From Ectocarpus siliculosus (lineage: Eukaryota; Sar; Phaeophyceae; Ectocarpales; Ectocarpaceae), in contig FN649750.1 in NCBI GenBank assembly GCA_000310025.1, positions 3,940,163 through 4,004,162 of the forward strand: a stretch of DNA of 64,000 bases. The letters run 5' to 3'. A program made the position numbers and the translations under genes. The notes below the pieces were generated by a model. The model worked only from the letters and a program-made list of their open reading frames with translations, did not search any database and was not told where the DNA came from. Every line of letters begins with the position of its first letter. Within the stretch, counting starts at the first letter, position 1. Below, in pieces: positions 1 through 64,000 of the stretch.

Positions 1-75
1 AGATGGAGGTGGTAGAGCACTCAACAAGAAGAGCACGCCCCCCCCCATCCCCCCCGCGGCCCCGCCCAATCTCAC

Positions 76-1518
76 CAGTGTACATGGGGTGCCTCATGAC
101 CCCGTAAATCCCGTCGGTGTTGAGCTCGTTGTCCTTAACCGGGGCGGGCCACGGCGACAGGCTCTTCCCGAGTCCGTTGACGCCGGCGGCTATGACCCCC
201 AACCCCCCCGCCAACAGCCCGGGCCCGGCGAGCGCCATCACGAGGCCCCCGACGACGGGGATGCTCCCCATCGCCACGAAGATGAGGATCGCGCCCTGGG
301 CGATCGCCCACTCCTCTCCCCGCTCGCCCACGGTACCCTCGGCTGTTTACGGTGTAGAAAAAAATCCGAGATGGATCGTGTTCCCGAGTGCGGTTGTACG
401 GCAAGCAGGGTGGCGTAGGAAGTTCGTGGGTAGGGAGAAGCCGGGTGTGCGGATGGGGGGAGGGTGTGCTTGGCGCGTGGAAAAGACAATGTCATGCGTC
501 ACGCTATGACACTGCTACTGCTGTTGCGCCAGACTTCCTTGCGGGACCAAGTGTACGTTACAGCTAACGGTGGTGATGCGTGAAAACGTAAGCCCTCAGA
601 GGCGAAGCCAGAAGCGGGGGGAGGACCACAAAAGCAAACGCGAAACCTTGCTGACCCACCGACGTTGTCCTGAACCTTCTTCCGGAACGGCGCCAGCGAC
701 TTCTTGGCGCGCTCGATGGTCATGGCGACGTCCTTGTACACCGGGCTGTCGCTGATGAGAGTGGGCACCGGCTCGAAGGCTACCACGGGCGGGGCCGGCG
801 ACGGCGGCGACGAATCGGCCGTAGCAGCAGCGGGCTGTGGTGGCGGGACGGCCTCAGCAGCGGGCGGTGCGGCTGAGGTTGTTGGTGCTGAGACCTCCTC
901 CGCCACTGTTGGTGCTTCCTTCATTGGCGAGTCCGTCTCCTTTGGCGACTCCGTCTCAGCCGTCGCCGGTGGTTCGGGCTCAGCAACGGCAGCGGGCGGT
1001 GCGGGGTCGTCGGCAACCGGCGGTGCCCCAGCGGCAGTCGGCGGGGAGTAGTAGGGCTGCCAGAAGGACTTCCTGTTCGGGAGGGGAGGGGGATCGAAAC
1101 CCGGCGAGGATCCCTCGGGAACGTTCTGCGCTGCCGGCGTACCGCCGGCGGCGGCGGCGCTGGGGTTGGCCGTGGCGGTGAGGAAGGGCTGCCAGAACGT
1201 TTTCCGTTTGGAGAAGACCGGGGCAGTACTCGCTGCTGGTGATGATGGTACGCTCCCAGTCTTGGGAGCATCGGAAGGCTCCAGGCTTTCCCCTGACGGC
1301 CCTGCTGACAGCGGTGCTGCTGCTGCCGCTGCTGCGATCGTTGCGGACGAGTCCGAGGGCGTGGCCGCCGGCTTGCTCTTGCTCTTGTTGGTTGCCTTCT
1401 TCATTGTAAGTCCCGTTGTTCTCAGACGGTGACGTTGTTGCAGCATGAAGCCATCTGTCGAGAGTCCGCACAAACAAAACGATACCACGGCAATCGACAG
1501 GTTGCGGCTTGAAGCCAT
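76..1518 (-). CDS. Plastid-targeted isoprenylcysteine/phospholipid methyltransferase-like membrane protein (5' two exons, partial)
   Basis: Two exons fit on the minus strand: 1518-660 and 342-76. The first donor is GTGGGT in phase 1 and the acceptor follows a TAAACAG end; the second donor is GTGAGA at 75, so the gene continues off the window. The start at 1518 is preferred over an in-frame ATG at 1563 because it opens directly on a signal peptide (residues 1-23) followed by Phe24, as in heterokont ASAFAP-type plastid presequences. Residues about 40-260 are a low-complexity Ala/Pro/Ser/Glu linker with two RK(T/S)FWQP(F/Y) repeats. Exon 2 has two hydrophobic stretches and ends in GIYGVMRHPMYTG, the Arg-His-Pro signature of ICMT/PEMT-type membrane methyltransferases. 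SAM-dependent methylation of a prenyl-cysteine or lipid is the family role; the substrate here is unknown. The C-terminal half is outside the window. Confidence 0.72.
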
Positions 1519-1755
1519 GGATGTGCTGGCGCGGTGCGTGTGCGGGGAGCTGAAGACGCACACCTCACGCGAACGCGCGCAGAGAACAAGCGCACACAGC
1601 AGCAGTGCATTGCATCATGAAGGAAGGAAATGAAAGATCATTGACAGGGGGCACGCAAATTGTATGAACATCATATACTCTGTATCAATATGTCTTGTCT
1701 TTTGAACCCCCGAAGCTTGTTGTCGCACACATTCAGACTGCACACAGCAGCAAGG
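1519..1755. promoter_or_regulatory. Short divergent intergenic promoter region
   Basis: Only about 237 bp separate the start of the minus-strand methyltransferase-like gene (1518) from the start of the plus-strand Q/G-rich gene (1756). The interval must hold both 5' UTRs and both core promoters, unless the plus-strand gene has a cryptic upstream exon. An AT-rich patch (TCATATACTCTG, about 1671-1682) is the only TATA-like string I see. No other element is assignable. Confidence 0.4.
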
Positions 1756-4700
1756 ATGTACGCGAACAATGCAGGCGGAGGGTATGGGATGGGCGCACAG
1801 CCCCAGCAGCAACAGCAGCCCCAACAGCAACAGTGGGGAGGGTCTGGGGCAGGAGCAGGGATGGGGGCGGTAAACCCTCCGGCGCAGCAGCAGCAGCAGC
1901 AGCAGCCGTACGGAACCCAAGGGGGAGGGGGGGTTGGCTTTCAGACGAATCAACAATCTTACAACACGTACGGGCAGCAGCCGCAGCAGCAGCCGCAGCA
2001 GCAGCCGCAGCAGCAGCCGCAGCAATGGGCCGCTCCGCCGCTGCAGCAGCAGCAGTCTTGGAACCCTCAGGGTGGCGGAGGCGACGCTGGATTTCAGACG
2101 TGAGAAGCATAGAGAGGCACACGCCCCCCTGAAAATGGGACTGCAATTATGTCGCTGGGTTCCACCCCGGTGTAATTTCTTGATCCCCTCTTTCCGTGAA
2201 CTTCTCTGGAATGCACTTGCCTCTGTTCACGTGTATCCCGCCCGGTATTGTCACCCGTGTGTGTCAGAACGTGTTACCCACACGCAGTCGTGGCAACCCC
2301 GAAACTGGTTGTGCCGCAGACAGCGGTAGAAACGGGAATGACAGCAGTAACGGTCCGCGTCAGCAACAATCGCTCCCTTTTTCTGTCCTCTTCGACGTTC
2401 AGATGTAGACTATCCCCAAATTTCCACCCCCCATGCCGCCGGCTCCGCTTTCGTCATGTTTTGAGCCTTACTGCTACTGTGGAGGCAAGTTGTACACGCA
2501 CGGTCCCGCAGCGCAGGTTCCGAAAGCTGTGCTGCATGACTCGTGACTAGCGCAAACATCTGTACGCGGTTCTTATCCCGATTTGTGCAACGTTCAACAA
2601 GCGTCGTATTTCGACTAAATTACAGCTGTACTGCTGTGTACAGCAGTAGTCTTTCTGAACACGGAAGTGATGGCGCATTTTTCATCTTTCATTGCGCAAC
2701 GACCCGTGTTTTTGCCGCGACCCCTTGTCATGTTGATTTTCTGGTAAAGAGGGGATGTGGGGGCGAAGTTGGGCCGCCGCTGCCGCACGCGCATTATGCA
2801 CATGTCGGCGCCTGTTGGTGCTGCATGCATGTAGAGCAGGGTTCCCGGTTGCTGCACTGTTGGCATGCTGATGTAGACCATGTTCGCGGATGGGGAGATA
2901 GAACAACACCACGGTTGAAATTTTATCACCAAAAAAAGAGGAAATCGCGCGGAATGCCACCACAACCAGAACGTGTTCCCAAAGCAGAGCACGCAGCTGG
3001 TTGTAGAGATCCCTCCGTTAAGTTTGTAACACGTTCGTTCACGCATTGATTAAGAGAACTTCGGTATCCGGTATGCAAAGCAGCGGCCAGGAAGCAGTGA
3101 TGCTTTTGCAGGCGTGTAGGATGCAACAGCAGTCGGAGCCTCGAGCGAATTTAGAGGTGCATCATTTTCTTTCGACAAATATAGTAGTACACGTGTGTGT
3201 TCCAGTACATGAGGCTATCTGCAACGTCAACAGGTGCCATTGGGGTAGTTGGCCTGTGACCACGGAACGGAAAGGGTTCCGCGTCAGTTGGACCGATACG
3301 GACACCAAAAGGTACTGAGCAGAGATCGGTAACGGTTTCTAATGTGAAGACATGAATACATATCTATGCATAAATATTCGGCGCGCTACTTGTATGCGCA
3401 GCATGCATGGCACACCACACACCTTTGGTGTACGCAGGAGCAACAAATAACTCCTCATGCGGTGCCTCCTTGCCTTCACTTTTAGCCCGAGAAGGGTCCG
3501 ACAGGCAGTCTGGCCCCCTCTTCATCGTGTGCCATTCTCACGAGAAACACGAAAAATACTCGCATTTCATGTTTGTGTCAACAAGAAGAATTGGGAGTTT
3601 CCATGACGCTCATCACTCCTCTGCGTAGAATTTAGGAATGTTACGCAGAGGAAAAATTATCAAGTACGAAGTACGAAGTACCCTGAAATATGGAATATAT
3701 ACTGAAGTACTTCTTTCCGTAGTGTTTATTTATACAAGTACGACATCGAGGGCGTGGACTCTCTGATCGAAGTTAGGCATCCGAGATTGCTGCCCGTCTG
3801 CGCCCCTCGGCATGGTGCATGCCACTCTTGCGGCCATGTTGCGTGAGCACCTCTCCCCTCTCTTATGCGACGAGAACGCTGTGTGTGCCTGCCCGCAGGA
3901 AAAGGGTTGTCGGGTGGGCCTGCGTGTGTCTGCGAACAGGTGTCCGTCTGTACCATTTGGTGGGCTGGTGTCCTACACTACACTGCTGTTCTTTCTGCGT
4001 ACAGAACGCGCCTATTATTTGTATCTACGAACCTGGGAGCTTTCAGGCTCGAAAACGTCGAAGCCTATGAACAAGGAATTGAGACTTTGGCGATGATAAT
4101 AGGTCCTCCCTTTTCCTACTCCTATTTAGCATGTGGGCCATGTCGGTATGCATTCCCCGCAGTGTTGTAGGAAACGAAGCCTCGGTTTTTGAAGAATCCA
4201 GCTACCCAAAGGTGACATAAGATGCCACACCCCCTGCACCGATTTTCGTGTACATAGCTCGAAAACAGAAGATACATACGTTTTCGGAAAGCTGTCGAGA
4301 AGTCGGGTCCAACGCCGACGACCTTTTCGACGCCACGATTCTTTGTTACTGCTGTGGGGTGGTATTTGAGCTTTGAATATTTTTTCCGAAGGGGGTGTGA
4401 TTTGTTGTGTTACCTACGGCGGTATGCATGTGAAAAGTCTGTCGAGGATGTGCGATCACTGGCACAAGTGCCGTAGCACCTGCATACCGCGGGTGAGCAC
4501 ATAAGGCATCAATCACACCCCCTGGATCGATTAGCACAGCTCCATTACTCTATGACCAAGAGGATGTACAAGTTGAACGGTCCTTTCTCGCAAGAGGCGG
4601 TTCCGACGCAAGCCATTCTTCCTCCCGTTACTCTGTTTCGGCTATGGCAAGGGAAATCGAGCTTTTGGCATCAGTCCAGGCGGTGTCTTGTATCACCGAT

Positions 4701-6430
4701 GGTAGTTTCACCAAGTTTGCACCTTCTCACTTCCTGTCCGAGGAAACTTGAAACTTTTAGACCCGGGGCTGTGGAAGTGCGGATAGTCTCGAACAATCGA
4801 AATCGAGCTCTGAGTGGTCGAAGAAGAGATAAAACAAGGGCAGAGCTCAACGTTGATGTCCTGAATTTCCCAAAGAATCATAGCATACGGATTGCACACC
4901 TCAATTAATATGAAGAATCAACAAAGCCATGATATATTTCTTGTCTTTTTCCCAGCCAGCAAAGCCGTGTTCGATATTGATTTGGCACGGCCTAAACATT
5001 TTAGCATAAGTTTCTGGGACCGAAAGCACCATTCCTCGCACTACATACGTCACAAAGAATGTCTGGAGTACATTTGTCATGGCCTAAACATTTTAGCATT
5101 AAGTTTCTGGGACCGAAAGCACCATTCCTCGCACTACATACTTCACAAAGAATGTCTGGAGTACAGCAGTATGGTCTTCAAGCTTCGAAATATCGCGCGG
5201 AACCCAGCGACCCCCACACGTGTTGTCCCAGAGAAAAACTCGGGGATGCTTGGGGTGGCTCCTTCCTCACTTCCACTTCATCGTATAGCAGTGGTTAATG
5301 TAAGGTTTAACTGTCCTAGCCACCGAAACGGTGAATTCCGCGTACGGACCGACGAATACATTTTGGAACGGTTTCAGTTTCACCCTTGTGACTCGAATGC
5401 GTTGTCAGCGAGAGCGAGAGCGAGAGCACAGGGAGAGAGAGAGAAAGTCGTAGATAGACATAGTTCCCAGTGTGAAAATGACTACAATATTCCCAGATAG
5501 ATAGCCAGCCGCGGTACAATCGTCGGGCTGTTGCTCCTGCCGGATTGTCCGTGGTCGTACTGCATGCATACTGCTGCATGTATGGGTCAAGCTGTATTAT
5601 TGTATGCATTTTTCTTTCTCTCCGCAACGTTTCTCTTTGTTCTGTAGGAGCTGAACTCGCCCTCTCATCCGACCAAGAAAATAAATGAAACCGAAACCAA
5701 AGCTGATGGGTCCCACAGCGATCTTGGCTCCCTTTTACAGCAGCTTTCCAACCAATCCCAAGCACAAACCGTCAACACGTGGTTTAGAATAGAACGCGGC
5801 CTGGCGCAGTGAACAACAAATCCAGATTACCTTCATCCGATCCCGCGAATCCAACCAGACCCCGCAACTTTATCCCGGCTTTCGCAGGACACCGCAGCAG
5901 CAGCTGGGGATGGGCGGCTTGGGCACTAATGGCGGCAGCGGCGGCGGAGGTTTCATGCCTGCTCCCGCGCCTGCCCCCAAGCCTGGCCTCGACGGCATCG
6001 ACGCTTTCTCCATCCAAGGCTTCAAGAAGGACAAGGACGGCGGGGGGGGGGGGCTGGGGGGCGTGGGTTCGGGAAACGGTCAGCAGCAGATGCAGCCGCA
6101 GATGCAGCAGCAGATGCAGCAGCCTACCTATGATAACCTGCCGCTGAACCAGATCCCTGCTAAGCGTGAGTGGGGGTGGTGTATGTATGAGACGAGGGGG
6201 AAGGGATGTAACCGTTGCGGTGCACGTCGGCGTCAGTAGAGGTGTGCCGATAATGCCCCGGGTTTCACGCTTCCCAGGAAGGAGGGCATGATGCGTATGA
6301 CGTGCGCTTGTCGTGGTCTTGGTCGTAGCGGGTTGTGTTGTCGGTGCCGTGCTTTGAACCGTTGGACGACTCTGTGCTTCTTTTGAGCCGCCAGCAGACT
6401 GTAGTCGTCTTGTCGAGAGAAGAGAGCGCG

Positions 6431-6512
<82 letters not shown>

Positions 6513-9247
6513 GGAGAGAGAGAGAGAGAGAGTAGTTCATTTTCGGCGAATTGCTCTTGTTTTGGTCGATGGTTTTGTCTTCTTACTGCCCGTCGCGTTG
6601 ATGGGCTCGCTGTTATAGTCGTTTTCGTGTGTTCCGTGGATGAATGGAAACGTCGGAGGTGTGGTATGCAAACACTGCGTTGCCAGCGAGTGTATGCCAC
6701 CGAGCCATGTCAAATGTCTCCGCTGTGTAGCTTACCCGCGAAGTGCTCCACTGGCGCATGACCAAACGGCTTAATCACTAAATCGTCAAGGTACGATCCT
6801 ACGACCTAAGCCAAACGACTAAATCGTCAATGAGTAACAGAAAGGAGCCCCACCTAGCTTATCTGAATCGCACAGACCTTCCGGTTCCACTCTCAAGACC
6901 CCCCCCCCGCCGCTATTGTGTGTTGTCAGCTTCTGTGGACCCTTTCGATCCCAACGGAGGAGCCATGTCGGCGGCTTTGGTGCCGTTTGGCACAGGTAAC
7001 GACGACAGCGGCGGGTACAATGCGGGTGGGGGCGGCGCCAACGACGGAGGCTATGGAGGGGGCACGCAGATGGGGGGGCAGCAGCAGCAGTGGCAGCAGC
7101 CCCAACAGCAGGTACGGGGCGCCGGTGTAGATTGTGTTCGGCGTTTTATGTTGTGGAGGTGTTAGGGGCTGGGGTGGATGGGCGGTCGGTGGGTGCCGGT
7201 GGTGAGGGTGTCGTTGATGCTTGAAAGGTTTGGCGGCCGCCGGGCCTGTAGCTGTTGTTTGTGGCGCTAGTGTTGTTGCTGCTGCTGCTGCTGTTGTTGT
7301 TGTATCTGATTGCGTTGCGTTGAGTGTGTTGTTGCTGTTGATGCTGCTGCTGTTGATGTTGGAGCTAATTATGTTGTCGTTGTTGTGGGGTTTGCTGTTG
7401 CCGCAGGTGGTGGTGGTGGTGGTGGTGGTGCTGCTGCTGTTGTGGCGACAATAGTTAGGATAACAAGTGTTGCGATTGGCGCGATGGACGATTGATTTAC
7501 GCTGTCTGTAAGCGATTAGTCTTGCCTCACGGAGCCTTACTTTTTGTCGTGTTGGTGTTTCTCGCTTTTCCGTGGTCTGGTACGTTTTTTGCCCTCCTAC
7601 CCATGCCTGCGGCTCTTGCTTGGTAAGGGTGCCGGGATGCAGGGAGGGATGCAGCAGCAGGGAGGCATGCAGCAGCAGGGAGGCATGCAGCAGCAGGGAG
7701 GCATGCAGCAGCAAGGGATGGGAGGGGGCACCGGGTTTGGAGGGGGGATGACACAGCAGCAGCAGCAGCAACAGCCGTTTGGCGTGCAGCAGGGAGGGTC
7801 ATCGCAGCAAGCTTTGGTCCCTTACGGCAGCCAAACAGGTGAGACACACTGCTGTTGGCTAGTCGGGCACGGCATAGCCCCCCCCCCCGCCCCTCCCTCC
7901 CCGCTGGACCCGTCAGGAGAGTTTTTTTTGTTTTTGTTCTTTTCGGTCACTTTAAATCAGCGCACGGTGCATTTCCAGCATTTCTGCCAGGTGGGACCAT
8001 CAATCCGTTGTCGCACGCAAGGGCTCCTACCCCTGAGTTTTTTTGCCTGGCCGGCCTCATGTGCCCGAGCTCTACTCCTCGGCCATGAACACGTAAATAC
8101 GGAAACCAGCCACACCAGCAACCACGGCAACGGCACTGATGTTGCACGGACTTTGGTGATGCCGAGAAGGGAGGCGGTCGTGGCTAGCGTGTGTATGAGT
8201 GCGTTGGTTTTATCCATGTGACAAGCAACGGCAATAGCAAGGGTAGACTTGACTTTACTCCTGATCGCGAAGACGCCCCTGGTGATTGGCGTTGGCGTTC
8301 ATTTACCGGCGAAGCAGCAGCATCGTCGTCGCAACCTGTTTCGTCGCGCTCAACGCGCTAAGACGTTGACCCAACAACGCCACTGCAAGAGCATCTCTCT
8401 GGTTGATCTCTTGCAAGCCGGAGAGGGGGGAAGAAAGGGGTAAAGGACTCTGCAGTAGAGCCACCAACGATGGATGTGTGGTGCCGGGGGAATATGTCGG
8501 CGAGCTGCTGTCTTGCGGCGAATCCCACCAAGGTTCTACCAAGCCGGATGGGTGAACTTCTTCCATTGCCGTCCGGGAAGGCCCTGCAAGCTATCGCTAC
8601 CCGCACACAACCTGTCCATACCTGAGTGCGATTGTTTGTGTTGTTTGTGTGTGATTGTTTATTTTTCGGCGTGTTTGTGTACAGTACCCTCATTTGGGGA
8701 ATTCTGACGGCGCACTAGACCGAAGACCGTTTTCTGGCGAGCTGGATTGGGTCGAAAGAGCGAGATAACAGAGAGCAGTATGGGAACCGCACGTGACTGC
8801 CGTGGCGGGATGTGGACGAGCGGATGGATGTTTTCGTGTGTCTTGTGGGCGCGTTCCTGCTCCGCTTGTGTTCAGGTCTGCGCAAAGCACCAAAAAATAA
8901 TGGGCAGAAGAGAATCGACCATGAAGGAATCGATTCTTGGAGAGTAGATCCGCCCGCTGATTCCTTCCTTCCCTAATCCTCGATCAATCCCTGTTGACCG
9001 CCTCACGCTAAACAGGCCAGCCGCAGCAACAGCAGCAGGGGGGGCTCCTCGCCCTTGGGCCATCGACTTCTTCCTCCGACCCCTTCGCCCCGACCACTGG
9101 AGGCGGCGGCGGCGGCGGAAGCCTTCTCGCCCTCCCCGCGTCCCAGACGTCTACCAACGCCTTCGGCAACAACAACGCGGCCGCCGGGAACAACCCCTTC
9201 CAGGGAGGAGGCGGGGGTTTCAACAACCAGGGGTTCGGTGCCACTCC

Positions 9248-9284
<37 letters not shown>

Positions 9285-10698
9285 TCGCAGCAGCAGCTGC
9301 AGCAGCAGCACCAGCAGAACCAGGTCCTCGCGAGCGCGGCCAATCCGTTCTCGAACCAGCTGGCCCCGGCCCCCGTTGGTTTTGTACAGAGCGGAGGCGG
9401 AGGCGGTGCGGCAACGGGGAGCGGGGACGGCGGTTGGGACCCCTTCACCACCACAGCTGCGGCTGCGCCGCAGCAGCCTCAGCAACAACAGGTACAATGG
9501 GGTGTCGTCAATAGCTTTGGTTGAGTAGCAGAGCGCGGTGAAATTGCTGGGCACAAGCTGAACCACCAAGTCATTCCGTACATTTAGGAGCCCCGGTCCC
9601 TGTGAATGGTGCCGGCCGATGCGCCGGGCGCATACCGGCGTTATATAGAGCCAACCACTGTAGGTGTAACAAGGTTTTTTTTTTTCCCTTTGTTCTCACA
9701 CCCGTGTTTGTGGCGATTCCGTCGTGTGCTTGCACTACTGCCGATCTCGCTTTGCGCGCGTATCGGTTTGGGGATACTGACTGTAGGTTTGTGGGTTTTG
9801 GCAGCCACATCGGCTGTATCGTGCGCCTCTTGAGCAACTAGTTTTTGCTCAGAGGCATGCGTGCATGCATACTGCACGATGAGTCGTGCTCCCTGGAGTC
9901 ACCCTCTCTGATTTGCTTATTTTTGGAGAATACACATGTAATGCAGAAAGACTGCACGTTCGGAGTGCTGCATTTTGATTTGATGTGTTAAAAGCAGGCG
10001 GCAGAAGCACAGACTTTTTGCTTTCCTGCGGCAGAAAAAGGACAGACTCTTTGCGTTCTTGGGGGTTTTGTTGGTCTTCGTAGATATTCGAACATTGCAG
10101 CGCTTTTGTTGTTGTCAGCGAGTTACGATGCGTACTGCTGTACTGTACTAACACGTGCTGTGGATAACCAGCAAGGTGTACTGTGGATTAGCCAGCAAGG
10201 TGTACTGTGGATAACCAGCAAGGTGTACTGTGGATTAGCCAGCAAGGTGTACTGTGGATAACCAGCAAGGTGTACTGTGGATAACCAGCAAGGTGTACTG
10301 TAGCACCCTGCGTATCACGCAGTGCCCTGTTGCAAGCAGATTACGATGACAGTGCATGATAAACCTCCCATCCTATGGATAACGCGCATCTGTACCGCGT
10401 TGCATCAACACAGCCGCAGCAAGCAGCCAACACATCACCTTCGACGACGGTTTTATGATCTCGAAGGGTTAGTCACTCACATCCCCCCCCCCCCCCCCCC
10501 CTCCTCTTCGTTGTTTAGTCCGGCGGTGGAGGAGCTTGGGACCCTTTCGCGCCGGGCCCTCAGTCTAACGGCCAGCAGCAGCAGCAGCAGGCCCCGCCCC
10601 CGGCGGATGACTGGGGTCTGGGGGAGCTGACGGACGCCGACATCTGGGGCAACCTCCCTTCCAAGAAGGAGACGGTGAGTCCGTTTTGCATTTGCTAC

Positions 10699-10749
<51 letters not shown>

Positions 10750-13220
10750 CTACTACTACTACTACTTCAGAGCCTAGATTTCCCTCGATTCATTTTTTTT
10801 TTGTGTGTTCGTGCTGTAGGTAATGTTGCTTTTTTTTTGCGTGGTGTTTGCCGCACGTGATTTCGCGTTTATTTCCTCTCTGCTTGTCATTTTTTTTTTT
10901 TTTGTTAGAACCGTTGGCGGCGGTTGTCTCGTGTGTGCACGTGGGTCTATGTGATTTGTTGGCGTCGACCGCGCCAACGAGCTGGTCGAAGAAAATTCTT
11001 CGTTTCAGTGAGGCTGAAAACGGAGATGCTTCCAAAGGCCATGGTCTGGGACCCCGTGAGGGGGCGTCATCGGGGAGGCTATGAGCTATTCTCCGGGTTA
11101 GTGACAGAAACAGTAGAAACAGAGGAAACCTGGACGTGTCTGCCAAGGATGCTACTTTTACAGTACAGCGCATGTGTTGTTTTTGTTGTTGTTGTTGTTG
11201 TCTTCACTTTTACAACCTTCATTTGTGTTCCTATTAACTTTTTTTTGGAGCAGGTGGAAGACGAGAGCAACTGGTCAGACGATGACGCCAGCGAGGGGTC
11301 CCGTGATGACGCCGCTTCAAGATCCACCAGCCTCAGCGGCGGCGGCGGCGGCGGCGGCGGCGGAGGCCGCGGGGGGCGAGGGGACCGGTCTGGTACGAAG
11401 AAGAACTCCATCCGGTAAGAAACATGTTATTTTTGTCATTGTCATTGTTGTTGTTGTTGTTGATGTTTTCGTTGTCTTTAATATAATATTTATAACTTGC
11501 TGCTGCTGCTGCTGCTGCTGCTGCGGCTGCTGTTGTCTTAAAATTCAATTACGCAAAATAAAAAGCGTTCCGGTTTTTGCTCAGTTTTTGCTCAGTTCCT
11601 TCTAGTATCCGTACCGGCCCTCGTTTTTTTCCCCCTCCCCTCAAATCGTTGTGGGAGAGCTTGTTGCTGCACCCTTCGGGCGGGGAACACCGGATAGTGG
11701 TGTCCATGGAGATAAGTCTCCCATTATTGCAAGGTCAACCAACAACCCTTGGTGCCCTGAGGTATCTCACTGCTTTTTTCGGGCTGTTTTTGGTTCGAGA
11801 CCAGCCCGCGTTTCTCTCCCCTCAAATTCCATTGCTCGTTGGGTGTGCTGCTGTGTGCTGTACCAGGCAAGAACAGGAAGACCTGGAGCTTGCGTTGCGC
11901 CTACAGCGTGAGGAGGAGGAGCGCGCGTCGACTCCTGTGAGTGCCCCCGCCACCACCATGACCATCGCCATGACCATGACCGTACTAGGTTGCATATCAC
12001 ACCATCAAAGGTCGATTACTACTCCACGACGGAGAGGATGCCAAGTGGTGCTCGTTCGGAAAGCTTCTCGACGTATCGCCGCTGTTTCTGCTTGCAGAAT
12101 AATCGAGCTCTGAAAATCGGCGTGTGTGGTGACTTATGAACCTACGGTGTGTGACACACCCAATCAGTCCCTTGGTTAAGAAAAGGAGGCGACGCGAACA
12201 AATGCCATCCCGGAAGGGCCGAGGAGGGTCAAACAAAAACTCCCACGGCAGTTGCGGAACGCGAACTTTGCTTTTGTAGAGAACAGGTGAACGGTGGAAC
12301 AGCTTCCACAAATAGTGCGTGACGCTGCTGCTAGGGGTGGGAACGGTAGCGCTTTTGGCCTCGAGGGGGGCAATGAAGCCACACCACCCTCGTCGATGTT
12401 CATGCTTCGACTTAATAGCCTCTATCCCCCCATCCCGGCAGTATATTCTGACCAGCATCTGTTGCCATATCCGGTCACCTTCCTTCTATCCTCTCCCGCG
12501 CTACAATAGTATTTGATCAAACCAAGCCCAACCCAACCCCTCACTCCCCTATCGGGTCCAGATACAACATTGAGAGCACACCCCACTGACGAATTTGGTC
12601 CAGACGTTAGTTTGAGAGCACCCCCCCCCCCCCCCTCCTCCTCCGTGGGCGCCCTCCCCCTTTCTGGCCACCAATGGCATTGATATGCAGGGAGGCGGCG
12701 GCGGTGGGAGCCGAGGACTGTCTGGCATCGATCGGTCAATGGGAGCATCCGGCGGCAGCAGGTAAGTTGTTTTGTTTGCTCGTTTGTTCGTCACTTTCGA
12801 TCAGCGCCACAGAATTTCTGGCGGGTTATAGTGAGAGACCGTACGACCTTGTAATTTATTACGCATGCTAACTATCCCTCCGGAGTGAGCTCATCATGAG
12901 GGCAGCACCATCAAAAAGGGGTAACATTAATCGTGCGAAATGACTGAACAGGAAAGACAGGGCCGCAGCAATCTACCACTTGTGACGTTTCTCAAGCTCA
13001 ACAGGCCACAACAGCTCACGTGTTTTTACTCGAGGAGCCCACGAACCTGAACGAATCGAAACTACATTTGTTAGCAAGCCAGGTAGTACATTCTTCGTCC
13101 GATAGTGATGCCGCCAGGGCTTGCGCCTTGTGATCGTCGGGGGGTGCGCAGACTTCATGATCGGAGGCTGGACGAGTGTTGGTTGCTCCAAGGCCCGTAC
13201 GTTACTACGCTTGTTTTGCG

Positions 13221-13251
<31 letters not shown>

Positions 13252-16220
13252 ATTCGTGTTAGTGTTGTTCAACCCCGCAGTGTCTTCTCGAAAGGTCGGG
13301 GAATGGGCCAATCAACCGGAGCCTGCCTGTGTAGAGGCTCTTGGTGTTGCTGGCCGGGTGCCGCGTTTTTTGCGTGAACACGTGGCCGCTTGTTCGCCCC
13401 TTTTTTCGGCACTCACCCTCGTACGTCTTTTACCGTACCTTAATTTTGGTCGACATAATAGCGGTGTGTAGCGGGGTTATGTCGGACAGACTGCCGTTTC
13501 GAGGAGAATTTGGCGGCGACGGCGGTGGCGGATGGAGCTTTGCCCGCATCGCAGCGCCGCGCTTACCACAATGCTCCATCGTTTGTTTCACTTTTGCAAC
13601 CAACAGGGAGGTGGCCATAAGGCCGCGGCAGGCGGCCGGCGGCAAGGCGGACGGGGAGTGCTTCGCCCGCATCTCGGTGCGCACGCTCCTGGTGAAGAAG
13701 TGGAAGACGACGTACTTCATCTTCGAGCTGCCGGACCTTCTTCTGCTCTACCGCTCGCGAGACGACCACATGTACAACCCCAGGGGGACGATGATCAAGA
13801 AGCGCGTGGAGGTCAAGCACAACCACACGCTCACGCGCCTCAAGCGGAAGGTGGGGGATTGGAGGGGATTGAAGAGGCGGAGGGGGGGGATTCAACCTCC
13901 TTGATGGTTTGTATATTCGTTTATTTTTATGAAGGAGTTCCCTAAATTGGTATCAACCGCGTTAAAGGGCTGCCATTGAAAACACGCCTGTCTCACAGCG
14001 GGCTGAAAAACCCGAACGCGCTTTCTCGCGAAACGGTTCTCAACCGGCAGCGGGGCACAACAGTGGTTTTGTGTGTTTAGTTGTTTCTGCAGTTTTTTTT
14101 CAGCATTGTTTGTGTTTTTTGCTGTTACACTTACCTAACGTCACGCACGCCGGACGACACGTCGGATTCATTTGTTGCTTTCATTTCTGCTGGCTCGCCT
14201 TCGTGTTGGTGCCTTTTTGGTCCTTTCGTCGTTACATACGCCGCAGGTCTACAAGGAGCACGGTTACCTCTGGCACTTCACCCTGGAGGAGCAGATGGAC
14301 TACGGACCTAGCATCGTGGCCAAGTTCGCGCATCACGAGCGCCGGGTGCTGGAGGACCTCGGCCAGAGGGTGAGTGTCCATAGGGAGAGAGGAGGAACGA
14401 CACGTGTGCCTTGTTGTGTGACCGCTTTCCCGCTGCCCAATGAACATACGTCATTGCGTGTGTATCTTTGAATTTCATCGACCGCACTAGCGGGGTTGAC
14501 CAATCAGAGCCGTCGGTTTGTCGTCCGAAAGACGTGCCGTGCCTCTGCGTGGGGAGCACCACGACGGAGCCTTGCAACTCTTTTCGGGATATACGGACTG
14601 TAGCAGCGCTGGCATTGGTGTTGGGAAGGGTGGTAGTCCCTCCCGTCTTGGTCGAGAGGAGTGACCCGCTCACTCTCCGGGAGCATGCCGTACGAGATAC
14701 AAGTTGGCGTTCTCCTACACCCGACATGCCACCCCATTCACCCAGAAGAATAGTCTTGCGTGCGACGTGACTCTCCCGGAATCGATGCAAACCAGTGTCC
14801 CCAAAGTCCCATCCACGCCTCCTTGTCCTCTGATGCAACAACGCAAAAAACAGTTGGCCGAAGCCATCCGAGAGAAGCGGCGCCTACGCCAGCGCTTCAA
14901 CCAGTACGGTGGCTCTGCGAACCACCGCGGTGGTGGCGGTGGCGCCGGAGGCTACGGCGGTCAGGGGGGCGGGGGGCGTCAGCCGTACAGCAACGGCATG
15001 AACAACGGCCGTCGCGGAGAATACGATGAGGCGAGTCACAGGACGGCTCATTACTGAGTTTAGAAGAAGAAGGTGCAAGGTGGAAAGGTATGTAGGCGGA
15101 CTTGCTCTCGCGCTTTCGCTATGTAGCTAGCCGGACGGGTGCGGCGAGGCGAGCCTGTGGCTGGTGCTGTTTGTTGTCTTGTCTTTTTTTTTTTTGTTCT
15201 GACCTGAAGTGTTACCCGTGGCGACCCCCAGGCACGCCGGCAAGCACAGCGTCACCTATGCATAGCAGGAAACATAATTAGAGGACAGGCAGAGGGGGCA
15301 CCGCCAAATCATGTGCGCGTTTGTGTGTGTGAATGCTTTAGCAGCATACCTCACACTTAATCGTTTCATTTTAGTGTGTGTCATCGACCTTATATGAAAT
15401 CATTTCACGTCAGTGTGTGTGTTTTTGTGGCATGGACCACCGACTGCCCAATGAAAAGATGTCGGTCGCCGTGAGGCCTTGAAAACACAGAACTCTTCTG
15501 AAGACCTTATGATCTGGGGGTCTCATGACGGGGGGGGGTCACGAGGTACGGGTGTGTGTGTGTTTTTTTTTTGTTTTTTTCGTGCCGGCTTTGCGTGTTT
15601 GTTTGTTGAGCAACAACCTTGCTATATTGGCCTGCCCACGCATGATCCGTAGCGGGGACGAAAAAGGAGCGCCGACGCCCTGGCGACAGGTGTTGTTGCC
15701 ATTAGAGATCTCGCAACTAGGTCATCGGGGCCCAACATATGGGACCACTCGCACGAGTGCCTTCCTAGGATGGGTGTTTTCGGCGAGCGGGTTTCGGTGC
15801 GAAGCGGCGTGACTGATAGCGTGCGTGTGCTTTTTCAAGACGAAGCTCTCTCTCTCTCTCGGATTCTGTTCCCGTTATCCTTGGCATATACCGCCACCAC
15901 AAGGCTAGCTATCTACCACAGGTTGTACGCGTCACACGCAAGGCAAGGCTGCTGCTCTGCGTGGGTGGCACGTCTCCGACATCGGTTTCGGTACACGCAC
16001 GACGCACGGATTGTCGCGGAAAACCACTCGTGTCGGCGATTGTGTTGACCAGTCGTGTGGGTTTCGATGCATACACGGCATCTCGTTTTTTACGAGTTTC
16101 CTCCCCGCCCAAGAGACGGCTCCTCATTTTTTACGAGCCTCCTCACCTCCCAAACCCTGTTGCGCGATCAATTGCGGGTTTATTTTCCAGGGAGGCAGCG
16201 TAGGAAGGGCTCGCTCATCA

Positions 16221-16261
<41 letters not shown>

Positions 16262-16313
16262 GTCCGCGGCCAGCGAGAGGGACAAGTACGCCAAGTGGGG
16301 ATCGATCTCGTGA
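1756..16313 (+). CDS. Q/G-rich DPF/NPF protein with UIM-like helix and PH-like C-terminus (putative endocytic adaptor), 13 exons
   Basis: Exons: 1756-2099, 5888-6165, 6930-7111, 7643-7838 (start could be 7628), 9016-9491, 10519-10674, 11254-11414, 11867-11936, 12691-12761, 13607-13850, 14247-14369, 14854-15030, 16191-16313. All introns are GT-AG except the last (GC-AG). Phases agree at every junction and the exons sum to 2601 nt (866 aa plus stop). Residues 1-490 are Gln/Gly-rich with polyQ runs and endocytic-type motifs: DPF in exons 3, 5 and 6, and NPF twice in exon 5. Exon 6 is acidic with DDW/DIW motifs. Exon 8 gives a UIM-like helix; exons 10-12 a PH-like domain with a long basic helix. 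DPF binds AP2 ear domains and NPF binds EH domains in known families, so a clathrin/endocytic adaptor is inferred. No ENTH/ANTH domain is visible, which is unusual for an epsin. Intron 1 is long (3.8 kb), so a missed exon is possible. Confidence 0.72.
2100..5887 (+). other. Intron 1 of the Q/G-rich adaptor gene
   Basis: A 3.8-kb intron between donor GTGAGA at 2100 and acceptor TTTCGCAG ending at 5887. Joining the flanking exons directly preserves frame (two bases plus one). Several open frames of 60-200 codons lie inside it on both strands, but none has splice-site support or recognisable domains. It contains a direct tandem duplication at 4981-5164. Confidence 0.5.
4981..5164. repeat. Tandem duplication of about 92 bp
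   Basis: Two adjacent near-identical copies (about 4981-5072 and 5073-5164), each starting near GGCCTAAACATTTTAGCAT and ending GAATGTCTGGAGTACA. They differ by a few substitutions and one inserted T. The repeat sits inside intron 1 of the adaptor gene. Confidence 0.85.
6421..6532. repeat. Compound (GC)n/(GA)n microsatellite
   Basis: An alternating GC block (from about 6426) runs directly into a long GA dinucleotide run broken once by a TGG near 6510. It lies in intron 2 of the adaptor gene. The open frames it creates on both strands (poly-RE, poly-SL) are artefacts. Confidence 0.95.
9016..9491 (+). other. Exon 5 of the adaptor gene: NPF/DPF motif region with polyQ
   Basis: Largest exon (476 nt; phase 1 in, phase 0 out). 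It encodes roughly residues 334-492: a Ser/Thr linker with SDPFAP, a Gly run, two NPF motifs (NNPFQG and ANPFSNQ), a polyQ tract from an uninterrupted CAG run (about 9250-9281) continuing into Q/H/N repeats, and a C-terminal GWDPF. The spacing of short linear motifs in disordered Gln/Gly sequence is typical of clathrin-adaptor tails. Confidence 0.75.
10159..10298. repeat. Six-unit minisatellite (23-24 bp)
   Basis: Six tandem units reading TGTGGATAACCAGCAAGG followed by TGTAC. Two of the first four units have ATTAGCC in place of ATAACC, giving an alternating higher-order pattern. It is in intron 5 of the adaptor gene. Confidence 0.93.
10700..10766. repeat. Intronic (CTG)n and (CTA)n trinucleotide run
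   Basis: About 16 CTG units then several CTA units, starting some 25 bp after the exon 6 donor (GTGAGT at 10675). Read on the minus strand this is CAG, the same unit expanded in the coding exons. A further short (CTG)n lies at about 11499-11522 in intron 7. Confidence 0.93.
11867..11936 (+). other. Exon 8 of the adaptor gene: ubiquitin-interacting-motif-like helix
   Basis: A 70-nt exon joined in phase 2 to exon 7 and ending at donor GTGAGT. It encodes [19 protein letters not shown], an acidic-start amphipathic helix with the core Ala of a UIM; the usual conserved Ser is replaced by Gln. Epsins carry UIMs that bind ubiquitinated cargo, so the position downstream of the DPF/NPF region fits an endocytic adaptor. 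The substituted Ser means ubiquitin binding is not assured. Confidence 0.6.
13607..15030 (+). other. Exons 10-12 of the adaptor gene: PH-like domain and basic helix
   Basis: Exons 13607-13850, 14247-14369 and 14854-15030 encode about residues 646-826. The pattern fits a pleckstrin-homology-like fold: basic [12 protein letters not shown] strand pair, [10 protein letters not shown], a NPRG turn, a KKRVEV strand, [10 protein letters not shown], then a long helix ([11 protein letters not shown]... [14 protein letters not shown]). PH domains usually bind phosphoinositides or proteins at membranes. Assignment is by pattern only. After the helix comes a Gly/Arg-rich tail. Confidence 0.55.
15031..16190 (+). 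other. Proposed GC-AG last intron of the adaptor gene
   Basis: The GAG|GCGAGT junction at 15030/15031 matches a non-canonical GC donor. The acceptor TATTTTCCAG ends at 16190, and the next reading frame is in phase 0 and ends at a stop (16313) in [10 protein letters not shown]. Without this intron translation would stop at 15057 after a short EASHRTAHY tail. Both forms are possible; the pyrimidine-rich acceptor and in-frame coding exon favour splicing. Confidence 0.5.
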
Positions 16314-19067
16314 GATTGCGCGGATGGCCGACGTTAGAAACGTTTTTTTCTTCTTTCTGGCACGTCCTGAAGAGACTTGTCGCACCACCCGTGGGGTGAT
16401 GAAAGGAGAAAAGCTCTTATGGGTGGGTCTGCTTGCTGTCGCACCTTTGGCTTTCGTGCTTCCTGCTATGCTCTCGTTTCTTGATGCTGTCGGTGTTGCG
16501 GTAGCGCTGCGGGTTTGGGGGATATCGGGGGATAACGAACGGAAGCTAGCTGTTGGGCGGCTTCGCCGCAGTAGTTCGGGGAGGCTTGCGTATCCCCCGC
16601 TCTCTTCTCATCGCACGTATGTTATGTATGTTTGTGGCTGTAACGCGGGGTGCTCTGAGAGAACCCACCCCCGCTGTCTCTTGCCATCGTTGTGTTTTTT
16701 TTTTTTTGCGTGTGTGGCCGGCCGTAATGGCCGGGTGCTGAGGGAGAGACAAGACAGGTCCTGTCTCTCTTGGTGGCCGAGCTGGCCAGTAGTACTTCAG
16801 CTGACTCGCTTGAGCATTTCGTTGTGTCGGGCAATTTTTTCGCCAGCGGCTGACCATGTGGGCTCGTTCTTTGTGCACGGGATACGGAGTTAACTTCCTC
16901 ATATGTCTAATTGGTGGGGCTCTGTTTTTGTCTCTCTCTCTCTCTCTCTCCCCCCCTTGGCTCGTGATGCACACTTGCTTTTTTATTGTGTTTGTTGGCG
17001 GGGGCGTGGTCGTCTCGCACGCGTTGTCTATTGTCGAATTATGTTTTTATTTTTCAGGAGGGGGGGTGGAGGGTGGTGAGACTGTAAGATGCGTGCAACC
17101 TTCGTTCTCGACGCCGCAGTGTTTTGGTGGAGCTGGCGGTGGAAGCAACGGCAAAGATATCCATGCTGCACGCACCAGGGTGTGTGTGCACGTGTTGCGT
17201 ATCGTGTTTTCCGTCATGAGGGAGGGACAGACGCGCTGTCTTGGCATCACCCACCGTGCTGTGTGAGGGGAGGTGGTGGTCAGAGGAGATACGACACGAT
17301 CACTCACGCGCACCAGGAGAGTCGGCCGGGGGCATGGGGATGGAGAGGTGTAGACTACTTACGTTTCCGGCATAGTTGTCGCGACGCCGGGTGGTATGTG
17401 ATGGCTTGTCCTGCATTGTACTTTTGTTTGGCAGGTGCTCTCGGGGGGGAAGGGCTGTAAGGGGGAGAACAGCTCCTGGGACTTTTGGTTCATTTCCGTG
17501 CGCTTGCATGACGTGCCGAGAGAGGTGTTGTCCTCAACGCCGTGGCCCCTTTGCATACATTTCGTTTTTCTCTTGTGGGCGGGGAGTTTTTTTTGTGTGT
17601 TTTCTTGGCGTACTGCTGTATCGATGTATGCGAAAGGTTCGGGGATGCGCCACATTTCAACGGGTTTTGGCAGTCGTGTGTGCTGGTGGGGTATCGATCC
17701 ATTTGCAGACATTGGGAGTGGCACATACACATAGTGAGAAGGGATGCGCCTTACGCTCCTTGCCCCTTTTTTTGTTTGCTCGAGCCTGCGCGGTATCGCG
17801 AAATAAGCCGGGGGATGATTTAGATACGATTTTGGTTTGTGTGGAACACCAGCAAATTAATACTGCAAAATTCCGTCTTTTTTGTTGGAAAGATATCGGA
17901 AGATGCAACACCCCTTCGATTTTCCAAGCTCGATATTCCAGCGCTGACAAATGCTGCCAATGCTGGAGCATGTGTGTTTGGAGAGCTCACTTGCTAAATC
18001 ACCCCCGGTTCGTAGGCACTCGATGTGGATGAACCTCAGATCTGTTGGCTCGTCGAATCTCTTGCTGCTATGATCCCTTCAATGTCATTGTAACATTTGA
18101 TCGCTCGCAGACTGAAAGGTGGTCATGTTCCGCAAACTCTGTGGTTGGGTAATGGGCAAGCGTTTCCGATAAGCTTCCCGTTGGATTCGCAACCAACCCC
18201 TTGGCTGCTGGCGGAATTGGCGCACGCAGCAGAAGAAACTCACTGGGCTTGTGAATCGGAAGCCAGGTTGGTTGCGGTCGCCACAACAACCCAAACTGGC
18301 TCTCGCGACTTGGTGGTGCCCCCCCAAGTATTAAGCGTCAACTCGCGTCCCCTCAAAGTTCCTCTCTACATGGAACGGAGTCCGGCCCCTCAGGGCCTGC
18401 AAAGCAAATACATGCAGTTCACAAGTGCCCCGTTCAGCTGGACCCACTACCCAACCCGTTCGTCTCCCACGTACGTGGACATCGTCTTCAGCGAGGAACA
18501 TTCGCTGAGGGTGCTTACGTCTTCCCACGTCCAGCGGTCTTCTACTGTCGTCTCTGTTGGGATGAAGAGAGAGAGAGGGACGAAAAGGTATGACGTCGTG
18601 GGACACGCCGGGTACTCCACGGTGGCTAGGAATCACGTGAAATATTTGTGCTTCATAGTACTAGTTACTGTAGTACTGATGAATCGTCTTCGAAAGAAAA
18701 GTCGTCTACATACGAAACAGTAAACATGATAACTACCAATCAGGGAAGTCCCAATTGGAGGTCAAAAGTTGCTGTCTTTTTGTTATATACGTGATGCGCA
18801 AAAACTACCTGCTGGAATCAATTGTGCTCGAATTCATCTTCAGAAACTACCGGTATACGGTATACGGTACTGACGGGTATGCTTGTACGTGGATGGGGAC
18901 CACGAAATTTCGTTTTTTCGAATGTATCGCATGAATTTTGCTAGAAAAAACGAGTCTTACAACAGTAACACGAAGACTAGTGTACAGTACCGGTTCAAGA
19001 ATCAAGGGCAAACGTTGCACTCTTTGAGTGAGTAACAAAGAGAAAGACCTGTGATGTGTGTTCAGTT
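16314..19067. other. Intergenic region, no supported gene
   Basis: This likely includes the adaptor gene's 3' UTR. It holds homopolymer T runs, a short CT dinucleotide run near 16931, and scattered open frames without splice or domain support. The longest candidate is listed separately at 18097-18723. Confidence 0.5.
18097..18723 (+). CDS. Unrecognised ORF, 208 aa
   Basis: An uninterrupted 208-codon frame with no family I recognise. It is moderately rich in Ser/Thr/Arg and ends in a hydrophobic stretch (about residues 182-196) followed by a basic tail. An overlapping minus-strand frame of about 100 codons covers part of it, and composition does not clearly favour either. It could be a chance frame, an exon or a decayed gene. 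Confidence 0.2.
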   Translation: MIARRLKGGHVPQTLWLGNGQAFPISFPLDSQPTPWLLAELAHAAEETHWACESEARLVAVATTTQTGSRDLVVPPQVLSVNSRPLKVPLYMERSPAPQGLQSKYMQFTSAPFSWTHYPTRSSPTYVDIVFSEEHSLRVLTSSHVQRSSTVVSVGMKRERGTKRYDVVGHAGYSTVARNHVKYLCFIVLVTVVLMNRLRKKSRLHTKQ

Positions 19068-19273
19068 CATCTGAGGAATCTGAACGTCTCTGAGATTGAT
19101 ATGGATACCACCGCTGGGATCTTGGTGGTATCCTGCTTGTAAGCTATCTCTCGCCGCGCATGCCCCATCCAAACCGCACACGGCACCGGCACACCATTGG
19201 TTCGTGTCTCGGGGAAGCAAGATCGACTCATTTGTGGCGATCTCATTGACTCATACACAGCCTTTCATCAACC

Positions 19274-20337
19274 ATGAAGGGTTTTGCGAGCACTATCTGT
19301 TTGCTCCTCGGACTGCTTCTGGCCGGACACACGACGGCGGGAGCACAACAGCAGCAGCAGAAGGAACATGTGGTACAGACATGCGAGGACCTTCCGCCTG
19401 CTGAGCTGAAAGGGACAACCACCCTCTTGAACTCGATCTCGTGCGACCCCCCGGTGGTAAGCTACAGCACAGACAGTATAGTATCGTGTGTACTCATGGT
19501 TTGCTGCCCGGCCTACCTTTCTTTATACTCTTTTTCTCTCTCCGATACTCCCTCGCTGCCTCTGCGGCGGGTTATTACCCGATAATATAATATGCGCCGT
19601 ATCACGTTTCGTCAAGTCAATGATGATGCACTCGAATAACGGGTAGAGGGCGGAGGGCATACCCTAGAGTGGCCTCGTTACTATGGTGCCTGGCGTACTA
19701 AGCAGTGTATTGCGGTGTGTGAGTGAGATTGTCTCCTTCAATGGCGCCTGATCGAATGTTGGGTGCATGTTGTGTGTGGATCCTCTCTCCTACCGTAGCG
19801 TTTGGTCGCTCTTTTTGGCTGCCTTGTCGGACAGATCAAGATTTCCCCCGGAAGCAAGAGAGTTCAGTTCCTCGTTGGCAGCCATGAGTACTACGGCATA
19901 CATGCCGTGGGTATTAGAGGTGTTGGATCCTTGTGAGAAAACGAGAGGCTTCTGTGTGATTTGGGATATTGTATGGTGGATGAGGTGTCTGTCCGACATT
20001 TAGTGCCATTTACCCGCACCGCCCGTTGACCTTTTGCTCTCTTGGCACGATATCCTGTCCTAAAGCTTCTGCACGTGAGGGAGAACGCCTTGCTGCGGTC
20101 GAACGGGGTCGTCGACACGAATGGTATCCACTTCGCTGTGCACGAACACGGTAGTCTGACCGTGCGCGCCTCGGCTGTCGAGATTAAGAGGACCAAGGTG
20201 CGTGTATTTCCGAGATATATTGTTTGAAATGCTGTCCAGCATTTCAGTGTTGTGTTGGCCGCTGGGCTGTGTTGACCGCGACTCTCGTTTTTCTTTCCTA
20301 GGGTAACGTGCCAGGGACCTTCATGTGTGGGAGTTGA
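19274..20337 (+). CDS. Small secreted protein, four-exon model with transposon-derived 3' end
   Basis: Exon 1 (19274-19456) encodes a clear signal peptide (MKGF, then a Leu-rich core, cleavage near AGA-Q) and the start of a Cys-containing mature protein (TCEDLPPAEL). Exons 2 (19835-19906, donor GTGGGT) and 3 (20066-20197) are in phase 0 and encode short beta-strand-like segments (KRVQFLVGSHEYYGIHA; LLHVRENALLRSNGVV). A fourth exon (20302-20337) reads GNVPGTFMCGS then stop, but that sequence is also found in the tyrosine-recombinase element at 45.28 kb, so the original 3' end seems to have been replaced. Function unknown; the product is probably extracellular or in the endomembrane system. Degenerate relatives lie at 38.87, 51.69 and 57.11 kb. 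Confidence 0.5.
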
Positions 20338-20344
20338 TAGGCTT
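20296..20344 (+). pseudogene. 5' fragment of tyrosine recombinase copy 1, left of LTR insertion
   Basis: From TCCTAGGG onward this matches the YR gene at 45.27 kb (QRARDLHVWELI frame) up to GGCTT at 20340-20344, where the LTR retrotransposon begins. The gene resumes at 23480 with a second GGCTT. Upstream sequence belongs to the secreted-protein gene, so the YR copy is 5'-truncated here. Confidence 0.75.
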
Positions 20345-20641
20345 TGTAAGATATACTCGTAGCATAGTAATGTGGTTGAATATGGGGCATGGATCTACGG
20401 AGATTGCAGTTGGTAGATTGCGGAGGAACAGGGAGTTTCTGCTTGGTTTCTTCGGAGATTCGATGAGTGATCTGAATTGCGTGACGGATAGGTGTGGTGA
20501 CGCTCTCTTCGGTTGCTCACTCTCTTTTGTTCTCTGCTGTTCCCTCTTCCCTCTAATACAAGACTTTCCCATCTCGGCCCTCACCGGCCGAGTAGCCTTT
20601 CTTCACAAACCTAAGCTTCGGCCTACCCGGTTTATCCAACA
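20345..20641 (+). repeat. 5' LTR (297 bp)
   Basis: Begins TGTAAGATATACTCG and ends TTTATCCAACA. It contains CT-rich sequence and the inverted CTCACCGGCCGAG near its 3' part. It appears identical to the 3' LTR at 23183-23479, implying recent insertion. Confidence 0.93.
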
Positions 20642-23182
20642 CGCTAGCATTAACGACTTTGTCGAGGGTGATTGGGTAGCACCGATGGGCAGCCGCATGC
20701 GCAGCTGACGACATCCAACCAGACGAAGAGGCCAACAGCGGCGAGGGCCTGCACAGCAGCAGCACCCACAAGACCTACAGCAGCGCTCCCAAGACCTACA
20801 GCAGCGCCATCGTTAGCTGAAGCCCGCCGTCTACTGGGCTTGTAGGCATGAACAGGCACGTGATGACTTGTCAGTTTTCGACTGCTGTCGTTATGTGTAC
20901 ACACACCCATCCATGCGGTGATGCGGTACGCCTACCTACATAGTGCCGTCAGATTCTAAACGCGGTATTACGCCGTGCGGTACTGCCGTCAAACACCAAC
21001 GCTTACTCCAACTCCACCTCCACCCGGTACTGCCGTCAAACTCTCTCTCCAACTTTTTCTCTAGAATAATCGCGGCAACACGCTGCGCGGTAAAGCCGTC
21101 AAACACCAACACTTGCTCAATCGAAACGCGACAAAACGTCGTGCGGTACAGCCGTCAAACTCCACCGCTCGGTCAAAGGCCGACTACCTGTAGCAAATGG
21201 GTAGACACAATCCAGGTTACCAGTAATCCTCAAAAACTGATGCCAGTTTCTAAACTGATGATATTGTGTGTGCGTGTAGCATGGTATTAGAAATAGTATT
21301 GTGCGCATTGTAATGCAGTGATTGGCGAGGTTTTGTGCTTTGTCTTCCTGACAGCCGTGCTGAGACCAACTTTCTCTCGCCGGCAACAACGTGATCAACG
21401 TTTTATCTGGGCTCTTATTGGTAGCTACTTTTTGAGCAGCAGGTTTAGCCTGATCAAAAATGCGTGATCAACGTTTTATCTGGACTTTCTTTCGGTAGCA
21501 GGTTTAACCTGATCAAAAACTTTTCATGTCTTGGTTGTGTTAGCGAGTACCACAGACGTGTGAAGTCTCAGCGACGTGCAACATTGATTGGTACATCCAC
21601 CTTGTTGCAGATTAAAAATCCACAATATTGACGAAATAAATGCTGATTTCCGAATATTGTTATACGTTGTCTTGAGGTTGCTATTTGTTATGAGATTGCG
21701 ATTCCAAAGTTGTGAAAGTTTCGACTTAGGATTGATTACCCTTTGTTTGGAACAGGAGCAGCGGCTGAATTATGATTTTGTGATAGAGGACTAATCAACC
21801 TCCGTTTCAGGATGATATTCAGGTATCTATGTATTGAATTGCAATGTCGCAGTGATCGGTAATTTCAGACAAACATTGCACAAGTAGGGTCCGACGACTT
21901 GAAAGTGTATTTCATTTATTGTTTTTTCTGCTGCAGTCACTACTGTGCAGAACCGGGGGGAATGTTGGTAGTATGTGATTCTCTTCAGTAGTGCTGGTTT
22001 GTTCGGAACTAATCTGCCGCCATCTTCTCCAAACGCGCGACCTGCCCTGCACCACCGCCGAGTCAATCCTCCGGGAGCGACAAATGTTCTTCCCCCACGT
22101 CAGGCGGACGCAAACATCCAAGCTCGAGTCGCGGCCAGCCGGAAAAGATGAAAGACGGAAGGCGACCGCGGCGAAGGCGTGCGAAATATCCGCTGGGGGG
22201 AGAGAAACAATGGCTTGGGCAATGGGTTAGCGCTGGAGCTTGATGGGCCGGCAAATGTAGGATTTTCGAGTGTTATTGTTTTGGTATTGAATTGGAGGAT
22301 TTTCGAGTGTTGATTGTTTTGGTATTGAATTGAAGGGTTTTCGAATGTTCTGTTTTGGTACTGGATTGGATTATATGTTTTGGCATTGAATTTGATTTGG
22401 TTTTGGTGTTCGTCGGGATTTATTTGCAGGAGGATTGTTTTTCTTGGGTTTCGACTGGATGAACATTAAATGTTGTTCTTTTGTTCTATGGTTCAGACTC
22501 CAACCCCTTCTAAACTCACGGGGGCGAATCTCCCAGAGCAGGGGGGCGCGTTGTTCTTTCGGAAGGTATTTACCTGTAGGTGGTACTAGGTTTCTAGAGA
22601 GACACAATAATAGGAATACTCACGTATTTTCTGCGCAAATGATCTTCACGCTGAACGAATGTTTGAGGATGGATGTTGTTTGATCGGACATGTGAGAGTA
22701 AAAAAGGATCCATACCATACCCAGCTGCGTTTTACCTGCAAATGGGCATGTTCATACTTACTTCTGTTTTTGCGAAATTTGTGTTGTCTTTGTAGGATTT
22801 GTAGACGGATGGATGGATGTACTGGAAGCACAACGAAGGCGAATTTCTACGAATTGATCCGTGTTTTCGAAAGTGAACGTAATGACGAGTGTCACAGATA
22901 GGTTTGGTTCGATGGATTGTTTAATGCTTGCAGTTGTGCGGGGGACATTAGTACTTTGCGGGTGTCGTTGCGGTGAAGTACTGAGAAAGGATGGACCAGA
23001 AGAAGAGCGTTTTTTCAGAGAAGGAATGAAGGCGATGAGACAAGACGTGGTGAGTTCAGGAAAATTTGCATCATCGAGTTCTTGGTTATTTGTGTGTCAT
23101 GGAGGAGTAGGATCTACGTTTGGGAAGTAAATGGAATTATATTGACTTGCCGTGTCATTACGATGCATACGAGCAGGGGGGC
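20642..23182 (+). other. Interior of the non-autonomous LTR element
   Basis: It contains short-period repeats: GCCGTCAAAC units at about 20945-21170, a GTGATCAACGTTTTATCTGG duplication at about 21389-21515, and ATTTTCGAGTGTT units at about 22260-22350. A segment at about 22030-22260 resembles about 49055-48790 of the copia element. Remaining frames look non-coding. It ends at the polypurine tract. Confidence 0.7.
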
Positions 23183-23479
23183 TGTAAGATATACTCGTAG
23201 CATAGTAATGTGGTTGAATATGGGGCATGGATCTACGGAGATTGCAGTTGGTAGATTGCGGAGGAACAGGGAGTTTCTGCTTGGTTTCTTCGGAGATTCG
23301 ATGAGTGATCTGAATTGCGTGACGGATAGGTGTGGTGACGCTCTCTTCGGTTGCTCACTCTCTTTTGTTCTCTGCTGTTCCCTCTTCCCTCTAATACAAG
23401 ACTTTCCCATCTCGGCCCTCACCGGCCGAGTAGCCTTTCTTCACAAACCTAAGCTTCGGCCTACCCGGTTTATCCAACA
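23183..23479 (+). repeat. 3' LTR (297 bp)
   Basis: Same sequence as 20345-20641, preceded by GCAGGGGGGC (polypurine tract) and followed by the GGCTT target duplicate. Confidence 0.93.
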
Positions 23480-24418
23480 GGCTTCGTAGCCTGGTGTTTC
23501 GAGTCTGAGGGTAATCTAGCGAGTACAATATCCGGAAAACTCACGGCTGTGCAACATTTTCATAGGCTGGAAGCTTCGGTGGAGCTATACTTGTCGTCTC
23601 CGATGTTGAAATGTGCGCTAAGGGGGATTGAGAGGAACCACGTGGCTATGGGGACAGTACGCCGTGTGCGCCTGCCTGTGTCTTGGCGTATGCTGCTGGA
23701 CGGGGAAACCGCAAGGCAGAACTGGGGGGAAGGGGGCAGAGTGATGTGGCTGTGTCTGTGCTTGTCCTATCTCTTCATCACACGGTCTGATGAGGTGTTT
23801 GCGAATGACGCGGGCAGGGTGCATGAGGCACACTGTCTTACGAGGGCGGACGTAGCATTGTTTGCCGGCGAGACGCAACTAGTCTTTAGTCACTATCGTA
23901 GAGCAGACCGTGTCGAGATGAGGTTTAGAGGGCACAAGGCCGATCAAAAGCAGAAAGGAAACATACGGGTTCGTACGCGAGACGAAGTCACCGGACCGCA
24001 GTCAGGTGTGAGAGCACGCGGCGGCGCCGTGGCTCTTGTGGTGGAGCGGTTATCGTGTCATGCGACTTTGCCTGACTCCGCACCGTTGGCTTCGTACCGT
24101 AGTGGAAGAGCAGTGAGAGTAGTGAGGTATAGTGCTGCCCTCCGTGCAGTCAGAGAAGTGGTAGCGAAGTCGGGGCGTAACCCCCAGGAGTACGCGTTGC
24201 ACTCGTTGCGAATTGGAGGCGCGACGGCTCTTGCATCGGGCGGAGACATCGCAGAACGAGTGATTCAGAGAGAAGGGAAGTGGAGGTCGGATGCATACAA
24301 GCCGTACACGCGAAACAATGTAGAGGATTCGCGGCGAGTGTTACGGAAACTTACAGACGGCAGCAGGATAGTATCGAGACAGCCGGGGGAGGGGACCGTG
24401 TGGGGAACGATTAGTTGA
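23480..24418 (+). CDS. Tyrosine recombinase, copy 1 (3' portion, catalytic domain intact)
   Basis: The frame is open from the LTR junction (23481, GFVAWCFESEG) to the stop at 24418. Counting from the first Met (23549), the tyrosine-recombinase residues are in order: Arg79 (LFITRSDEV), Lys130 (RGHKAD), His218-x-x-Arg221 (HSLRIGGAT), Trp245 (GKWRSDAY) and Tyr253 (KPYTR), with the usual eight-residue spacing from Trp to Tyr. Such enzymes cut and rejoin DNA through a 3'-phosphotyrosine; in DIRS/Ngaro and Crypton elements they integrate circular or extrachromosomal DNA. The gene is split from its 5' end by the LTR element, so it is probably not expressed as a whole, but it is the least damaged catalytic copy in the window. 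Confidence 0.88.
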   Translation, partial: GFVAWCFESEGNLASTISGKLTAVQHFHRLEASVELYLSSPMLKCALRGIERNHVAMGTVRRVRLPVSWRMLLDGETARQNWGEGGRVMWLCLCLSYLFITRSDEVFANDAGRVHEAHCLTRADVALFAGETQLVFSHYRRADRVEMRFRGHKADQKQKGNIRVRTRDEVTGPQSGVRARGGAVALVVERLSCHATLPDSAPLASYRSGRAVRVVRYSAALRAVREVVAKSGRNPQEYALHSLRIGGATALASGGDIAERVIQREGKWRSDAYKPYTRNNVEDSRRVLRKLTDGSRIVSRQPGEGTVWGTIS

Positions 24419-24693
24419 CATATTCGGTGGTCGTCCACAAACTGACCTCGATGTGGGTGTTGTAGAATGGTGTGTACCATTTGAGGACTTGGTCAGTTTT
24501 GGGACTCCTGCGTTTGCAGTCGTAGTCCCCCGGCTAGAATTTGTGGGGAGAGAGATGGATTTGTAAGAGTTGACGCCGGCCTTCGCAGCTAACGCGGCCG
24601 GAGAGACGATGAGCGTTTCGTGCGTCTCTCTCCCCAACACGTAGCCTAGAAACCGAAGAAATAATGAAGCAATTCAAAAGAAGACAAAATAAA
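24419..24693 (+). repeat. B1 split direct repeat of YR element copy 1
   Basis: This 3' flank of the recombinase starts just after the stop with the ATATTCGG motif and ends GACAAAATAAA. It includes an inverted pair GCCGGCC/GCGGCCGG and AGAGACG...CGTCTCTC. Homologous copies are at 34675-34952, about 35271-35526 and 46252-46526. Confidence 0.8.
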
Positions 24694-24928
24694 AGGAAGG
24701 TTTGTTCTTCGAAGCAGATAGAATAAACTGGTGTTTATTTTGTAATAGTCGAATTGGAATTTGGCTTCATTTATACCGGAAACCCAGGGTCACGGTGTTT
24801 GGAATTATTAGTCTATGGTTGGGGGTGTCATCCCGTGATCGAGTCCACGCAGGGGATGTAGCAAAGTCGGGTAACGTGGACAGCTACAGAGCGCGTGAAG
24901 CAACGGAAGGACAGCAGCAGCCGCCTTT
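24694..24928 (+). repeat. A2 split direct repeat of YR element copy 1, truncated
   Basis: Begins AGGAAGGTTTG and is homologous to the sequence upstream of the recombinase in copy 3 (44604 onward). It is interrupted at CAGCAGCCGCCT (about 24928), where Helitron-like sequence begins. Confidence 0.8.
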
Positions 24929-26510
24929 TGTATGGATCTATTGAATTTTGTAACACGAAGAAAGATAGATACGAAAGATACGAAAGATACGAAAGATTAC
25001 ACGAAGCAATCTACACCACTATACCATAAGCTATCCTATGAATCAATTGTGTTTCGTACCACCAAGAAAAATCGAAATGAAAGACCACACGATCCATTCA
25101 ACAGCCCATGTATCGTTGCACGTGTCAATCGTTCTCACCTCCATTGGACGGACAAGAGATGGTCCCCGAACATTTGTTTGAGTTCACCATCCTTCACGTT
25201 GAGCGAGGCGAAGTTGCATCGGCAGTTATACATCCTCGATTCCTTCCTGAACCTCTGCGCTGATGGCTCCGGAGAATCGTACAACTCTTTCAATGAAGGT
25301 GGGAGCGACGGCGGTCGAGGGATTATGCACTTCCCATTCTTGCAACAAATGCCCTTGGACTCTTTGGCGAACGGTGTGGCGCCACAATGTGGGCAAGGAT
25401 CTCCGGTTTGCGCTGTGATGCTCTAGTCTCGTCGCGCCCCCTCCAAGGCTCGCAGGCGGTCTCCAACAACGGCTCGTAATGAGGTGGAGGCGTCCTCGGC
25501 GTGGAAGATGTCTCGGAAGGGCGCCCCCCTTTGTTATGACGCTGTCGACGTGCGGAGTTAAGCTGTTGTGCTCTGGTGGCATGGCGACTTCTACGACGAC
25601 GGCTATTGATGGCCTCTGCCAACGCGGGTATTGTGCTCTACGATGGGCGTTGAGGGCATCGGCGGAGGCAGCACGCTGAGCCCCGCGACGTATGTTTATG
25701 TCGGTGGCGTTGACAACTCGGTACCGGCGGTTGTTTGTGTTCGTGCCGTCTCGCCGGCGGTTGCTGCCGGTATCACCTGGATCAGCCATGAGTTGGGGTG
25801 TACCGTGCGTGGTAAAGCGCTGGGTGGCTGTGTGGTAGGGTTGAACGCTAGAAACCTGGTGGGCCTGGACGTGTGAATGACGCACGTGTGATGTTTCGGA
25901 ATCGTTACAGTAGGAAGCCCAAAAAAATAACACTCAAAGTTTTCCGATTGCTGTTTGGGTGTCATACTTCTTACTTCATCAGTTGATGCTGATGTGCACC
26001 GAAAGTCGTGTCATACGAGCCTTGGCGTCCGGCTGTTTCAGCCTGATACGTGTTCGGGACACTCAGGCGCACGATCATGGTTTTGATGTCGTTCGCACTC
26101 CAACACGCACTCGGTCGTTCCTGTAATTCCGCAGTACGCATCATCCTCACGGGGTGTCTGGTGGGTCGGCCGCTGAACGAACAACCACTGCAGCTGTCCC
26201 CAAAAGATGCAAATCTTTGCGGGTACATCAAAGGAGAAAGCCGTTTCAATTGGCAGCGCCTGCGACACGTTTTTTGGGTCCTCTGGTGGTGAACTGCGGT
26301 GTAGTGTTGTGATGAGTTCGCGTACTCGAGGTGGTACATTCAATGGGTCGGGCGCCGGAAAACTACGAACTGGTGACAAACGTCGCAAATTTCGAGGGCG
26401 ACCGATGATAATAGGGTGTTTGCGGTTCGGTGTTTCTTTCGAACTCAGAAGTAAGTGCGGAAGAGGTCCGGCGTGAAATACAAATTTGAAATGTATAACA
26501 TAATGTGAAA
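24929..26510 (-). mobile_element. Helitron-like 5' fragment, copy 1
   Basis: Homologous along its length to 31386-33004. On the minus strand, 25430-25160 encodes the N-terminal region typical of Helitron replicative proteins: PCPHCGATPF, a short gap, GICCKNGK, P-rich LPPSLKELYDSPEP and a FRKESRMYNCRCNFASLNV segment. An Arg/Ala-rich repeat (SADALNAHRRAQ) lies upstream. No Rep HUH motif or helicase follows, so only the 5' end is present. Frame breaks occur between the Arg-rich part and the zinc-finger-like part. It is inserted into A2 of YR copy 1. Confidence 0.65.
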
Positions 26511-26969
26511 TACAGGTTACCGTCTTCCTACTTTTTCAAGTTTTCTCATCCTATGTGACGTCACCAAGTGGTACACCTTGCCCTTTTCTTTTATCCCCAT
26601 ACAGATGTGCACGTATGGAGGACACATACATCTCGTTGTCGCCCGTCCGTCCATGCACAGGTAGGTCTACCAAAGATGAAATGTATAGACCCGACGCAAA
26701 GGAACGTATATATATATTCAGAAACGGAATATTTCGAGAAAATTCCCTTACAAAGATGAAGAAGGTAGGCGTTATCAAGTTGGAGCTTTCCTGCGTCTCC
26801 GGGGTAAAATCGTAAACAAAAAAAAAGCGGAACATGGACTTCGTAAAGATCCACTGGTCTCCAGCGGTGGCAAAGAACAATGCCAACAACCTGCAATTGA
26901 CACTTGGTGTTATGTAGTTTGAAAAACAAAATATCAAATAAACTCGTCAAGTGAGACTGGAAAACTGCC
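26511..26969. other. Unassigned sequence between Helitron fragment and repeat family
   Basis: Open frames here on both strands are unsupported. A minus-strand frame runs through it into the repeat at 26970, but it has no family signature. Confidence 0.4.
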
Positions 26970-27270
26970 TCTACTGCTGTTGCAGGCAGACTTATGCTCC
27001 CACAACCCGAGAAGAATCCGACTGCTGTATATTGACCCACAAGACTCCAATCGACACACAAGCACCGGTCGGAGAGTGTGCGTGGAAGCTGCCGTGACAA
27101 TGCAAGTACACCTGGACACTCCCATACCGCGCAGTAGCATATACGATGTGGAAAATCCCCGAGGAGATCCTTTGCGCGGCAGCAACTGCAGAGAGAGCAG
27201 GAGCTCTGCGTGTACCTGTTGGTGGACATGTGGCAGGCGCACGATACGCGAACGGATGTTTACATCGCAT
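26970..27270. repeat. Dispersed repeat family R1, copy 1
   Basis: Starts TTGTTGCAGGCAGACTT-like sequence, continues through CAAGACTCCAATCGAC and ends near GGCGCACGATACGCG. Related copies: 29595-29720, about 30030-30170 and 30297-30470. No coding function is assigned. Confidence 0.7.
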
Positions 27271-27284
27271 AGAAATATTTCTTG

Positions 27285-27900
27285 GAAGTCCATGGAAGTG
27301 CATGGAAAAAAGAATTTTTCCATGGAACTCTATGGAACTCCGTGACACCATGTCCATGGAAGTCCGTGGAATTCTATGAAATATTTCATCATGAAAGTCT
27401 ATAAAACATTTCATGGACGTTCTAGAAATATTCCACTGCCGCCAACTTGGTGGATATATGCCGACAATTAGCCTTGGCTGTGTCGGACATTGATGTCCAT
27501 GAAATGTGCGCATGGGCTTCATTGGACTTCCAATAATCTTTTTACTTGTTTCCACGGAGCTCCAAGGACTTCCATCAACCTTTTCATGAAACTCCTTTCA
27601 CTTCCATGAAACTTTTCATGGAAGAACTCCTTGGACTTGCATGAAATATGAAATCCGAGGAGTTCCACGAAAAGTTTTATGTAAGTCCATGGAGCTCCAT
27701 GGAAATTTTCATGGAAGTCCATGGACTTACATGGAACTCTTCATGAAGCATTTCATGGAAGTCCAACGATTGCCATGAAATGCCATGAAATGTTTAATGA
27801 AAGTCCAAAGAGTTTCATGAAAAGTTCCATGGAGCTCCATGAACTTCCATGAAAATTTCGGCGGAAGTCCATAAAACATTCCAAATTTCGCTACAATTAC
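27285..27900. repeat. Degenerate CATG-centred palindromic array (left of gap)
   Basis: Dozens of overlapping short palindromic words: TCCATGGA, TTCATGAA, GTCCATGGA, spaced by GTCCAAGGA/CTCCAAG variants. Nearly every 10-20 bp contains a CATG centre. The array would be highly self-complementary. No protein or RNA gene is apparent; open frames rich in His/Met/Phe/Trp are by-products. Confidence 0.85.
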
Positions 27901-28504
27901 AATCATCTGATAAACCACCAATTCATTCATGACTCATGACACCGTGTTACGTTCTACTGTATGTACAAAACGTCATTTATCACACCGCATCTACGTACCA
28001 TGGCATACAGCAATCATCAGCTGCATCTAGTACACACACACATCCTACAGAAGAAATACGCTGCATTTCAACACGCCCCCATGACGAATGCATTGTCACG
28101 TGATCTGGAACAACCTCAACGTTGTCCTAAACCATTTACAAAGAATTAGCCACAGACGGTAGGTTGCTCCTAGAGGTAGATGAAGGTTCCGTCGTTGACA
28201 CTCCACGGCCACGTAGAGATGGGAGAGTTGCTTGTTATTGCTGAGAGACGATTAGCAAGGATCTGAGATGAAGTCGTGATCCAACTTCATCTCAGGGGGC
28301 ACACAGAGTAGACAATTCTAGGGGGGGGTTATGGGTACAAGAAGGAATACCTCCTGACCATCCCACATCCTTTGAACAATAGGATGTACCCTAGTCATGC
28401 TGGCAGTCACACTCCCAATCTACTACACGAATTAGTCTTGGTATGCATCATCCTTGTGTGCTTCTGCATTATATACTATACGCCCCCGTCAACCGGTATA
28501 CGAG
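27901..28504. other. Unassigned sequence between palindromic arrays
   Basis: AT-richer sequence without supported genes. It contains a near-perfect inverted pair ATGAAGTCGTGATC / GATCCAACTTCATC near 28267-28293. Confidence 0.4.
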
Positions 28505-28964
28505 TTTGGTGTTCCAGAATTTGGAATTCCATGAAATATTCCATGGGCGTTCACGGAACATTTCATGGATGGTTATGGGCTTTCGTGAAACATTTCATGA
28601 ACGTTCATGGATGTTCATGAAATGTTCCATGGACGTCCATGGCCTTTCATGAAACATTTCATGAACGTTCATGAAATGTTTCACGGACGTCCACGGGCTT
28701 TCATGAAATATTTCATGAACATCCATTTCATGAAAGCCCATGGACGTCCATAAAATGTTCCATGGACGTTCATAGGCTATCATGAAATATTTCACGAACG
28801 CCCATGGGCGTCCATGAAAAATTGTTTCATGAACGTTCATGGGCGTTCGTTCATGAAACGTTTCATGAACATTCACGGGCGTTCATGATAGCATGCCATG
28901 AACGTCCATGAAATATTTTCATGAAATGTTTGATGACAAGGAGTGAAAACTGTTTTCATGGAAT
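28505..28964. repeat. Degenerate CATG-centred palindromic array (up to the assembly gap)
   Basis: Same type as 27285-27900 but richer in TTTCATGAACGTTCATG and GGACGTCCATG words. It runs directly into the N block at 28965, so the true array is probably longer. Confidence 0.88.
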
Positions 28965-29413
28965 NNNNNNNNNNNNNNNNNNNNNNNNNNNNNNNNNNNN
29001 NNNNNNNNNNNNNNNNNNNNNNNNNNNNNNNNNNNNNNNNNNNNNNNNNNNNNNNNNNNNNNNNNNNNNNNNNNNNNNNNNNNNNNNNNNNNNNNNNNNN
29101 NNNNNNNNNNNNNNNNNNNNNNNNNNNNNNNNNNNNNNNNNNNNNNNNNNNNNNNNNNNNNNNNNNNNNNNNNNNNNNNNNNNNNNNNNNNNNNNNNNNN
29201 NNNNNNNNNNNNNNNNNNNNNNNNNNNNNNNNNNNNNNNNNNNNNNNNNNNNNNNNNNNNNNNNNNNNNNNNNNNNNNNNNNNNNNNNNNNNNNNNNNNN
29301 NNNNNNNNNNNNNNNNNNNNNNNNNNNNNNNNNNNNNNNNNNNNNNNNNNNNNNNNNNNNNNNNNNNNNNNNNNNNNNNNNNNNNNNNNNNNNNNNNNNN
29401 NNNNNNNNNNNNN
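28965..29413. other. Assembly gap (N run)
   Basis: 449 ambiguous bases. The palindromic array on its left side is a likely cause of assembly failure. Confidence 1.
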
Positions 29414-29594
29414 TGTACAAGCCCCACCCGTCCTGCATCGTTCGGTGTAAAATGATAAATGCGAAAGATAAAGACTGCGTGATTATCCAGCGGTCTTTTT
29501 CGGCAGTGGCAAATGGATGGCATGCAACCACATGTCGAAAAAAACAAACAACTAGCGGGATACTGTAGTAAATAGAACACCGCCTTCTCTGTTG

Positions 29595-30470
29595 TTGCAG
29601 GCAGGTTTGCCTCCACAACCCGGGAACCCAACCCACTCTTGTATTTTGGCCTTCAAGACTCCAATCGACGCAAGCGCCGGTAGGAGAGTGCGTGGCAGAT
29701 GCCGTGACAGCACAACTCCACTCTGTTGATCACTCCTAGAGCCGGAGTGCTTGCCGGGTATGCCCGTATTTGTGTCCAGTGACTAGAAAGTCTCGTTGAT
29801 AGCTTGTATTAGATCCGCAGGACAAACGCACGACAGACAGAGAAGAAAGAGAGTGCCCCACACAGGCTGACGCAGCATGGGGGCGCCGCAGACTCATCCA
29901 AGTCTACCACAACAGGTACCACAGCAGGTCCCTTCATCTACAGAACACAGAACCGTCCTCAGATCCTTCCTACATATGCACACACACGAACACACTCTCC
30001 TACGACATCTATGTAGAGTAGTACTGGTGTCGTTGTAGCACCATGTGGAACATCTCCGAGGGGTCCTCCTGCGCGGTAACGACAACATGGCGAGAGCTCA
30101 GGGTGTACCTGCCGTCGACACATGTGGCAGCCGCACGACACACGCATTGCAGTATGGTTCGCCGTGGCAGGAAGTATCCCATTCAGTTGGTTAGGTCGTT
30201 GCCGTAGTACGCGAACGTCGTTCGGCGTCTAGTCCATACTGCTGTAGCAAAAACACAGCAGTTATCGAGCTATGTATGCAATTTGTTCCGCTGTGGTTGC
30301 AGGCAGACTTTTGCCTCCACAATTCGAGAATCCCACTGCTGTGTCTCGACCTACAATACTCCAATCAACAAACCAACACCGGCAAAAGTACGTGGAAGAT
30401 GCCGTCACAGCACAACTAAGTCGACACTCCTCGTACAGCTTCTATGTACAGTCGGCGTCTAGTCCATACT
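29595..30470. repeat. Dispersed repeat family R1, copies 2-4 (29595-29720, 30030-30170, 30297-30470)
   Basis: These segments share GCAGGCAG(A/G)(C/T)TT, CCTCCACAA and ACTCCAATCRAC blocks with 26970-27270. The middle one matches the downstream CGAGG(G/A)(G/A)TCCT-type block. They appear in the same order as copy 1 but spread out, as if the unit had been broken by insertions. Confidence 0.6.
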
Positions 30471-31385
30471 GCTGTAGAAATACAAAAATCGAGCCATCGT
30501 TTTTTTTTTTCATACTAATAACAAGAAATGCATCACGTCACGACGACCATCCTGTGAGTATACAGATAACTAGGGTTAAGGATTGGCCCCCCGCCCCCCA
30601 ATGGGCCTGGGGGCCAACATCCCGGCCCGATGGTAGTGAGTGTCCGTGGGGAAGCAGAGAAGAAGAAGAAGGGTAGAGGATTTGTAGGGGAAAGAAGTGG
30701 AGAGGTAAGGAATTTGTGAAGAATTTTCGGCACTCGACGAGCGCGCGGTCCTGCGGAGGGGGAAGGGACGTGTGAGTCCATAGTCTGGTCTATCGGAAAT
30801 TGTAAAGCCGAAAAACCGAAGTACACATTATGCACATTATGATGGAGATTGCCGACAAGAAAGGTACCCAACATATCATAGACACATATGCACAATATGG
30901 ATACGAAGTGTGGTATGTGGGGATGTTGGCAGCAGGAAGCACGTTCGATATGTCTAATAACAGAGCCAAATGATACTCGAATATTTTGCTGTAGTCTAAC
31001 TGTAAGTATAGGTCGTGACGGTAGGCACCCACCGAGTGCTCATGACGGCTTTGAGGCGTCCGACATAGGGTGATGTGGATCGCAACTCGCGCAGTATCGT
31101 CGTCATGGTCCCTTTGTCGAGGTGGCTAGAGACGAAGTTGGGGTCATGTAGGAGCCATTGAACGTTGGAATGGCCGCCGTCTCGAACAGAACGGTAAGTT
31201 CTGGCCAAAGAGATGGGCAGGAACGGTGTACATGGGGGAGAGCGCAGGATGTACGAACTTGTGATGCGGTGTGTGAATGGAATATGAACGGAGGAGGGAA
31301 ATTATTGTTGATGTTAGTGACATTGGTTTTTGTATCGGAAGGTGTACGGGTATTGCGTCGTACAGAAGAAAAGACGAAAATACGC
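30471..31385. other. Unassigned sequence
   Basis: No gene with splice or domain support. Short frames on both strands only. Confidence 0.4.
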
Positions 31386-33004
31386 TTTTATATGGATGTA
31401 TTGTATTTTGTAACACGAATAAAGATATATACGAAAGATCACACGAACTAATCTACACTCAATTATATGCTATCGAACGAATCAAACGTGTTTTAAACCA
31501 TGAAGGAAAATAGAAATGAAAGACCACACGAATGAATCTATACCTCATTATACAATTGTAGCATATATCGTTGCACATGTGAATCGATCTCACCTCCCTT
31601 GGACGGACAAGAGATGGTCACCGAACATTTTTTTGAGTTCACCATCCTCCACGTTGAGCGAGGCGAAGTTGCATCGGCAGTTATACATCCTCGATTCCTT
31701 CCTGAACCTCTGCGCTGATGGCTCCGGAGAATCGTACAATTCTTTCAATGAAGGGGGTAGTGGCGGCAGTCGCGGGAGGATGTACTTCCCATTCTTGCAA
31801 CAAATGCCCTTGGACTCTTTAGCGAACAGTTTGGCGCCACAATGCCGGCAAGGATATCCGGTCTGCGCTGTGATCCCTGGTCTCGTCGCGCCTCCTCCAA
31901 GGCTCGCTGGCGGTCTCCAACAATGGCTCGTAGTGAGGTGGAGTCGTCCTCGGCGTGAAAGATGTCGTTGAAGGGCAACCCCCTTTTGTTGTTGATGACG
32001 GTCGCTCTACGCCGTCGACGTGCGGCGTTGAGCTGTTGTGCTCTGTCGGCATGGCGAGTTCTACGACGGCTGTTGATGGCCTCTGCCGACGCGGAACATT
32101 GTGCTCTACGATGGGCGTTGAGGGCATCGGCGGAGGCAGCACGCTGAGCCCCTCGACGCGTGTTTATGTCGGTGGCGTTGACAACTCGGTACCGGCGGTT
32201 CCTTGTGTTTGTGTCGTCTCGACGGCGGTTGTTGCCGCGATCTCTTGGATCGGTCATGAGTTGGGGTGTACAGTGCGTGGTAAAGCACTGGGTTGCTGTG
32301 TGGTAGGGTTGAGCGCTAGAAACCTATTGGTGGGGCTGGACGTGTGAACGACGTGCGTGTCGTCTTTCGGAATCTTTAGGAAGGCCCAATAAAAATATTC
32401 AAATTTTCCCGATTGCTGTGTCGGTGTCATACTGCTTACTTCATCAGTTGATGCTGATGTGCACCGAAAGTCGGGTCATACGAGCCTTTTTCCACACTTG
32501 GCGTCCGGCTGTTTCAACCTGATAGTATTACATGTTTTGGACACTCAGGCGCACGATCATGGTTTTTGTTGCCCTTTGCAGTTGGCATGGACTCCAACAC
32601 GTACTCGGTATTTCCTGTAATTCCGCAGTACGCATCATCCTCACGGGGTGTCTAGTGTGATGGCAGTTGATTGAATAACCACTGCAGCCGTCCCCAAAAG
32701 ATGCAAATCTTCGCGGGTACATCAAAGAAGAAAGCCATTTCAATTGGCAGCGCCTGCGACACGTTTTTGGCTCTTCTGGTGGAGAACTACGGTGTAGTGT
32801 TGTGATGAGTTGTTCGCGTACTCACTCCAGGAGGTATATTCAATGGGTCGGACGCCGGAGCACGACGAACTGGTGGCAAACGTCCCAAATTGTCGAGGGC
32901 GATCGATAATATTAGGGTATTTCAGTTTGGTGTTTGGATTCGAACCCAGATGTGTGGAAGAAGTCCGGCGTGTACTAACAAATTTAATGTGAAATAGACT
33001 ACAG
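31386..33004 (-). mobile_element. Helitron-like 5' fragment, copy 2
   Basis: Homologous to 24929-26510. Minus-strand frame 32257-31745 starts MTDPRDRGNNRRR and carries Arg/Ala-rich repeats (ADALNAHRRAQ, AEAINSRRR, AQQLNAARR). In another frame the sequence continues as CRHCGAKLF, GICCKNGKYILPRLPPLPP and FRKESRMYNCRCNFASLNV (about 31860-31625), matching Helitron protein N-termini. The frame change between the two blocks means a frameshift or a small intron. Rep and helicase domains are missing. Its right end abuts a copia LTR at 33005. Confidence 0.65.
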
Positions 33005-34071
33005 TGTTAGATATACTCGCAGCAGTATCTGGTCGTGAGGATCCCAGGGGGATACGTGTTGGGAATTTCGTGTGTTGCAGGGTACCATCGGTGCAGTCAC
33101 GGGGACCCTTTTGGCGTGGTTGGTGCGATGAAGCTTGCGTGCGTGCTGCGCTCACTTCTTCCTCTCTCTCTCGACCACCACCACCGTCTCTCTCCAATCA
33201 AGTTTCCTTCTCCCACTCACTCTCCAACTCTCTCTCAATCTCTCTCTCTCGGCCTAACACGGCCGACTACCCAGTGCCCCAAGTAACGTCCAGAACGTGC
33301 TTGCTGCACCCCGCGTAGTTTACCTTTCACACTAGTGCGATATCACGGTATCTGCGCGCGGGCGTAGCCATCCGGGGGTTGTGCAGTCACGCGCAATCGG
33401 TAGACTCCCACAACACCAAACATCATGGAGGGCATCGACCTCTCCGCCCTCAGCGGGGAAGAGCTAAAACAAAAAGTGGAGGAGATCGTCCAGCAACGAG
33501 TGCAAGCCGAACTCGAAGCCAACAGGATCAACGAGGGTGAAGTCACGATTGCCCAACCACCAGCCGGCAACCCAGCCACTCCAACCGGCAACCCAGTCCC
33601 ACCTACTGGCAACCAACCATCACCCTCCAGCCAGGGTACACCAGCCACATTCAACGACCCCAGCAGCGTCGCACACATCGTGGCGCAAGCGGCCAAGGCG
33701 ACAGCTGAGGCCATCGCTCAACAACAGGGCTTTGCCCGCTCAGGCACGTTACGTGTCAATCCAGGCTCAGAAATCGAACCTTGGCTTGGTAGTGTAAAGA
33801 AGGAGCAGGACTTGTACATTATGTTTGATATTTTTCGTGGTAAGATGATTTCATATTTTCAGGAGGAGGATGTGCATGATGCGTTGGAACTGGAGGTCGA
33901 GGTCAAGGTCGGGAAGAGGGGTGTGAATGTACGAGACCTTCGGAGACTTTTTGGAAATTAAGTGGTAGACAAGTCTTTCAAACTGTGGAATATCCTCATA
34001 AGCAAGGTTATATATCCCCCGATTCAGAGCTTGATTCTGGCGTGTGAGAGTCCCCAAAAGGGCTGGAAAAT
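33005..34071 (+). mobile_element. 5' fragment of a copia-type LTR element (LTR 33005-33329 plus Gag start)
   Basis: The putative LTR begins TGTTAGATATACTCG and ends TTTCA, about 325 bp. Its start matches the other two LTR types here (consensus TG-W-W-AGATATACTYG). It is followed by CACTAGTGCGATATCAC, comparable to CGCTAGCATGTGATATCAC after the 5' LTR at 50615. A Gag-like frame begins at 33425. No second LTR is seen; the element breaks off at 34071, where YR copy 2 starts. Confidence 0.65.
33425..33961 (+). CDS. Gag-like N-terminal ORF of copia-type fragment
   Basis: 178 codons. The first 30 residues (MEGIDLSALSGEELKQKVEE) resemble the start of the Gag-like frame at 50541 (MEALDLSNLTEEDRQALSAH), both acidic and coiled-coil-prone. 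A Pro/Asn/Gly repeat (GNPATPTGNPVPPTGN) follows, then an Ala-rich helix. From about codon 120 the composition changes and a TTTTCAG acceptor-like site lies at 33856-33862, so the last third may be intron or junk. No zinc knuckle is present. Confidence 0.5.
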   Translation: MEGIDLSALSGEELKQKVEEIVQQRVQAELEANRINEGEVTIAQPPAGNPATPTGNPVPPTGNQPSPSSQGTPATFNDPSSVAHIVAQAAKATAEAIAQQQGFARSGTLRVNPGSEIEPWLGSVKKEQDLYIMFDIFRGKMISYFQEEDVHDALELEVEVKVGKRGVNVRDLRRLFGN

Positions 34072-34674
34072 AGGGTGCATGAGGCACACTGTCTTACGAG
34101 GGCGGACGTAGCGTTGTTTGCCGGCGAGACGCAACTAGACTTTAGTCACTATCGTAGAGCAGACCGTGTCGAGATGAGGTTTAGAGGGCACAAGGCCGAT
34201 CAAGAGCAGAAAGGCAACATACGGGTTCGTACGCGAGACGAAGTCACCGGACCGCAGTCAGGTGTGAGAGCACGCGGCGACGCGGTGGCTCTTGTGGTGG
34301 AGCTGTTATCGTGTCATGCGACGTTGCCTGACTCCGCACCGTTGGCTTCGTACCGTAGTGGAAGAGCAGTGAGAGTAGTGAGGTATAGCGCTGCCCTCCG
34401 TGCAGTCAGAGAAGTGGTAGCGAAGTCGGGGTGTAACCCCCAGGAGTACACGTTGCACTCGTTGCGAATTGGAGGCGCGACGGCTCTTGCATCGGGCGGA
34501 GACATCGCAGAACGAGTGATTCAGAGAGAAGGGAAGTGGAGGTCGGATGCATACAAGCCGTACGCGCGAAACAATGTAGAGGATTCGCGGCGAGTGTCAC
34601 GGAAACTTACAGACGGCAGCAGGATAGTATCGAGACAGCCGGGGGAGGGGACCGTGTGGGGAACGCATAGTTGA
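34072..34674 (+). pseudogene. Tyrosine recombinase, copy 2 (C-terminal 200 residues)
   Basis: Begins abruptly at AGGGTGCATGAGG, corresponding to residue 90 of copy 1, joined to copia-derived sequence. The frame is open to the stop at 34674 and keeps GHKAD, HSLRIGGAT, GKWRSDAY and KPYAR, but lacks the box I Arg, so it cannot be a complete enzyme. It differs from copy 1 by a small number of substitutions. Confidence 0.88.
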
Positions 34675-34952
34675 CTTATTCGGTAATCGTCCAGAAACTG
34701 ACCTCGATGTGGGTGTTGTAGAATGGTGTGTACAATTTGAGGATTGGTCAGATTTGGGACTCCTGCGGTTGCAGTCGTAGTCCCCCGGCTAGTATTCGTG
34801 GGGAGAGAGATGGATTTGTAAGAGTTGACCCCGGCCTTCGCAGCTAACGCGGCCGGAGAGACGATGAGCGTTTCGTGCGTCTCTTTTCCCAACACGTAGC
34901 CTAGAAACCGAAGAAATAATGAATGAAGCAATTCGAAAGAAGACAAAATAAA
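34675..34952 (+). repeat. B1 split direct repeat of YR element copy 2
   Basis: Homologous to 24419-24693. Ends GACAAAATAAA immediately before AGGAAGGTTTG. Confidence 0.8.
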
Positions 34953-35217
34953 AGGAAGGTTTGTTCGAAGAGCAGATAGAATAAACTGGCGTTTATTTTG
35001 TAACAGTCTAATTAGAATGCGGCTTCATTTTCTATCGGAAACCCAGGTTCACGGTGTTTGGATATATTATTGTAGTCTATAGCTGGGGGTGTCATTCCGT
35101 GATCGAGTCAACGCAGGGGCTGTAGCATAGTCGGGTGACGTGTGAGAGCTACAGAGCGCGTGACGCAACGGAAGGACAGCAGCGGCAGCCTAACGCAGTA
35201 GCGGCGACAGTTTAGAA
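34953..35217 (+). repeat. A2 split direct repeat of YR element copy 2
   Basis: Starts AGGAAGGTTTG and extends through the GCAACGGAAGGACAGCAG and AACGCAGTAGCGGC segments, matching the A1 leader of copy 3 (44604 onward) as far as CAGTTTAGAAAA. Confidence 0.8.
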
Positions 35218-35270
35218 AATCCCGCCCTCCCATCCCTTTTCTTTCAAAGGTGGGGGCATAAGTTCGGGAA

Positions 35271-35526
35271 TATTCAGTATCTCGTCGGGTGTTGTAGAAT
35301 GGTGTGTACCATTCGAGGGCTTGGTCAGTTTTGGGACTCCTGCGGTTGCAGTCGTAGTCCCCCGGCTAGTATTTGTGGGGAGAGGGACGGATTGTAAGAG
35401 TTGACGCCGGCCTTCCCAGCTAACGCGGCCGGAGTGACGATGAGCGTTTCGTGCGTCTCTCTCTCCCCAACACGTAGCCTAGAAACCGAAGAAATAATGA
35501 AGCAATTCGAAAGAAAACGTAATAAA
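35271..35526 (+). repeat. B2 split direct repeat and right end of YR element copy 2
   Basis: A second copy of the B sequence (GGGTGTTGTAGAATGG to AATAAA) follows A2, separated by about 50 bp of new sequence. This gives the order YR-B1-A2-B2 in one locus. The end at AATAAA (35526) matches the ends of B1 in copies 1 and 3 and marks the element's right terminus. Confidence 0.78.
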
Positions 35527-38500
35527 GGTGCTATTTTTTCTCTTGCCGCTGGACTGTCAGCTGAGAGCGCAATCACAGTTGTGCAGGTTTGCCGAGGCAG
35601 ACATGGCCTCATTCGTTTTCAGCACTATGGCTCAAAGGCACCCACATCGAACGGTATCCCAGTGCCCAGGTGTCCAGGACTCTGCTCTCCAACGTGCAAG
35701 TCATGGTTGCATATGCTCGAGGGCTACCACCGAACCTAGGAGTGGCAGAAGGTGTGGAGTTAGGGGACGTCGATACATAGGGCATTGTTCACTTGTTGAT
35801 TGGGTCCTCCATGGCGCTCGCGCTCCGCCACCACAAAGAGGTTGTGCAGACAGGTTTTTATCGGCCGTTTTGTCTCTTGGTGGGTTTCCACGTTATTTTG
35901 AGCAGGTGAGCAAATGCGCTGGGCTGAGAAGTAAGCAGGCACACGATGATATAGGTCCGGCCTTGCCGGCGGAGACTACTATTGGCGGCCCCAAGGACCA
36001 TGGGGCGGGGGCGGAACGTAGATACTTTCGAGTGTTGAAGCTCGAGAACATGTAGCGTCGTACACCATTTGTTGTCGGCTGTTAAAACTCGAGGTCTCGA
36101 CTTGGTGTGTGTTCCGTCCGCAAAGTGTGTTGTTTTCCGGAGTTGAAATTGTATTTTCTGCAGCTGTAACCTTCAGTCTCTCCGACTTCAATTCATTTTT
36201 GTCACCCTCTTATCCCCATTCCTCCACAATGGCCGATCTCGACCTATGGCTCGCGGCTGGTGGTGTCTTGATTATGTTTTGGTTGTTGATGTTGTCTTCA
36301 CATTAAACTCGTGTCAGTTGCTATTCCCACAATTTTGCAAAGACGCGGTCCGTGGTCACAAGTCACAAGTCTCGGTAGGGCATCCTAAATCATGGCCAGT
36401 CGCCAAATGTGATCGACTTCCGCGTGCAGTAGCCTACGCTGTCGAGTGAGTTAAGTAAGTTGAGTGAGCTAAGTGCAGTAAGCGAGTACTGAGCGTTACT
36501 TGGTTTAGTGAAAGGGATTGAGTAAGCTGGCTTGGGTGAGTGAGCGAGTTATGCATAGTGAAATAAAGTGTAGTGAATCGAGTGAGTTCAACGAACTCTA
36601 TGAAATGAGTGCATAAGCAAAAATGTTCGGGTCGAATGAACTTTGTGAGATGAGTGCGTGCAGGCGTGACGGATTGGGCATGTTTTTGAATTCCGGCTGT
36701 ATTCCGGGGTCGACAGCCCGATGACCGTCTAATGAAATGATGTCAGTCATGAATAACGGAATGCCAAACACCAACACGGGTGTTTAGCCTTCGGACTCCT
36801 CCAACCTGCCTTTGGCTACATTTTGATGGGGACCCACGGTCCAAGTGTTCCCCCCACTTCTGTGTTACGCGGTGGCGAGCTTGTGCCTTTGCATGCGTCA
36901 ACTCGATGGTTGGCCGGGTTCAGGGTGGAGTATCATTTTCTGTGTTTGCCGAACAATCACTTCCATGTTCTTTGAAAGGTTTCCTGAGAAGGGTCAGCTT
37001 CGTTTTCCCTCACAGATTACCGTGCACCTCCCTCCCTTTCCCGCCCCGCCCAAGCTGCCAACCACGGTTTTCAACCGATTTCATCTCAAAGATTCGCCCC
37101 TCGATCTGATTCGGGCGTGCCTACTCCAATTGAACCGGAAACCTTCGATCCGGGTTCGATCCGAATTGAAACGCGCGCAAGTGCCGCGAGTGACCGAAAC
37201 GTTTTATACCCAAACCCTATATAACTGAGACGAGATGCATAATCGATACAATGAAAACCGCAAGCACCTCTGGTCTAGCTTTTACCCCTCCCCCAATAAC
37301 GAGTGAAAATATTCACTAATATGGCATCCTGAAAAACGTCACCCGCCCCGCAGCCCTACATTCTCGGGACAAGGCTGAAGCAAGAAGACATGGGTGGCGC
37401 GGGTAACGGGGTTGCCTACAATCCAATCTCATTCGACATCTCGCAGCCCGGATCCTGTCGGGGGGGCTTATCATTTCCCGCAACAAGGCGTTCCTTACCA
37501 CTGCGTGTGTTGCAACGAGATGATACTTTGCTGTGAAGAAACCGCAGCAGATGATACTCTACGGTCCGTCCAGGAGGACTTATCTCCGACTTCGCGAGCA
37601 GCTGTCCTAGTTTTCGTCAAAGGCGTTCCTCCAGTTAGCCAGCGCAGCTTTAATTGTCTGCTGCTTTTCGCTCGGTCTTTCGCTCTTGGTCTTTACGTTC
37701 TGGAGTGCTGCCGCTGGTTCGAAGGCAGAAACTCAACATGACGCGCAGGAGAAGAATATCCGAGCGTACGCTGCCGACAAAGAACGCTGGCTTGGCAGGA
37801 GCCCGCGTCTCCCGCCTCGATCACACCGGAGGCCTTCAACACTGTGTGATACTCAGTGACGCTACATCCGCTGCCCCCGCTGCCCCCGATCCCGCCTCCG
37901 TCCCACCCACCGCCCTGACATCCACGCGTCTGTGTCGGAGCTTCCGTCGCCGCCGCGTGACAGGCGTCTCGAACAGGCAGAGGGACAACTCCTCTTTTTC
38001 GTACACTGCGAAACAAGCGAAAATGGTTGGTGGTGGTAGTGATGGCGGCGGCAACGGCCGGAGCAAGGTTCAGCTGGGTGCAGGATAACACCTATGATTT
38101 GGTTCGTTGATATTCGTGTTTTGTTTTCTTCTCCACCAAGGGTAGCAGCGGCAACGGCATACAACGCCCATGCAACTGCTGTGCACGAAAGCGTGTACAT
38201 TGTAGTTACAACCTCGTAAAAGGCGCTTGTGCACACACACAGCACGATTCCAAACACCATTTTTACTCGGCCCACGTTCACTACTACCGAAAGTGCGGTG
38301 TGCACCTGCAATGCCAGCGGAACAAACAGGCAGCAGCGGCTGAACAAAACAGCCGATACTCGGGCAGGCTGCTTGCCGATGACTTGGTCAACTTTACACA
38401 TAGAACGGATGGTATGATGGTATACACAGCACAGCTACGAAATAGTACACAGCCGGCAGTAAGCAGCAACACAGCAGCAACACAGTTGGGCAGAGGAGAC

Positions 38501-38867
38501 ACGACGGCCCTCACAGCAGTACGAATACTCACGAGGGATAGCTGTAGGTCAGTGTCATGTCTTCATGCTTTGCGGCCTAATAGCGCCTGCTGGAGAGCAG
38601 GGCAGGCCTTGGGGTGATATCCCTACCCCGCGCTGTGCCTCGTCAGGTCAGGTGGTTGCAGCCTCCATGACGCTGACGGTGCTTCTGGAGAAGCTTCTCC
38701 TCGGGAATCTAGTGGCTGAGCGTGCCAGGAGAGGCTGTGCCTCGGGTATCTACTGCTGTCCGTGCGCTTGTGATGCCCTCCGCTAGCCGTGTTGTACGTG
38801 GGTGGAGATCACGAGATTTCGATTCTTCACATGCGACGAATATTCTCCTGGACGTGTGCCCGAACTT
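35527..38867. other. Intergenic region with unsupported ORFs
   Basis: No recognised gene. 36432-36660 is low-complexity GTGAGT/AAGT-rich sequence. The longest plus frame (35528-36055) has no family features. Confidence 0.45.
37862..38401 (-). CDS. Possible membrane-protein exon, unrecognised
   Basis: A 179-codon minus-strand frame. Residues about 15-85 contain two to three hydrophobic stretches (SRCCLFVPLALQVHTAL; MVFGIVLCVCTSAFY; TAVAWALYAVAAATL). A GTGGAG donor-like site follows the last, and the remaining residues are low-complexity and may be intron. A further hydrophobic minus-strand segment lies at 38500-38420. No family is recognised. Confidence 0.22.
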   Translation of the reverse strand: MCKVDQVIGKQPARVSAVLFSRCCLFVPLALQVHTALSVVVNVGRVKMVFGIVLCVCTSAFYEVVTTMYTLSCTAVAWALYAVAAATLGGEENKTRISTNQIIGVILHPAEPCSGRCRRHHYHHQPFSLVSQCTKKRSCPSACSRRLSRGGDGSSDTDAWMSGRWVGRRRDRGQRGQRM

Positions 38868-39230
38868 CATCTGAAGAATTGGAACGTCTCAAATTTGGTG
38901 GTATCCAGGTGATTCTCTGTCTCATCTCCTCGAGTGCTCCCACACGCAAACCACACACCGTGCCGGCACACCATTCGCTCCTCTTGGTAGTCTCATCGAC
39001 TGCTGCACACTGCCAGCACATTGAGGCCGATGCAGGGTGTTTCGCAAGGAAGATCTCTGTGGTACTCGGGCTGCTACTAGCCGGAGTGCAGCACCAGTGG
39101 AAGAATCACCGTCGAGAAGCCAACCGTTCGTCCAAGCTGACAGGGACGACCTCCCGCTTGAACGATGTCGTGTGACCACCCCCTGGTGAGCTACAACGCA
39201 GAATAGTGTGTGCATGCCTTGGTTTCCTAC
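38868..39230 (+). pseudogene. Degenerate paralogue of the secreted-protein gene (5' part)
   Basis: From CATCTGAAGAATTGGAACG this aligns with 19068 onward: the upstream region, the hydrophobic leader (LGLLLAG) and the TGACAGGGACGACCTCC / GACCACCCCCTGGTGAGC end of exon 1 with its donor. Start Met and Cys positions are disrupted. Exons 2 and 3 are not found downstream. Confidence 0.6.
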
Positions 39231-40081
39231 CCCTCCTGTACCCAATATGTTCTCTCTTTCTCCTACACTCATTCCAATAATTTACATATTTGACATTTTT
39301 ACTGTAAATTTGGGACGTTTTTCAAGATGCGCTACAAGTGCTGTAACACCCCGAAAATCCAGGCGACAGAAAATGTCACACCCCCGGCCCCAATCACCAC
39401 CGCAAAAAGTGCCAACATGGAGGTGAGCGTCGTATTTGACACAAAACATCACCCCCCCCCCCCCCCGGCCCATGTAACAACGATCGATGGCGACGTAGTC
39501 CACAGCAGAGTGGGAGTGTCGGAATGGTGTTGTGAGGGTTTCCCAAAAGATATCGGTGATCTATTGATACTACTATTATAGACTATATCCTATTCCGTCA
39601 TGGAATGACAAACTTTCAGAATTTTCACGATCCACGGGATCTATTGATACTATACTATATCCTCTTCCGTCATGGACAAACTTTTAGAATGTTCGCGATC
39701 CACGGGCGTAATATCTTGCTCACCTCCGTTTGTCTACTGTCTAGTGGTCACAGCAGCCTATTGTATATTGTAACAGCACATAAGAGGCGACGACAAATAA
39801 ATGATGTAGTCCACACACAACCCTCATCATGAATGATGAATCGAGGAATAGATCTCCGGTGCTAATCCAACGTTAGACGCTCGAGAGACCCTCTCGGCAC
39901 TCGACAGCAGCTCCGTAGAGATTCGACGCTCTCTGTCATGGGGTACTGTACCATATGACGCACCATGAGAATATCCTTATGGCGCCCCAGACCCAACGAG
40001 GTACCATGGGAAATGTCATCACGTGACCCAAGGTGCGACCAATAAACAAAAAATGCCGACGCCTAACCCCAAAACGTTATC
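39231..40081. other. Unassigned sequence
   Basis: Contains a near-direct repeat CGGGATCTATTGATACTA / GTGATCTATTGATACTA (about 39556 and 39633) and a poly-C tract at 39451-39465. No gene is supported. Confidence 0.4.
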
Positions 40082-40706
40082 TTGAGCCTCTCCGGGGGGA
40101 GGGCGAAGCCCCCCCCTGTGTCTTGTGCCGAGAGAGAAGAACAAAATCCAACCGAAGAAACCAAGAAAAAGGAGGTACTACATTTGTACGGAATGTTGAA
40201 GGAAGGACTAGGGTTCAAGGAGTACCTACGTGAACCAATGGATGCCGTGACAGAGCTTAAGGTCAAATTTAGAACCGGAGACATTGGCTTTCGAGAATGT
40301 AAACGAAAATTTAAGAAGAAGGTAGGCGATGGAGGCGAAGCGTTCAAATAAATGTGATTGCGGCTTAATATTTGGTGAACAAGAGGGAGAGGGAAGTGGA
40401 CATGACTGAGCTGCAATAGAAGAAGGGAGATACAGGAAATGATTGAGGCATGGAATAGTCAGGAGAAGACGGTATTAATAGCTGTACTTGGGCATAGGAA
40501 GTGGGTTGAAATGGCGGGAAGTGATATCGATAGGATAGATGGACAAGGGACGACATTTTTTTCTCACTTTTGGCTAAATCTAGGAAGAAACGATTGGCCA
40601 TGGGTGATCGGTCCTTTGGGAACACAGTGCTCCGTTCTCTCGAGGACGCGTGGTCAATGGTCCATCCTTTAAGACATGCAGAGTATAAGAGTGCGCCCCC
40701 CCCCCC
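40082..40706 (+). pseudogene. 3' end of a non-LTR retrotransposon (LINE), degenerate
   Basis: The frame reads LKVKFRTGDIGFRECKRKF, then shifts. It corresponds to the C-terminal tail of a LINE ORF2, where an FRTGDxGLRER block precedes a C-x-C-x8-H-x4-C zinc motif (intact in the copy at 42.4 kb). After more frame breaks the 3' UTR includes CGAGGACGCGTGGTCAATGG and ends in a C run (about 40696-40706). 5'-truncated, as is common for LINEs. Confidence 0.65.
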
Positions 40707-41413
40707 ACAACACCATACAATTTTCATTTTTAATCGAGTCCATACAAAAACATCCTATTTAAAGGGGGCGCATTTCATGCACGAGAGTAGTACAATCCAC
40801 GTAGCCCCTGGGCCCTTGGGTGAGCTTGCCTGTAGGAAGGAGGAGGGAGGATGAAGGCGCTCGAAGCGAGCGCTCGAAGAAGCGGCTGTTTGGCCTTGTT
40901 GGATAATAAGTACAACGCACGGCAAAAGCAATTGTGTACGGGTAGGTTCATCGCCAACCCCTGTCCGGAATTTTGCCGGCTCGAGTGAGCCTGGATTGAT
41001 GATGTTCCACACATGGTTTTTATGTGTCATTTGGTCCTGGTGTGTCGTTTGATGGTGTTATTTCGCCATATTCGCCCAAGGTCAACTGGTGGTGGTGGAT
41101 GTGTCGCAAAAGGTTTGAGAAGTTCTGAGCTTTGCAGGTTGGGACGTTGTCCCAAGCACTACTGTATACTTCGAGGCTTCCAAACCAACTACTAGTGTAC
41201 CCAGTTCATCACAGCCATTGCAGGAAGTATTAGTCTACTTCTTCCGGTACCGGATGTACAACATATTTTCTCAAACTTATCGAACTTCTCTTCTAACAGG
41301 GTCCATTGCGCACGTGCCGTAACCACCAGCACACGCAAGCACGCACAATTGAGGGGGAGGAAAGCAAGAAAGCCTGCACAAAATGTACCGCGAAAAAATA
41401 AAGTTTTTTCGCG
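40707..41413. other. Unassigned sequence
   Basis: No gene or repeat I can assign. Confidence 0.4.
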
Positions 41414-42030
41414 ACCCGGGGGGGGCGGGTGTACTGATAGTCGTGCATGTCGTAGTCGTTAGACCATTGACCTCGCATCCCTACAAAGCCCAGACAGACC
41501 CCGCCGAGGTTCTCACCGGACCAGAATCTCACATCACGAAGCGCGAAGGACCGTGAGGTATTCGGCGAGTCGCATGAAGGGTGAGCTGCAACCTGCTAAC
41601 GGTGTTCGGCATCTTGTGCATACTTCCTTGCGTACGGATGACAGCTGCGTATGACTTAATTTATTTTCTGGTGCGTTCACTTCTAGAGACAGTTATAAGC
41701 ACTGTGTAACTGTCTCGAAGATGCTTGACCAATTTAACACATCGTGCAAATATCCCGTTTGCGCGGAGTGAGGGTTCTCGACCCCCCACAACACAATCTA
41801 CTCGACCACCATTGATGGTTACCGCCCAAGAAAAAAACAAACGCTAAAGGAAAAGCGGTAACCTTGTTGCCGAGCTGACGAAGTGATCGGCTTGTTATAC
41901 AACATCGCTGCCAAACGACGAAACCCCAGCCCCGATGGCATACACCGGGGGGGGCGGCATGTTTTACAACGTCGTTGCCAAGCGACGAACACCCAACCCC
42001 AATGGCAAACATCGGGTGGTGGGGGTTCGG
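41414..42030 (-). repeat. Poly-C-ended dispersed repeat family R2, minus copy
   Basis: Reverse complement of the units at 60243-61394. It contains two copies of the TTTTACAACGTCGTTGCCAAGCGACG head block (about 41890-42005) and the tail ATTGACCTCGCATCCCTACAAAG next to a G run (41420). The G run is the complement of the poly-C 3' end. Confidence 0.8.
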
Positions 42031-42560
42031 AGGAGGGGGGCGTACTATTATCGTTCGCGTGCCTCAGCGGTTAGGCCATTGACCACGCGTTCTCGAGAGG
42101 AAGGAGCGTTGTTCCCATAGGACCGATCACCGATGGCCAATCGTTCCTTCCATTTTGCCAAGGTGGCTCAAAAATGTCTTCCCTAGTCTATCTATCCTAA
42201 CGATATCACTTGTACCGATATAACTTCCCGCCTTTTCAAAGCACTTCCGATGCCCCAGTACAGCTACCGTCTTCTCTCTATTCCATGCCTTAAACATCTC
42301 CTCCCTTTACCTCCCTTCAATTTCTCCCTGCTCAGTCATGTACACCTCCCTCTCCTAGTCGTACAACTGACATTCCGCGATTACATGAACCCTGTCTTCG
42401 CACTCGGAGCCGCAATCGCATCTGAGTTTGTCTTCTTCGTCTATCGTATTATGTCTTCGTCGACGTTCGCGAAGGCCTATGTCTCCGGTCCTGAATTTGA
42501 CCTCAAGCTTTGTATGTTTTGGAGCTGTAGATTATGGCTGGGAACTAGGAAGGAATGAAG
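42031..42560 (-). pseudogene. 3' end of a non-LTR retrotransposon (LINE), minus copy
   Basis: On the minus strand 42525-42330 reads FRTGDIGLRERRRRH and then CDCGSECEDRVHVIAEC, the Cys-Cys-His-Cys knuckle of LINE ORF2 C-termini. Two stop codons and continued LGHRK / DIVRIDRLGKTF segments follow. It shares these and its 3' tail with the copy at 40.1-40.7 kb. The tail ends in CCCCCC on the minus strand next to repeat R2. Confidence 0.75.
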
Positions 42561-43542
42561 GTTTGAGGCGCACGTCGTCGTGCAACTAGCTGCTGCACGC
42601 ACACGGACGGGTCATTTGTGATAATTGATTCAACAAGTAACTTCCGTGAGCAAGCGGTGACATGTTCATACGCAAATTACCACGGGCACTTCCACTTTCG
42701 GCGCCTTTTACCTCCCTGGCAAGACACCGAAAAAATGCCGGTACCACTCCCCCCCCGCGGAGGTGTCTGCCTTTAGTAAAATAATATTTTTTTCGCGTGC
42801 CCCTGTTTCAGCGACTCGGCATATTGGTATTCGTTGACAAACGTCCGAGAGACGCCAGTGTTAGGTCGTATGATCAGCTGCGACGAAGATAATATGCATC
42901 GTTTGATTCTTGGATAGTAGACAGTTTCGGAACCAAAAAAAAGCTGCAGTAGAGAAATATATTTTGAGTTAAGCCATCGTTCTGAGGATCGTTCCTGACA
43001 GTCTCGCCAGAACCCAAGATAAGGGGAAAATAATCAGATTTAACAGCGGAGGGAGGCTCGTTTGGTGGAAAATTTTGCCAACTTTTCGATTTAGCAGCTA
43101 TCTTTGAAATAACACACCAGGCACCACACACAACACATCATCAGGCACCACCCACACGCACGCACACACACAGCCTGCAAGAGCGTGTCCAGCGGCCGCC
43201 CAAAAAAAAAACAGCGCCCAGCACAAAGGCCCTGGAGTTGCCGCGCCACCAACACAGAAAGGGGGAGGCTGCACGGTCAGAAAACCAAGTTGGGGTTGGT
43301 TGTTGCGCGGCTTTAGGTCAGCAACACGCGCCCGTCAACACACAGGTTGAAGCAAGGGGGAGAAAGAGCGCCGGAACGAACCGCGGCAACCATCGACGTA
43401 GAGGAGGTGGCAGCACCACCAGAAAAGGGCAGAGAGGAGGAAGAGCACGCAGTTGCCTTCTGGTGACGCGCCGCAAGAGTATTCTCTGCTTCTACTTGAG
43501 AGAGCGTGTTTGACTTCGGTGTGCCCCCGCCCCCAAAAACAC
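42561..43542. other. Unassigned sequence
   Basis: Contains A-rich and CACACA-rich low-complexity stretches (about 43098-43175). No gene is supported. Confidence 0.4.
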
Positions 43543-44052
43543 AGGAAGGTTTGTTCGTCGAAGCACATAGAATAAACTGGTGTTTATTTTGTAACAGCCG
43601 AATTAGAATTTGGCTTTATTTCTACCGGAAACCCAGGGTCACGGTGTTTGGAATTATTAGTCTATAGTTGGGGGTGTCATTCCGTGATCGAGTCCACGCA
43701 GGGGCTGTAGCAAAGTCGGGTAACGTGTGAGGGCTACAGAGCGCGTGAAGCAACGGAAGGACGGCAGCAGCCGCCTAACGCAGCAGCGGCGGCAGTTTAG
43801 AAAGGGACGGGACGGGACACGGCGCAAGCATTGGGGAAGCGACCAGCGCGCCCTCGGGACCCTCCATATAAAGGTGTGTACTCGTGCCCAACATCCATCG
43901 CGTCGGCCGTGTTCCTATCCGCGTCCCGCTGCTCTTGTGACCTCACCGCTGCGTGCATTAGCACGAGGGGGGAGGGTGCAGTAAGATAAGCGGCGGCACG
44001 CCACCGCAGTCTCGCTCGCCACGCCGCTCAGATAGGTACCTTCCCAAACATG
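43543..44052 (+). repeat. Solo A1 leader of the YR element
   Basis: Near-copy of 44604-45109. Begins AGGAAGGTTTG, contains TATAAA (43867-43872), and ends at CCCAAACATG. No recombinase follows; the next 32 codons after this ATG are open but match nothing else here. It is a second 5' end of the family, lying about 1 kb upstream of copy 3's own A1 in the same orientation. Confidence 0.75.
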
Positions 44053-44603
44053 GGATGCGGTTCATCCCACCCGAGATGTACTCTCGCTGAACAAAAAATC
44101 AACCGAAAAAAAAGAAAGCGCGGGGCCTGTTGTATGGTCGGTCGCTGACTTGTCGCGGTTGCTGTACGTGCCGCGATAGCAGCCATTGTACTGCACAGGG
44201 TGGAGGAACCTTGCGGCATCGGACATAACCAATCGACCCGCGGCAGTAGGGCATGATGCTGTCAAGAGTATGCACATGGTGCAGGTGCCTTGTTTTCTGT
44301 TTCCCCCGGCTTACTCGGTACTACTCGCCGGTACAACCTTGTCTGTGCCGCGCACAGACGGGCAATATAGCTGAAGGCATCGACGATAATATGCTCACGT
44401 AAGCTATCGTCTCCACGGATGGTATTTACAAGTCCCCACTGATGGTATTGACAAGTCCCACGGTATACAAAGCGGCCGCATACGTAATCGGAAAGTGCAT
44501 TCAACAGCATTCACGGGAACGAATAAAGGCAAAAACCACATGCTTGCGAGAGAAAGACTCAAAAGAAAAAGACTGAAAAACAAAGAAGACGAAAAACAAA
44601 AAC
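44053..44603. other. Sequence between two YR-element leaders
   Basis: The first ATG in-frame stretch encodes a Cys/Lys/Arg-rich 32-residue peptide. The last 60 bp are A/G-rich and resemble the end of a B repeat (GAAAAACAAAAAC before AGGAAGG). Nothing else is recognised. Confidence 0.4.
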
Positions 44604-45109
44604 AGGAAGGTTTGTTCGTCGAAGCAGATAGAATAAACTGGTGTTTATTTTGTAACAGTCGAATTAGAATTTGGCTTCATTTTCTACCGGAAACCCAGGG
44701 TCACGGTGTTTGGAATTATTAGTCTATAGTTGGGGGTGTCATTCCGTGATCGAGTCCACGCAGGGGCTGTAGCAAAGTCGGGTAACGTGTGACAGCTACA
44801 GAGCGCGTGAAGCAACGGAAGGACAGCAGCAGCCGCCTAACGCAGTAGCGGCGGCAGTTTAGAAAAGGGCGGGACGGGACACGGCGCAAGCATTGGGGAA
44901 GTGACCAGCACGCGACTCTCCATATAAAGGTGTGTACTCGTGTCCAACATCCATCGTGTCGGCCGTGTTCCTATTCGCGTCCCGCTACTCTTGTGACCTC
45001 ACCGCTGCGTGCATTTAGCACGAGGGGGGAGGGTGCAGTAAGATAAGCGGCGGCAAGCCAACGCAGTCTCGCTCGCCGCGCCGCTCAGATAGGTCCCTTC
45101 CCAAACATG
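44604..45109 (+). repeat. A1 repeat and leader of YR element copy 3
   Basis: Begins AGGAAGGTTTG. Its first 280 bp match the A2 repeats of copies 1 and 2; the rest is leader up to CCCAAACATG, shared only with 43543-44052. Confidence 0.82.
44923..44928 (+). promoter_or_regulatory. TATA box of the YR element leader
   Basis: TATAAA in the context CTCTCCATATAAAGGTGTG, conserved in the solo leader (43867-43872). The stretch just downstream is also conserved, consistent with an internal promoter inside the element's 5' region. Confidence 0.5.
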
Positions 45110-45148
45110 TAAAGAGACATAAAACTACGTGTTGTATGCATAAGGAAA

Positions 45149-46251
45149 AAGAAGATGAAAAAAGAAGAAGAAGGTGATGCGCTAGATTCGCGTCTTCGTC
45201 TAGAAGGACTTACACGTCAGGCTTCAACTCTTGGTGCACGTTTCGGAGGCTGACGGAGAAGCCCAAGTTCCTAGGGCAACGTGCCAGGGACCTTCATGTG
45301 TGGGAGTTGATAGACTTCGTAGCCTGGTGTTTCGAGTCTGAGGGTAATTTAGCGAGTACAATATCCGGAAAACTCACGGCTGTGCAACATTTTCATAGGC
45401 TGGAAGCTTCTGTCGAGCTAGACTTGTCGTCTCCGATGTTGAAATGTGCGCTAAGGGGGATTGCGAGGAACCACGTGGCTATGGGGACGGTACGCCGTGT
45501 GCGCCTGCCTGTGTCTTGGCGTATGCTGCTGGACGGGGAAAGCGCAAGGCAGAACTGGGGGGAAGGGGGCAGAGTGATGTGGCTGTGTCTGTGCTTGTCC
45601 TATCTCTTCATCACACGGTCTGATGAGGTGTTCGCGAATGACGCGGGCAGGGTGCATGAGGCACACCGTCTGACGAGGGCGGACAAATAATTGTTTGCCG
45701 ACGGGACGCAACTAGACTTTAATCACTATCGTAGAGCAGACCGTGTCGAGATGAGGTTTAGAGGGCACAAGGCCGATCAAGAGCAGAAAAGCAACATACG
45801 GGTTCGTACGCGAGACGAAGTCACCGGACCGCAGTCAGGTGTGAGAGCACGCGGCGGCGCGGTGGCTCTTGTGGTGGAGCTGTTATCGTGTCATGCGACG
45901 TTGCCTGACTCCGCACCGTTGGCTTCGTACCGTAGTGGAAGAGCAGTGAGAGTAGTGAGGTAAAGTGCTGCCCTCCGTGCAGTCAGAGAAGTGGTAGCGA
46001 AGTCGGGGCGTAACCCCCAGGAGTACGCGTTGCACTCGTTGCGAATTGGAGGCGCGACGGCTCTTGCATCGGGCGGAGACATCGCAGAACGAGTGATTCA
46101 GAGAGAAGGGAAGTGGAGGTCGGATGCATACAAGCCGTATGCGCGAAACAATGTAGAGGATTCGCGGCGAGTGTCACGGAAACTTACAGACGGCAGCAGG
46201 ATAGTATCGAGACAGCCGGGGGAGGGGACCGTGTGGGGAACGGATAGTTGA
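45149..46251 (+). pseudogene. Tyrosine recombinase, copy 3 (longest, two premature stops)
   Basis: The open frame begins just after a GCTAG acceptor-like site. It includes an N-terminal SAM-like segment absent from the other copies (SSSRRTYTSGFNSWCTFRRL, QRARDLHVWELIDFV), then the whole catalytic region. A TAA at 45688-45690 and a second TAA at 45961-45963 replace sense codons seen in copies 1 and 2, and the frame continues after each. Box I Arg, HSLRIGGAT, GKWRSDAY and KPYAR are all present. Full length from the N-terminal block is about 366 codons. Confidence 0.85.
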
Positions 46252-46526
46252 CATATTCGGTAATCGTCCAGAAACTGACCTCGATGTGGGTGTTGTAGAA
46301 TGGTGTGTACCATTTGAGGACTTGGTCAGATTTGGGACTCCTGCGGTTGCAGTCGTATTCCCCCGGCTAGTATTCGTGGGGAGAGAGATGGATTTGTAAG
46401 AGTTGACGCCGGCCTTCGCAGCTAACGCGGCCGGAGAGGCGATGAGCGTTTCGTGCGTCTCTCTCCCCAACACGTAGCCTAAAAACCGAAGAAATAATGA
46501 AGCAATTCGAAAGAAAACAAAATAAA
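46252..46526 (+). repeat. B1 split direct repeat of YR element copy 3
   Basis: Homologous to 24419-24693, ends AATAAA at 46526. No A2/B2 follows, so the right end of this copy is lost or this is its terminus after recombination. Confidence 0.8.
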
Positions 46527-47150
46527 CCTCTCCCCAACGCTTGAAATGCGATACACAGCATCTCGTACAGGGCTGCCGGGCATGTATGTGTACTTCCTGT
46601 CGCTGTTCTGGTGCGAGGTCGTGTGCTGGGGTTGAGGGGGCAACACAGACACGCACACGCATGCATGCACGCACACTCAACGGCAGTGGGAGCGCGGTGA
46701 TCAGGGTGAAGCTGTCACGCAGCGTACCGCAAGAAACAGCAGTACCTGCGAACAGGGGAAGTTCGTTGGGTGACTGTCGTCCCACAGCCAATCACATGAA
46801 GCCGCCTTAAATCGGAATTAGATTCGCCTGCAGGAAGTTTCCAGGAAATTTTCTTATCTCAAAATCTGTTTCCTTATCTCAGCAAATTTGGAGCCCCAAA
46901 GCGAAGGATTTTTATTTCCTGCCGACGGAGAACTAGATTATTGGCATGCATTGGGTGCAAATGGAGTCAACTCGACACCCTCCACGAGACGCTGACACAC
47001 AACAACCATCTCCATCCATCCGTCTTGGCCGAGGCCGTTGTTTGGCGGGAATGCCACACACAGTGCGCCCATGGCTTCATGTCGGCGTAGGGCCCATGCT
47101 GGTCTTCTATCGGCGTCGACGAAACACTTTTCGGTAAACCCACCCTCCAT
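46527..47150. other. Unassigned sequence
   Basis: Between YR copy 3 and the copia element. Contains ACACGCACACGCATGCATGC low-complexity. No gene is supported. Confidence 0.4.
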
Positions 47151-47155
47151 GATAG

Positions 47156-47465
47156 TGTTAGGATGATCCGAACTGGGTGTAGCTTGTCGCAAGACGTGTG
47201 TTGAATAGGGTGTCGGCAACTCGGCGAACTCGCGCCAAGGAGGAAAGATGTGCTGGGTTTGTTGTATAGACTTCTTCTTCACATGAAAGACATGGACTCA
47301 CATGAACACATGAACACATGAACAGACATGAACACGCACGCGTGCACGCACCACCATGAGGGGGCGACGCAGTATACAACAGGGGTACCTTGCACACCCT
47401 GGAAATACATTCCACGTACCACACAATCCTATAACCACTTGGCATTGCTACAAGTATATCTATCA
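47156..47465 (-). repeat. 3' LTR of copia-type element (310 bp)
   Basis: Closely matches 50615-50924 with a few substitutions, so it is older than the insertion at 20345. Contains repeated ACATGAACAC words near 47300. Confidence 0.9.
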
Positions 47466-47747
47466 GCCCCCCTGCTTGTGACCATGCCATGTCTTTTTCG
47501 ATCCTCAAGAACTCCAAAACACAAGAAAATAAACTCAGAAACTCAACTCAACTCCAGAACAATAGCCTCACTGGCTAGACATCAATTCCCATCCCCGGTC
47601 GTATCAGATATACTTCTTCGAGCTTCAGTGAACTAATTGCCCCCCAGCCTAGAACACCATCCATTGAGAAAATCCATAGGCAAAAATGCAAAATGTTGCC
47701 ACCCTAGTTGTTTGATCACACACAAAATAAACCCAAACATCAAAGTA

Positions 47748-48629
47748 TTAATCCATACTCATTACGAAGTTACGATGAAACTCGAAATTTCCCACGTTAA
47801 GTGCCTTCGTGAGGAAGTCAGCATGTTGATACGCCGATTCCACGTGAAAAATCGAAATCTCCTTCCTGCATACCAAATCCCTGATAAAGTGGTGCCTTAC
47901 GTTGATGTGCTTCGAGTTACTGTTGCTAATCGGGTTCTGCGCCAACTGAATAGCCCCCTGGTTATCCTCGAACGCCGGAATACACGGCATACCCGCTTCT
48001 AGCAACATGAAACGCCATACTTACCTCAGAAACAACACTTCCTTCATCACATCCGCAAGAGAGACATACTCCGCCTCTATCGTGCTCAACGTAACGCACT
48101 TCTGCGTCCTCGAAAATCAAGAAATACATCCCCCCCCACACATCACCAACCCTCCTGACACAGACCTCCTATCGGCCTTACTTGCATAGTCTGCGTCTGC
48201 GAACACCTCCATGCTCAACCCTGCTACTCTACCCCTCCTGAATGTAATACCCAAGTCACTAGTCCTTACCACATACCCCAAAATACCAAGACCTGCTCTC
48301 CAATGAATTTCTTTGGAAGAAGCACACCACCGTGCTACCGCTCTCACTGCGTTCGCGATATCTGGCCTCGTTTGCGTTGCCAGCCACATCAATGATCCTA
48401 TCAGCTCACGAAAAGGCCTTGATACCACTTCTTCATCTTGGTCAAACTCTGAAAGCTTCAACCCTACAGGAAGAGGAATTTCCTTCCCGTACTCTACCCC
48501 AAACTCCATCCCCAACTCTTCAGCGTACGTCTGCTTCGAGGTCTTCAAAGTCCCTGCATCCCAATTTTCCAAGAATAAAATCTCCTCTACCACCTGCTCC
48601 CTCAGGTTGTGATCGCTGTTCACAACCAA
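47748..48629 (-). pseudogene. Copia RT C-terminus and RNase H with in-frame stops
   Basis: The minus-strand frame from 48629 reads FRELIGSLMWLATQTRPDIANAV, the conserved copia stretch joining RT to RNase H, then EVFADADYASKADRRSVSGG, TLSTIEAEYVSLADVMKE, CIPAFEDNQGAIQLAQNP, HIDVR-like HINVRHHFIRD and HADFLTKAL at the end. RNase H acidic residues are visible (D of ADADYA, E of IEAEY, D of EDNQGA). Two stops interrupt the same frame: TGA where Trp is expected at about 48117, and TAA near 48020. The 5' side is cut off by deletion. Confidence 0.9.
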
Positions 48630-48789
48630 ACATCCCGTGAAAACCTCGAAAATAAAATCCTACTCGTTCAGGCTCGACCTCGTACTCAAAAAGACCAAAC
48701 ACAAAGCCGAAGCAACACAAACCAAAGCCAAAACAATGAGAACACCAAATAAGAAAAGTCACACCATTTGTCACACGAAGTATTTTTTT

Positions 48790-49055
48790 CCGGCCCATCA
48801 ACCCCAGAGCTTTCATCCATCCCTCCCGCCACTGCTTCTTCCCCGCGGTAGCCACCCTCGCCTCTGCCGCGGCCACCCTTTTCTGCTGGCATCGCCGCGG
48901 CTCGGGCTTCATCAGGTGCCACGTATACGCCTGGGTGGGGTGGGTGCAGCTGTCTCTCCGGGGGGATTGACTCGGCAGTGCAGGGGAGATTGCGCATCCG
49001 AAAGGGAAAGGCACAGGCAAAATCAGTCACCCAAAGCGTCAATTTAGCACGTGGC
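48790..49055 (-). repeat. Internal segment shared with the non-autonomous LTR element
   Basis: Minus-strand sequence CCTGCACTGCCGAGTCAATCC through GGGTTGATGGGCCGG aligns with 22036-22245 on the plus strand, with small indels. A frame through it (RNLPCTAESIPPERQLHPPHP) resembles RDLPCTTAESILRERQMFFPH there. Possibly a captured host fragment or an ancestral element segment. Confidence 0.5.
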
Positions 49056-49689
49056 ACTGCTGGGGAGAATAGCTTGCAATACGCCCCCTGTTCTGCGCAG
49101 CAGTGATCGTTGTCTTTCGCATTCTGTACGACATCATGGTTACCTATCAAATCGAACGCCAATCTACGACTGAGGTTAATTACTCCTCTTTCGTAAAAGT
49201 GACACAACGATTCTTGCGATTTGTCTGACAAGGTTAATTATTCCTCGGTCACGCAAACGACAATGTTGGATCCATGTCAGAGCTTACACAGCTGTGTTTC
49301 TGATCAACAACCCAACACATCTTCTTCTTACTGGTGTGCAACCACTGCGCTGCTTTCGTGCATACAGTGTTCTGGTACGAAATGGAGATCATCTCCATGT
49401 ATTCCTGTCGGTTACATAGACCCCTGACCAAATTTCCAAGTGTATCCCCCTACAACTCCTACCGCTAGACATGCAACAGACTCCTGTTCGTAACACGCAA
49501 CTCATTGTCGGTAGAGGGTACAAAGATTCATGACGCCTTCGCATATCCTGTTATCGACGTGAACGCAAAAATAATGAGTCGGAGATCAATCTCTGTATTT
49601 TAACACATACGGGACAAAATATTCCCATCAACTTCAAAGCACTCAAGAAGGTAATGCAGCAGCTTGGTTAGGATTCGCTGATAATCTCA

Positions 49690-49850
49690 TTTAATCTTCA
49701 GTTTCTGTGGGTGACTGGCAACCTTACGTGGCGTAGTAGCCATACAACCTCGCAGTTTGTGGGTGACTGGCAACCTTACGTGACGCAATATCCATTTAAC
49801 CTCGCAGTTTTGTGTGGGTTACTGGCAACCTTACGTAGAATAGAAGGCCC
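49690..49850. repeat. Three-unit tandem repeat (about 54 bp)
   Basis: Three units of GTGGGTGACTGGCAACCTTACGT-type sequence ending CAACCTCGCA-like. The third is diverged. It lies inside the copia remnant. Confidence 0.85.
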
Positions 49851-50166
49851 TTTGATGGGGTCTACTGCTGTACCTCTCAGGAAAAACATGTGCAAGATGA
49901 TGACGCGTACGTATGCATAACTCAACAAGGTATGCTGTAGGTTTATCGGAGCACACCCAAACAAAATCGACGAAGACAAGCATGCAAGCACATACCAAAA
50001 CCACTTCAGACGTAAAACGGTGAGCAGATCATCACGTGCCTGAGCGGATCTACGACCTTAGTAGGCGCATGCTGATGGTGTTGCTGCTCAGCATCTCCAG
50101 TGTTATAACAACATTCGAAATTGGCTCTCAAAAACCTGTACTCCAACCTGGACATCGCCACTAGAA

Positions 50167-50541
50167 TCAAACACACCCGTAAATGGGGCTACATGTATTA
50201 CATACAGGACTGACACGGATGGTGTCCTTAGGGGGTAAGACTTCCCTGGTTTCCTCCCCCGGGGTGTTGGTCCTTCGCATTGCCCGCGCGAAGGACTCAA
50301 CGAGACGGTCCTCCAACCATCGTGGCTGGTCTTCAGGTTGCGGGTCTAACGCTGTTCCAGCCGGCCGAGCATGCCGGGGATCGCCTCCATCGGGGGGCTT
50401 GTCCACGCTCTCTGATGCGGGACGCTTCTCTTCGGTAAACTTGATTTTTTCTTGTACTCCCTTCTCCACTTCCTCTTTGATGTGCGCCGATAATGCTTGG
50501 CGGTCCTCTTCAGTTAAGTTGCTGAGGTCGAGGGCTTCCAT
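50167..50541 (-). CDS. Gag-like N-terminal ORF of copia-type element
   Basis: 124 codons starting MEALDLSNLTEEDRQALSAH, 74 bp downstream of the 5' LTR. An acidic coiled-coil-like start, a Pro/Asp/Gly linker, then LEDRLVESFARAMRR. Related to the frame at 33425. Probably truncated by internal deletion. Confidence 0.6.
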   Translation of the reverse strand: MEALDLSNLTEEDRQALSAHIKEEVEKGVQEKIKFTEEKRPASESVDKPPDGGDPRHARPAGTALDPQPEDQPRWLEDRLVESFARAMRRTNTPGEETREVLPPKDTIRVSPVCNTCSPIYGCV

Positions 50542-50614
50542 GATCTATTTCTCTAGCCGAACCCTTTTATAGCTAACCTCACCTCGGGATCGCGTGTGAT
50601 ATCACATGCTAGCG

Positions 50615-50924
50615 TGTTTGGATGATCCGAACTGGGGGTAGCTTGTCGCAAGACGTGTGTTGAATAGGGTGTCGGCAACTCGGCGAACTCGCGCCAAGGA
50701 GGAAAGATGTGCTGGGTTTGTTGTATAGACTTCTTCTTCACATGAAAAACATGGACTCACATGAACACATGAACACATGGACAGACATGAACACGCACGC
50801 GTGCACGCACCACCATGAGGGGGCGACGCAGTATACAACAGGGGTACCTTGCACACCCTGGAAATACATTCCACGTACCACACAATCCTACAACCACTTG
50901 GCATTGCTACAAGTATATCTATCA
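50615..50924 (-). repeat. 5' LTR of copia-type element (310 bp)
   Basis: Direct repeat of 47156-47465; begins TGATAGATATACTTG on the minus strand and ends CATCCAAACA. Confidence 0.9.
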
Positions 50925-51184
50925 GATAGTATGAATATTCGTACAATAATACGCTTGGGGGCACAAAAGCGCCGTCTGCTTCACGTATTCCCCCAGGGTT
51001 TGTGCGTGCACCCTTTCTTCACGAGGGCCGAGGTTCGATCCCAAGCATCCTCGATTTCCTTCTCTTTCTTTCAATTCTGTAAAGAGAGATTACCCTCACG
51101 CCTTTGGGCATTAGTGCCTGTAACCAAAAGGTTTGGCCAGCCATGAAAAGATCATGTCCAAACCGTACTTCCCTGTAATTTTGC

Positions 51185-51330
51185 CCACGATGGGTTGCAC
51201 ATGTTGGACAGCCCATGTCGGGCATTGTAGGGTTGCCCGTGGGCATGACCATGGGCGGCCCGTCGTGGGCAAAAATACAGCCGATGGAGCGCTCACCATG
51301 AGCTGCCCATGGGCTGTCCATTGGCGGGAC
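51185..51330. repeat. GCCCATGGGC-type palindromic array
   Basis: Repeated GCCCATG, CCATGGGC, CCCGTGGGC and CAGCCCATG words on both strands with CATG or CGTG centres. A GC-richer relative of the arrays at 27.3-29.0 kb. Confidence 0.75.
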
Positions 51331-51414
51331 ATCGAAACCCCCGAAAGTGTGCGAAACCCATAGCAGGGGGGCAGGCGCGCGTCAACATGAATAAAGAAAT
51401 GGAAACGTGATCCA

Positions 51415-51590
51415 GTGGACGTCCGAATACCTACCCGTCCGTGAACATGTCCGTGGACGTGTCCGTGGACGTTTCCAGGAAAATGCCCACGGACATCCTT
51501 GGACGTCCACGGACGTACCTCGGACGTGTCCATGGACGGCCATGGACGTGGCCACGGACGTCCACGGACATGTCCATAAAATGGTCAAAA
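51415..51590. repeat. GTCCACGGAC-type palindromic array
   Basis: Tandem GTCCGTGGACGT, GTCCATGGAC and CCACGGACGTCC words; reverse-palindromic about every 12-18 bp. Open frames encode His/Gly/Trp-rich repeats on both strands and are artefacts. Confidence 0.82.
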
Positions 51591-51689
51591 TAGTGTACAT
51601 CACTCATTCCTTCTGCCTCTCCGGCTGGTGTTTATCCTAGTAGGCTAGCCTATTAACAGGCTACCACAGATCAACGCTCGTTGAGGGTG

Positions 51690-51960
51690 CACTCAAAAAG
51701 CAGGTACAGGGCGGAAGGCGTAAAGCGCGCGCAATCAGCATTAGGGGATTCATATGCTGCTGCTGCTGGGTACGGTACGCTGTGCGGTGTATCGCGGTGT
51801 TGGAGGGAGATCGGCTTCTTGCAATGCAGCTGCTTGACTGTTAGTGCGCACATGTCGCGTGTGGATCCGCTTTTCTATTTGCACCTATAGGCTGACTTGC
51901 ATGACATCAGGATTTCCCTCAGAACCGATGACACCAACGTTGTGATCGTCTCCGGCGTCG
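51690..51960 (+). pseudogene. Degenerate paralogue of the secreted-protein gene (intron and exon 2 part)
   Basis: Aligns with about 19630-19860: the GGGCGGAAGGC block, the TATTGCGGTG region, GTGTGGATCCGCT, and an acceptor GACATCAG followed by GATTTCCCTCAGAACC, comparable to exon 2 of the 19.3-kb gene. Confidence 0.45.
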
Positions 51961-51966
51961 GGCCCA

Positions 51967-52318
51967 TCACTCGGCCGCAGCATCGCGTGGGGGTTCGCCC
52001 GTAGCCCTGGCGAACGAAATCAGGTCGCCCTCACGGCTGCCGAATATCCGGGAGCAAATGCTGGGGCTCGGCTGGGTGCCGGACAGTACCCCCCCCACCT
52101 TCAGCGAACATGTTGGGTGGACCTTCATGTTGGCAATAGGGGCCGATTCGTCATCGTCTTCCGTCTCTTCTGCGCCGCCGGGACCACTGCCGCTTCTGCC
52201 GCCCAAGTCTTTGGTGTTTGGGCTGGCCATGTAAAGATCATCTGGGAATGACTCCTTGTTTGTGCACCGCTCGCTTTCAAAACAGTCGTCAGACCACCTC
52301 GGGGGGGTGGTTCCGGCA
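51967..52318 (-). CDS. Possible terminal exon, acidic protein, unrecognised
   Basis: The minus-strand frame follows the acceptor TCCGTCCCTATAG and ends at a TGA (51967). It is Ser/Gly/Glu/Asp-rich (GPGGAEETEDDDESAP) with several Cys. The intron end before it resembles the CTACTAGTCGAACATTTCGCC sequence in front of the degenerate exon modules at 52.68 and 53.80 kb, so it may belong to the same gene family. No function assigned. Confidence 0.3.
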
Positions 52319-52614
52319 CCTATAGGGACGGAAGAAAACAAAGGAAAAAACGTTCAACTAGTAGAAAAACAAGGTTTTCCGAATTGTTTTCCATCACGGC
52401 CGCCAGTGACAAAACCATACCCGTCCCACACCTAAATGCCGAGCAGCTTGGAAGCACCCACCACGTCGCTGATCAGGCGTCAATTCGCCAAACCGCAACG
52501 GTCACCACCCTATCGCCCACCAGTGTCATCACTAGCAACGGTAACAGCAACGGCGGCGACCTCTCTTCATCCCCTCCAGGGCGAGGAGGGACGGGTACGG
52601 TACTGTCACTGGCG

Positions 52615-52880
52615 GCAAACCTTGTTCTGCTACTAGTCGAACATTTCGCCCGTTGTTCCCTTCCGTCCCTGTCACAGACCTCTCCGTGCTTTCGCAGCCT
52701 CTACTGGTACGTCTTCTACCGTAACGGGCGAGAACACCACATCCCGAAGGCTGAACCGGATGACTTCTTGCTGTTGGACACCAGAGCCAACGGGTGTTGT
52801 TGGCCAAAATCGACGCTGAGCTCCGCGCCAGGACTGGCCTGGGTGAGACCGAGAAGGAACCCGCGCCCCCTAATGTACCG
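52615..52880 (+). pseudogene. Degenerate exon module M, copy 1
   Basis: Intron-like end (GCTACTAGTCGAACATTTCG...CACAG) then a frame SLYWYVFYRNGREHH, PKAEPDDFLLLDT. A 1-bp deletion shared with copy 2 shifts the remainder, which in the +1 frame reads VLLAKIDAELRARTGLGETEK. Unknown protein. Confidence 0.5.
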
Positions 52881-53735
52881 CCGCAAGAAACTCAGGCATG
52901 CGTGCTTGAATAAATGAATATTGGTATGCGCTCAGCAGTCGAAATTGGAAGTAGTTCCATTGTTGAGACTGTAGTCTGCGTTTTGTCGTACGTCAGTGCA
53001 GGTAATCACTTGTGCGTGCAAGTCAATACTTGATGTGCATACGTGACACAAGTTCGAGAGCATGGTGTTGATGTAATCTTTCCAGAAACGTATTCTGAAC
53101 ACGTGTGATTGGTCGACGTTGTCGGATAGGTGTGATTCCATGATTTTCGAGGATGAGCGCGTACTCGCCCCGTCCTCTCACTCTGCTTCTTTGGGGGCTC
53201 TCCAACCGTCTGCTTCTCTGGAGAGATCCACCTCTGTGGCTTCACTCTGTTTCTCTACATTCTCTCTGGCCTCCACTGATCAAGTAACTACATTGCCACC
53301 AACCCACCTTCTTCTCTTTCGGACTTCCTGGAAAGCCTCTCGTACTATGAGTCCAGCGGCACAACAAGTAAGTTGGTACGCCGCGCTGCAGCTGCACAGG
53401 GCACGAACAGGCTCACACGCAGCACTTGAGTTTTTCCTTTGACCTGTGACTATAAGATTGCACAATCGGGTGCTGCGCCTATCCATCTACATCAATGGTC
53501 ATTCCTGCATAGAGTTTGTTTTGCTCGCGCGATACACTGCGGAGAGAGCACGCACCAACTCAAGGACAAATTACGACACACGTTTCGACGAAATTCTACA
53601 TCACCTTTTCGAGAACCGACACGGGACAATCATCAACATCCACAAGCCTACATCCCCAAGAGTGGGTGGTCTGCATTGACGTGTGGGGCGGGTACGGTCT
53701 GTCACTGGCGGCCGTGGCAAGAAACGAAACGAAAA

Positions 53736-54170
53736 ACCTTGGTTCTTCTACTAGTCGAACATTTCGCCCGTTGTTCCCTTCCGTCCCTGTCACAGGCCTC
53801 TCTGTGCTTCCGCAGCCTCCACCGGTACGTCTCTTACCGTAACGGGCGAGAACACCAGAACCCGAAGGCTGAACCGGATGACTTCTTGCTGTTGGACACC
53901 AGAGCCAACGGGTGTTGTTGGCCAAAATCCACGCTGAGCTCTGCGCCAGGACTGGCCTGGGTGAGACCGAGAAGGAACCCGCGCCCCCCACCGCCACGCG
54001 TCCTGCCCAGGTCCAAACTTTGGAGGATGAAGACAAGAGCACCGCTTCATCAGCCGCTGGCCTCAGCGGCAGCACCTGAGTGCCAAAGGTCACTGCCACC
54101 ACCACGATGACCCTGTGGGGCACGACACCACGATCCCAGTTGCGAGTGACGGTGGCTACCTTGGTGACTC
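53736..54170 (+). pseudogene. Degenerate exon module M, copy 2 (left arm of inverted repeat)
   Basis: Same intron-end and exon as copy 1, including the shared frameshift, then continuing to EDEDKSTASSAAGLSGST. Pairs with copy 3 across a centre near 54170. Confidence 0.5.
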
Positions 54171-54175
54171 GCAAC

Positions 54176-54600
54176 GGTGATCGTGGTGTCGTGCGCTACA
54201 GGGTCATCGTGGTGGTGGCAGTGACCTCTGGCACCTACTGAGGTGCTGCCACTGAGGCCAGCGGCTGATGAAGCGGAGCTCTTGTCTTCATCCTCCTGGG
54301 TTAGGACCTTGGCAGGAAGTGTGACGGTGAGGGGCGCGGGTTCCTTCTCGGCCTCACCCAGGCCAGCCCTGGCTCGGAGCTCAGCGTGGATTTTGGCCAA
54401 CACCTCCCGTTTGGTTGTGGTGTCCAGCAGCAAGAAGTCACCCGGTTCGGTCCCCTTGATCTGGTGTTTTCGATTGTAGAAGACACACCAGTGCAGTCAG
54501 CGGAAGGGCAGAGAGGTGTGCGGCAAGGACGGAGGGAACAGCGCGTGGAAATTTCAGATAGGAGAACAAGGTTTGCCATTTCGTTTTTCGTCGTCGTAGT
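54176..54600 (-). pseudogene. Degenerate exon module M, copy 3 (right arm of inverted repeat)
   Basis: The minus-strand frame from about 54480 reads VFYNRKHQIKGTEPGDFLLL, REVLAKIHAELRARAGLGEA and EDEDKSSASSAAGLSGSTS without the frameshift of copies 1 and 2, but a TGA replaces a Ser codon upstream of HWCVFY. It continues through the palindrome centre into noise. Confidence 0.5.
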
Positions 54601-55010
54601 AGGCACCTGGGGGAAAGGTGGGGAAATAGAACAATGAAGGGGGCAGGTGGTAATGTGTCTGCGCTCGTTGCTCTGCGCAACGGGGGCAGAGGTAGCGTGT
54701 TATCCAAGAGCCAAGACGACTTTCTTTCTCGGCTCCTTCTGCAAAGAGCGGCAACGAGACACACCGGAAACGACGACAACTGTACACGAGGTCAGGGGGA
54801 CGAGTCATTACTGACGGCCAGCGTGTACTATTCTGATGGCTTGGGGTAGAGAAAGGAAGGGGATCACACGTGTGTACTCTGTTCGGCTTTCTCACGAAGA
54901 AGGCGTGGGTCGACTTGTGCCCCAATCTCCAAACATCTTTGACGGTATATTCGGGTCGGGTATGTATGCACAGAACCAAATACGATCTTCCCCCAACCCA
55001 CCGACAGTTT

Positions 55011-55340
55011 TTAACATATGGCGGTGTCGGCAGAGGTTTCATCCCTAATATATACCTCGTTGGCGGTAGGGATCTTGGAGACTACCATCGAATGCTCGGT
55101 GAACCTAACCATGGTGCTTTTCGACTGGAACAATCCCTGAGCACCCTCCCGAACGATGGCGTGCTTGTCCTCCTGCGTGAACATAGGCGGATCGATGGGG
55201 CGTTGGGATTTGTCGACAACAGGAACGCGTCCGGAAGTACGTACGAATGAACCCACCATCAATATTGTACGGCAGTATGGAATCAATCGTGTCCACTTGC
55301 ATCCAAGACCAGGAATTCCAAATGCCCTCTGTGCCCACAC
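55011..55340 (-). CDS. Unrecognised minus-strand ORF, 109 aa
   Basis: Reads FVRTSGRVPVVDKSQRPIDP, then TQEDKHAIVREGAQGLFQSK and a Val/Ser-rich end. Codon choice looks coding, and a CTCGTAG acceptor-like site precedes it (about 55349). It could be a downstream exon of the small gene at 55444-55813, although the phase does not join cleanly. Confidence 0.28.
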   Translation of the reverse strand: MWAQRAFGIPGLGCKWTRLIPYCRTILMVGSFVRTSGRVPVVDKSQRPIDPPMFTQEDKHAIVREGAQGLFQSKSTMVRFTEHSMVVSKIPTANEVYIRDETSADTAIC

Positions 55341-55443
55341 GGTCTACGAGTAATGACAACACCCGAACGCACGTTTTGAAACTTCGGTGTTTCGGACGTG
55401 TCCCCGAAGCGTCTTCTTTCTCCACAAAAGAAGCACACAGATA

Positions 55444-55813
55444 TCAGTGCAGGTACTTCCGAAAGTTTCGGTAGCAGAAGCGTAAGTACCAATAATCCAC
55501 CGAGAAACGCGCGAGGTGAATGGGATCCATGCCCTCCGCGAATGTCTGAAAAGGGTTGCACAGTCTTCAATACTACAGACGCAGATCCAAACAGGAGTCC
55601 GCGCTAGCACATGTAATGATGAGCCGTTGTTTCCGGTTGAATGGTGTCAAGACAGCGTGCCTAAATACAAAGTTCGACTGGGAGGATGAAAAGAGCGGAA
55701 TGCGCCGCCCTTACCGCCCTTACCTCTGTCGCGCCGGAAATAGAAGGGATGTAGTCGGTGACGCGCAGGTGGAACCGGCCGTGGGCCATGATCAGGTGCA
55801 GGTGCGGGGCCAT
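55444..55813 (-). CDS. Small two-exon gene model, unrecognised
   Basis: Exon 1 (55813-55724) opens at an ATG and encodes MAPHLHLIMAHGRFHLRVTD plus ten residues, ending in phase 0 at donor GTAAGG. Exon 2 follows acceptor CCCTTTTCAG at 55545 and reads TFAEGMDPIHLARFSVDYW, then RNFRKYLH to a TGA (55444). Alternatively exon 2 stops at donor GTACTT (55490/55489) and joins further exons. About 63 residues, basic, His-rich N-terminus. Family unknown. Confidence 0.35.
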
Positions 55814-56299
55814 ATTTTATCCTGTCGGACGACAACACAGGACAAGCCGGTCGTGGTGTTGGTGTTGGTTTGCGTGACGGTGTTGTTGATGTTGCCCTTG
55901 GCACTGCTGCTCTGCCGCGGTTGTTGTTGCTATTGCCGCGACTTCAATATTCCTGCCACTGCTTTTGCTGATGCTTGCTGCAAACTATAACTCCACAGTA
56001 AGCGTTAACCTCATTTGTTGGTACTTCACTCCATGGAGACCAGCTTGCTTGTTCACCCTGAACCGGCCGCCGTCGCTGTTCACGCAACAGCAGATACCTT
56101 TTCCCTTTGGGCTTTCGGCAAAATCGGCAATATATTTGCTAGAAAAGCTATACATGCACGCGTAATGTTCGCGAGTCGATGTATTTCTTCGGCCGCATGC
56201 ATGATATGGCCGCTGGACTATTGGGTTTGGGGATCTTGTTTGTTGTTATATTGGGTTCATATTTATTTTTGTTTCAATTCTGGGGACGAAATATTGTTG

Positions 56300-56400
56300 T
56301 TGTTGTTGCCGTCACATTAAAACAGTTCCGTCCTCTCTGCCCAGTACCTACTTCTCCCAAAAAGAGGGTATACGAAAATAAAAATGTACCCGACGGGCAT
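56300..56400. repeat. Short dispersed repeat shared with 59372-59515
   Basis: GTTGTTGTTG...TCACATTAAAAC, TTCCGT, AGAGGGTATACGAAAATAAAAATG-type blocks in the same order and spacing class as at 59372-59515. Function unknown. Confidence 0.5.
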
Positions 56401-56522
56401 ATGTAAACATTAGTTGTGTTTCCTTAGTTGTTTTTGTATATATGAAATCGTTTGGGTAGAAAAACAATCGCGCCTTGGAGGAATTGTTTCGGGTGTCCAT
56501 TTGTTATTCGAGCGAAGCGAGA

Positions 56523-56606
56523 TTTCAAATCTGACCTGAGGTCTCAGCGCAATACTTTGTGATTTTTCAAATCTGACCTGAGGTCTCAGCGCAATATTTT
56601 GTGATT
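56523..56606. repeat. Two-unit tandem repeat (about 42 bp)
   Basis: TTTCAAATCTGACCTGAGG through CAGCGCAATA and TTTGTGATT, twice in tandem with one C/T difference. Confidence 0.9.
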
Positions 56607-57109
56607 GGGTTTTTTTAATATTTTCAGTTTAAGGGCGTTTTAGGGTACCATATACAGTCCAGATGCGCTCCGCTGGTGCAGGGTACTCACTTTACCGAAA
56701 CAAGGTACACTGCAGGACTATCGAAGGTGCAATACTCATTGCAGCGCCGGCGCACGGCAGTATGCGTCGTGCTGTATGGTATTTGAAAACGTCGCGAAAC
56801 AGCTACAAACAGCTGCAGTTTACATCGGGAGTGAATTCTCAAAAATTAAAAGGTGTTGTCTTGTACGCTTGTACCTTCCAACAATACCACGATGTGGCTC
56901 GACGAACAACCTCTCTGGTAGTACTGCACGTCTTCAGTAGTGTGGAAGCCTGTCACGACATAATCGTATATCCATCAAATGTGTGTACTTTCACATTTTT
57001 CAAAACCTCCCCGAAAGACCAACGATATCCACTGTCAATAAAGCGCACTACTGCGTTGGAACACTTAAGTGCTCAACATTTCACTAAACCAACGATCTAG
57101 TGCGAGGCA

Positions 57110-57812
57110 CGCACCTTCAGTCTCCTCATCTCGATCGCCTTGCCGCTGGCATGGAGGGTCCCGTGTTCGTGTACCACGAGTGTACCCTGGTCGTTTCGAT
57201 GACTCCGTCCGAACGTAGCAAGGCTTCCTCCCTCACGTGTAGCATCTCCACAAGGCATGGTGCACCGAAATAATCGGGTAACGGGTTGTGCGCGTGAGTC
57301 GTACGGTTAAAGACGAACATACCAAATCAGATGGAAACCTCTCGGCTGTGGATCTGACACCTCCAGCGCCGGGCCCCCACGGCTGCCAACGTGGATCTGA
57401 GCCCTCTTCTTTCCTGGGGAAATTCCGATCTGTGGTTCACGTAGACCCAAAGGTGCAACCGACAGCTACACCATAGACGAGCGGATCCACACACAATACC
57501 CACCCAACGTTCCAACGGCCGCCAGCCAATGAGACTTCCAACACGACAAGCCAACGTACTTCTTGCACTGGTCGCATTCGGGTATTCATGCCTTCTGCCC
57601 TCTACCCGTTATTGCACTGCATTCTGACGAAACGTGATACTGCCGCCGTGTTATGCACCAGTCGATGAGATCGCCAACCAGCGAGCGAAAGAGTCTAGCT
57701 CCCAAGACAAGCGCGAATGGTGTGGCCTGCGTGGGGCGTGCGCGGAGAGACGGAGTATCATCAGGATACCACCAAGATCTCAGCCACGGTATCCATATTT
57801 CACTGGCGTTCG
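57110..57812 (-). pseudogene. Paralogue of the secreted-protein gene with exon 1 deleted
   Basis: On the minus strand, sequence like 19091-19250 (ATATGGATACC, ATCTTGGTGGTATCCTG) joins sequence like 19590 onward (GTATCACGTTTCGTCA), so the leader exon is missing. Exon 2- and 3-like parts follow: GATCGGAATTTCCCC, then EMLHVREEALLRSDGVIETT and an EMRRLK|GTGCGT donor. Frameshifts relative to the 19.3-kb gene make it a pseudogene. Confidence 0.6.
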
Positions 57813-60242
57813 GTTCTTCAGGTGAACTCGAATACCCATCCAAAAGATTGGTTTCCTCATCACTCTTTAGACAAATTGACAACCGAGTCCTGACCCTTCG
57901 ATCGGGACATGTTTCCTGGAATGGGTAGTCTTCGTATTGCTGTTTGGAAGAGCTTTCTTCGAAGAGGAGACCCATCCCACATGTGAATGAACGAACATTG
58001 TCGTGGTTCCCACCCACTTACAACATCAATTTGCACCTAGTTCACAGATGAATTCGAATCCACATCGATCGATCGTCGGGTTTGTTTCTCCATCGCACTC
58101 GGTACTATGGTAGGTAGGGTGGAGTAATGAGCCGCGGGGTAGCCGACTCAAACCTCGCAGTAGTCAATCTACGATGATTTGTGCTATGGCGGGTGGCAGT
58201 CGATCATCAATAAAAAATGCTCAATAGCTCCTGCAACGAACGGCCGTTCTCGCGTGTATCTACAGCACTATCGTAGGCTACACAAGATACCACACCCCCT
58301 GGACCAATTTCAAAGGTCCCACCAATTTCAAAGCTCGGTTGCCCCACACCACAAAGAGTGGCGGTGCCGAAAGTGTTGATGTGGGAGCCGTCTCGTGGAG
58401 AGCTTTCCAACATCTTGCTGGGTGTACGCATCCTTTTCGACGTGGCGTCCTCGAGGTTTAAAAAGCGGTGCAGGGGGTGTGTTAATATTCGCAACATACT
58501 GTTAACGTCATCCAGACGTTCCCCCACCGATCCGGGTTTTCGGTGGTTTCTCTGCACAGGGTGACGCAACAGCAGTTATGAAACTATTCCCCACGAGCGG
58601 TGTGTGTGCAACGCCTTGTGTGGCGGCTATTGGAGAACATGGGGCTATAGGACCCATGGGACCTGAGGTGGCGAGAGTCGGCAAAATGCATGTATGCGAG
58701 AAAGAACACCGACCGTGGCAGGCACTGGTTTGTTTCCAGGTGAAACGTCCCTACGCACCGAAGCAGCAGCAATGTCGATGGCATCCACCACGAGCTGTGT
58801 CCATGGCTCCATTCCCTCGCGAGCGCTGTCTTGGGCCTCCCAGAGGGTGTTTCCTCTGTTTCAACTGCGAGACTGCTTCTGTGGGTGTTTGAGATCTCTG
58901 ATTCTTTGGTCCTCCATATATTTCTTCTACGACTCCGCGGGGATCGGGGTGCGTATCTCGTTGCGGGTACAAATGGCGGTGAAACACGGCCATCTGCTGT
59001 CGGAGCACGACCAAACCGGTGCGGTAAAGAGCACCCTATTTTTCTTGTTCCTCACACATGCCTCACACGCCAGCAGATCGACAATCGGTGCCCTATAGAC
59101 CTCGTGCTGGTCGATAAGGGTACGATTCGGGCAATCGTTTATATTGAAACTTGGGCCCCTGGTAGATAGAGCCTGTTTTTCCCTCCTTGAAAGAATGGTC
59201 GCGCTTCACGTTCCGCGGCTCCTTAAAACTACCCACCTTTGATATTCGATTGAGGAAATTTTGGTTGAATGGACTACAATATTATTCAATATGACACTTT
59301 CGAAAATGATTAATCAGATCAGGTACGACAACGACCTTCAGTGGTTCCCACGCACACGAAACCTAACCTGATTGCTGTTGTTGTTGTCTTCACATAAAAA
59401 ACAAAATTCCGTTCTACCCTCTTCTGTCGGTACAAGTCTAACACTTGACGCAGTCGATTCCCGTGGTCACAGGCTAACTAACCCAAAGAGGTATACGAAA
59501 CAAAAAATGAACCCGAAGTGTCCGCAAGTCAATAGAAATAAACGACGGATAGTCTAGGACACTCCGCTCGCCTCTACACGCTATGCGAGGTACCCATAGA
59601 CTGGGAAAAAGAAAGAAAAAGAAAAAGGAGGAGGAGAGAGCAGATGGGAAGAAGGGAAAGAGAGAGAGAAACAACACAGAGAAGACACGCGCCGGAGTCA
59701 CTACCGTAGCGACAAACAAACAATCAAGCACAACAACACAAGACAACTCAAAACAATCTACCGCAAGGAGGGCCACCCCAGACCGCCAAATTTTGCACGT
59801 CATCGTCCGTGGCGGGTCGGTGCAATGGTGCAGTGCCTGGGGGGGGAGGGGGTAAGTTATTCAAGGGGTTCAATCCGGCACAGCATTTCGCACCACTCGG
59901 TCCGCCTGTTCGCTTTTCCTGTCTTCCCTCGCCGTCTCGTCTGTCTTCCTCGCCCCTCCCTTCCCAGTGGTTGTTGCCGTGTTCGTGCTGTTGCCGGGCG
60001 TCTTGTTTCGTTTGAGCGCTTGTTGTCGGCAAGCTTCCTCTTCTTTCTTGTGCCAGGAGGTCATGAACCTCTTAGCTCCCTGCAGTACCCCCGTATGCCA
60101 CGGTACACCCCGCTCCACCTTCGCTGCTTCCATCCAAATTGTTTGTTGAGGGGACTCCGAAGGCGCATGGCTCGGTGCCCGTAGATCCGTGCTCTGCCTC
60201 GAACATCTTGGGGTCGTCCTTCAGGCACTTTTGCTGATTTTG
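57813..60242. other. Unassigned sequence
   Basis: ORFs at 58578-58892, 58694-59169 and others overlap in several frames with no motif or splice support. 59372-59515 carries a short repeat shared with 56300-56400. GA-rich low complexity at 59603-59690. Confidence 0.4.
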
Positions 60243-60857
60243 CTCCCCCCCCCGGTGTTTGCCATCGGGGTTTGGGTTTTCGTCGCTTGGCAACGACGTT
60301 GTAAAACAAGCCCCCCACTCGGTGTTTGCCATCGGGATTGGGTTTTCGTCGCTTGGCAACGACGTTGTAAAACAAGCCAACTCACTTCGTGAACTCGGCA
60401 ACCAGGTTACCGTTTTTTTTTTTTTACCTCGTTTTTTTTTTTTGGCGGTAACCATAATGGTGGTCGAGTAGATTATGTTGTGCGGGGTCGAGAACCCTTA
60501 CTCCGCGCAACGGGGGATGATTGCACCAGGTTGTGTTAAAATGGTCAAGCTTCCTCGAGGCAGCTACACAGTGCTTACAAGTGTCTGTGGAAGTGAAAGC
60601 ACCAGAAAATAAATTAAGTCATACGCAGCTGTCATCCGTAGGCAAGGAAGTAAGCACAAGATGCCGAACACCGTTTAGCAGGATGCAGCTCACCCTTCAT
60701 GGGACTCGCGGAATACCTCACGGCGCTTCGCGTTTGGTGATGTGAGACCATGGTCCGGTGAGAACCCGGCGTGTTCCGTCCCGGTTTTGTAGGGATGGGA
60801 GGTCAATGGTTTAAGGATTACGGCATGCAGGATTAGGAGTCCCCCCCCCCCCCCCCC
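60243..60857 (+). repeat. Poly-C-ended repeat family R2, copy 1
   Basis: Two head blocks (GTTTTCGTCGCTTGGCAACG...GTAAAACAAGCC at about 60275 and 60341), T-rich runs, CGAGTAGATTATG, GGGTCGAGAACCC, an AAATAAATTAAGTC block, then GTAGGGATGGGAGGTCAATGG and a terminal C run (60841-60857). Confidence 0.85.
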
Positions 60858-61394
60858 TCGGCCTTGTTTGCCATCGGGGTTTGGGTTTTCGTCGCTTGGC
60901 AACGACGTTGTAAAACAAGCCATTTCACTTCGTGAACTCGGCAACCAGGTCACCGTTTTTTTTTTTACCTCGGTTTTTTTTTTGGCGGTAACCATGAATG
61001 GTGGTCGAGTAGATCATGTTGTGCGGGGTCGAGAACCCTCACTCCGCGCAACGGGGGATGATCGCACCACGTTGTGTTAAAATGGTCAAGCATCCTCGAG
61101 GCAGTTACACAGTGCTTGTAACTGTCTCTGGAAGTGAAAGCACCAGAAAATAAATTAAGTCATACGTAGCTGTCATCCGTACGCAAGGAAGTAAGCACAA
61201 GATGCCGAACACCCTTAGCAGGATGCAGCTCACCCTTCATGCGACTCGCCAAATACCTCACGGCGCTTCGCGCTTGGTGATGTGAGAGCCTGGTCCGGTG
61301 AGAACCCGGCGTGCTCCGTCCCGGCTTTGTAGGGATGCGAGGTCAATGGTCAAACGACTACGGCATGCACGACTATGAGTACACCCCCCCCCCC
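60858..61394 (+). repeat. Poly-C-ended repeat family R2, copy 2
   Basis: Head-to-tail next copy with one head block; about 95% similar to copy 1 by eye. Ends GTACACCCCCCCCCCC near 61394. Confidence 0.85.
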
Positions 61395-64000
61395 AGCTCG
61401 CCAAGCATCAACCGTTGGGGGGTCGCCCCAGTCGATACATATATTGTTTCTTCGGATTAATTCGAACACGCATCATGAGGTTTTCTTCCTCATCGCTCAC
61501 AAAACCGACTACAGATTCGGCCTCCGATTGGAGCTATTTTTCTAGTTTCTCGGGTGGGTAGCGCCTCGAGGTACTGGTTGTGACCGTACTCCTGTACTCC
61601 GTACTATAGAACATGGTTCATCCGATGCGAATCAACGAACTTTCGAGGTGTCAACCCACGTACAATATTGAACCAGAACAGTGACCGGCCGCTTCCCATA
61701 GCGCCGTGCCTTGTCGTGCCTCTCTCTCTCTCTCTCTGCATCCCAACATTGTACAATAGAACAACGGTTGGAGGTGGGATGACGGAAAGCATGCTCAGCG
61801 GACGTCGTTTGCTGAACACGAGATGTTCATGTGGCAGAAGACCGCACACGCACGCGCTGTGTAGTGGGCCAAGTTCAAGGTTTCAACCGCATGCACTCCA
61901 TATGTACAATACATGAGTAAAGCGTAGAGAATGCACCAGGGGCCTGACTCCATTCCATGCAAGTGTTAGATTTGAGGGGATGCGAGGTGTCGACAACCAT
62001 TGGAGGCTCTAGCAGATCGCCGGAGCCAGTTTGCCCAGCCAGGTGGGTTTGACTTCAGCAACCAGTTTCAGAGAGCTATATGCCTCGCGACGAACTCCCT
62101 TCTCACGCACCTACAAGTCGGTGCAGTGGGTTTGGCAGTGTGCCCAAATACTCACCCCAAAATTTCACTATCATATGAGAAGTCATGCGATTGGAGGGGG
62201 TCTCAGGTGCCCTAAGGCTAGTTCTGTTTCATGCATCAGGTTGGGCTGCAAACATGTTTCATATGTTTACGGGGTACCGGGGGCATGGGATCTGCATGAG
62301 AGAGAAGTCAGTCGGCCTCAAAAACACCGACCTCGCCCCTGTCATACCAACGACACGAAACACTCCGAATGCCCGGATTCCAAGTGAACGCAAACGCCAA
62401 GTTTTGGTTTCGCCTCTAGTCGCATGCTCCCCCACCACTTGTGGGAGAATTACTCCAAAACCAACAGCGTGCAGTTTCCCCCGCCAACGAGTAGTGAGCT
62501 TTCGAACTGGAAATGCCACACACATGTATGGTATATTTACCCTACAACGCAGACACGCCGGACGTTCGACCTCCAGGCAAGCCGCAAGAATGAAAAGAAG
62601 GCCGTTCTTGGCCACCTGCCGTGAACAAATGTCTGCGCCCCGATCCGTCCATGACGTTTGGCATTTAGGCACTCCTCGTGACACCCACGCCTTGGACAAA
62701 CTCCCCATAAGACGTTGTCACACAAAGAGCCGCTCAAAGATTTGACTGTACACCACACGAGGAGCACTGAAAGTTAAGATAGTGTGTTTTGTCGCAAGTG
62801 ATGTTGCGTAACCAAGGGCTGACACACAGTGCTGTCACACGCCTCTTGCGCAAGTGCCAGACAGTCAGAGGGAGCTGCTGCGTCCCAGTACCCACACCAA
62901 CTGGCGATCATGAAGGCAGCCCGAGGACCTAGCTGATTCGCATCTATGTGTGTGCAACCTGGACCCATCGTGCAAATGAAACCACCTTCCAAACGTGGCT
63001 GTCGCCCATGGCAGCGATAGAACTGTCTCATCAAGAGCATTCCGAAACGTGGGCATCCTATTCATCATAGGGAAATCGAGCTTTGAAATTCGGACCTCGA
63101 TCGGTGCCATTGGGCTTATCCGAAAGCATAACGCTGCACGCAGACGGCACGCTGACGTGTATTCTACATAGCGCGCCTGGAGGCACGAGCACATAACTAC
63201 TCGTCACTACGAACATGGAGGCAGAAAGGTGGAACAAGCGCCGATGTTATCATGCCCTGTCGGGCAAAAGGAGACGAACAATTCGCCAATCAAACACACA
63301 GCGAAGAGACATGGGTGCTACGGGCTAGCTGTAGACGATCAAGACGCACTAGGAGGCGGTTCGAAGTGGAAAAGGCGTCAAACAGATATGCGAGAGGCGA
63401 CAGAAAGGGTAGCTCTGCAAAACTGGGGCACACTAGGCGGGGCGGTGGTCCAGCTGACCAATGAGGCAAGGAGCTGCACGTCGCCGAACCAAGCACTCAT
63501 TCAGGCCACATTTGTAAATATTCACTGACCTTCTACGTCGCCGTCCGGCCCCACCCCCTCAAACTCATCCCTGCCAATGTCGCTGCCTCTGATCTCATCC
63601 AATCTGCTTGATATAGTAGTTGGGTGCAGATAGCTCGTTTCATCACCTGCATTTCGTCGGTGATGCAGCGACCGGTGGGGGTTCAGGTGCATGCATGCGA
63701 GCGAAAGGGATCGAAGGAAGAGTGAAAGAGGCAGGGGGACTTGGCACGACTACGTAGGTTTACGAGTGTTCATAAACGCGTTGTGGGTGTGTTCGTCATC
63801 AAACCGCGCTTTGAACAACTATGTAAACTACCAACATCTCGCATCCTGTGCGAAGCTGTGGTGTTTCTGGGTGGGTAGGGTTGTATCGCAGCAGTGCCGA
63901 CACCTCCAGTACGTTCTGTGGTATAGGGGGGATATATCAAGATCATGGGTGGGCTCTCGCTTGCCCTCGCTAGTGCATGGGAAAGCATTCGGTGCTGTCG
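61395..64000. other. Right-hand unassigned region
   Basis: No recognised gene. The longest frames (62185-62745 plus, 62259-62708 minus) overlap on opposite strands and neither shows domain or splice evidence. A CT microsatellite lies at 61721-61737. Confidence 0.45.

What the first reader, a model, noticed from the sequence alone, without database searches (positions are those of the whole stretch)
34072..46526. Tyrosine-recombinase element with split direct repeats but no visible reverse transcriptase
Piecing copies together gives A1 (44604) - YR - B1 (46526) in copy 3, and YR - B1 (34675) - A2 (34953) - B2 (35271-35526) in copy 2. A1-...-B1-A2-B2 is the split direct repeat architecture of Ngaro/DIRS retroelements, yet in copy 3 only about 40 bp separates the leader ATG (45109) from the recombinase frame: no RT, RNase H or methyltransferase. 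Either this is a deletion derivative mobilised in trans that still carries its own YR, or a YR-only element class using DIRS-like termini. The catalytic set Arg, Lys, HxxR, Trp and Tyr is complete in copy 1.
Basis: partly seen in the sequence, partly recalled or inferred. Interest (0 to 1): 0.82.

Follow-up and report, generated by a model that had tools for sequence, protein, structure and literature searches.

The report
Retrotransposons that lost RT by splicing
The odd element belongs to a jumping-gene family in which most copies found have lost the reverse transcriptase gene but kept the gene that inserts them, and the loss looks as if spliced RNA was copied back into the genome more than once.

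Summary
The window carries fragments of an Ngaro-type tyrosine-recombinase (YR) retrotransposon family with split direct repeats A1-...-B1-A2-B2. Copy 3 misleads: it is an old, internally deleted element with a young 510-bp A1-leader piece inserted in it.

Genome-wide, the abundant ~6.5-kb form lacks RT/RNase H. Its junction pattern occurs at 104 sites; the RT-retaining donor pattern occurs at 6, and an RT search found 8 close RT-bearing copies. So this is no YR-only class but an RT-less derivative.

The missing segment (2054 bp) can be read as a GT-AG intron, CAG|GTGTGG...TGGCAG|G, whose removal puts YR in frame with the start of ORF2. Two subfamilies share the junction, yet one RT-less clade is rejected (p-AU 0.0004). 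A lineage in a second family (~30% divergent) uses the same donor and an AG 6 nt upstream. Best reading: a spliced, YR-encoding RNA was reverse-transcribed in trans and founded RT-less families at least three times. Splicing is inferred; there are no RNA data, and recurrent microhomology deletion remains a rival.

The parts
20295..20348 (+). Copy 1: 54 bp of the YR gene upstream of the inserted LTR element
   Evidence: blastn 90.7% to the C474 copy
20344..23478 (.). LTR element inserted in copy 1's YR gene (LTRs TG...CA and 5-bp flanking repeat GGCTT read by eye); boundaries approximate
   Evidence: 300-bp direct repeat 20345-20644 = 23183-23482 at 100%; sequence
23479..24418 (+). Copy 1: YR gene, 311 codons open from 23483 to the stop at 24416
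24456..24693 (+). Copy 1: B1 repeat
   Evidence: 98.3% to B
24691..24926 (+). Copy 1: A2 repeat, cut at its 3' end
   Evidence: 95.8% to A1
34072..34674 (+). Copy 2: 3' part of the YR gene
   Evidence: frame
34712..34952 (+). Copy 2: B1 repeat
   Evidence: 94.2% to B
34950..35219 (+). Copy 2: A2 repeat
   Evidence: 91.2% to A1
35287..35526 (+). Copy 2: B2 repeat, ending near the element's 3' terminus
   Evidence: 94.6% to B; end motif
43541..44603 (+). Copy 3 (older element): own A1, leader and post-leader
   Evidence: 94.5% and 89.6% to element positions 3-1092
44600..45109 (+). Young A1-leader piece (510 bp, 100% to young copies) inserted in copy 3
45111..45163 (+). Copy 3: post-leader resumes after the insertion
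   Evidence: 89.1% to element positions 1089-1143
45190..46251 (+). Copy 3: YR gene, with two internal stops
   Evidence: 96.7% over 45190-46526; stops
46289..46526 (+). Copy 3: single B repeat; no A2 or B2 follows
   Evidence: 97.1% to B; end

Best explanation
The window copies belong to an Ngaro-type YR retrotransposon family. RT-bearing members have an A-leader region, non-coding tandem repeats, a gag-like frame with a CCCH-like motif, an RT/RNase H frame (ORF2), a YR frame and B repeats. The abundant members lack RT/RNase H, with a junction that can be placed exactly between GT and AG. Most likely the RT-bearing element makes its recombinase from a spliced RNA: the 2.05-kb RT/RNase H segment is an intron, and splicing fuses the first ORF2 codons (38 in family 1, 13 in family 2) in frame to YR. 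That RNA keeps both ends of the element, so RT made by other copies can reverse-transcribe it and YR can integrate the product. The resulting RT-less copies encode YR without further splicing and amplified to about 100. This happened at least three times (subfamily 1, subfamily 2, and a lineage in a second family). Shown: the anatomy, the RT-bearing relatives, the recurrence, the GT-AG-compatible junctions, the in-frame fusion and the counts. Inferred: splicing, trans-mobilisation, and YR expression from the spliced RNA.
For: RT-bearing relatives: L069 aligns to the ~6.5-kb copy on both sides of a 2.05-kb RT/RNase H segment. The search with that segment scored 34 of 34 candidates and found 8 copies, L069 included, at 93-100% over at least 1970 of 2050 query bases. 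The ORF2 frame of L072 is open for 739 codons with, by eye, a YVDD box and RNase H motifs; RVT_1 is its only Pfam match (E 0.019). Junction: GT-AG is possible in 4 of 4 RT-loss comparisons (subfamily 1 v C74, 2054 nt; subfamily 2 with left parent C187 and right parent C74; C110 and C19 v C206, 2057 nt; C187 alone also gives 2054). It is not possible in the 4 other deletions that could be resolved (two gag deletions, L036, L053). Recurrence: left of the junction subfamily 1 and RT-bearing C74 read CTATC, subfamily 2 and RT-bearing C187 CAATC. C74 and C187 diverge evenly in 5' side, RT and YR (94.6, 94.5, 95.6%), so C74's RT was not imported separately. The tree joins subfamily 1 to RT-bearing C74/C156 with support 100, and a single RT-less clade is rejected, p-AU 0.0004. 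Third lineage: C110 and C19 read CTACCTCAG|TGGCAG, using an AG 6 nt upstream of the other acceptor, a site present in RT-bearing C206; 3 such sites in the genome, control 0, up to 2 mismatches. The donor 12-mer CAGGTGTGGATG is the same in C74, C187, C206 and C211, the last two about 70% identical to the family in YR DNA. The fusion is in frame in both families (where only the start of YR was fetched). Among possible deletions with at least 4 bp of microhomology within 100 nt of the sites, 7 of 141 (C187) and 4 of 129 (C206) allow GT-AG. Counts: 104 against 6 pattern sites, up to 1 mismatch, controls 0.
Against: No RNA data were available. The family-1 junction also has a 6-bp microhomology and the family-2 junction a 4-bp one. 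Within 100 nt of the family-1 sites only 9 possible deletions have 6 bp or more, and the observed one is among them and is the only GT-AG one, so a process that prefers long microhomology could hit it repeatedly. The family-1 acceptor has no clear pyrimidine tract. The donor motif also encodes conserved residues (GVD). Family 2 has only 3 such sites; 3 other family-2 YR loci read near the site have other upstream sequence: two keep RNase H pieces, one is unrelated. The RT has no strong profile match and no PDB match. YR has no Pfam, PHROGs or NCBIfam match. The structure model was useless (mean pLDDT 30). Deletions in L033, window copy 3, L068 and the subfamily-2 gag were not resolved or not tested for GT-AG.
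Confidence: 0.7

Rival explanations
1. RT/RNase H was lost by deletion between short direct repeats (GCAGGT in family 1, TCAG in family 2) during reverse transcription or repair, and the same repeat was used more than once.
For: Both junctions lie in microhomology of 6 and 4 bp; the family-1 one is among only 9 possible deletions with 6 bp or more near these sites. Other internal deletions, with microhomology of 1 to 3 bp where resolved, do occur in the family.
Against: It must hit the same donor three times and give GT-AG and the same reading frame each time. GT-AG-compatible deletions with at least 4 bp are 7 of 141 and 4 of 129 near these sites. In family 2 the acceptor moved 6 nt to another AG.
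Confidence: 0.22
2. RT was lost once, and the RT-less junction spread between subfamilies by recombination or gene conversion.
For: Subfamilies 1 and 2 have the same junction; recombination between co-packaged RNAs is usual in retroelements (established knowledge).
Against: Diagnostic bases beside the junction follow each subfamily's own RT-bearing relative; 5' side and YR side tell the same story; one RT-less clade is rejected; family 2 has a different acceptor.
Confidence: 0.06
3. A YR-only DNA element class that merely resembles DIRS/Ngaro at its ends.
For: 104 RT-less junction sites against 6 RT-retaining donor sites.
Against: RT-bearing relatives share leader, gag-like region, YR and B repeat, and ORF2's first codons remain fused to YR.
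Confidence: 0.02

Closest known systems
Ngaro retrotransposons (e.g. of Cafeteria burkhardae, PMC8547959, passages read)
   Same: A1-[ORFs]-B1A2B2 split direct repeats, gag-like ORF1, RT/RNase H ORF2, YR ORF3, about 6 kb, scattered solo AB repeats.
   Different: The abundant copies here lack RT/RNase H at a GT-AG-like junction. The passages seen mention types with ORF1 deleted, but no RT-less form and no splicing.
SIRE, the truncated derivative of VIPER (PMC6681497, passages read)
   Same: Non-autonomous derivative of a YR retrotransposon that keeps terminal repeats.
   Different: SIRE corresponds to the region with A2 and B2; here a full YR frame is kept.
TOC1 of Chlamydomonas (recalled only; one search found no paper)
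   Same: Recalled as an element with split repeats, an internal tandem array and no RT.
   Different: Recalled as having no YR; here YR is kept and RT-bearing relatives are in the same genome.
Spliced retroviral RNAs used as templates: MLV SD' RNA (PMC2925334) and spliced HIV-1 RNAs (PMC1868081); only abstract openings seen in the listing
   Same: A spliced RNA is packaged and/or reverse-transcribed.
   Different: Those are LTR retroviruses; here the element uses YR, and the products founded amplified genomic families.

Membership tests
Ngaro-type YR retrotransposon (the family as a whole) | Split direct repeats A1 ... B1-A2-B2 | tested here: met
   A1=A2 267 bp at 99.6%, B1=B2 238 bp at 100% in one copy; B1-A2-B2 in 23 of 30 YR loci
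Ngaro-type YR retrotransposon (the family as a whole) | Tyrosine recombinase | tested here: met
   Rests on the HSLR, GKW and Y motifs read by eye and on hhalign to a YR of the same genome that passes the Phage_integrase cut-off (probability 71, E-value 3.6e-5 over 50 columns). No direct Pfam hit
Ngaro-type YR retrotransposon (the family as a whole) | RT and RNase H between gag and YR | tested here: met
   In RT-bearing copies only; motifs read by eye, RVT_1 a weak match, E 0.019 and 0.14
Ngaro-type YR retrotransposon (the abundant ~6.5-kb form) | RT and RNase H between gag and YR | tested here: not met
   Junction without them at 104 sites; one copy (C474) was read in pieces from A1 to B2
Ngaro versus DIRS/PAT | No methyltransferase between RNase H and YR; no inverted terminal repeats | tested here: met
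   The RT/RNase H frame overlaps the YR frame in L070 (4437-4620 of the sense strand), leaving no room; the repeats found are direct
Ngaro-type YR retrotransposon (the family as a whole) | Integration without target-site duplication | tested here: inconclusive
   5' ends are the same in 29 of 29 A loci, which were chosen by a query starting there. Both flanks were read only at C22, a composite insertion, and share AAA; no empty site was available
Ngaro-type YR retrotransposon (the family as a whole) | Place in an RT or YR tree with known Ngaro, DIRS, PAT, VIPER | not tested
   No reference sequences of those groups were fetched
Crypton | YR DNA transposon without RT and without long terminal repeats | tested here: not met
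   Long split repeats and RT-bearing relatives

The most novel reading that the evidence does not exclude
YR retrotransposons can divide their genes between two RNAs of one locus: unspliced RNA for RT/RNase H and a spliced RNA for the recombinase, both perhaps read as extensions of Gag through a UAG that precedes ORF2. The spliced RNA is itself a replicating genome, so the element repeatedly splits into RT-bearing and YR-bearing lineages that need each other, and the YR-bearing one wins in copy number.
Probability: 0.35. Interest if true: 0.78.

Novelty: new variant of a known kind. Interest (0 to 1): 0.62.

Why it matters
How DIRS/Ngaro elements express a recombinase that lies downstream of and overlaps RT is, to my knowledge (recall), open; a spliced RNA that fuses the start of pol to YR would answer it, and genomes would carry its fossils. 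It would also give a simple route by which a retrotransposon splits into partly defective partners, a YR counterpart of spliced retroviral RNA being reverse-transcribed. It warns that 'YR elements without RT' need not be a new class. It can be tested with RNA reads alone.

Tried and rejected
YR-only class: rejected by RT-bearing relatives. Copy 3 as a model of the family: rejected. One deletion inherited by both subfamilies: my first reading, rejected. Every deletion being an intron: rejected; the two subfamily-1 gag deletions, L036 and L053 are not GT-AG. Purifying selection on YR after RT loss: not shown. dN/dS between subfamilies 1 and 2 is about 0.4, but their split includes RT-bearing ancestors; 41 of the 45 matches that span the whole YR query have no stop (101 of 755 candidates scored), which such young copies could show anyway. 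Viral contigs: no relatives. Single-sequence structure model: mean pLDDT 30, not used. PDB searches: none for the YR, none for the RT, only unrelated weak hits for the YR alignment. RVT_1 scan of the genome: 150 of 1041 candidates scored; the five loci fetched look LINE-like by eye and are not this family. The all-N stretch upstream of YR in L059 was not pursued. Host identity was not established; a brown alga is a guess from recall and from an Ectocarpus repeat paper.

Rows dropped before counts, and limits: the AU test used 19 sequences (12 subfamily 1, 2 subfamily 2, 3 RT-bearing, 2 outgroup); deletion copies, window copies and the other subfamily-1 rows of the tree were left out. Of the 104 junction sites 100 were listed and 96 showed letters (77 CTATC, 19 CAATC). 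The donor pattern found 6 of the 8 RT copies, so pattern counts undercount older copies. In one search, 28 of 29 loci passed the anchor word. Genome DNA and protein searches score only part of their candidates (40 of 470, 40 of 292, 40 of 434, 101 of 755, 40 of 208), so hits there are lower bounds; one search scored 34 of 34. Of the five deviating sites among the 100 listed, four were fetched; one of these (L068) turned out to be a deletion copy without RT.
Full report
What is in the window. Three blocks share a YR coding region. Copy 1 keeps an open YR frame of 311 codons, B1 and part of A2, and is cut by an LTR element. Copy 2 keeps the 3' part of YR, B1, A2 and B2. Copy 3 is two things in one: an older element (43541-44603, 45111-45163, 45190-46526) and a 510-bp A1-leader piece, identical to the C474 copy, inserted in it (44600-45109).

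The family. The A-leader and YR queries hit dozens of places. One copy (C474, ~6.5 kb) was read in three pieces. It has A1 and leader (510 bp), about 600 bp of post-leader, about 1.9 kb of tandem repeats, remains of a gag-like region with (by eye) a coiled-coil-like part and a CCCH-like motif, a 415-codon frame ending in YR, and B1-A2-B2. In a relative, L071, the gag-like frame gives a weak CCCH match (E 0.036). A1 and A2 match over 267 bp, B1 and B2 over 238 bp. In 29 of 29 A loci the 5' end is GGAAGG in different flanks, though the query began there; B ends read ...ACAAAATAAA with few exceptions. Of 30 YR loci, 23 have B1-A2-B2, 4 end at a single B (window copy 3, L033, L035, L036) and 3 differ otherwise (L038, L040, L048). 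I saw no RT frame in the C474 copy.

RT-bearing relatives. A pattern for the HxxR box found 111 sites, 0 in the control; 95 of the 100 listed have one identical word. Four of the five others were fetched. L069 has the same A-leader, post-leader, repeats, gag-like region, YR and a B repeat, but also RT/RNase H between the gag-like region and YR. L070 and L071, about 68-70% identical in YR DNA, also carry RT/RNase H; L068 is a deletion copy without it. The RT segment of L069 finds 8 copies, itself included, at 93-100% over at least 1970 of 2050 query bases. In L072 (C74) a gag-like frame is followed by an RT/RNase H frame open for 739 codons to the end of the stretch. RVT_1 is its only Pfam match and is weak (E 0.019; 0.14 for L070); the identification rests mainly on the YVDD box and RNase H motifs read by eye from the alignment.

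The junction. Against L072 the ~6.5-kb form lacks two stretches of gag (about 511 and 80 bp) and the RT/RNase H segment. The RT loss can be placed so that the lost piece starts with GT and ends with AG: TCAGCAG|GTGTGG...GACTGGCAG|GTTCAG, 2054 nt. The two gag losses cannot, nor can the deletions in L036 and L053. L033 and the subfamily-2 gag loss could not be resolved, and the deletions in window copy 3 and L068 were not tested. The join leaves ORF2's first codons in frame with YR, giving the 415-codon frame. In RT-bearing copies YR matches only from residue 36 of that frame.

Recurrence. A second RT-less subfamily (L073, L074; 93-94% to the first in YR DNA) has the same RT junction but another gag deletion. 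Beside the junction subfamily 1 reads CTATC like RT-bearing C74, subfamily 2 CAATC like RT-bearing C187. C74 is closer to subfamily 1 than subfamily 2 is, on both sides of the junction, and C74 and C187 are evenly diverged along 5' side, RT and YR. The YR tree puts C74 and C156 with subfamily 1 at support 100. Forcing all RT-less copies used into one clade is rejected, p-AU 0.0004 (19 sequences). In the second family, C110 and C19 (78 and 76% to L071) have CTACCTCAG|TGGCAGGCGC. Against RT-bearing C206 this is the same donor and an AG 6 nt upstream of the other acceptor, 2057 nt, again GT-AG and again in frame with the start of YR. Three such sites exist, control 0, up to 2 mismatches. Three other loci of that family read near this place do not show it. 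The donor 12-mer CAGGTGTGGATG is identical in the four RT-bearing copies compared.

Chance. Near these sites, possible deletions with at least 4 bp of microhomology that would also allow GT-AG are 7 of 141 (C187) and 4 of 129 (C206). But with at least 6 bp there are only 9 near the family-1 sites, and the observed one is the single GT-AG case among them. Three lineages at one donor, all GT-AG-compatible and in frame, fit splicing better than independent deletion, but the microhomologies keep deletion alive as a rival.

Numbers. The RT-less junction pattern occurs at 104 sites and the RT-retaining donor pattern at 6, with 0 in both controls (up to one mismatch). The donor pattern found 6 of the 8 RT copies, so older copies are undercounted. 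Subfamily-1 loci with the full gag-YR stretch are 98.9-100% identical to C474, so the burst is recent. The YR frame is uninterrupted in 41 of the 45 matches that span the whole 414-residue query (101 of 755 candidates scored).

Mechanism. RT-less copies need RT, and probably Gag, from other copies; they keep the terminal repeats thought necessary for the Ngaro cycle (established knowledge). In five loci (C474, C74, C187, C206, C211) the ORF2 frame is preceded by TAG followed by GGG, and in C474, C187 and C211 the gag-like frame runs into that stop in the same frame. C110 has TAG followed by AGG; subfamily-2 C10 and C176 and family-2 C19 do not show it. This suggests readthrough, which would make Gag-Pol from unspliced RNA and Gag-YR from spliced RNA. 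This last step is speculation.

Side observations on recombination. At C12 the order B1-A2-B2-A3-B3 is inferred from hit positions 569 bp apart. L038 has B1 followed by A and a leader, as in tandem elements. At C22 a 377-bp A1-leader piece precedes a full A1. The C22 flanks share AAA.

Literature. Searches covered only open-licence PubMed Central papers. PMC3266345, PMC3783388 and PMC9210276 were searched for intron and splicing terms with no hit. PMC8547959 has two hits for intron, of which the one shown concerns virophage genes, and none for splicing. PMC3212892, on Cryptons, was seen in passages only. PMC6681497 was not searched for introns. The Ectocarpus paper (PMC12477816, section 5 part 1 and passages) reports 15 Ngaro families at 2.45% of that genome; its supplements could not be read. 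So an earlier description of this derivative there, or in subscription papers, is not excluded.

Noticed in passing
window 20344-23478: LTR element with near-identical LTRs (300 bp at 100%) inserted in copy 1's YR gene; flanking GGCTT repeat read by eye.
   Followed up: partly
L001 (C76), 1447-2040: A different YR that passes the Pfam Phage_integrase cut-off, the only match of that family search (47 of 47 candidates scored); its element was not worked out.
   Followed up: partly
C12:1581870-1583177: Hit positions suggest B1-A2-B2-A3-B3, an extra A-B unit in tandem.
   Followed up: no
L027 1122-1500 (C22) and window 44600-45109: Partial A1-leader pieces (377 and 510 bp) that begin at the normal 5' terminus but stop in the leader, one directly before a full element.
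   Followed up: partly
L003, L067, L053 (element interior): About 1.9 kb of tandem repeats in the 6.5-kb copy read; distances between A1 and YR differ between near-identical copies, as if the array length varies.
   Followed up: no
window about 28960-29450; L059 1-1308: Stretches reading N (withheld or assembly gap); not pursued.
   Followed up: no
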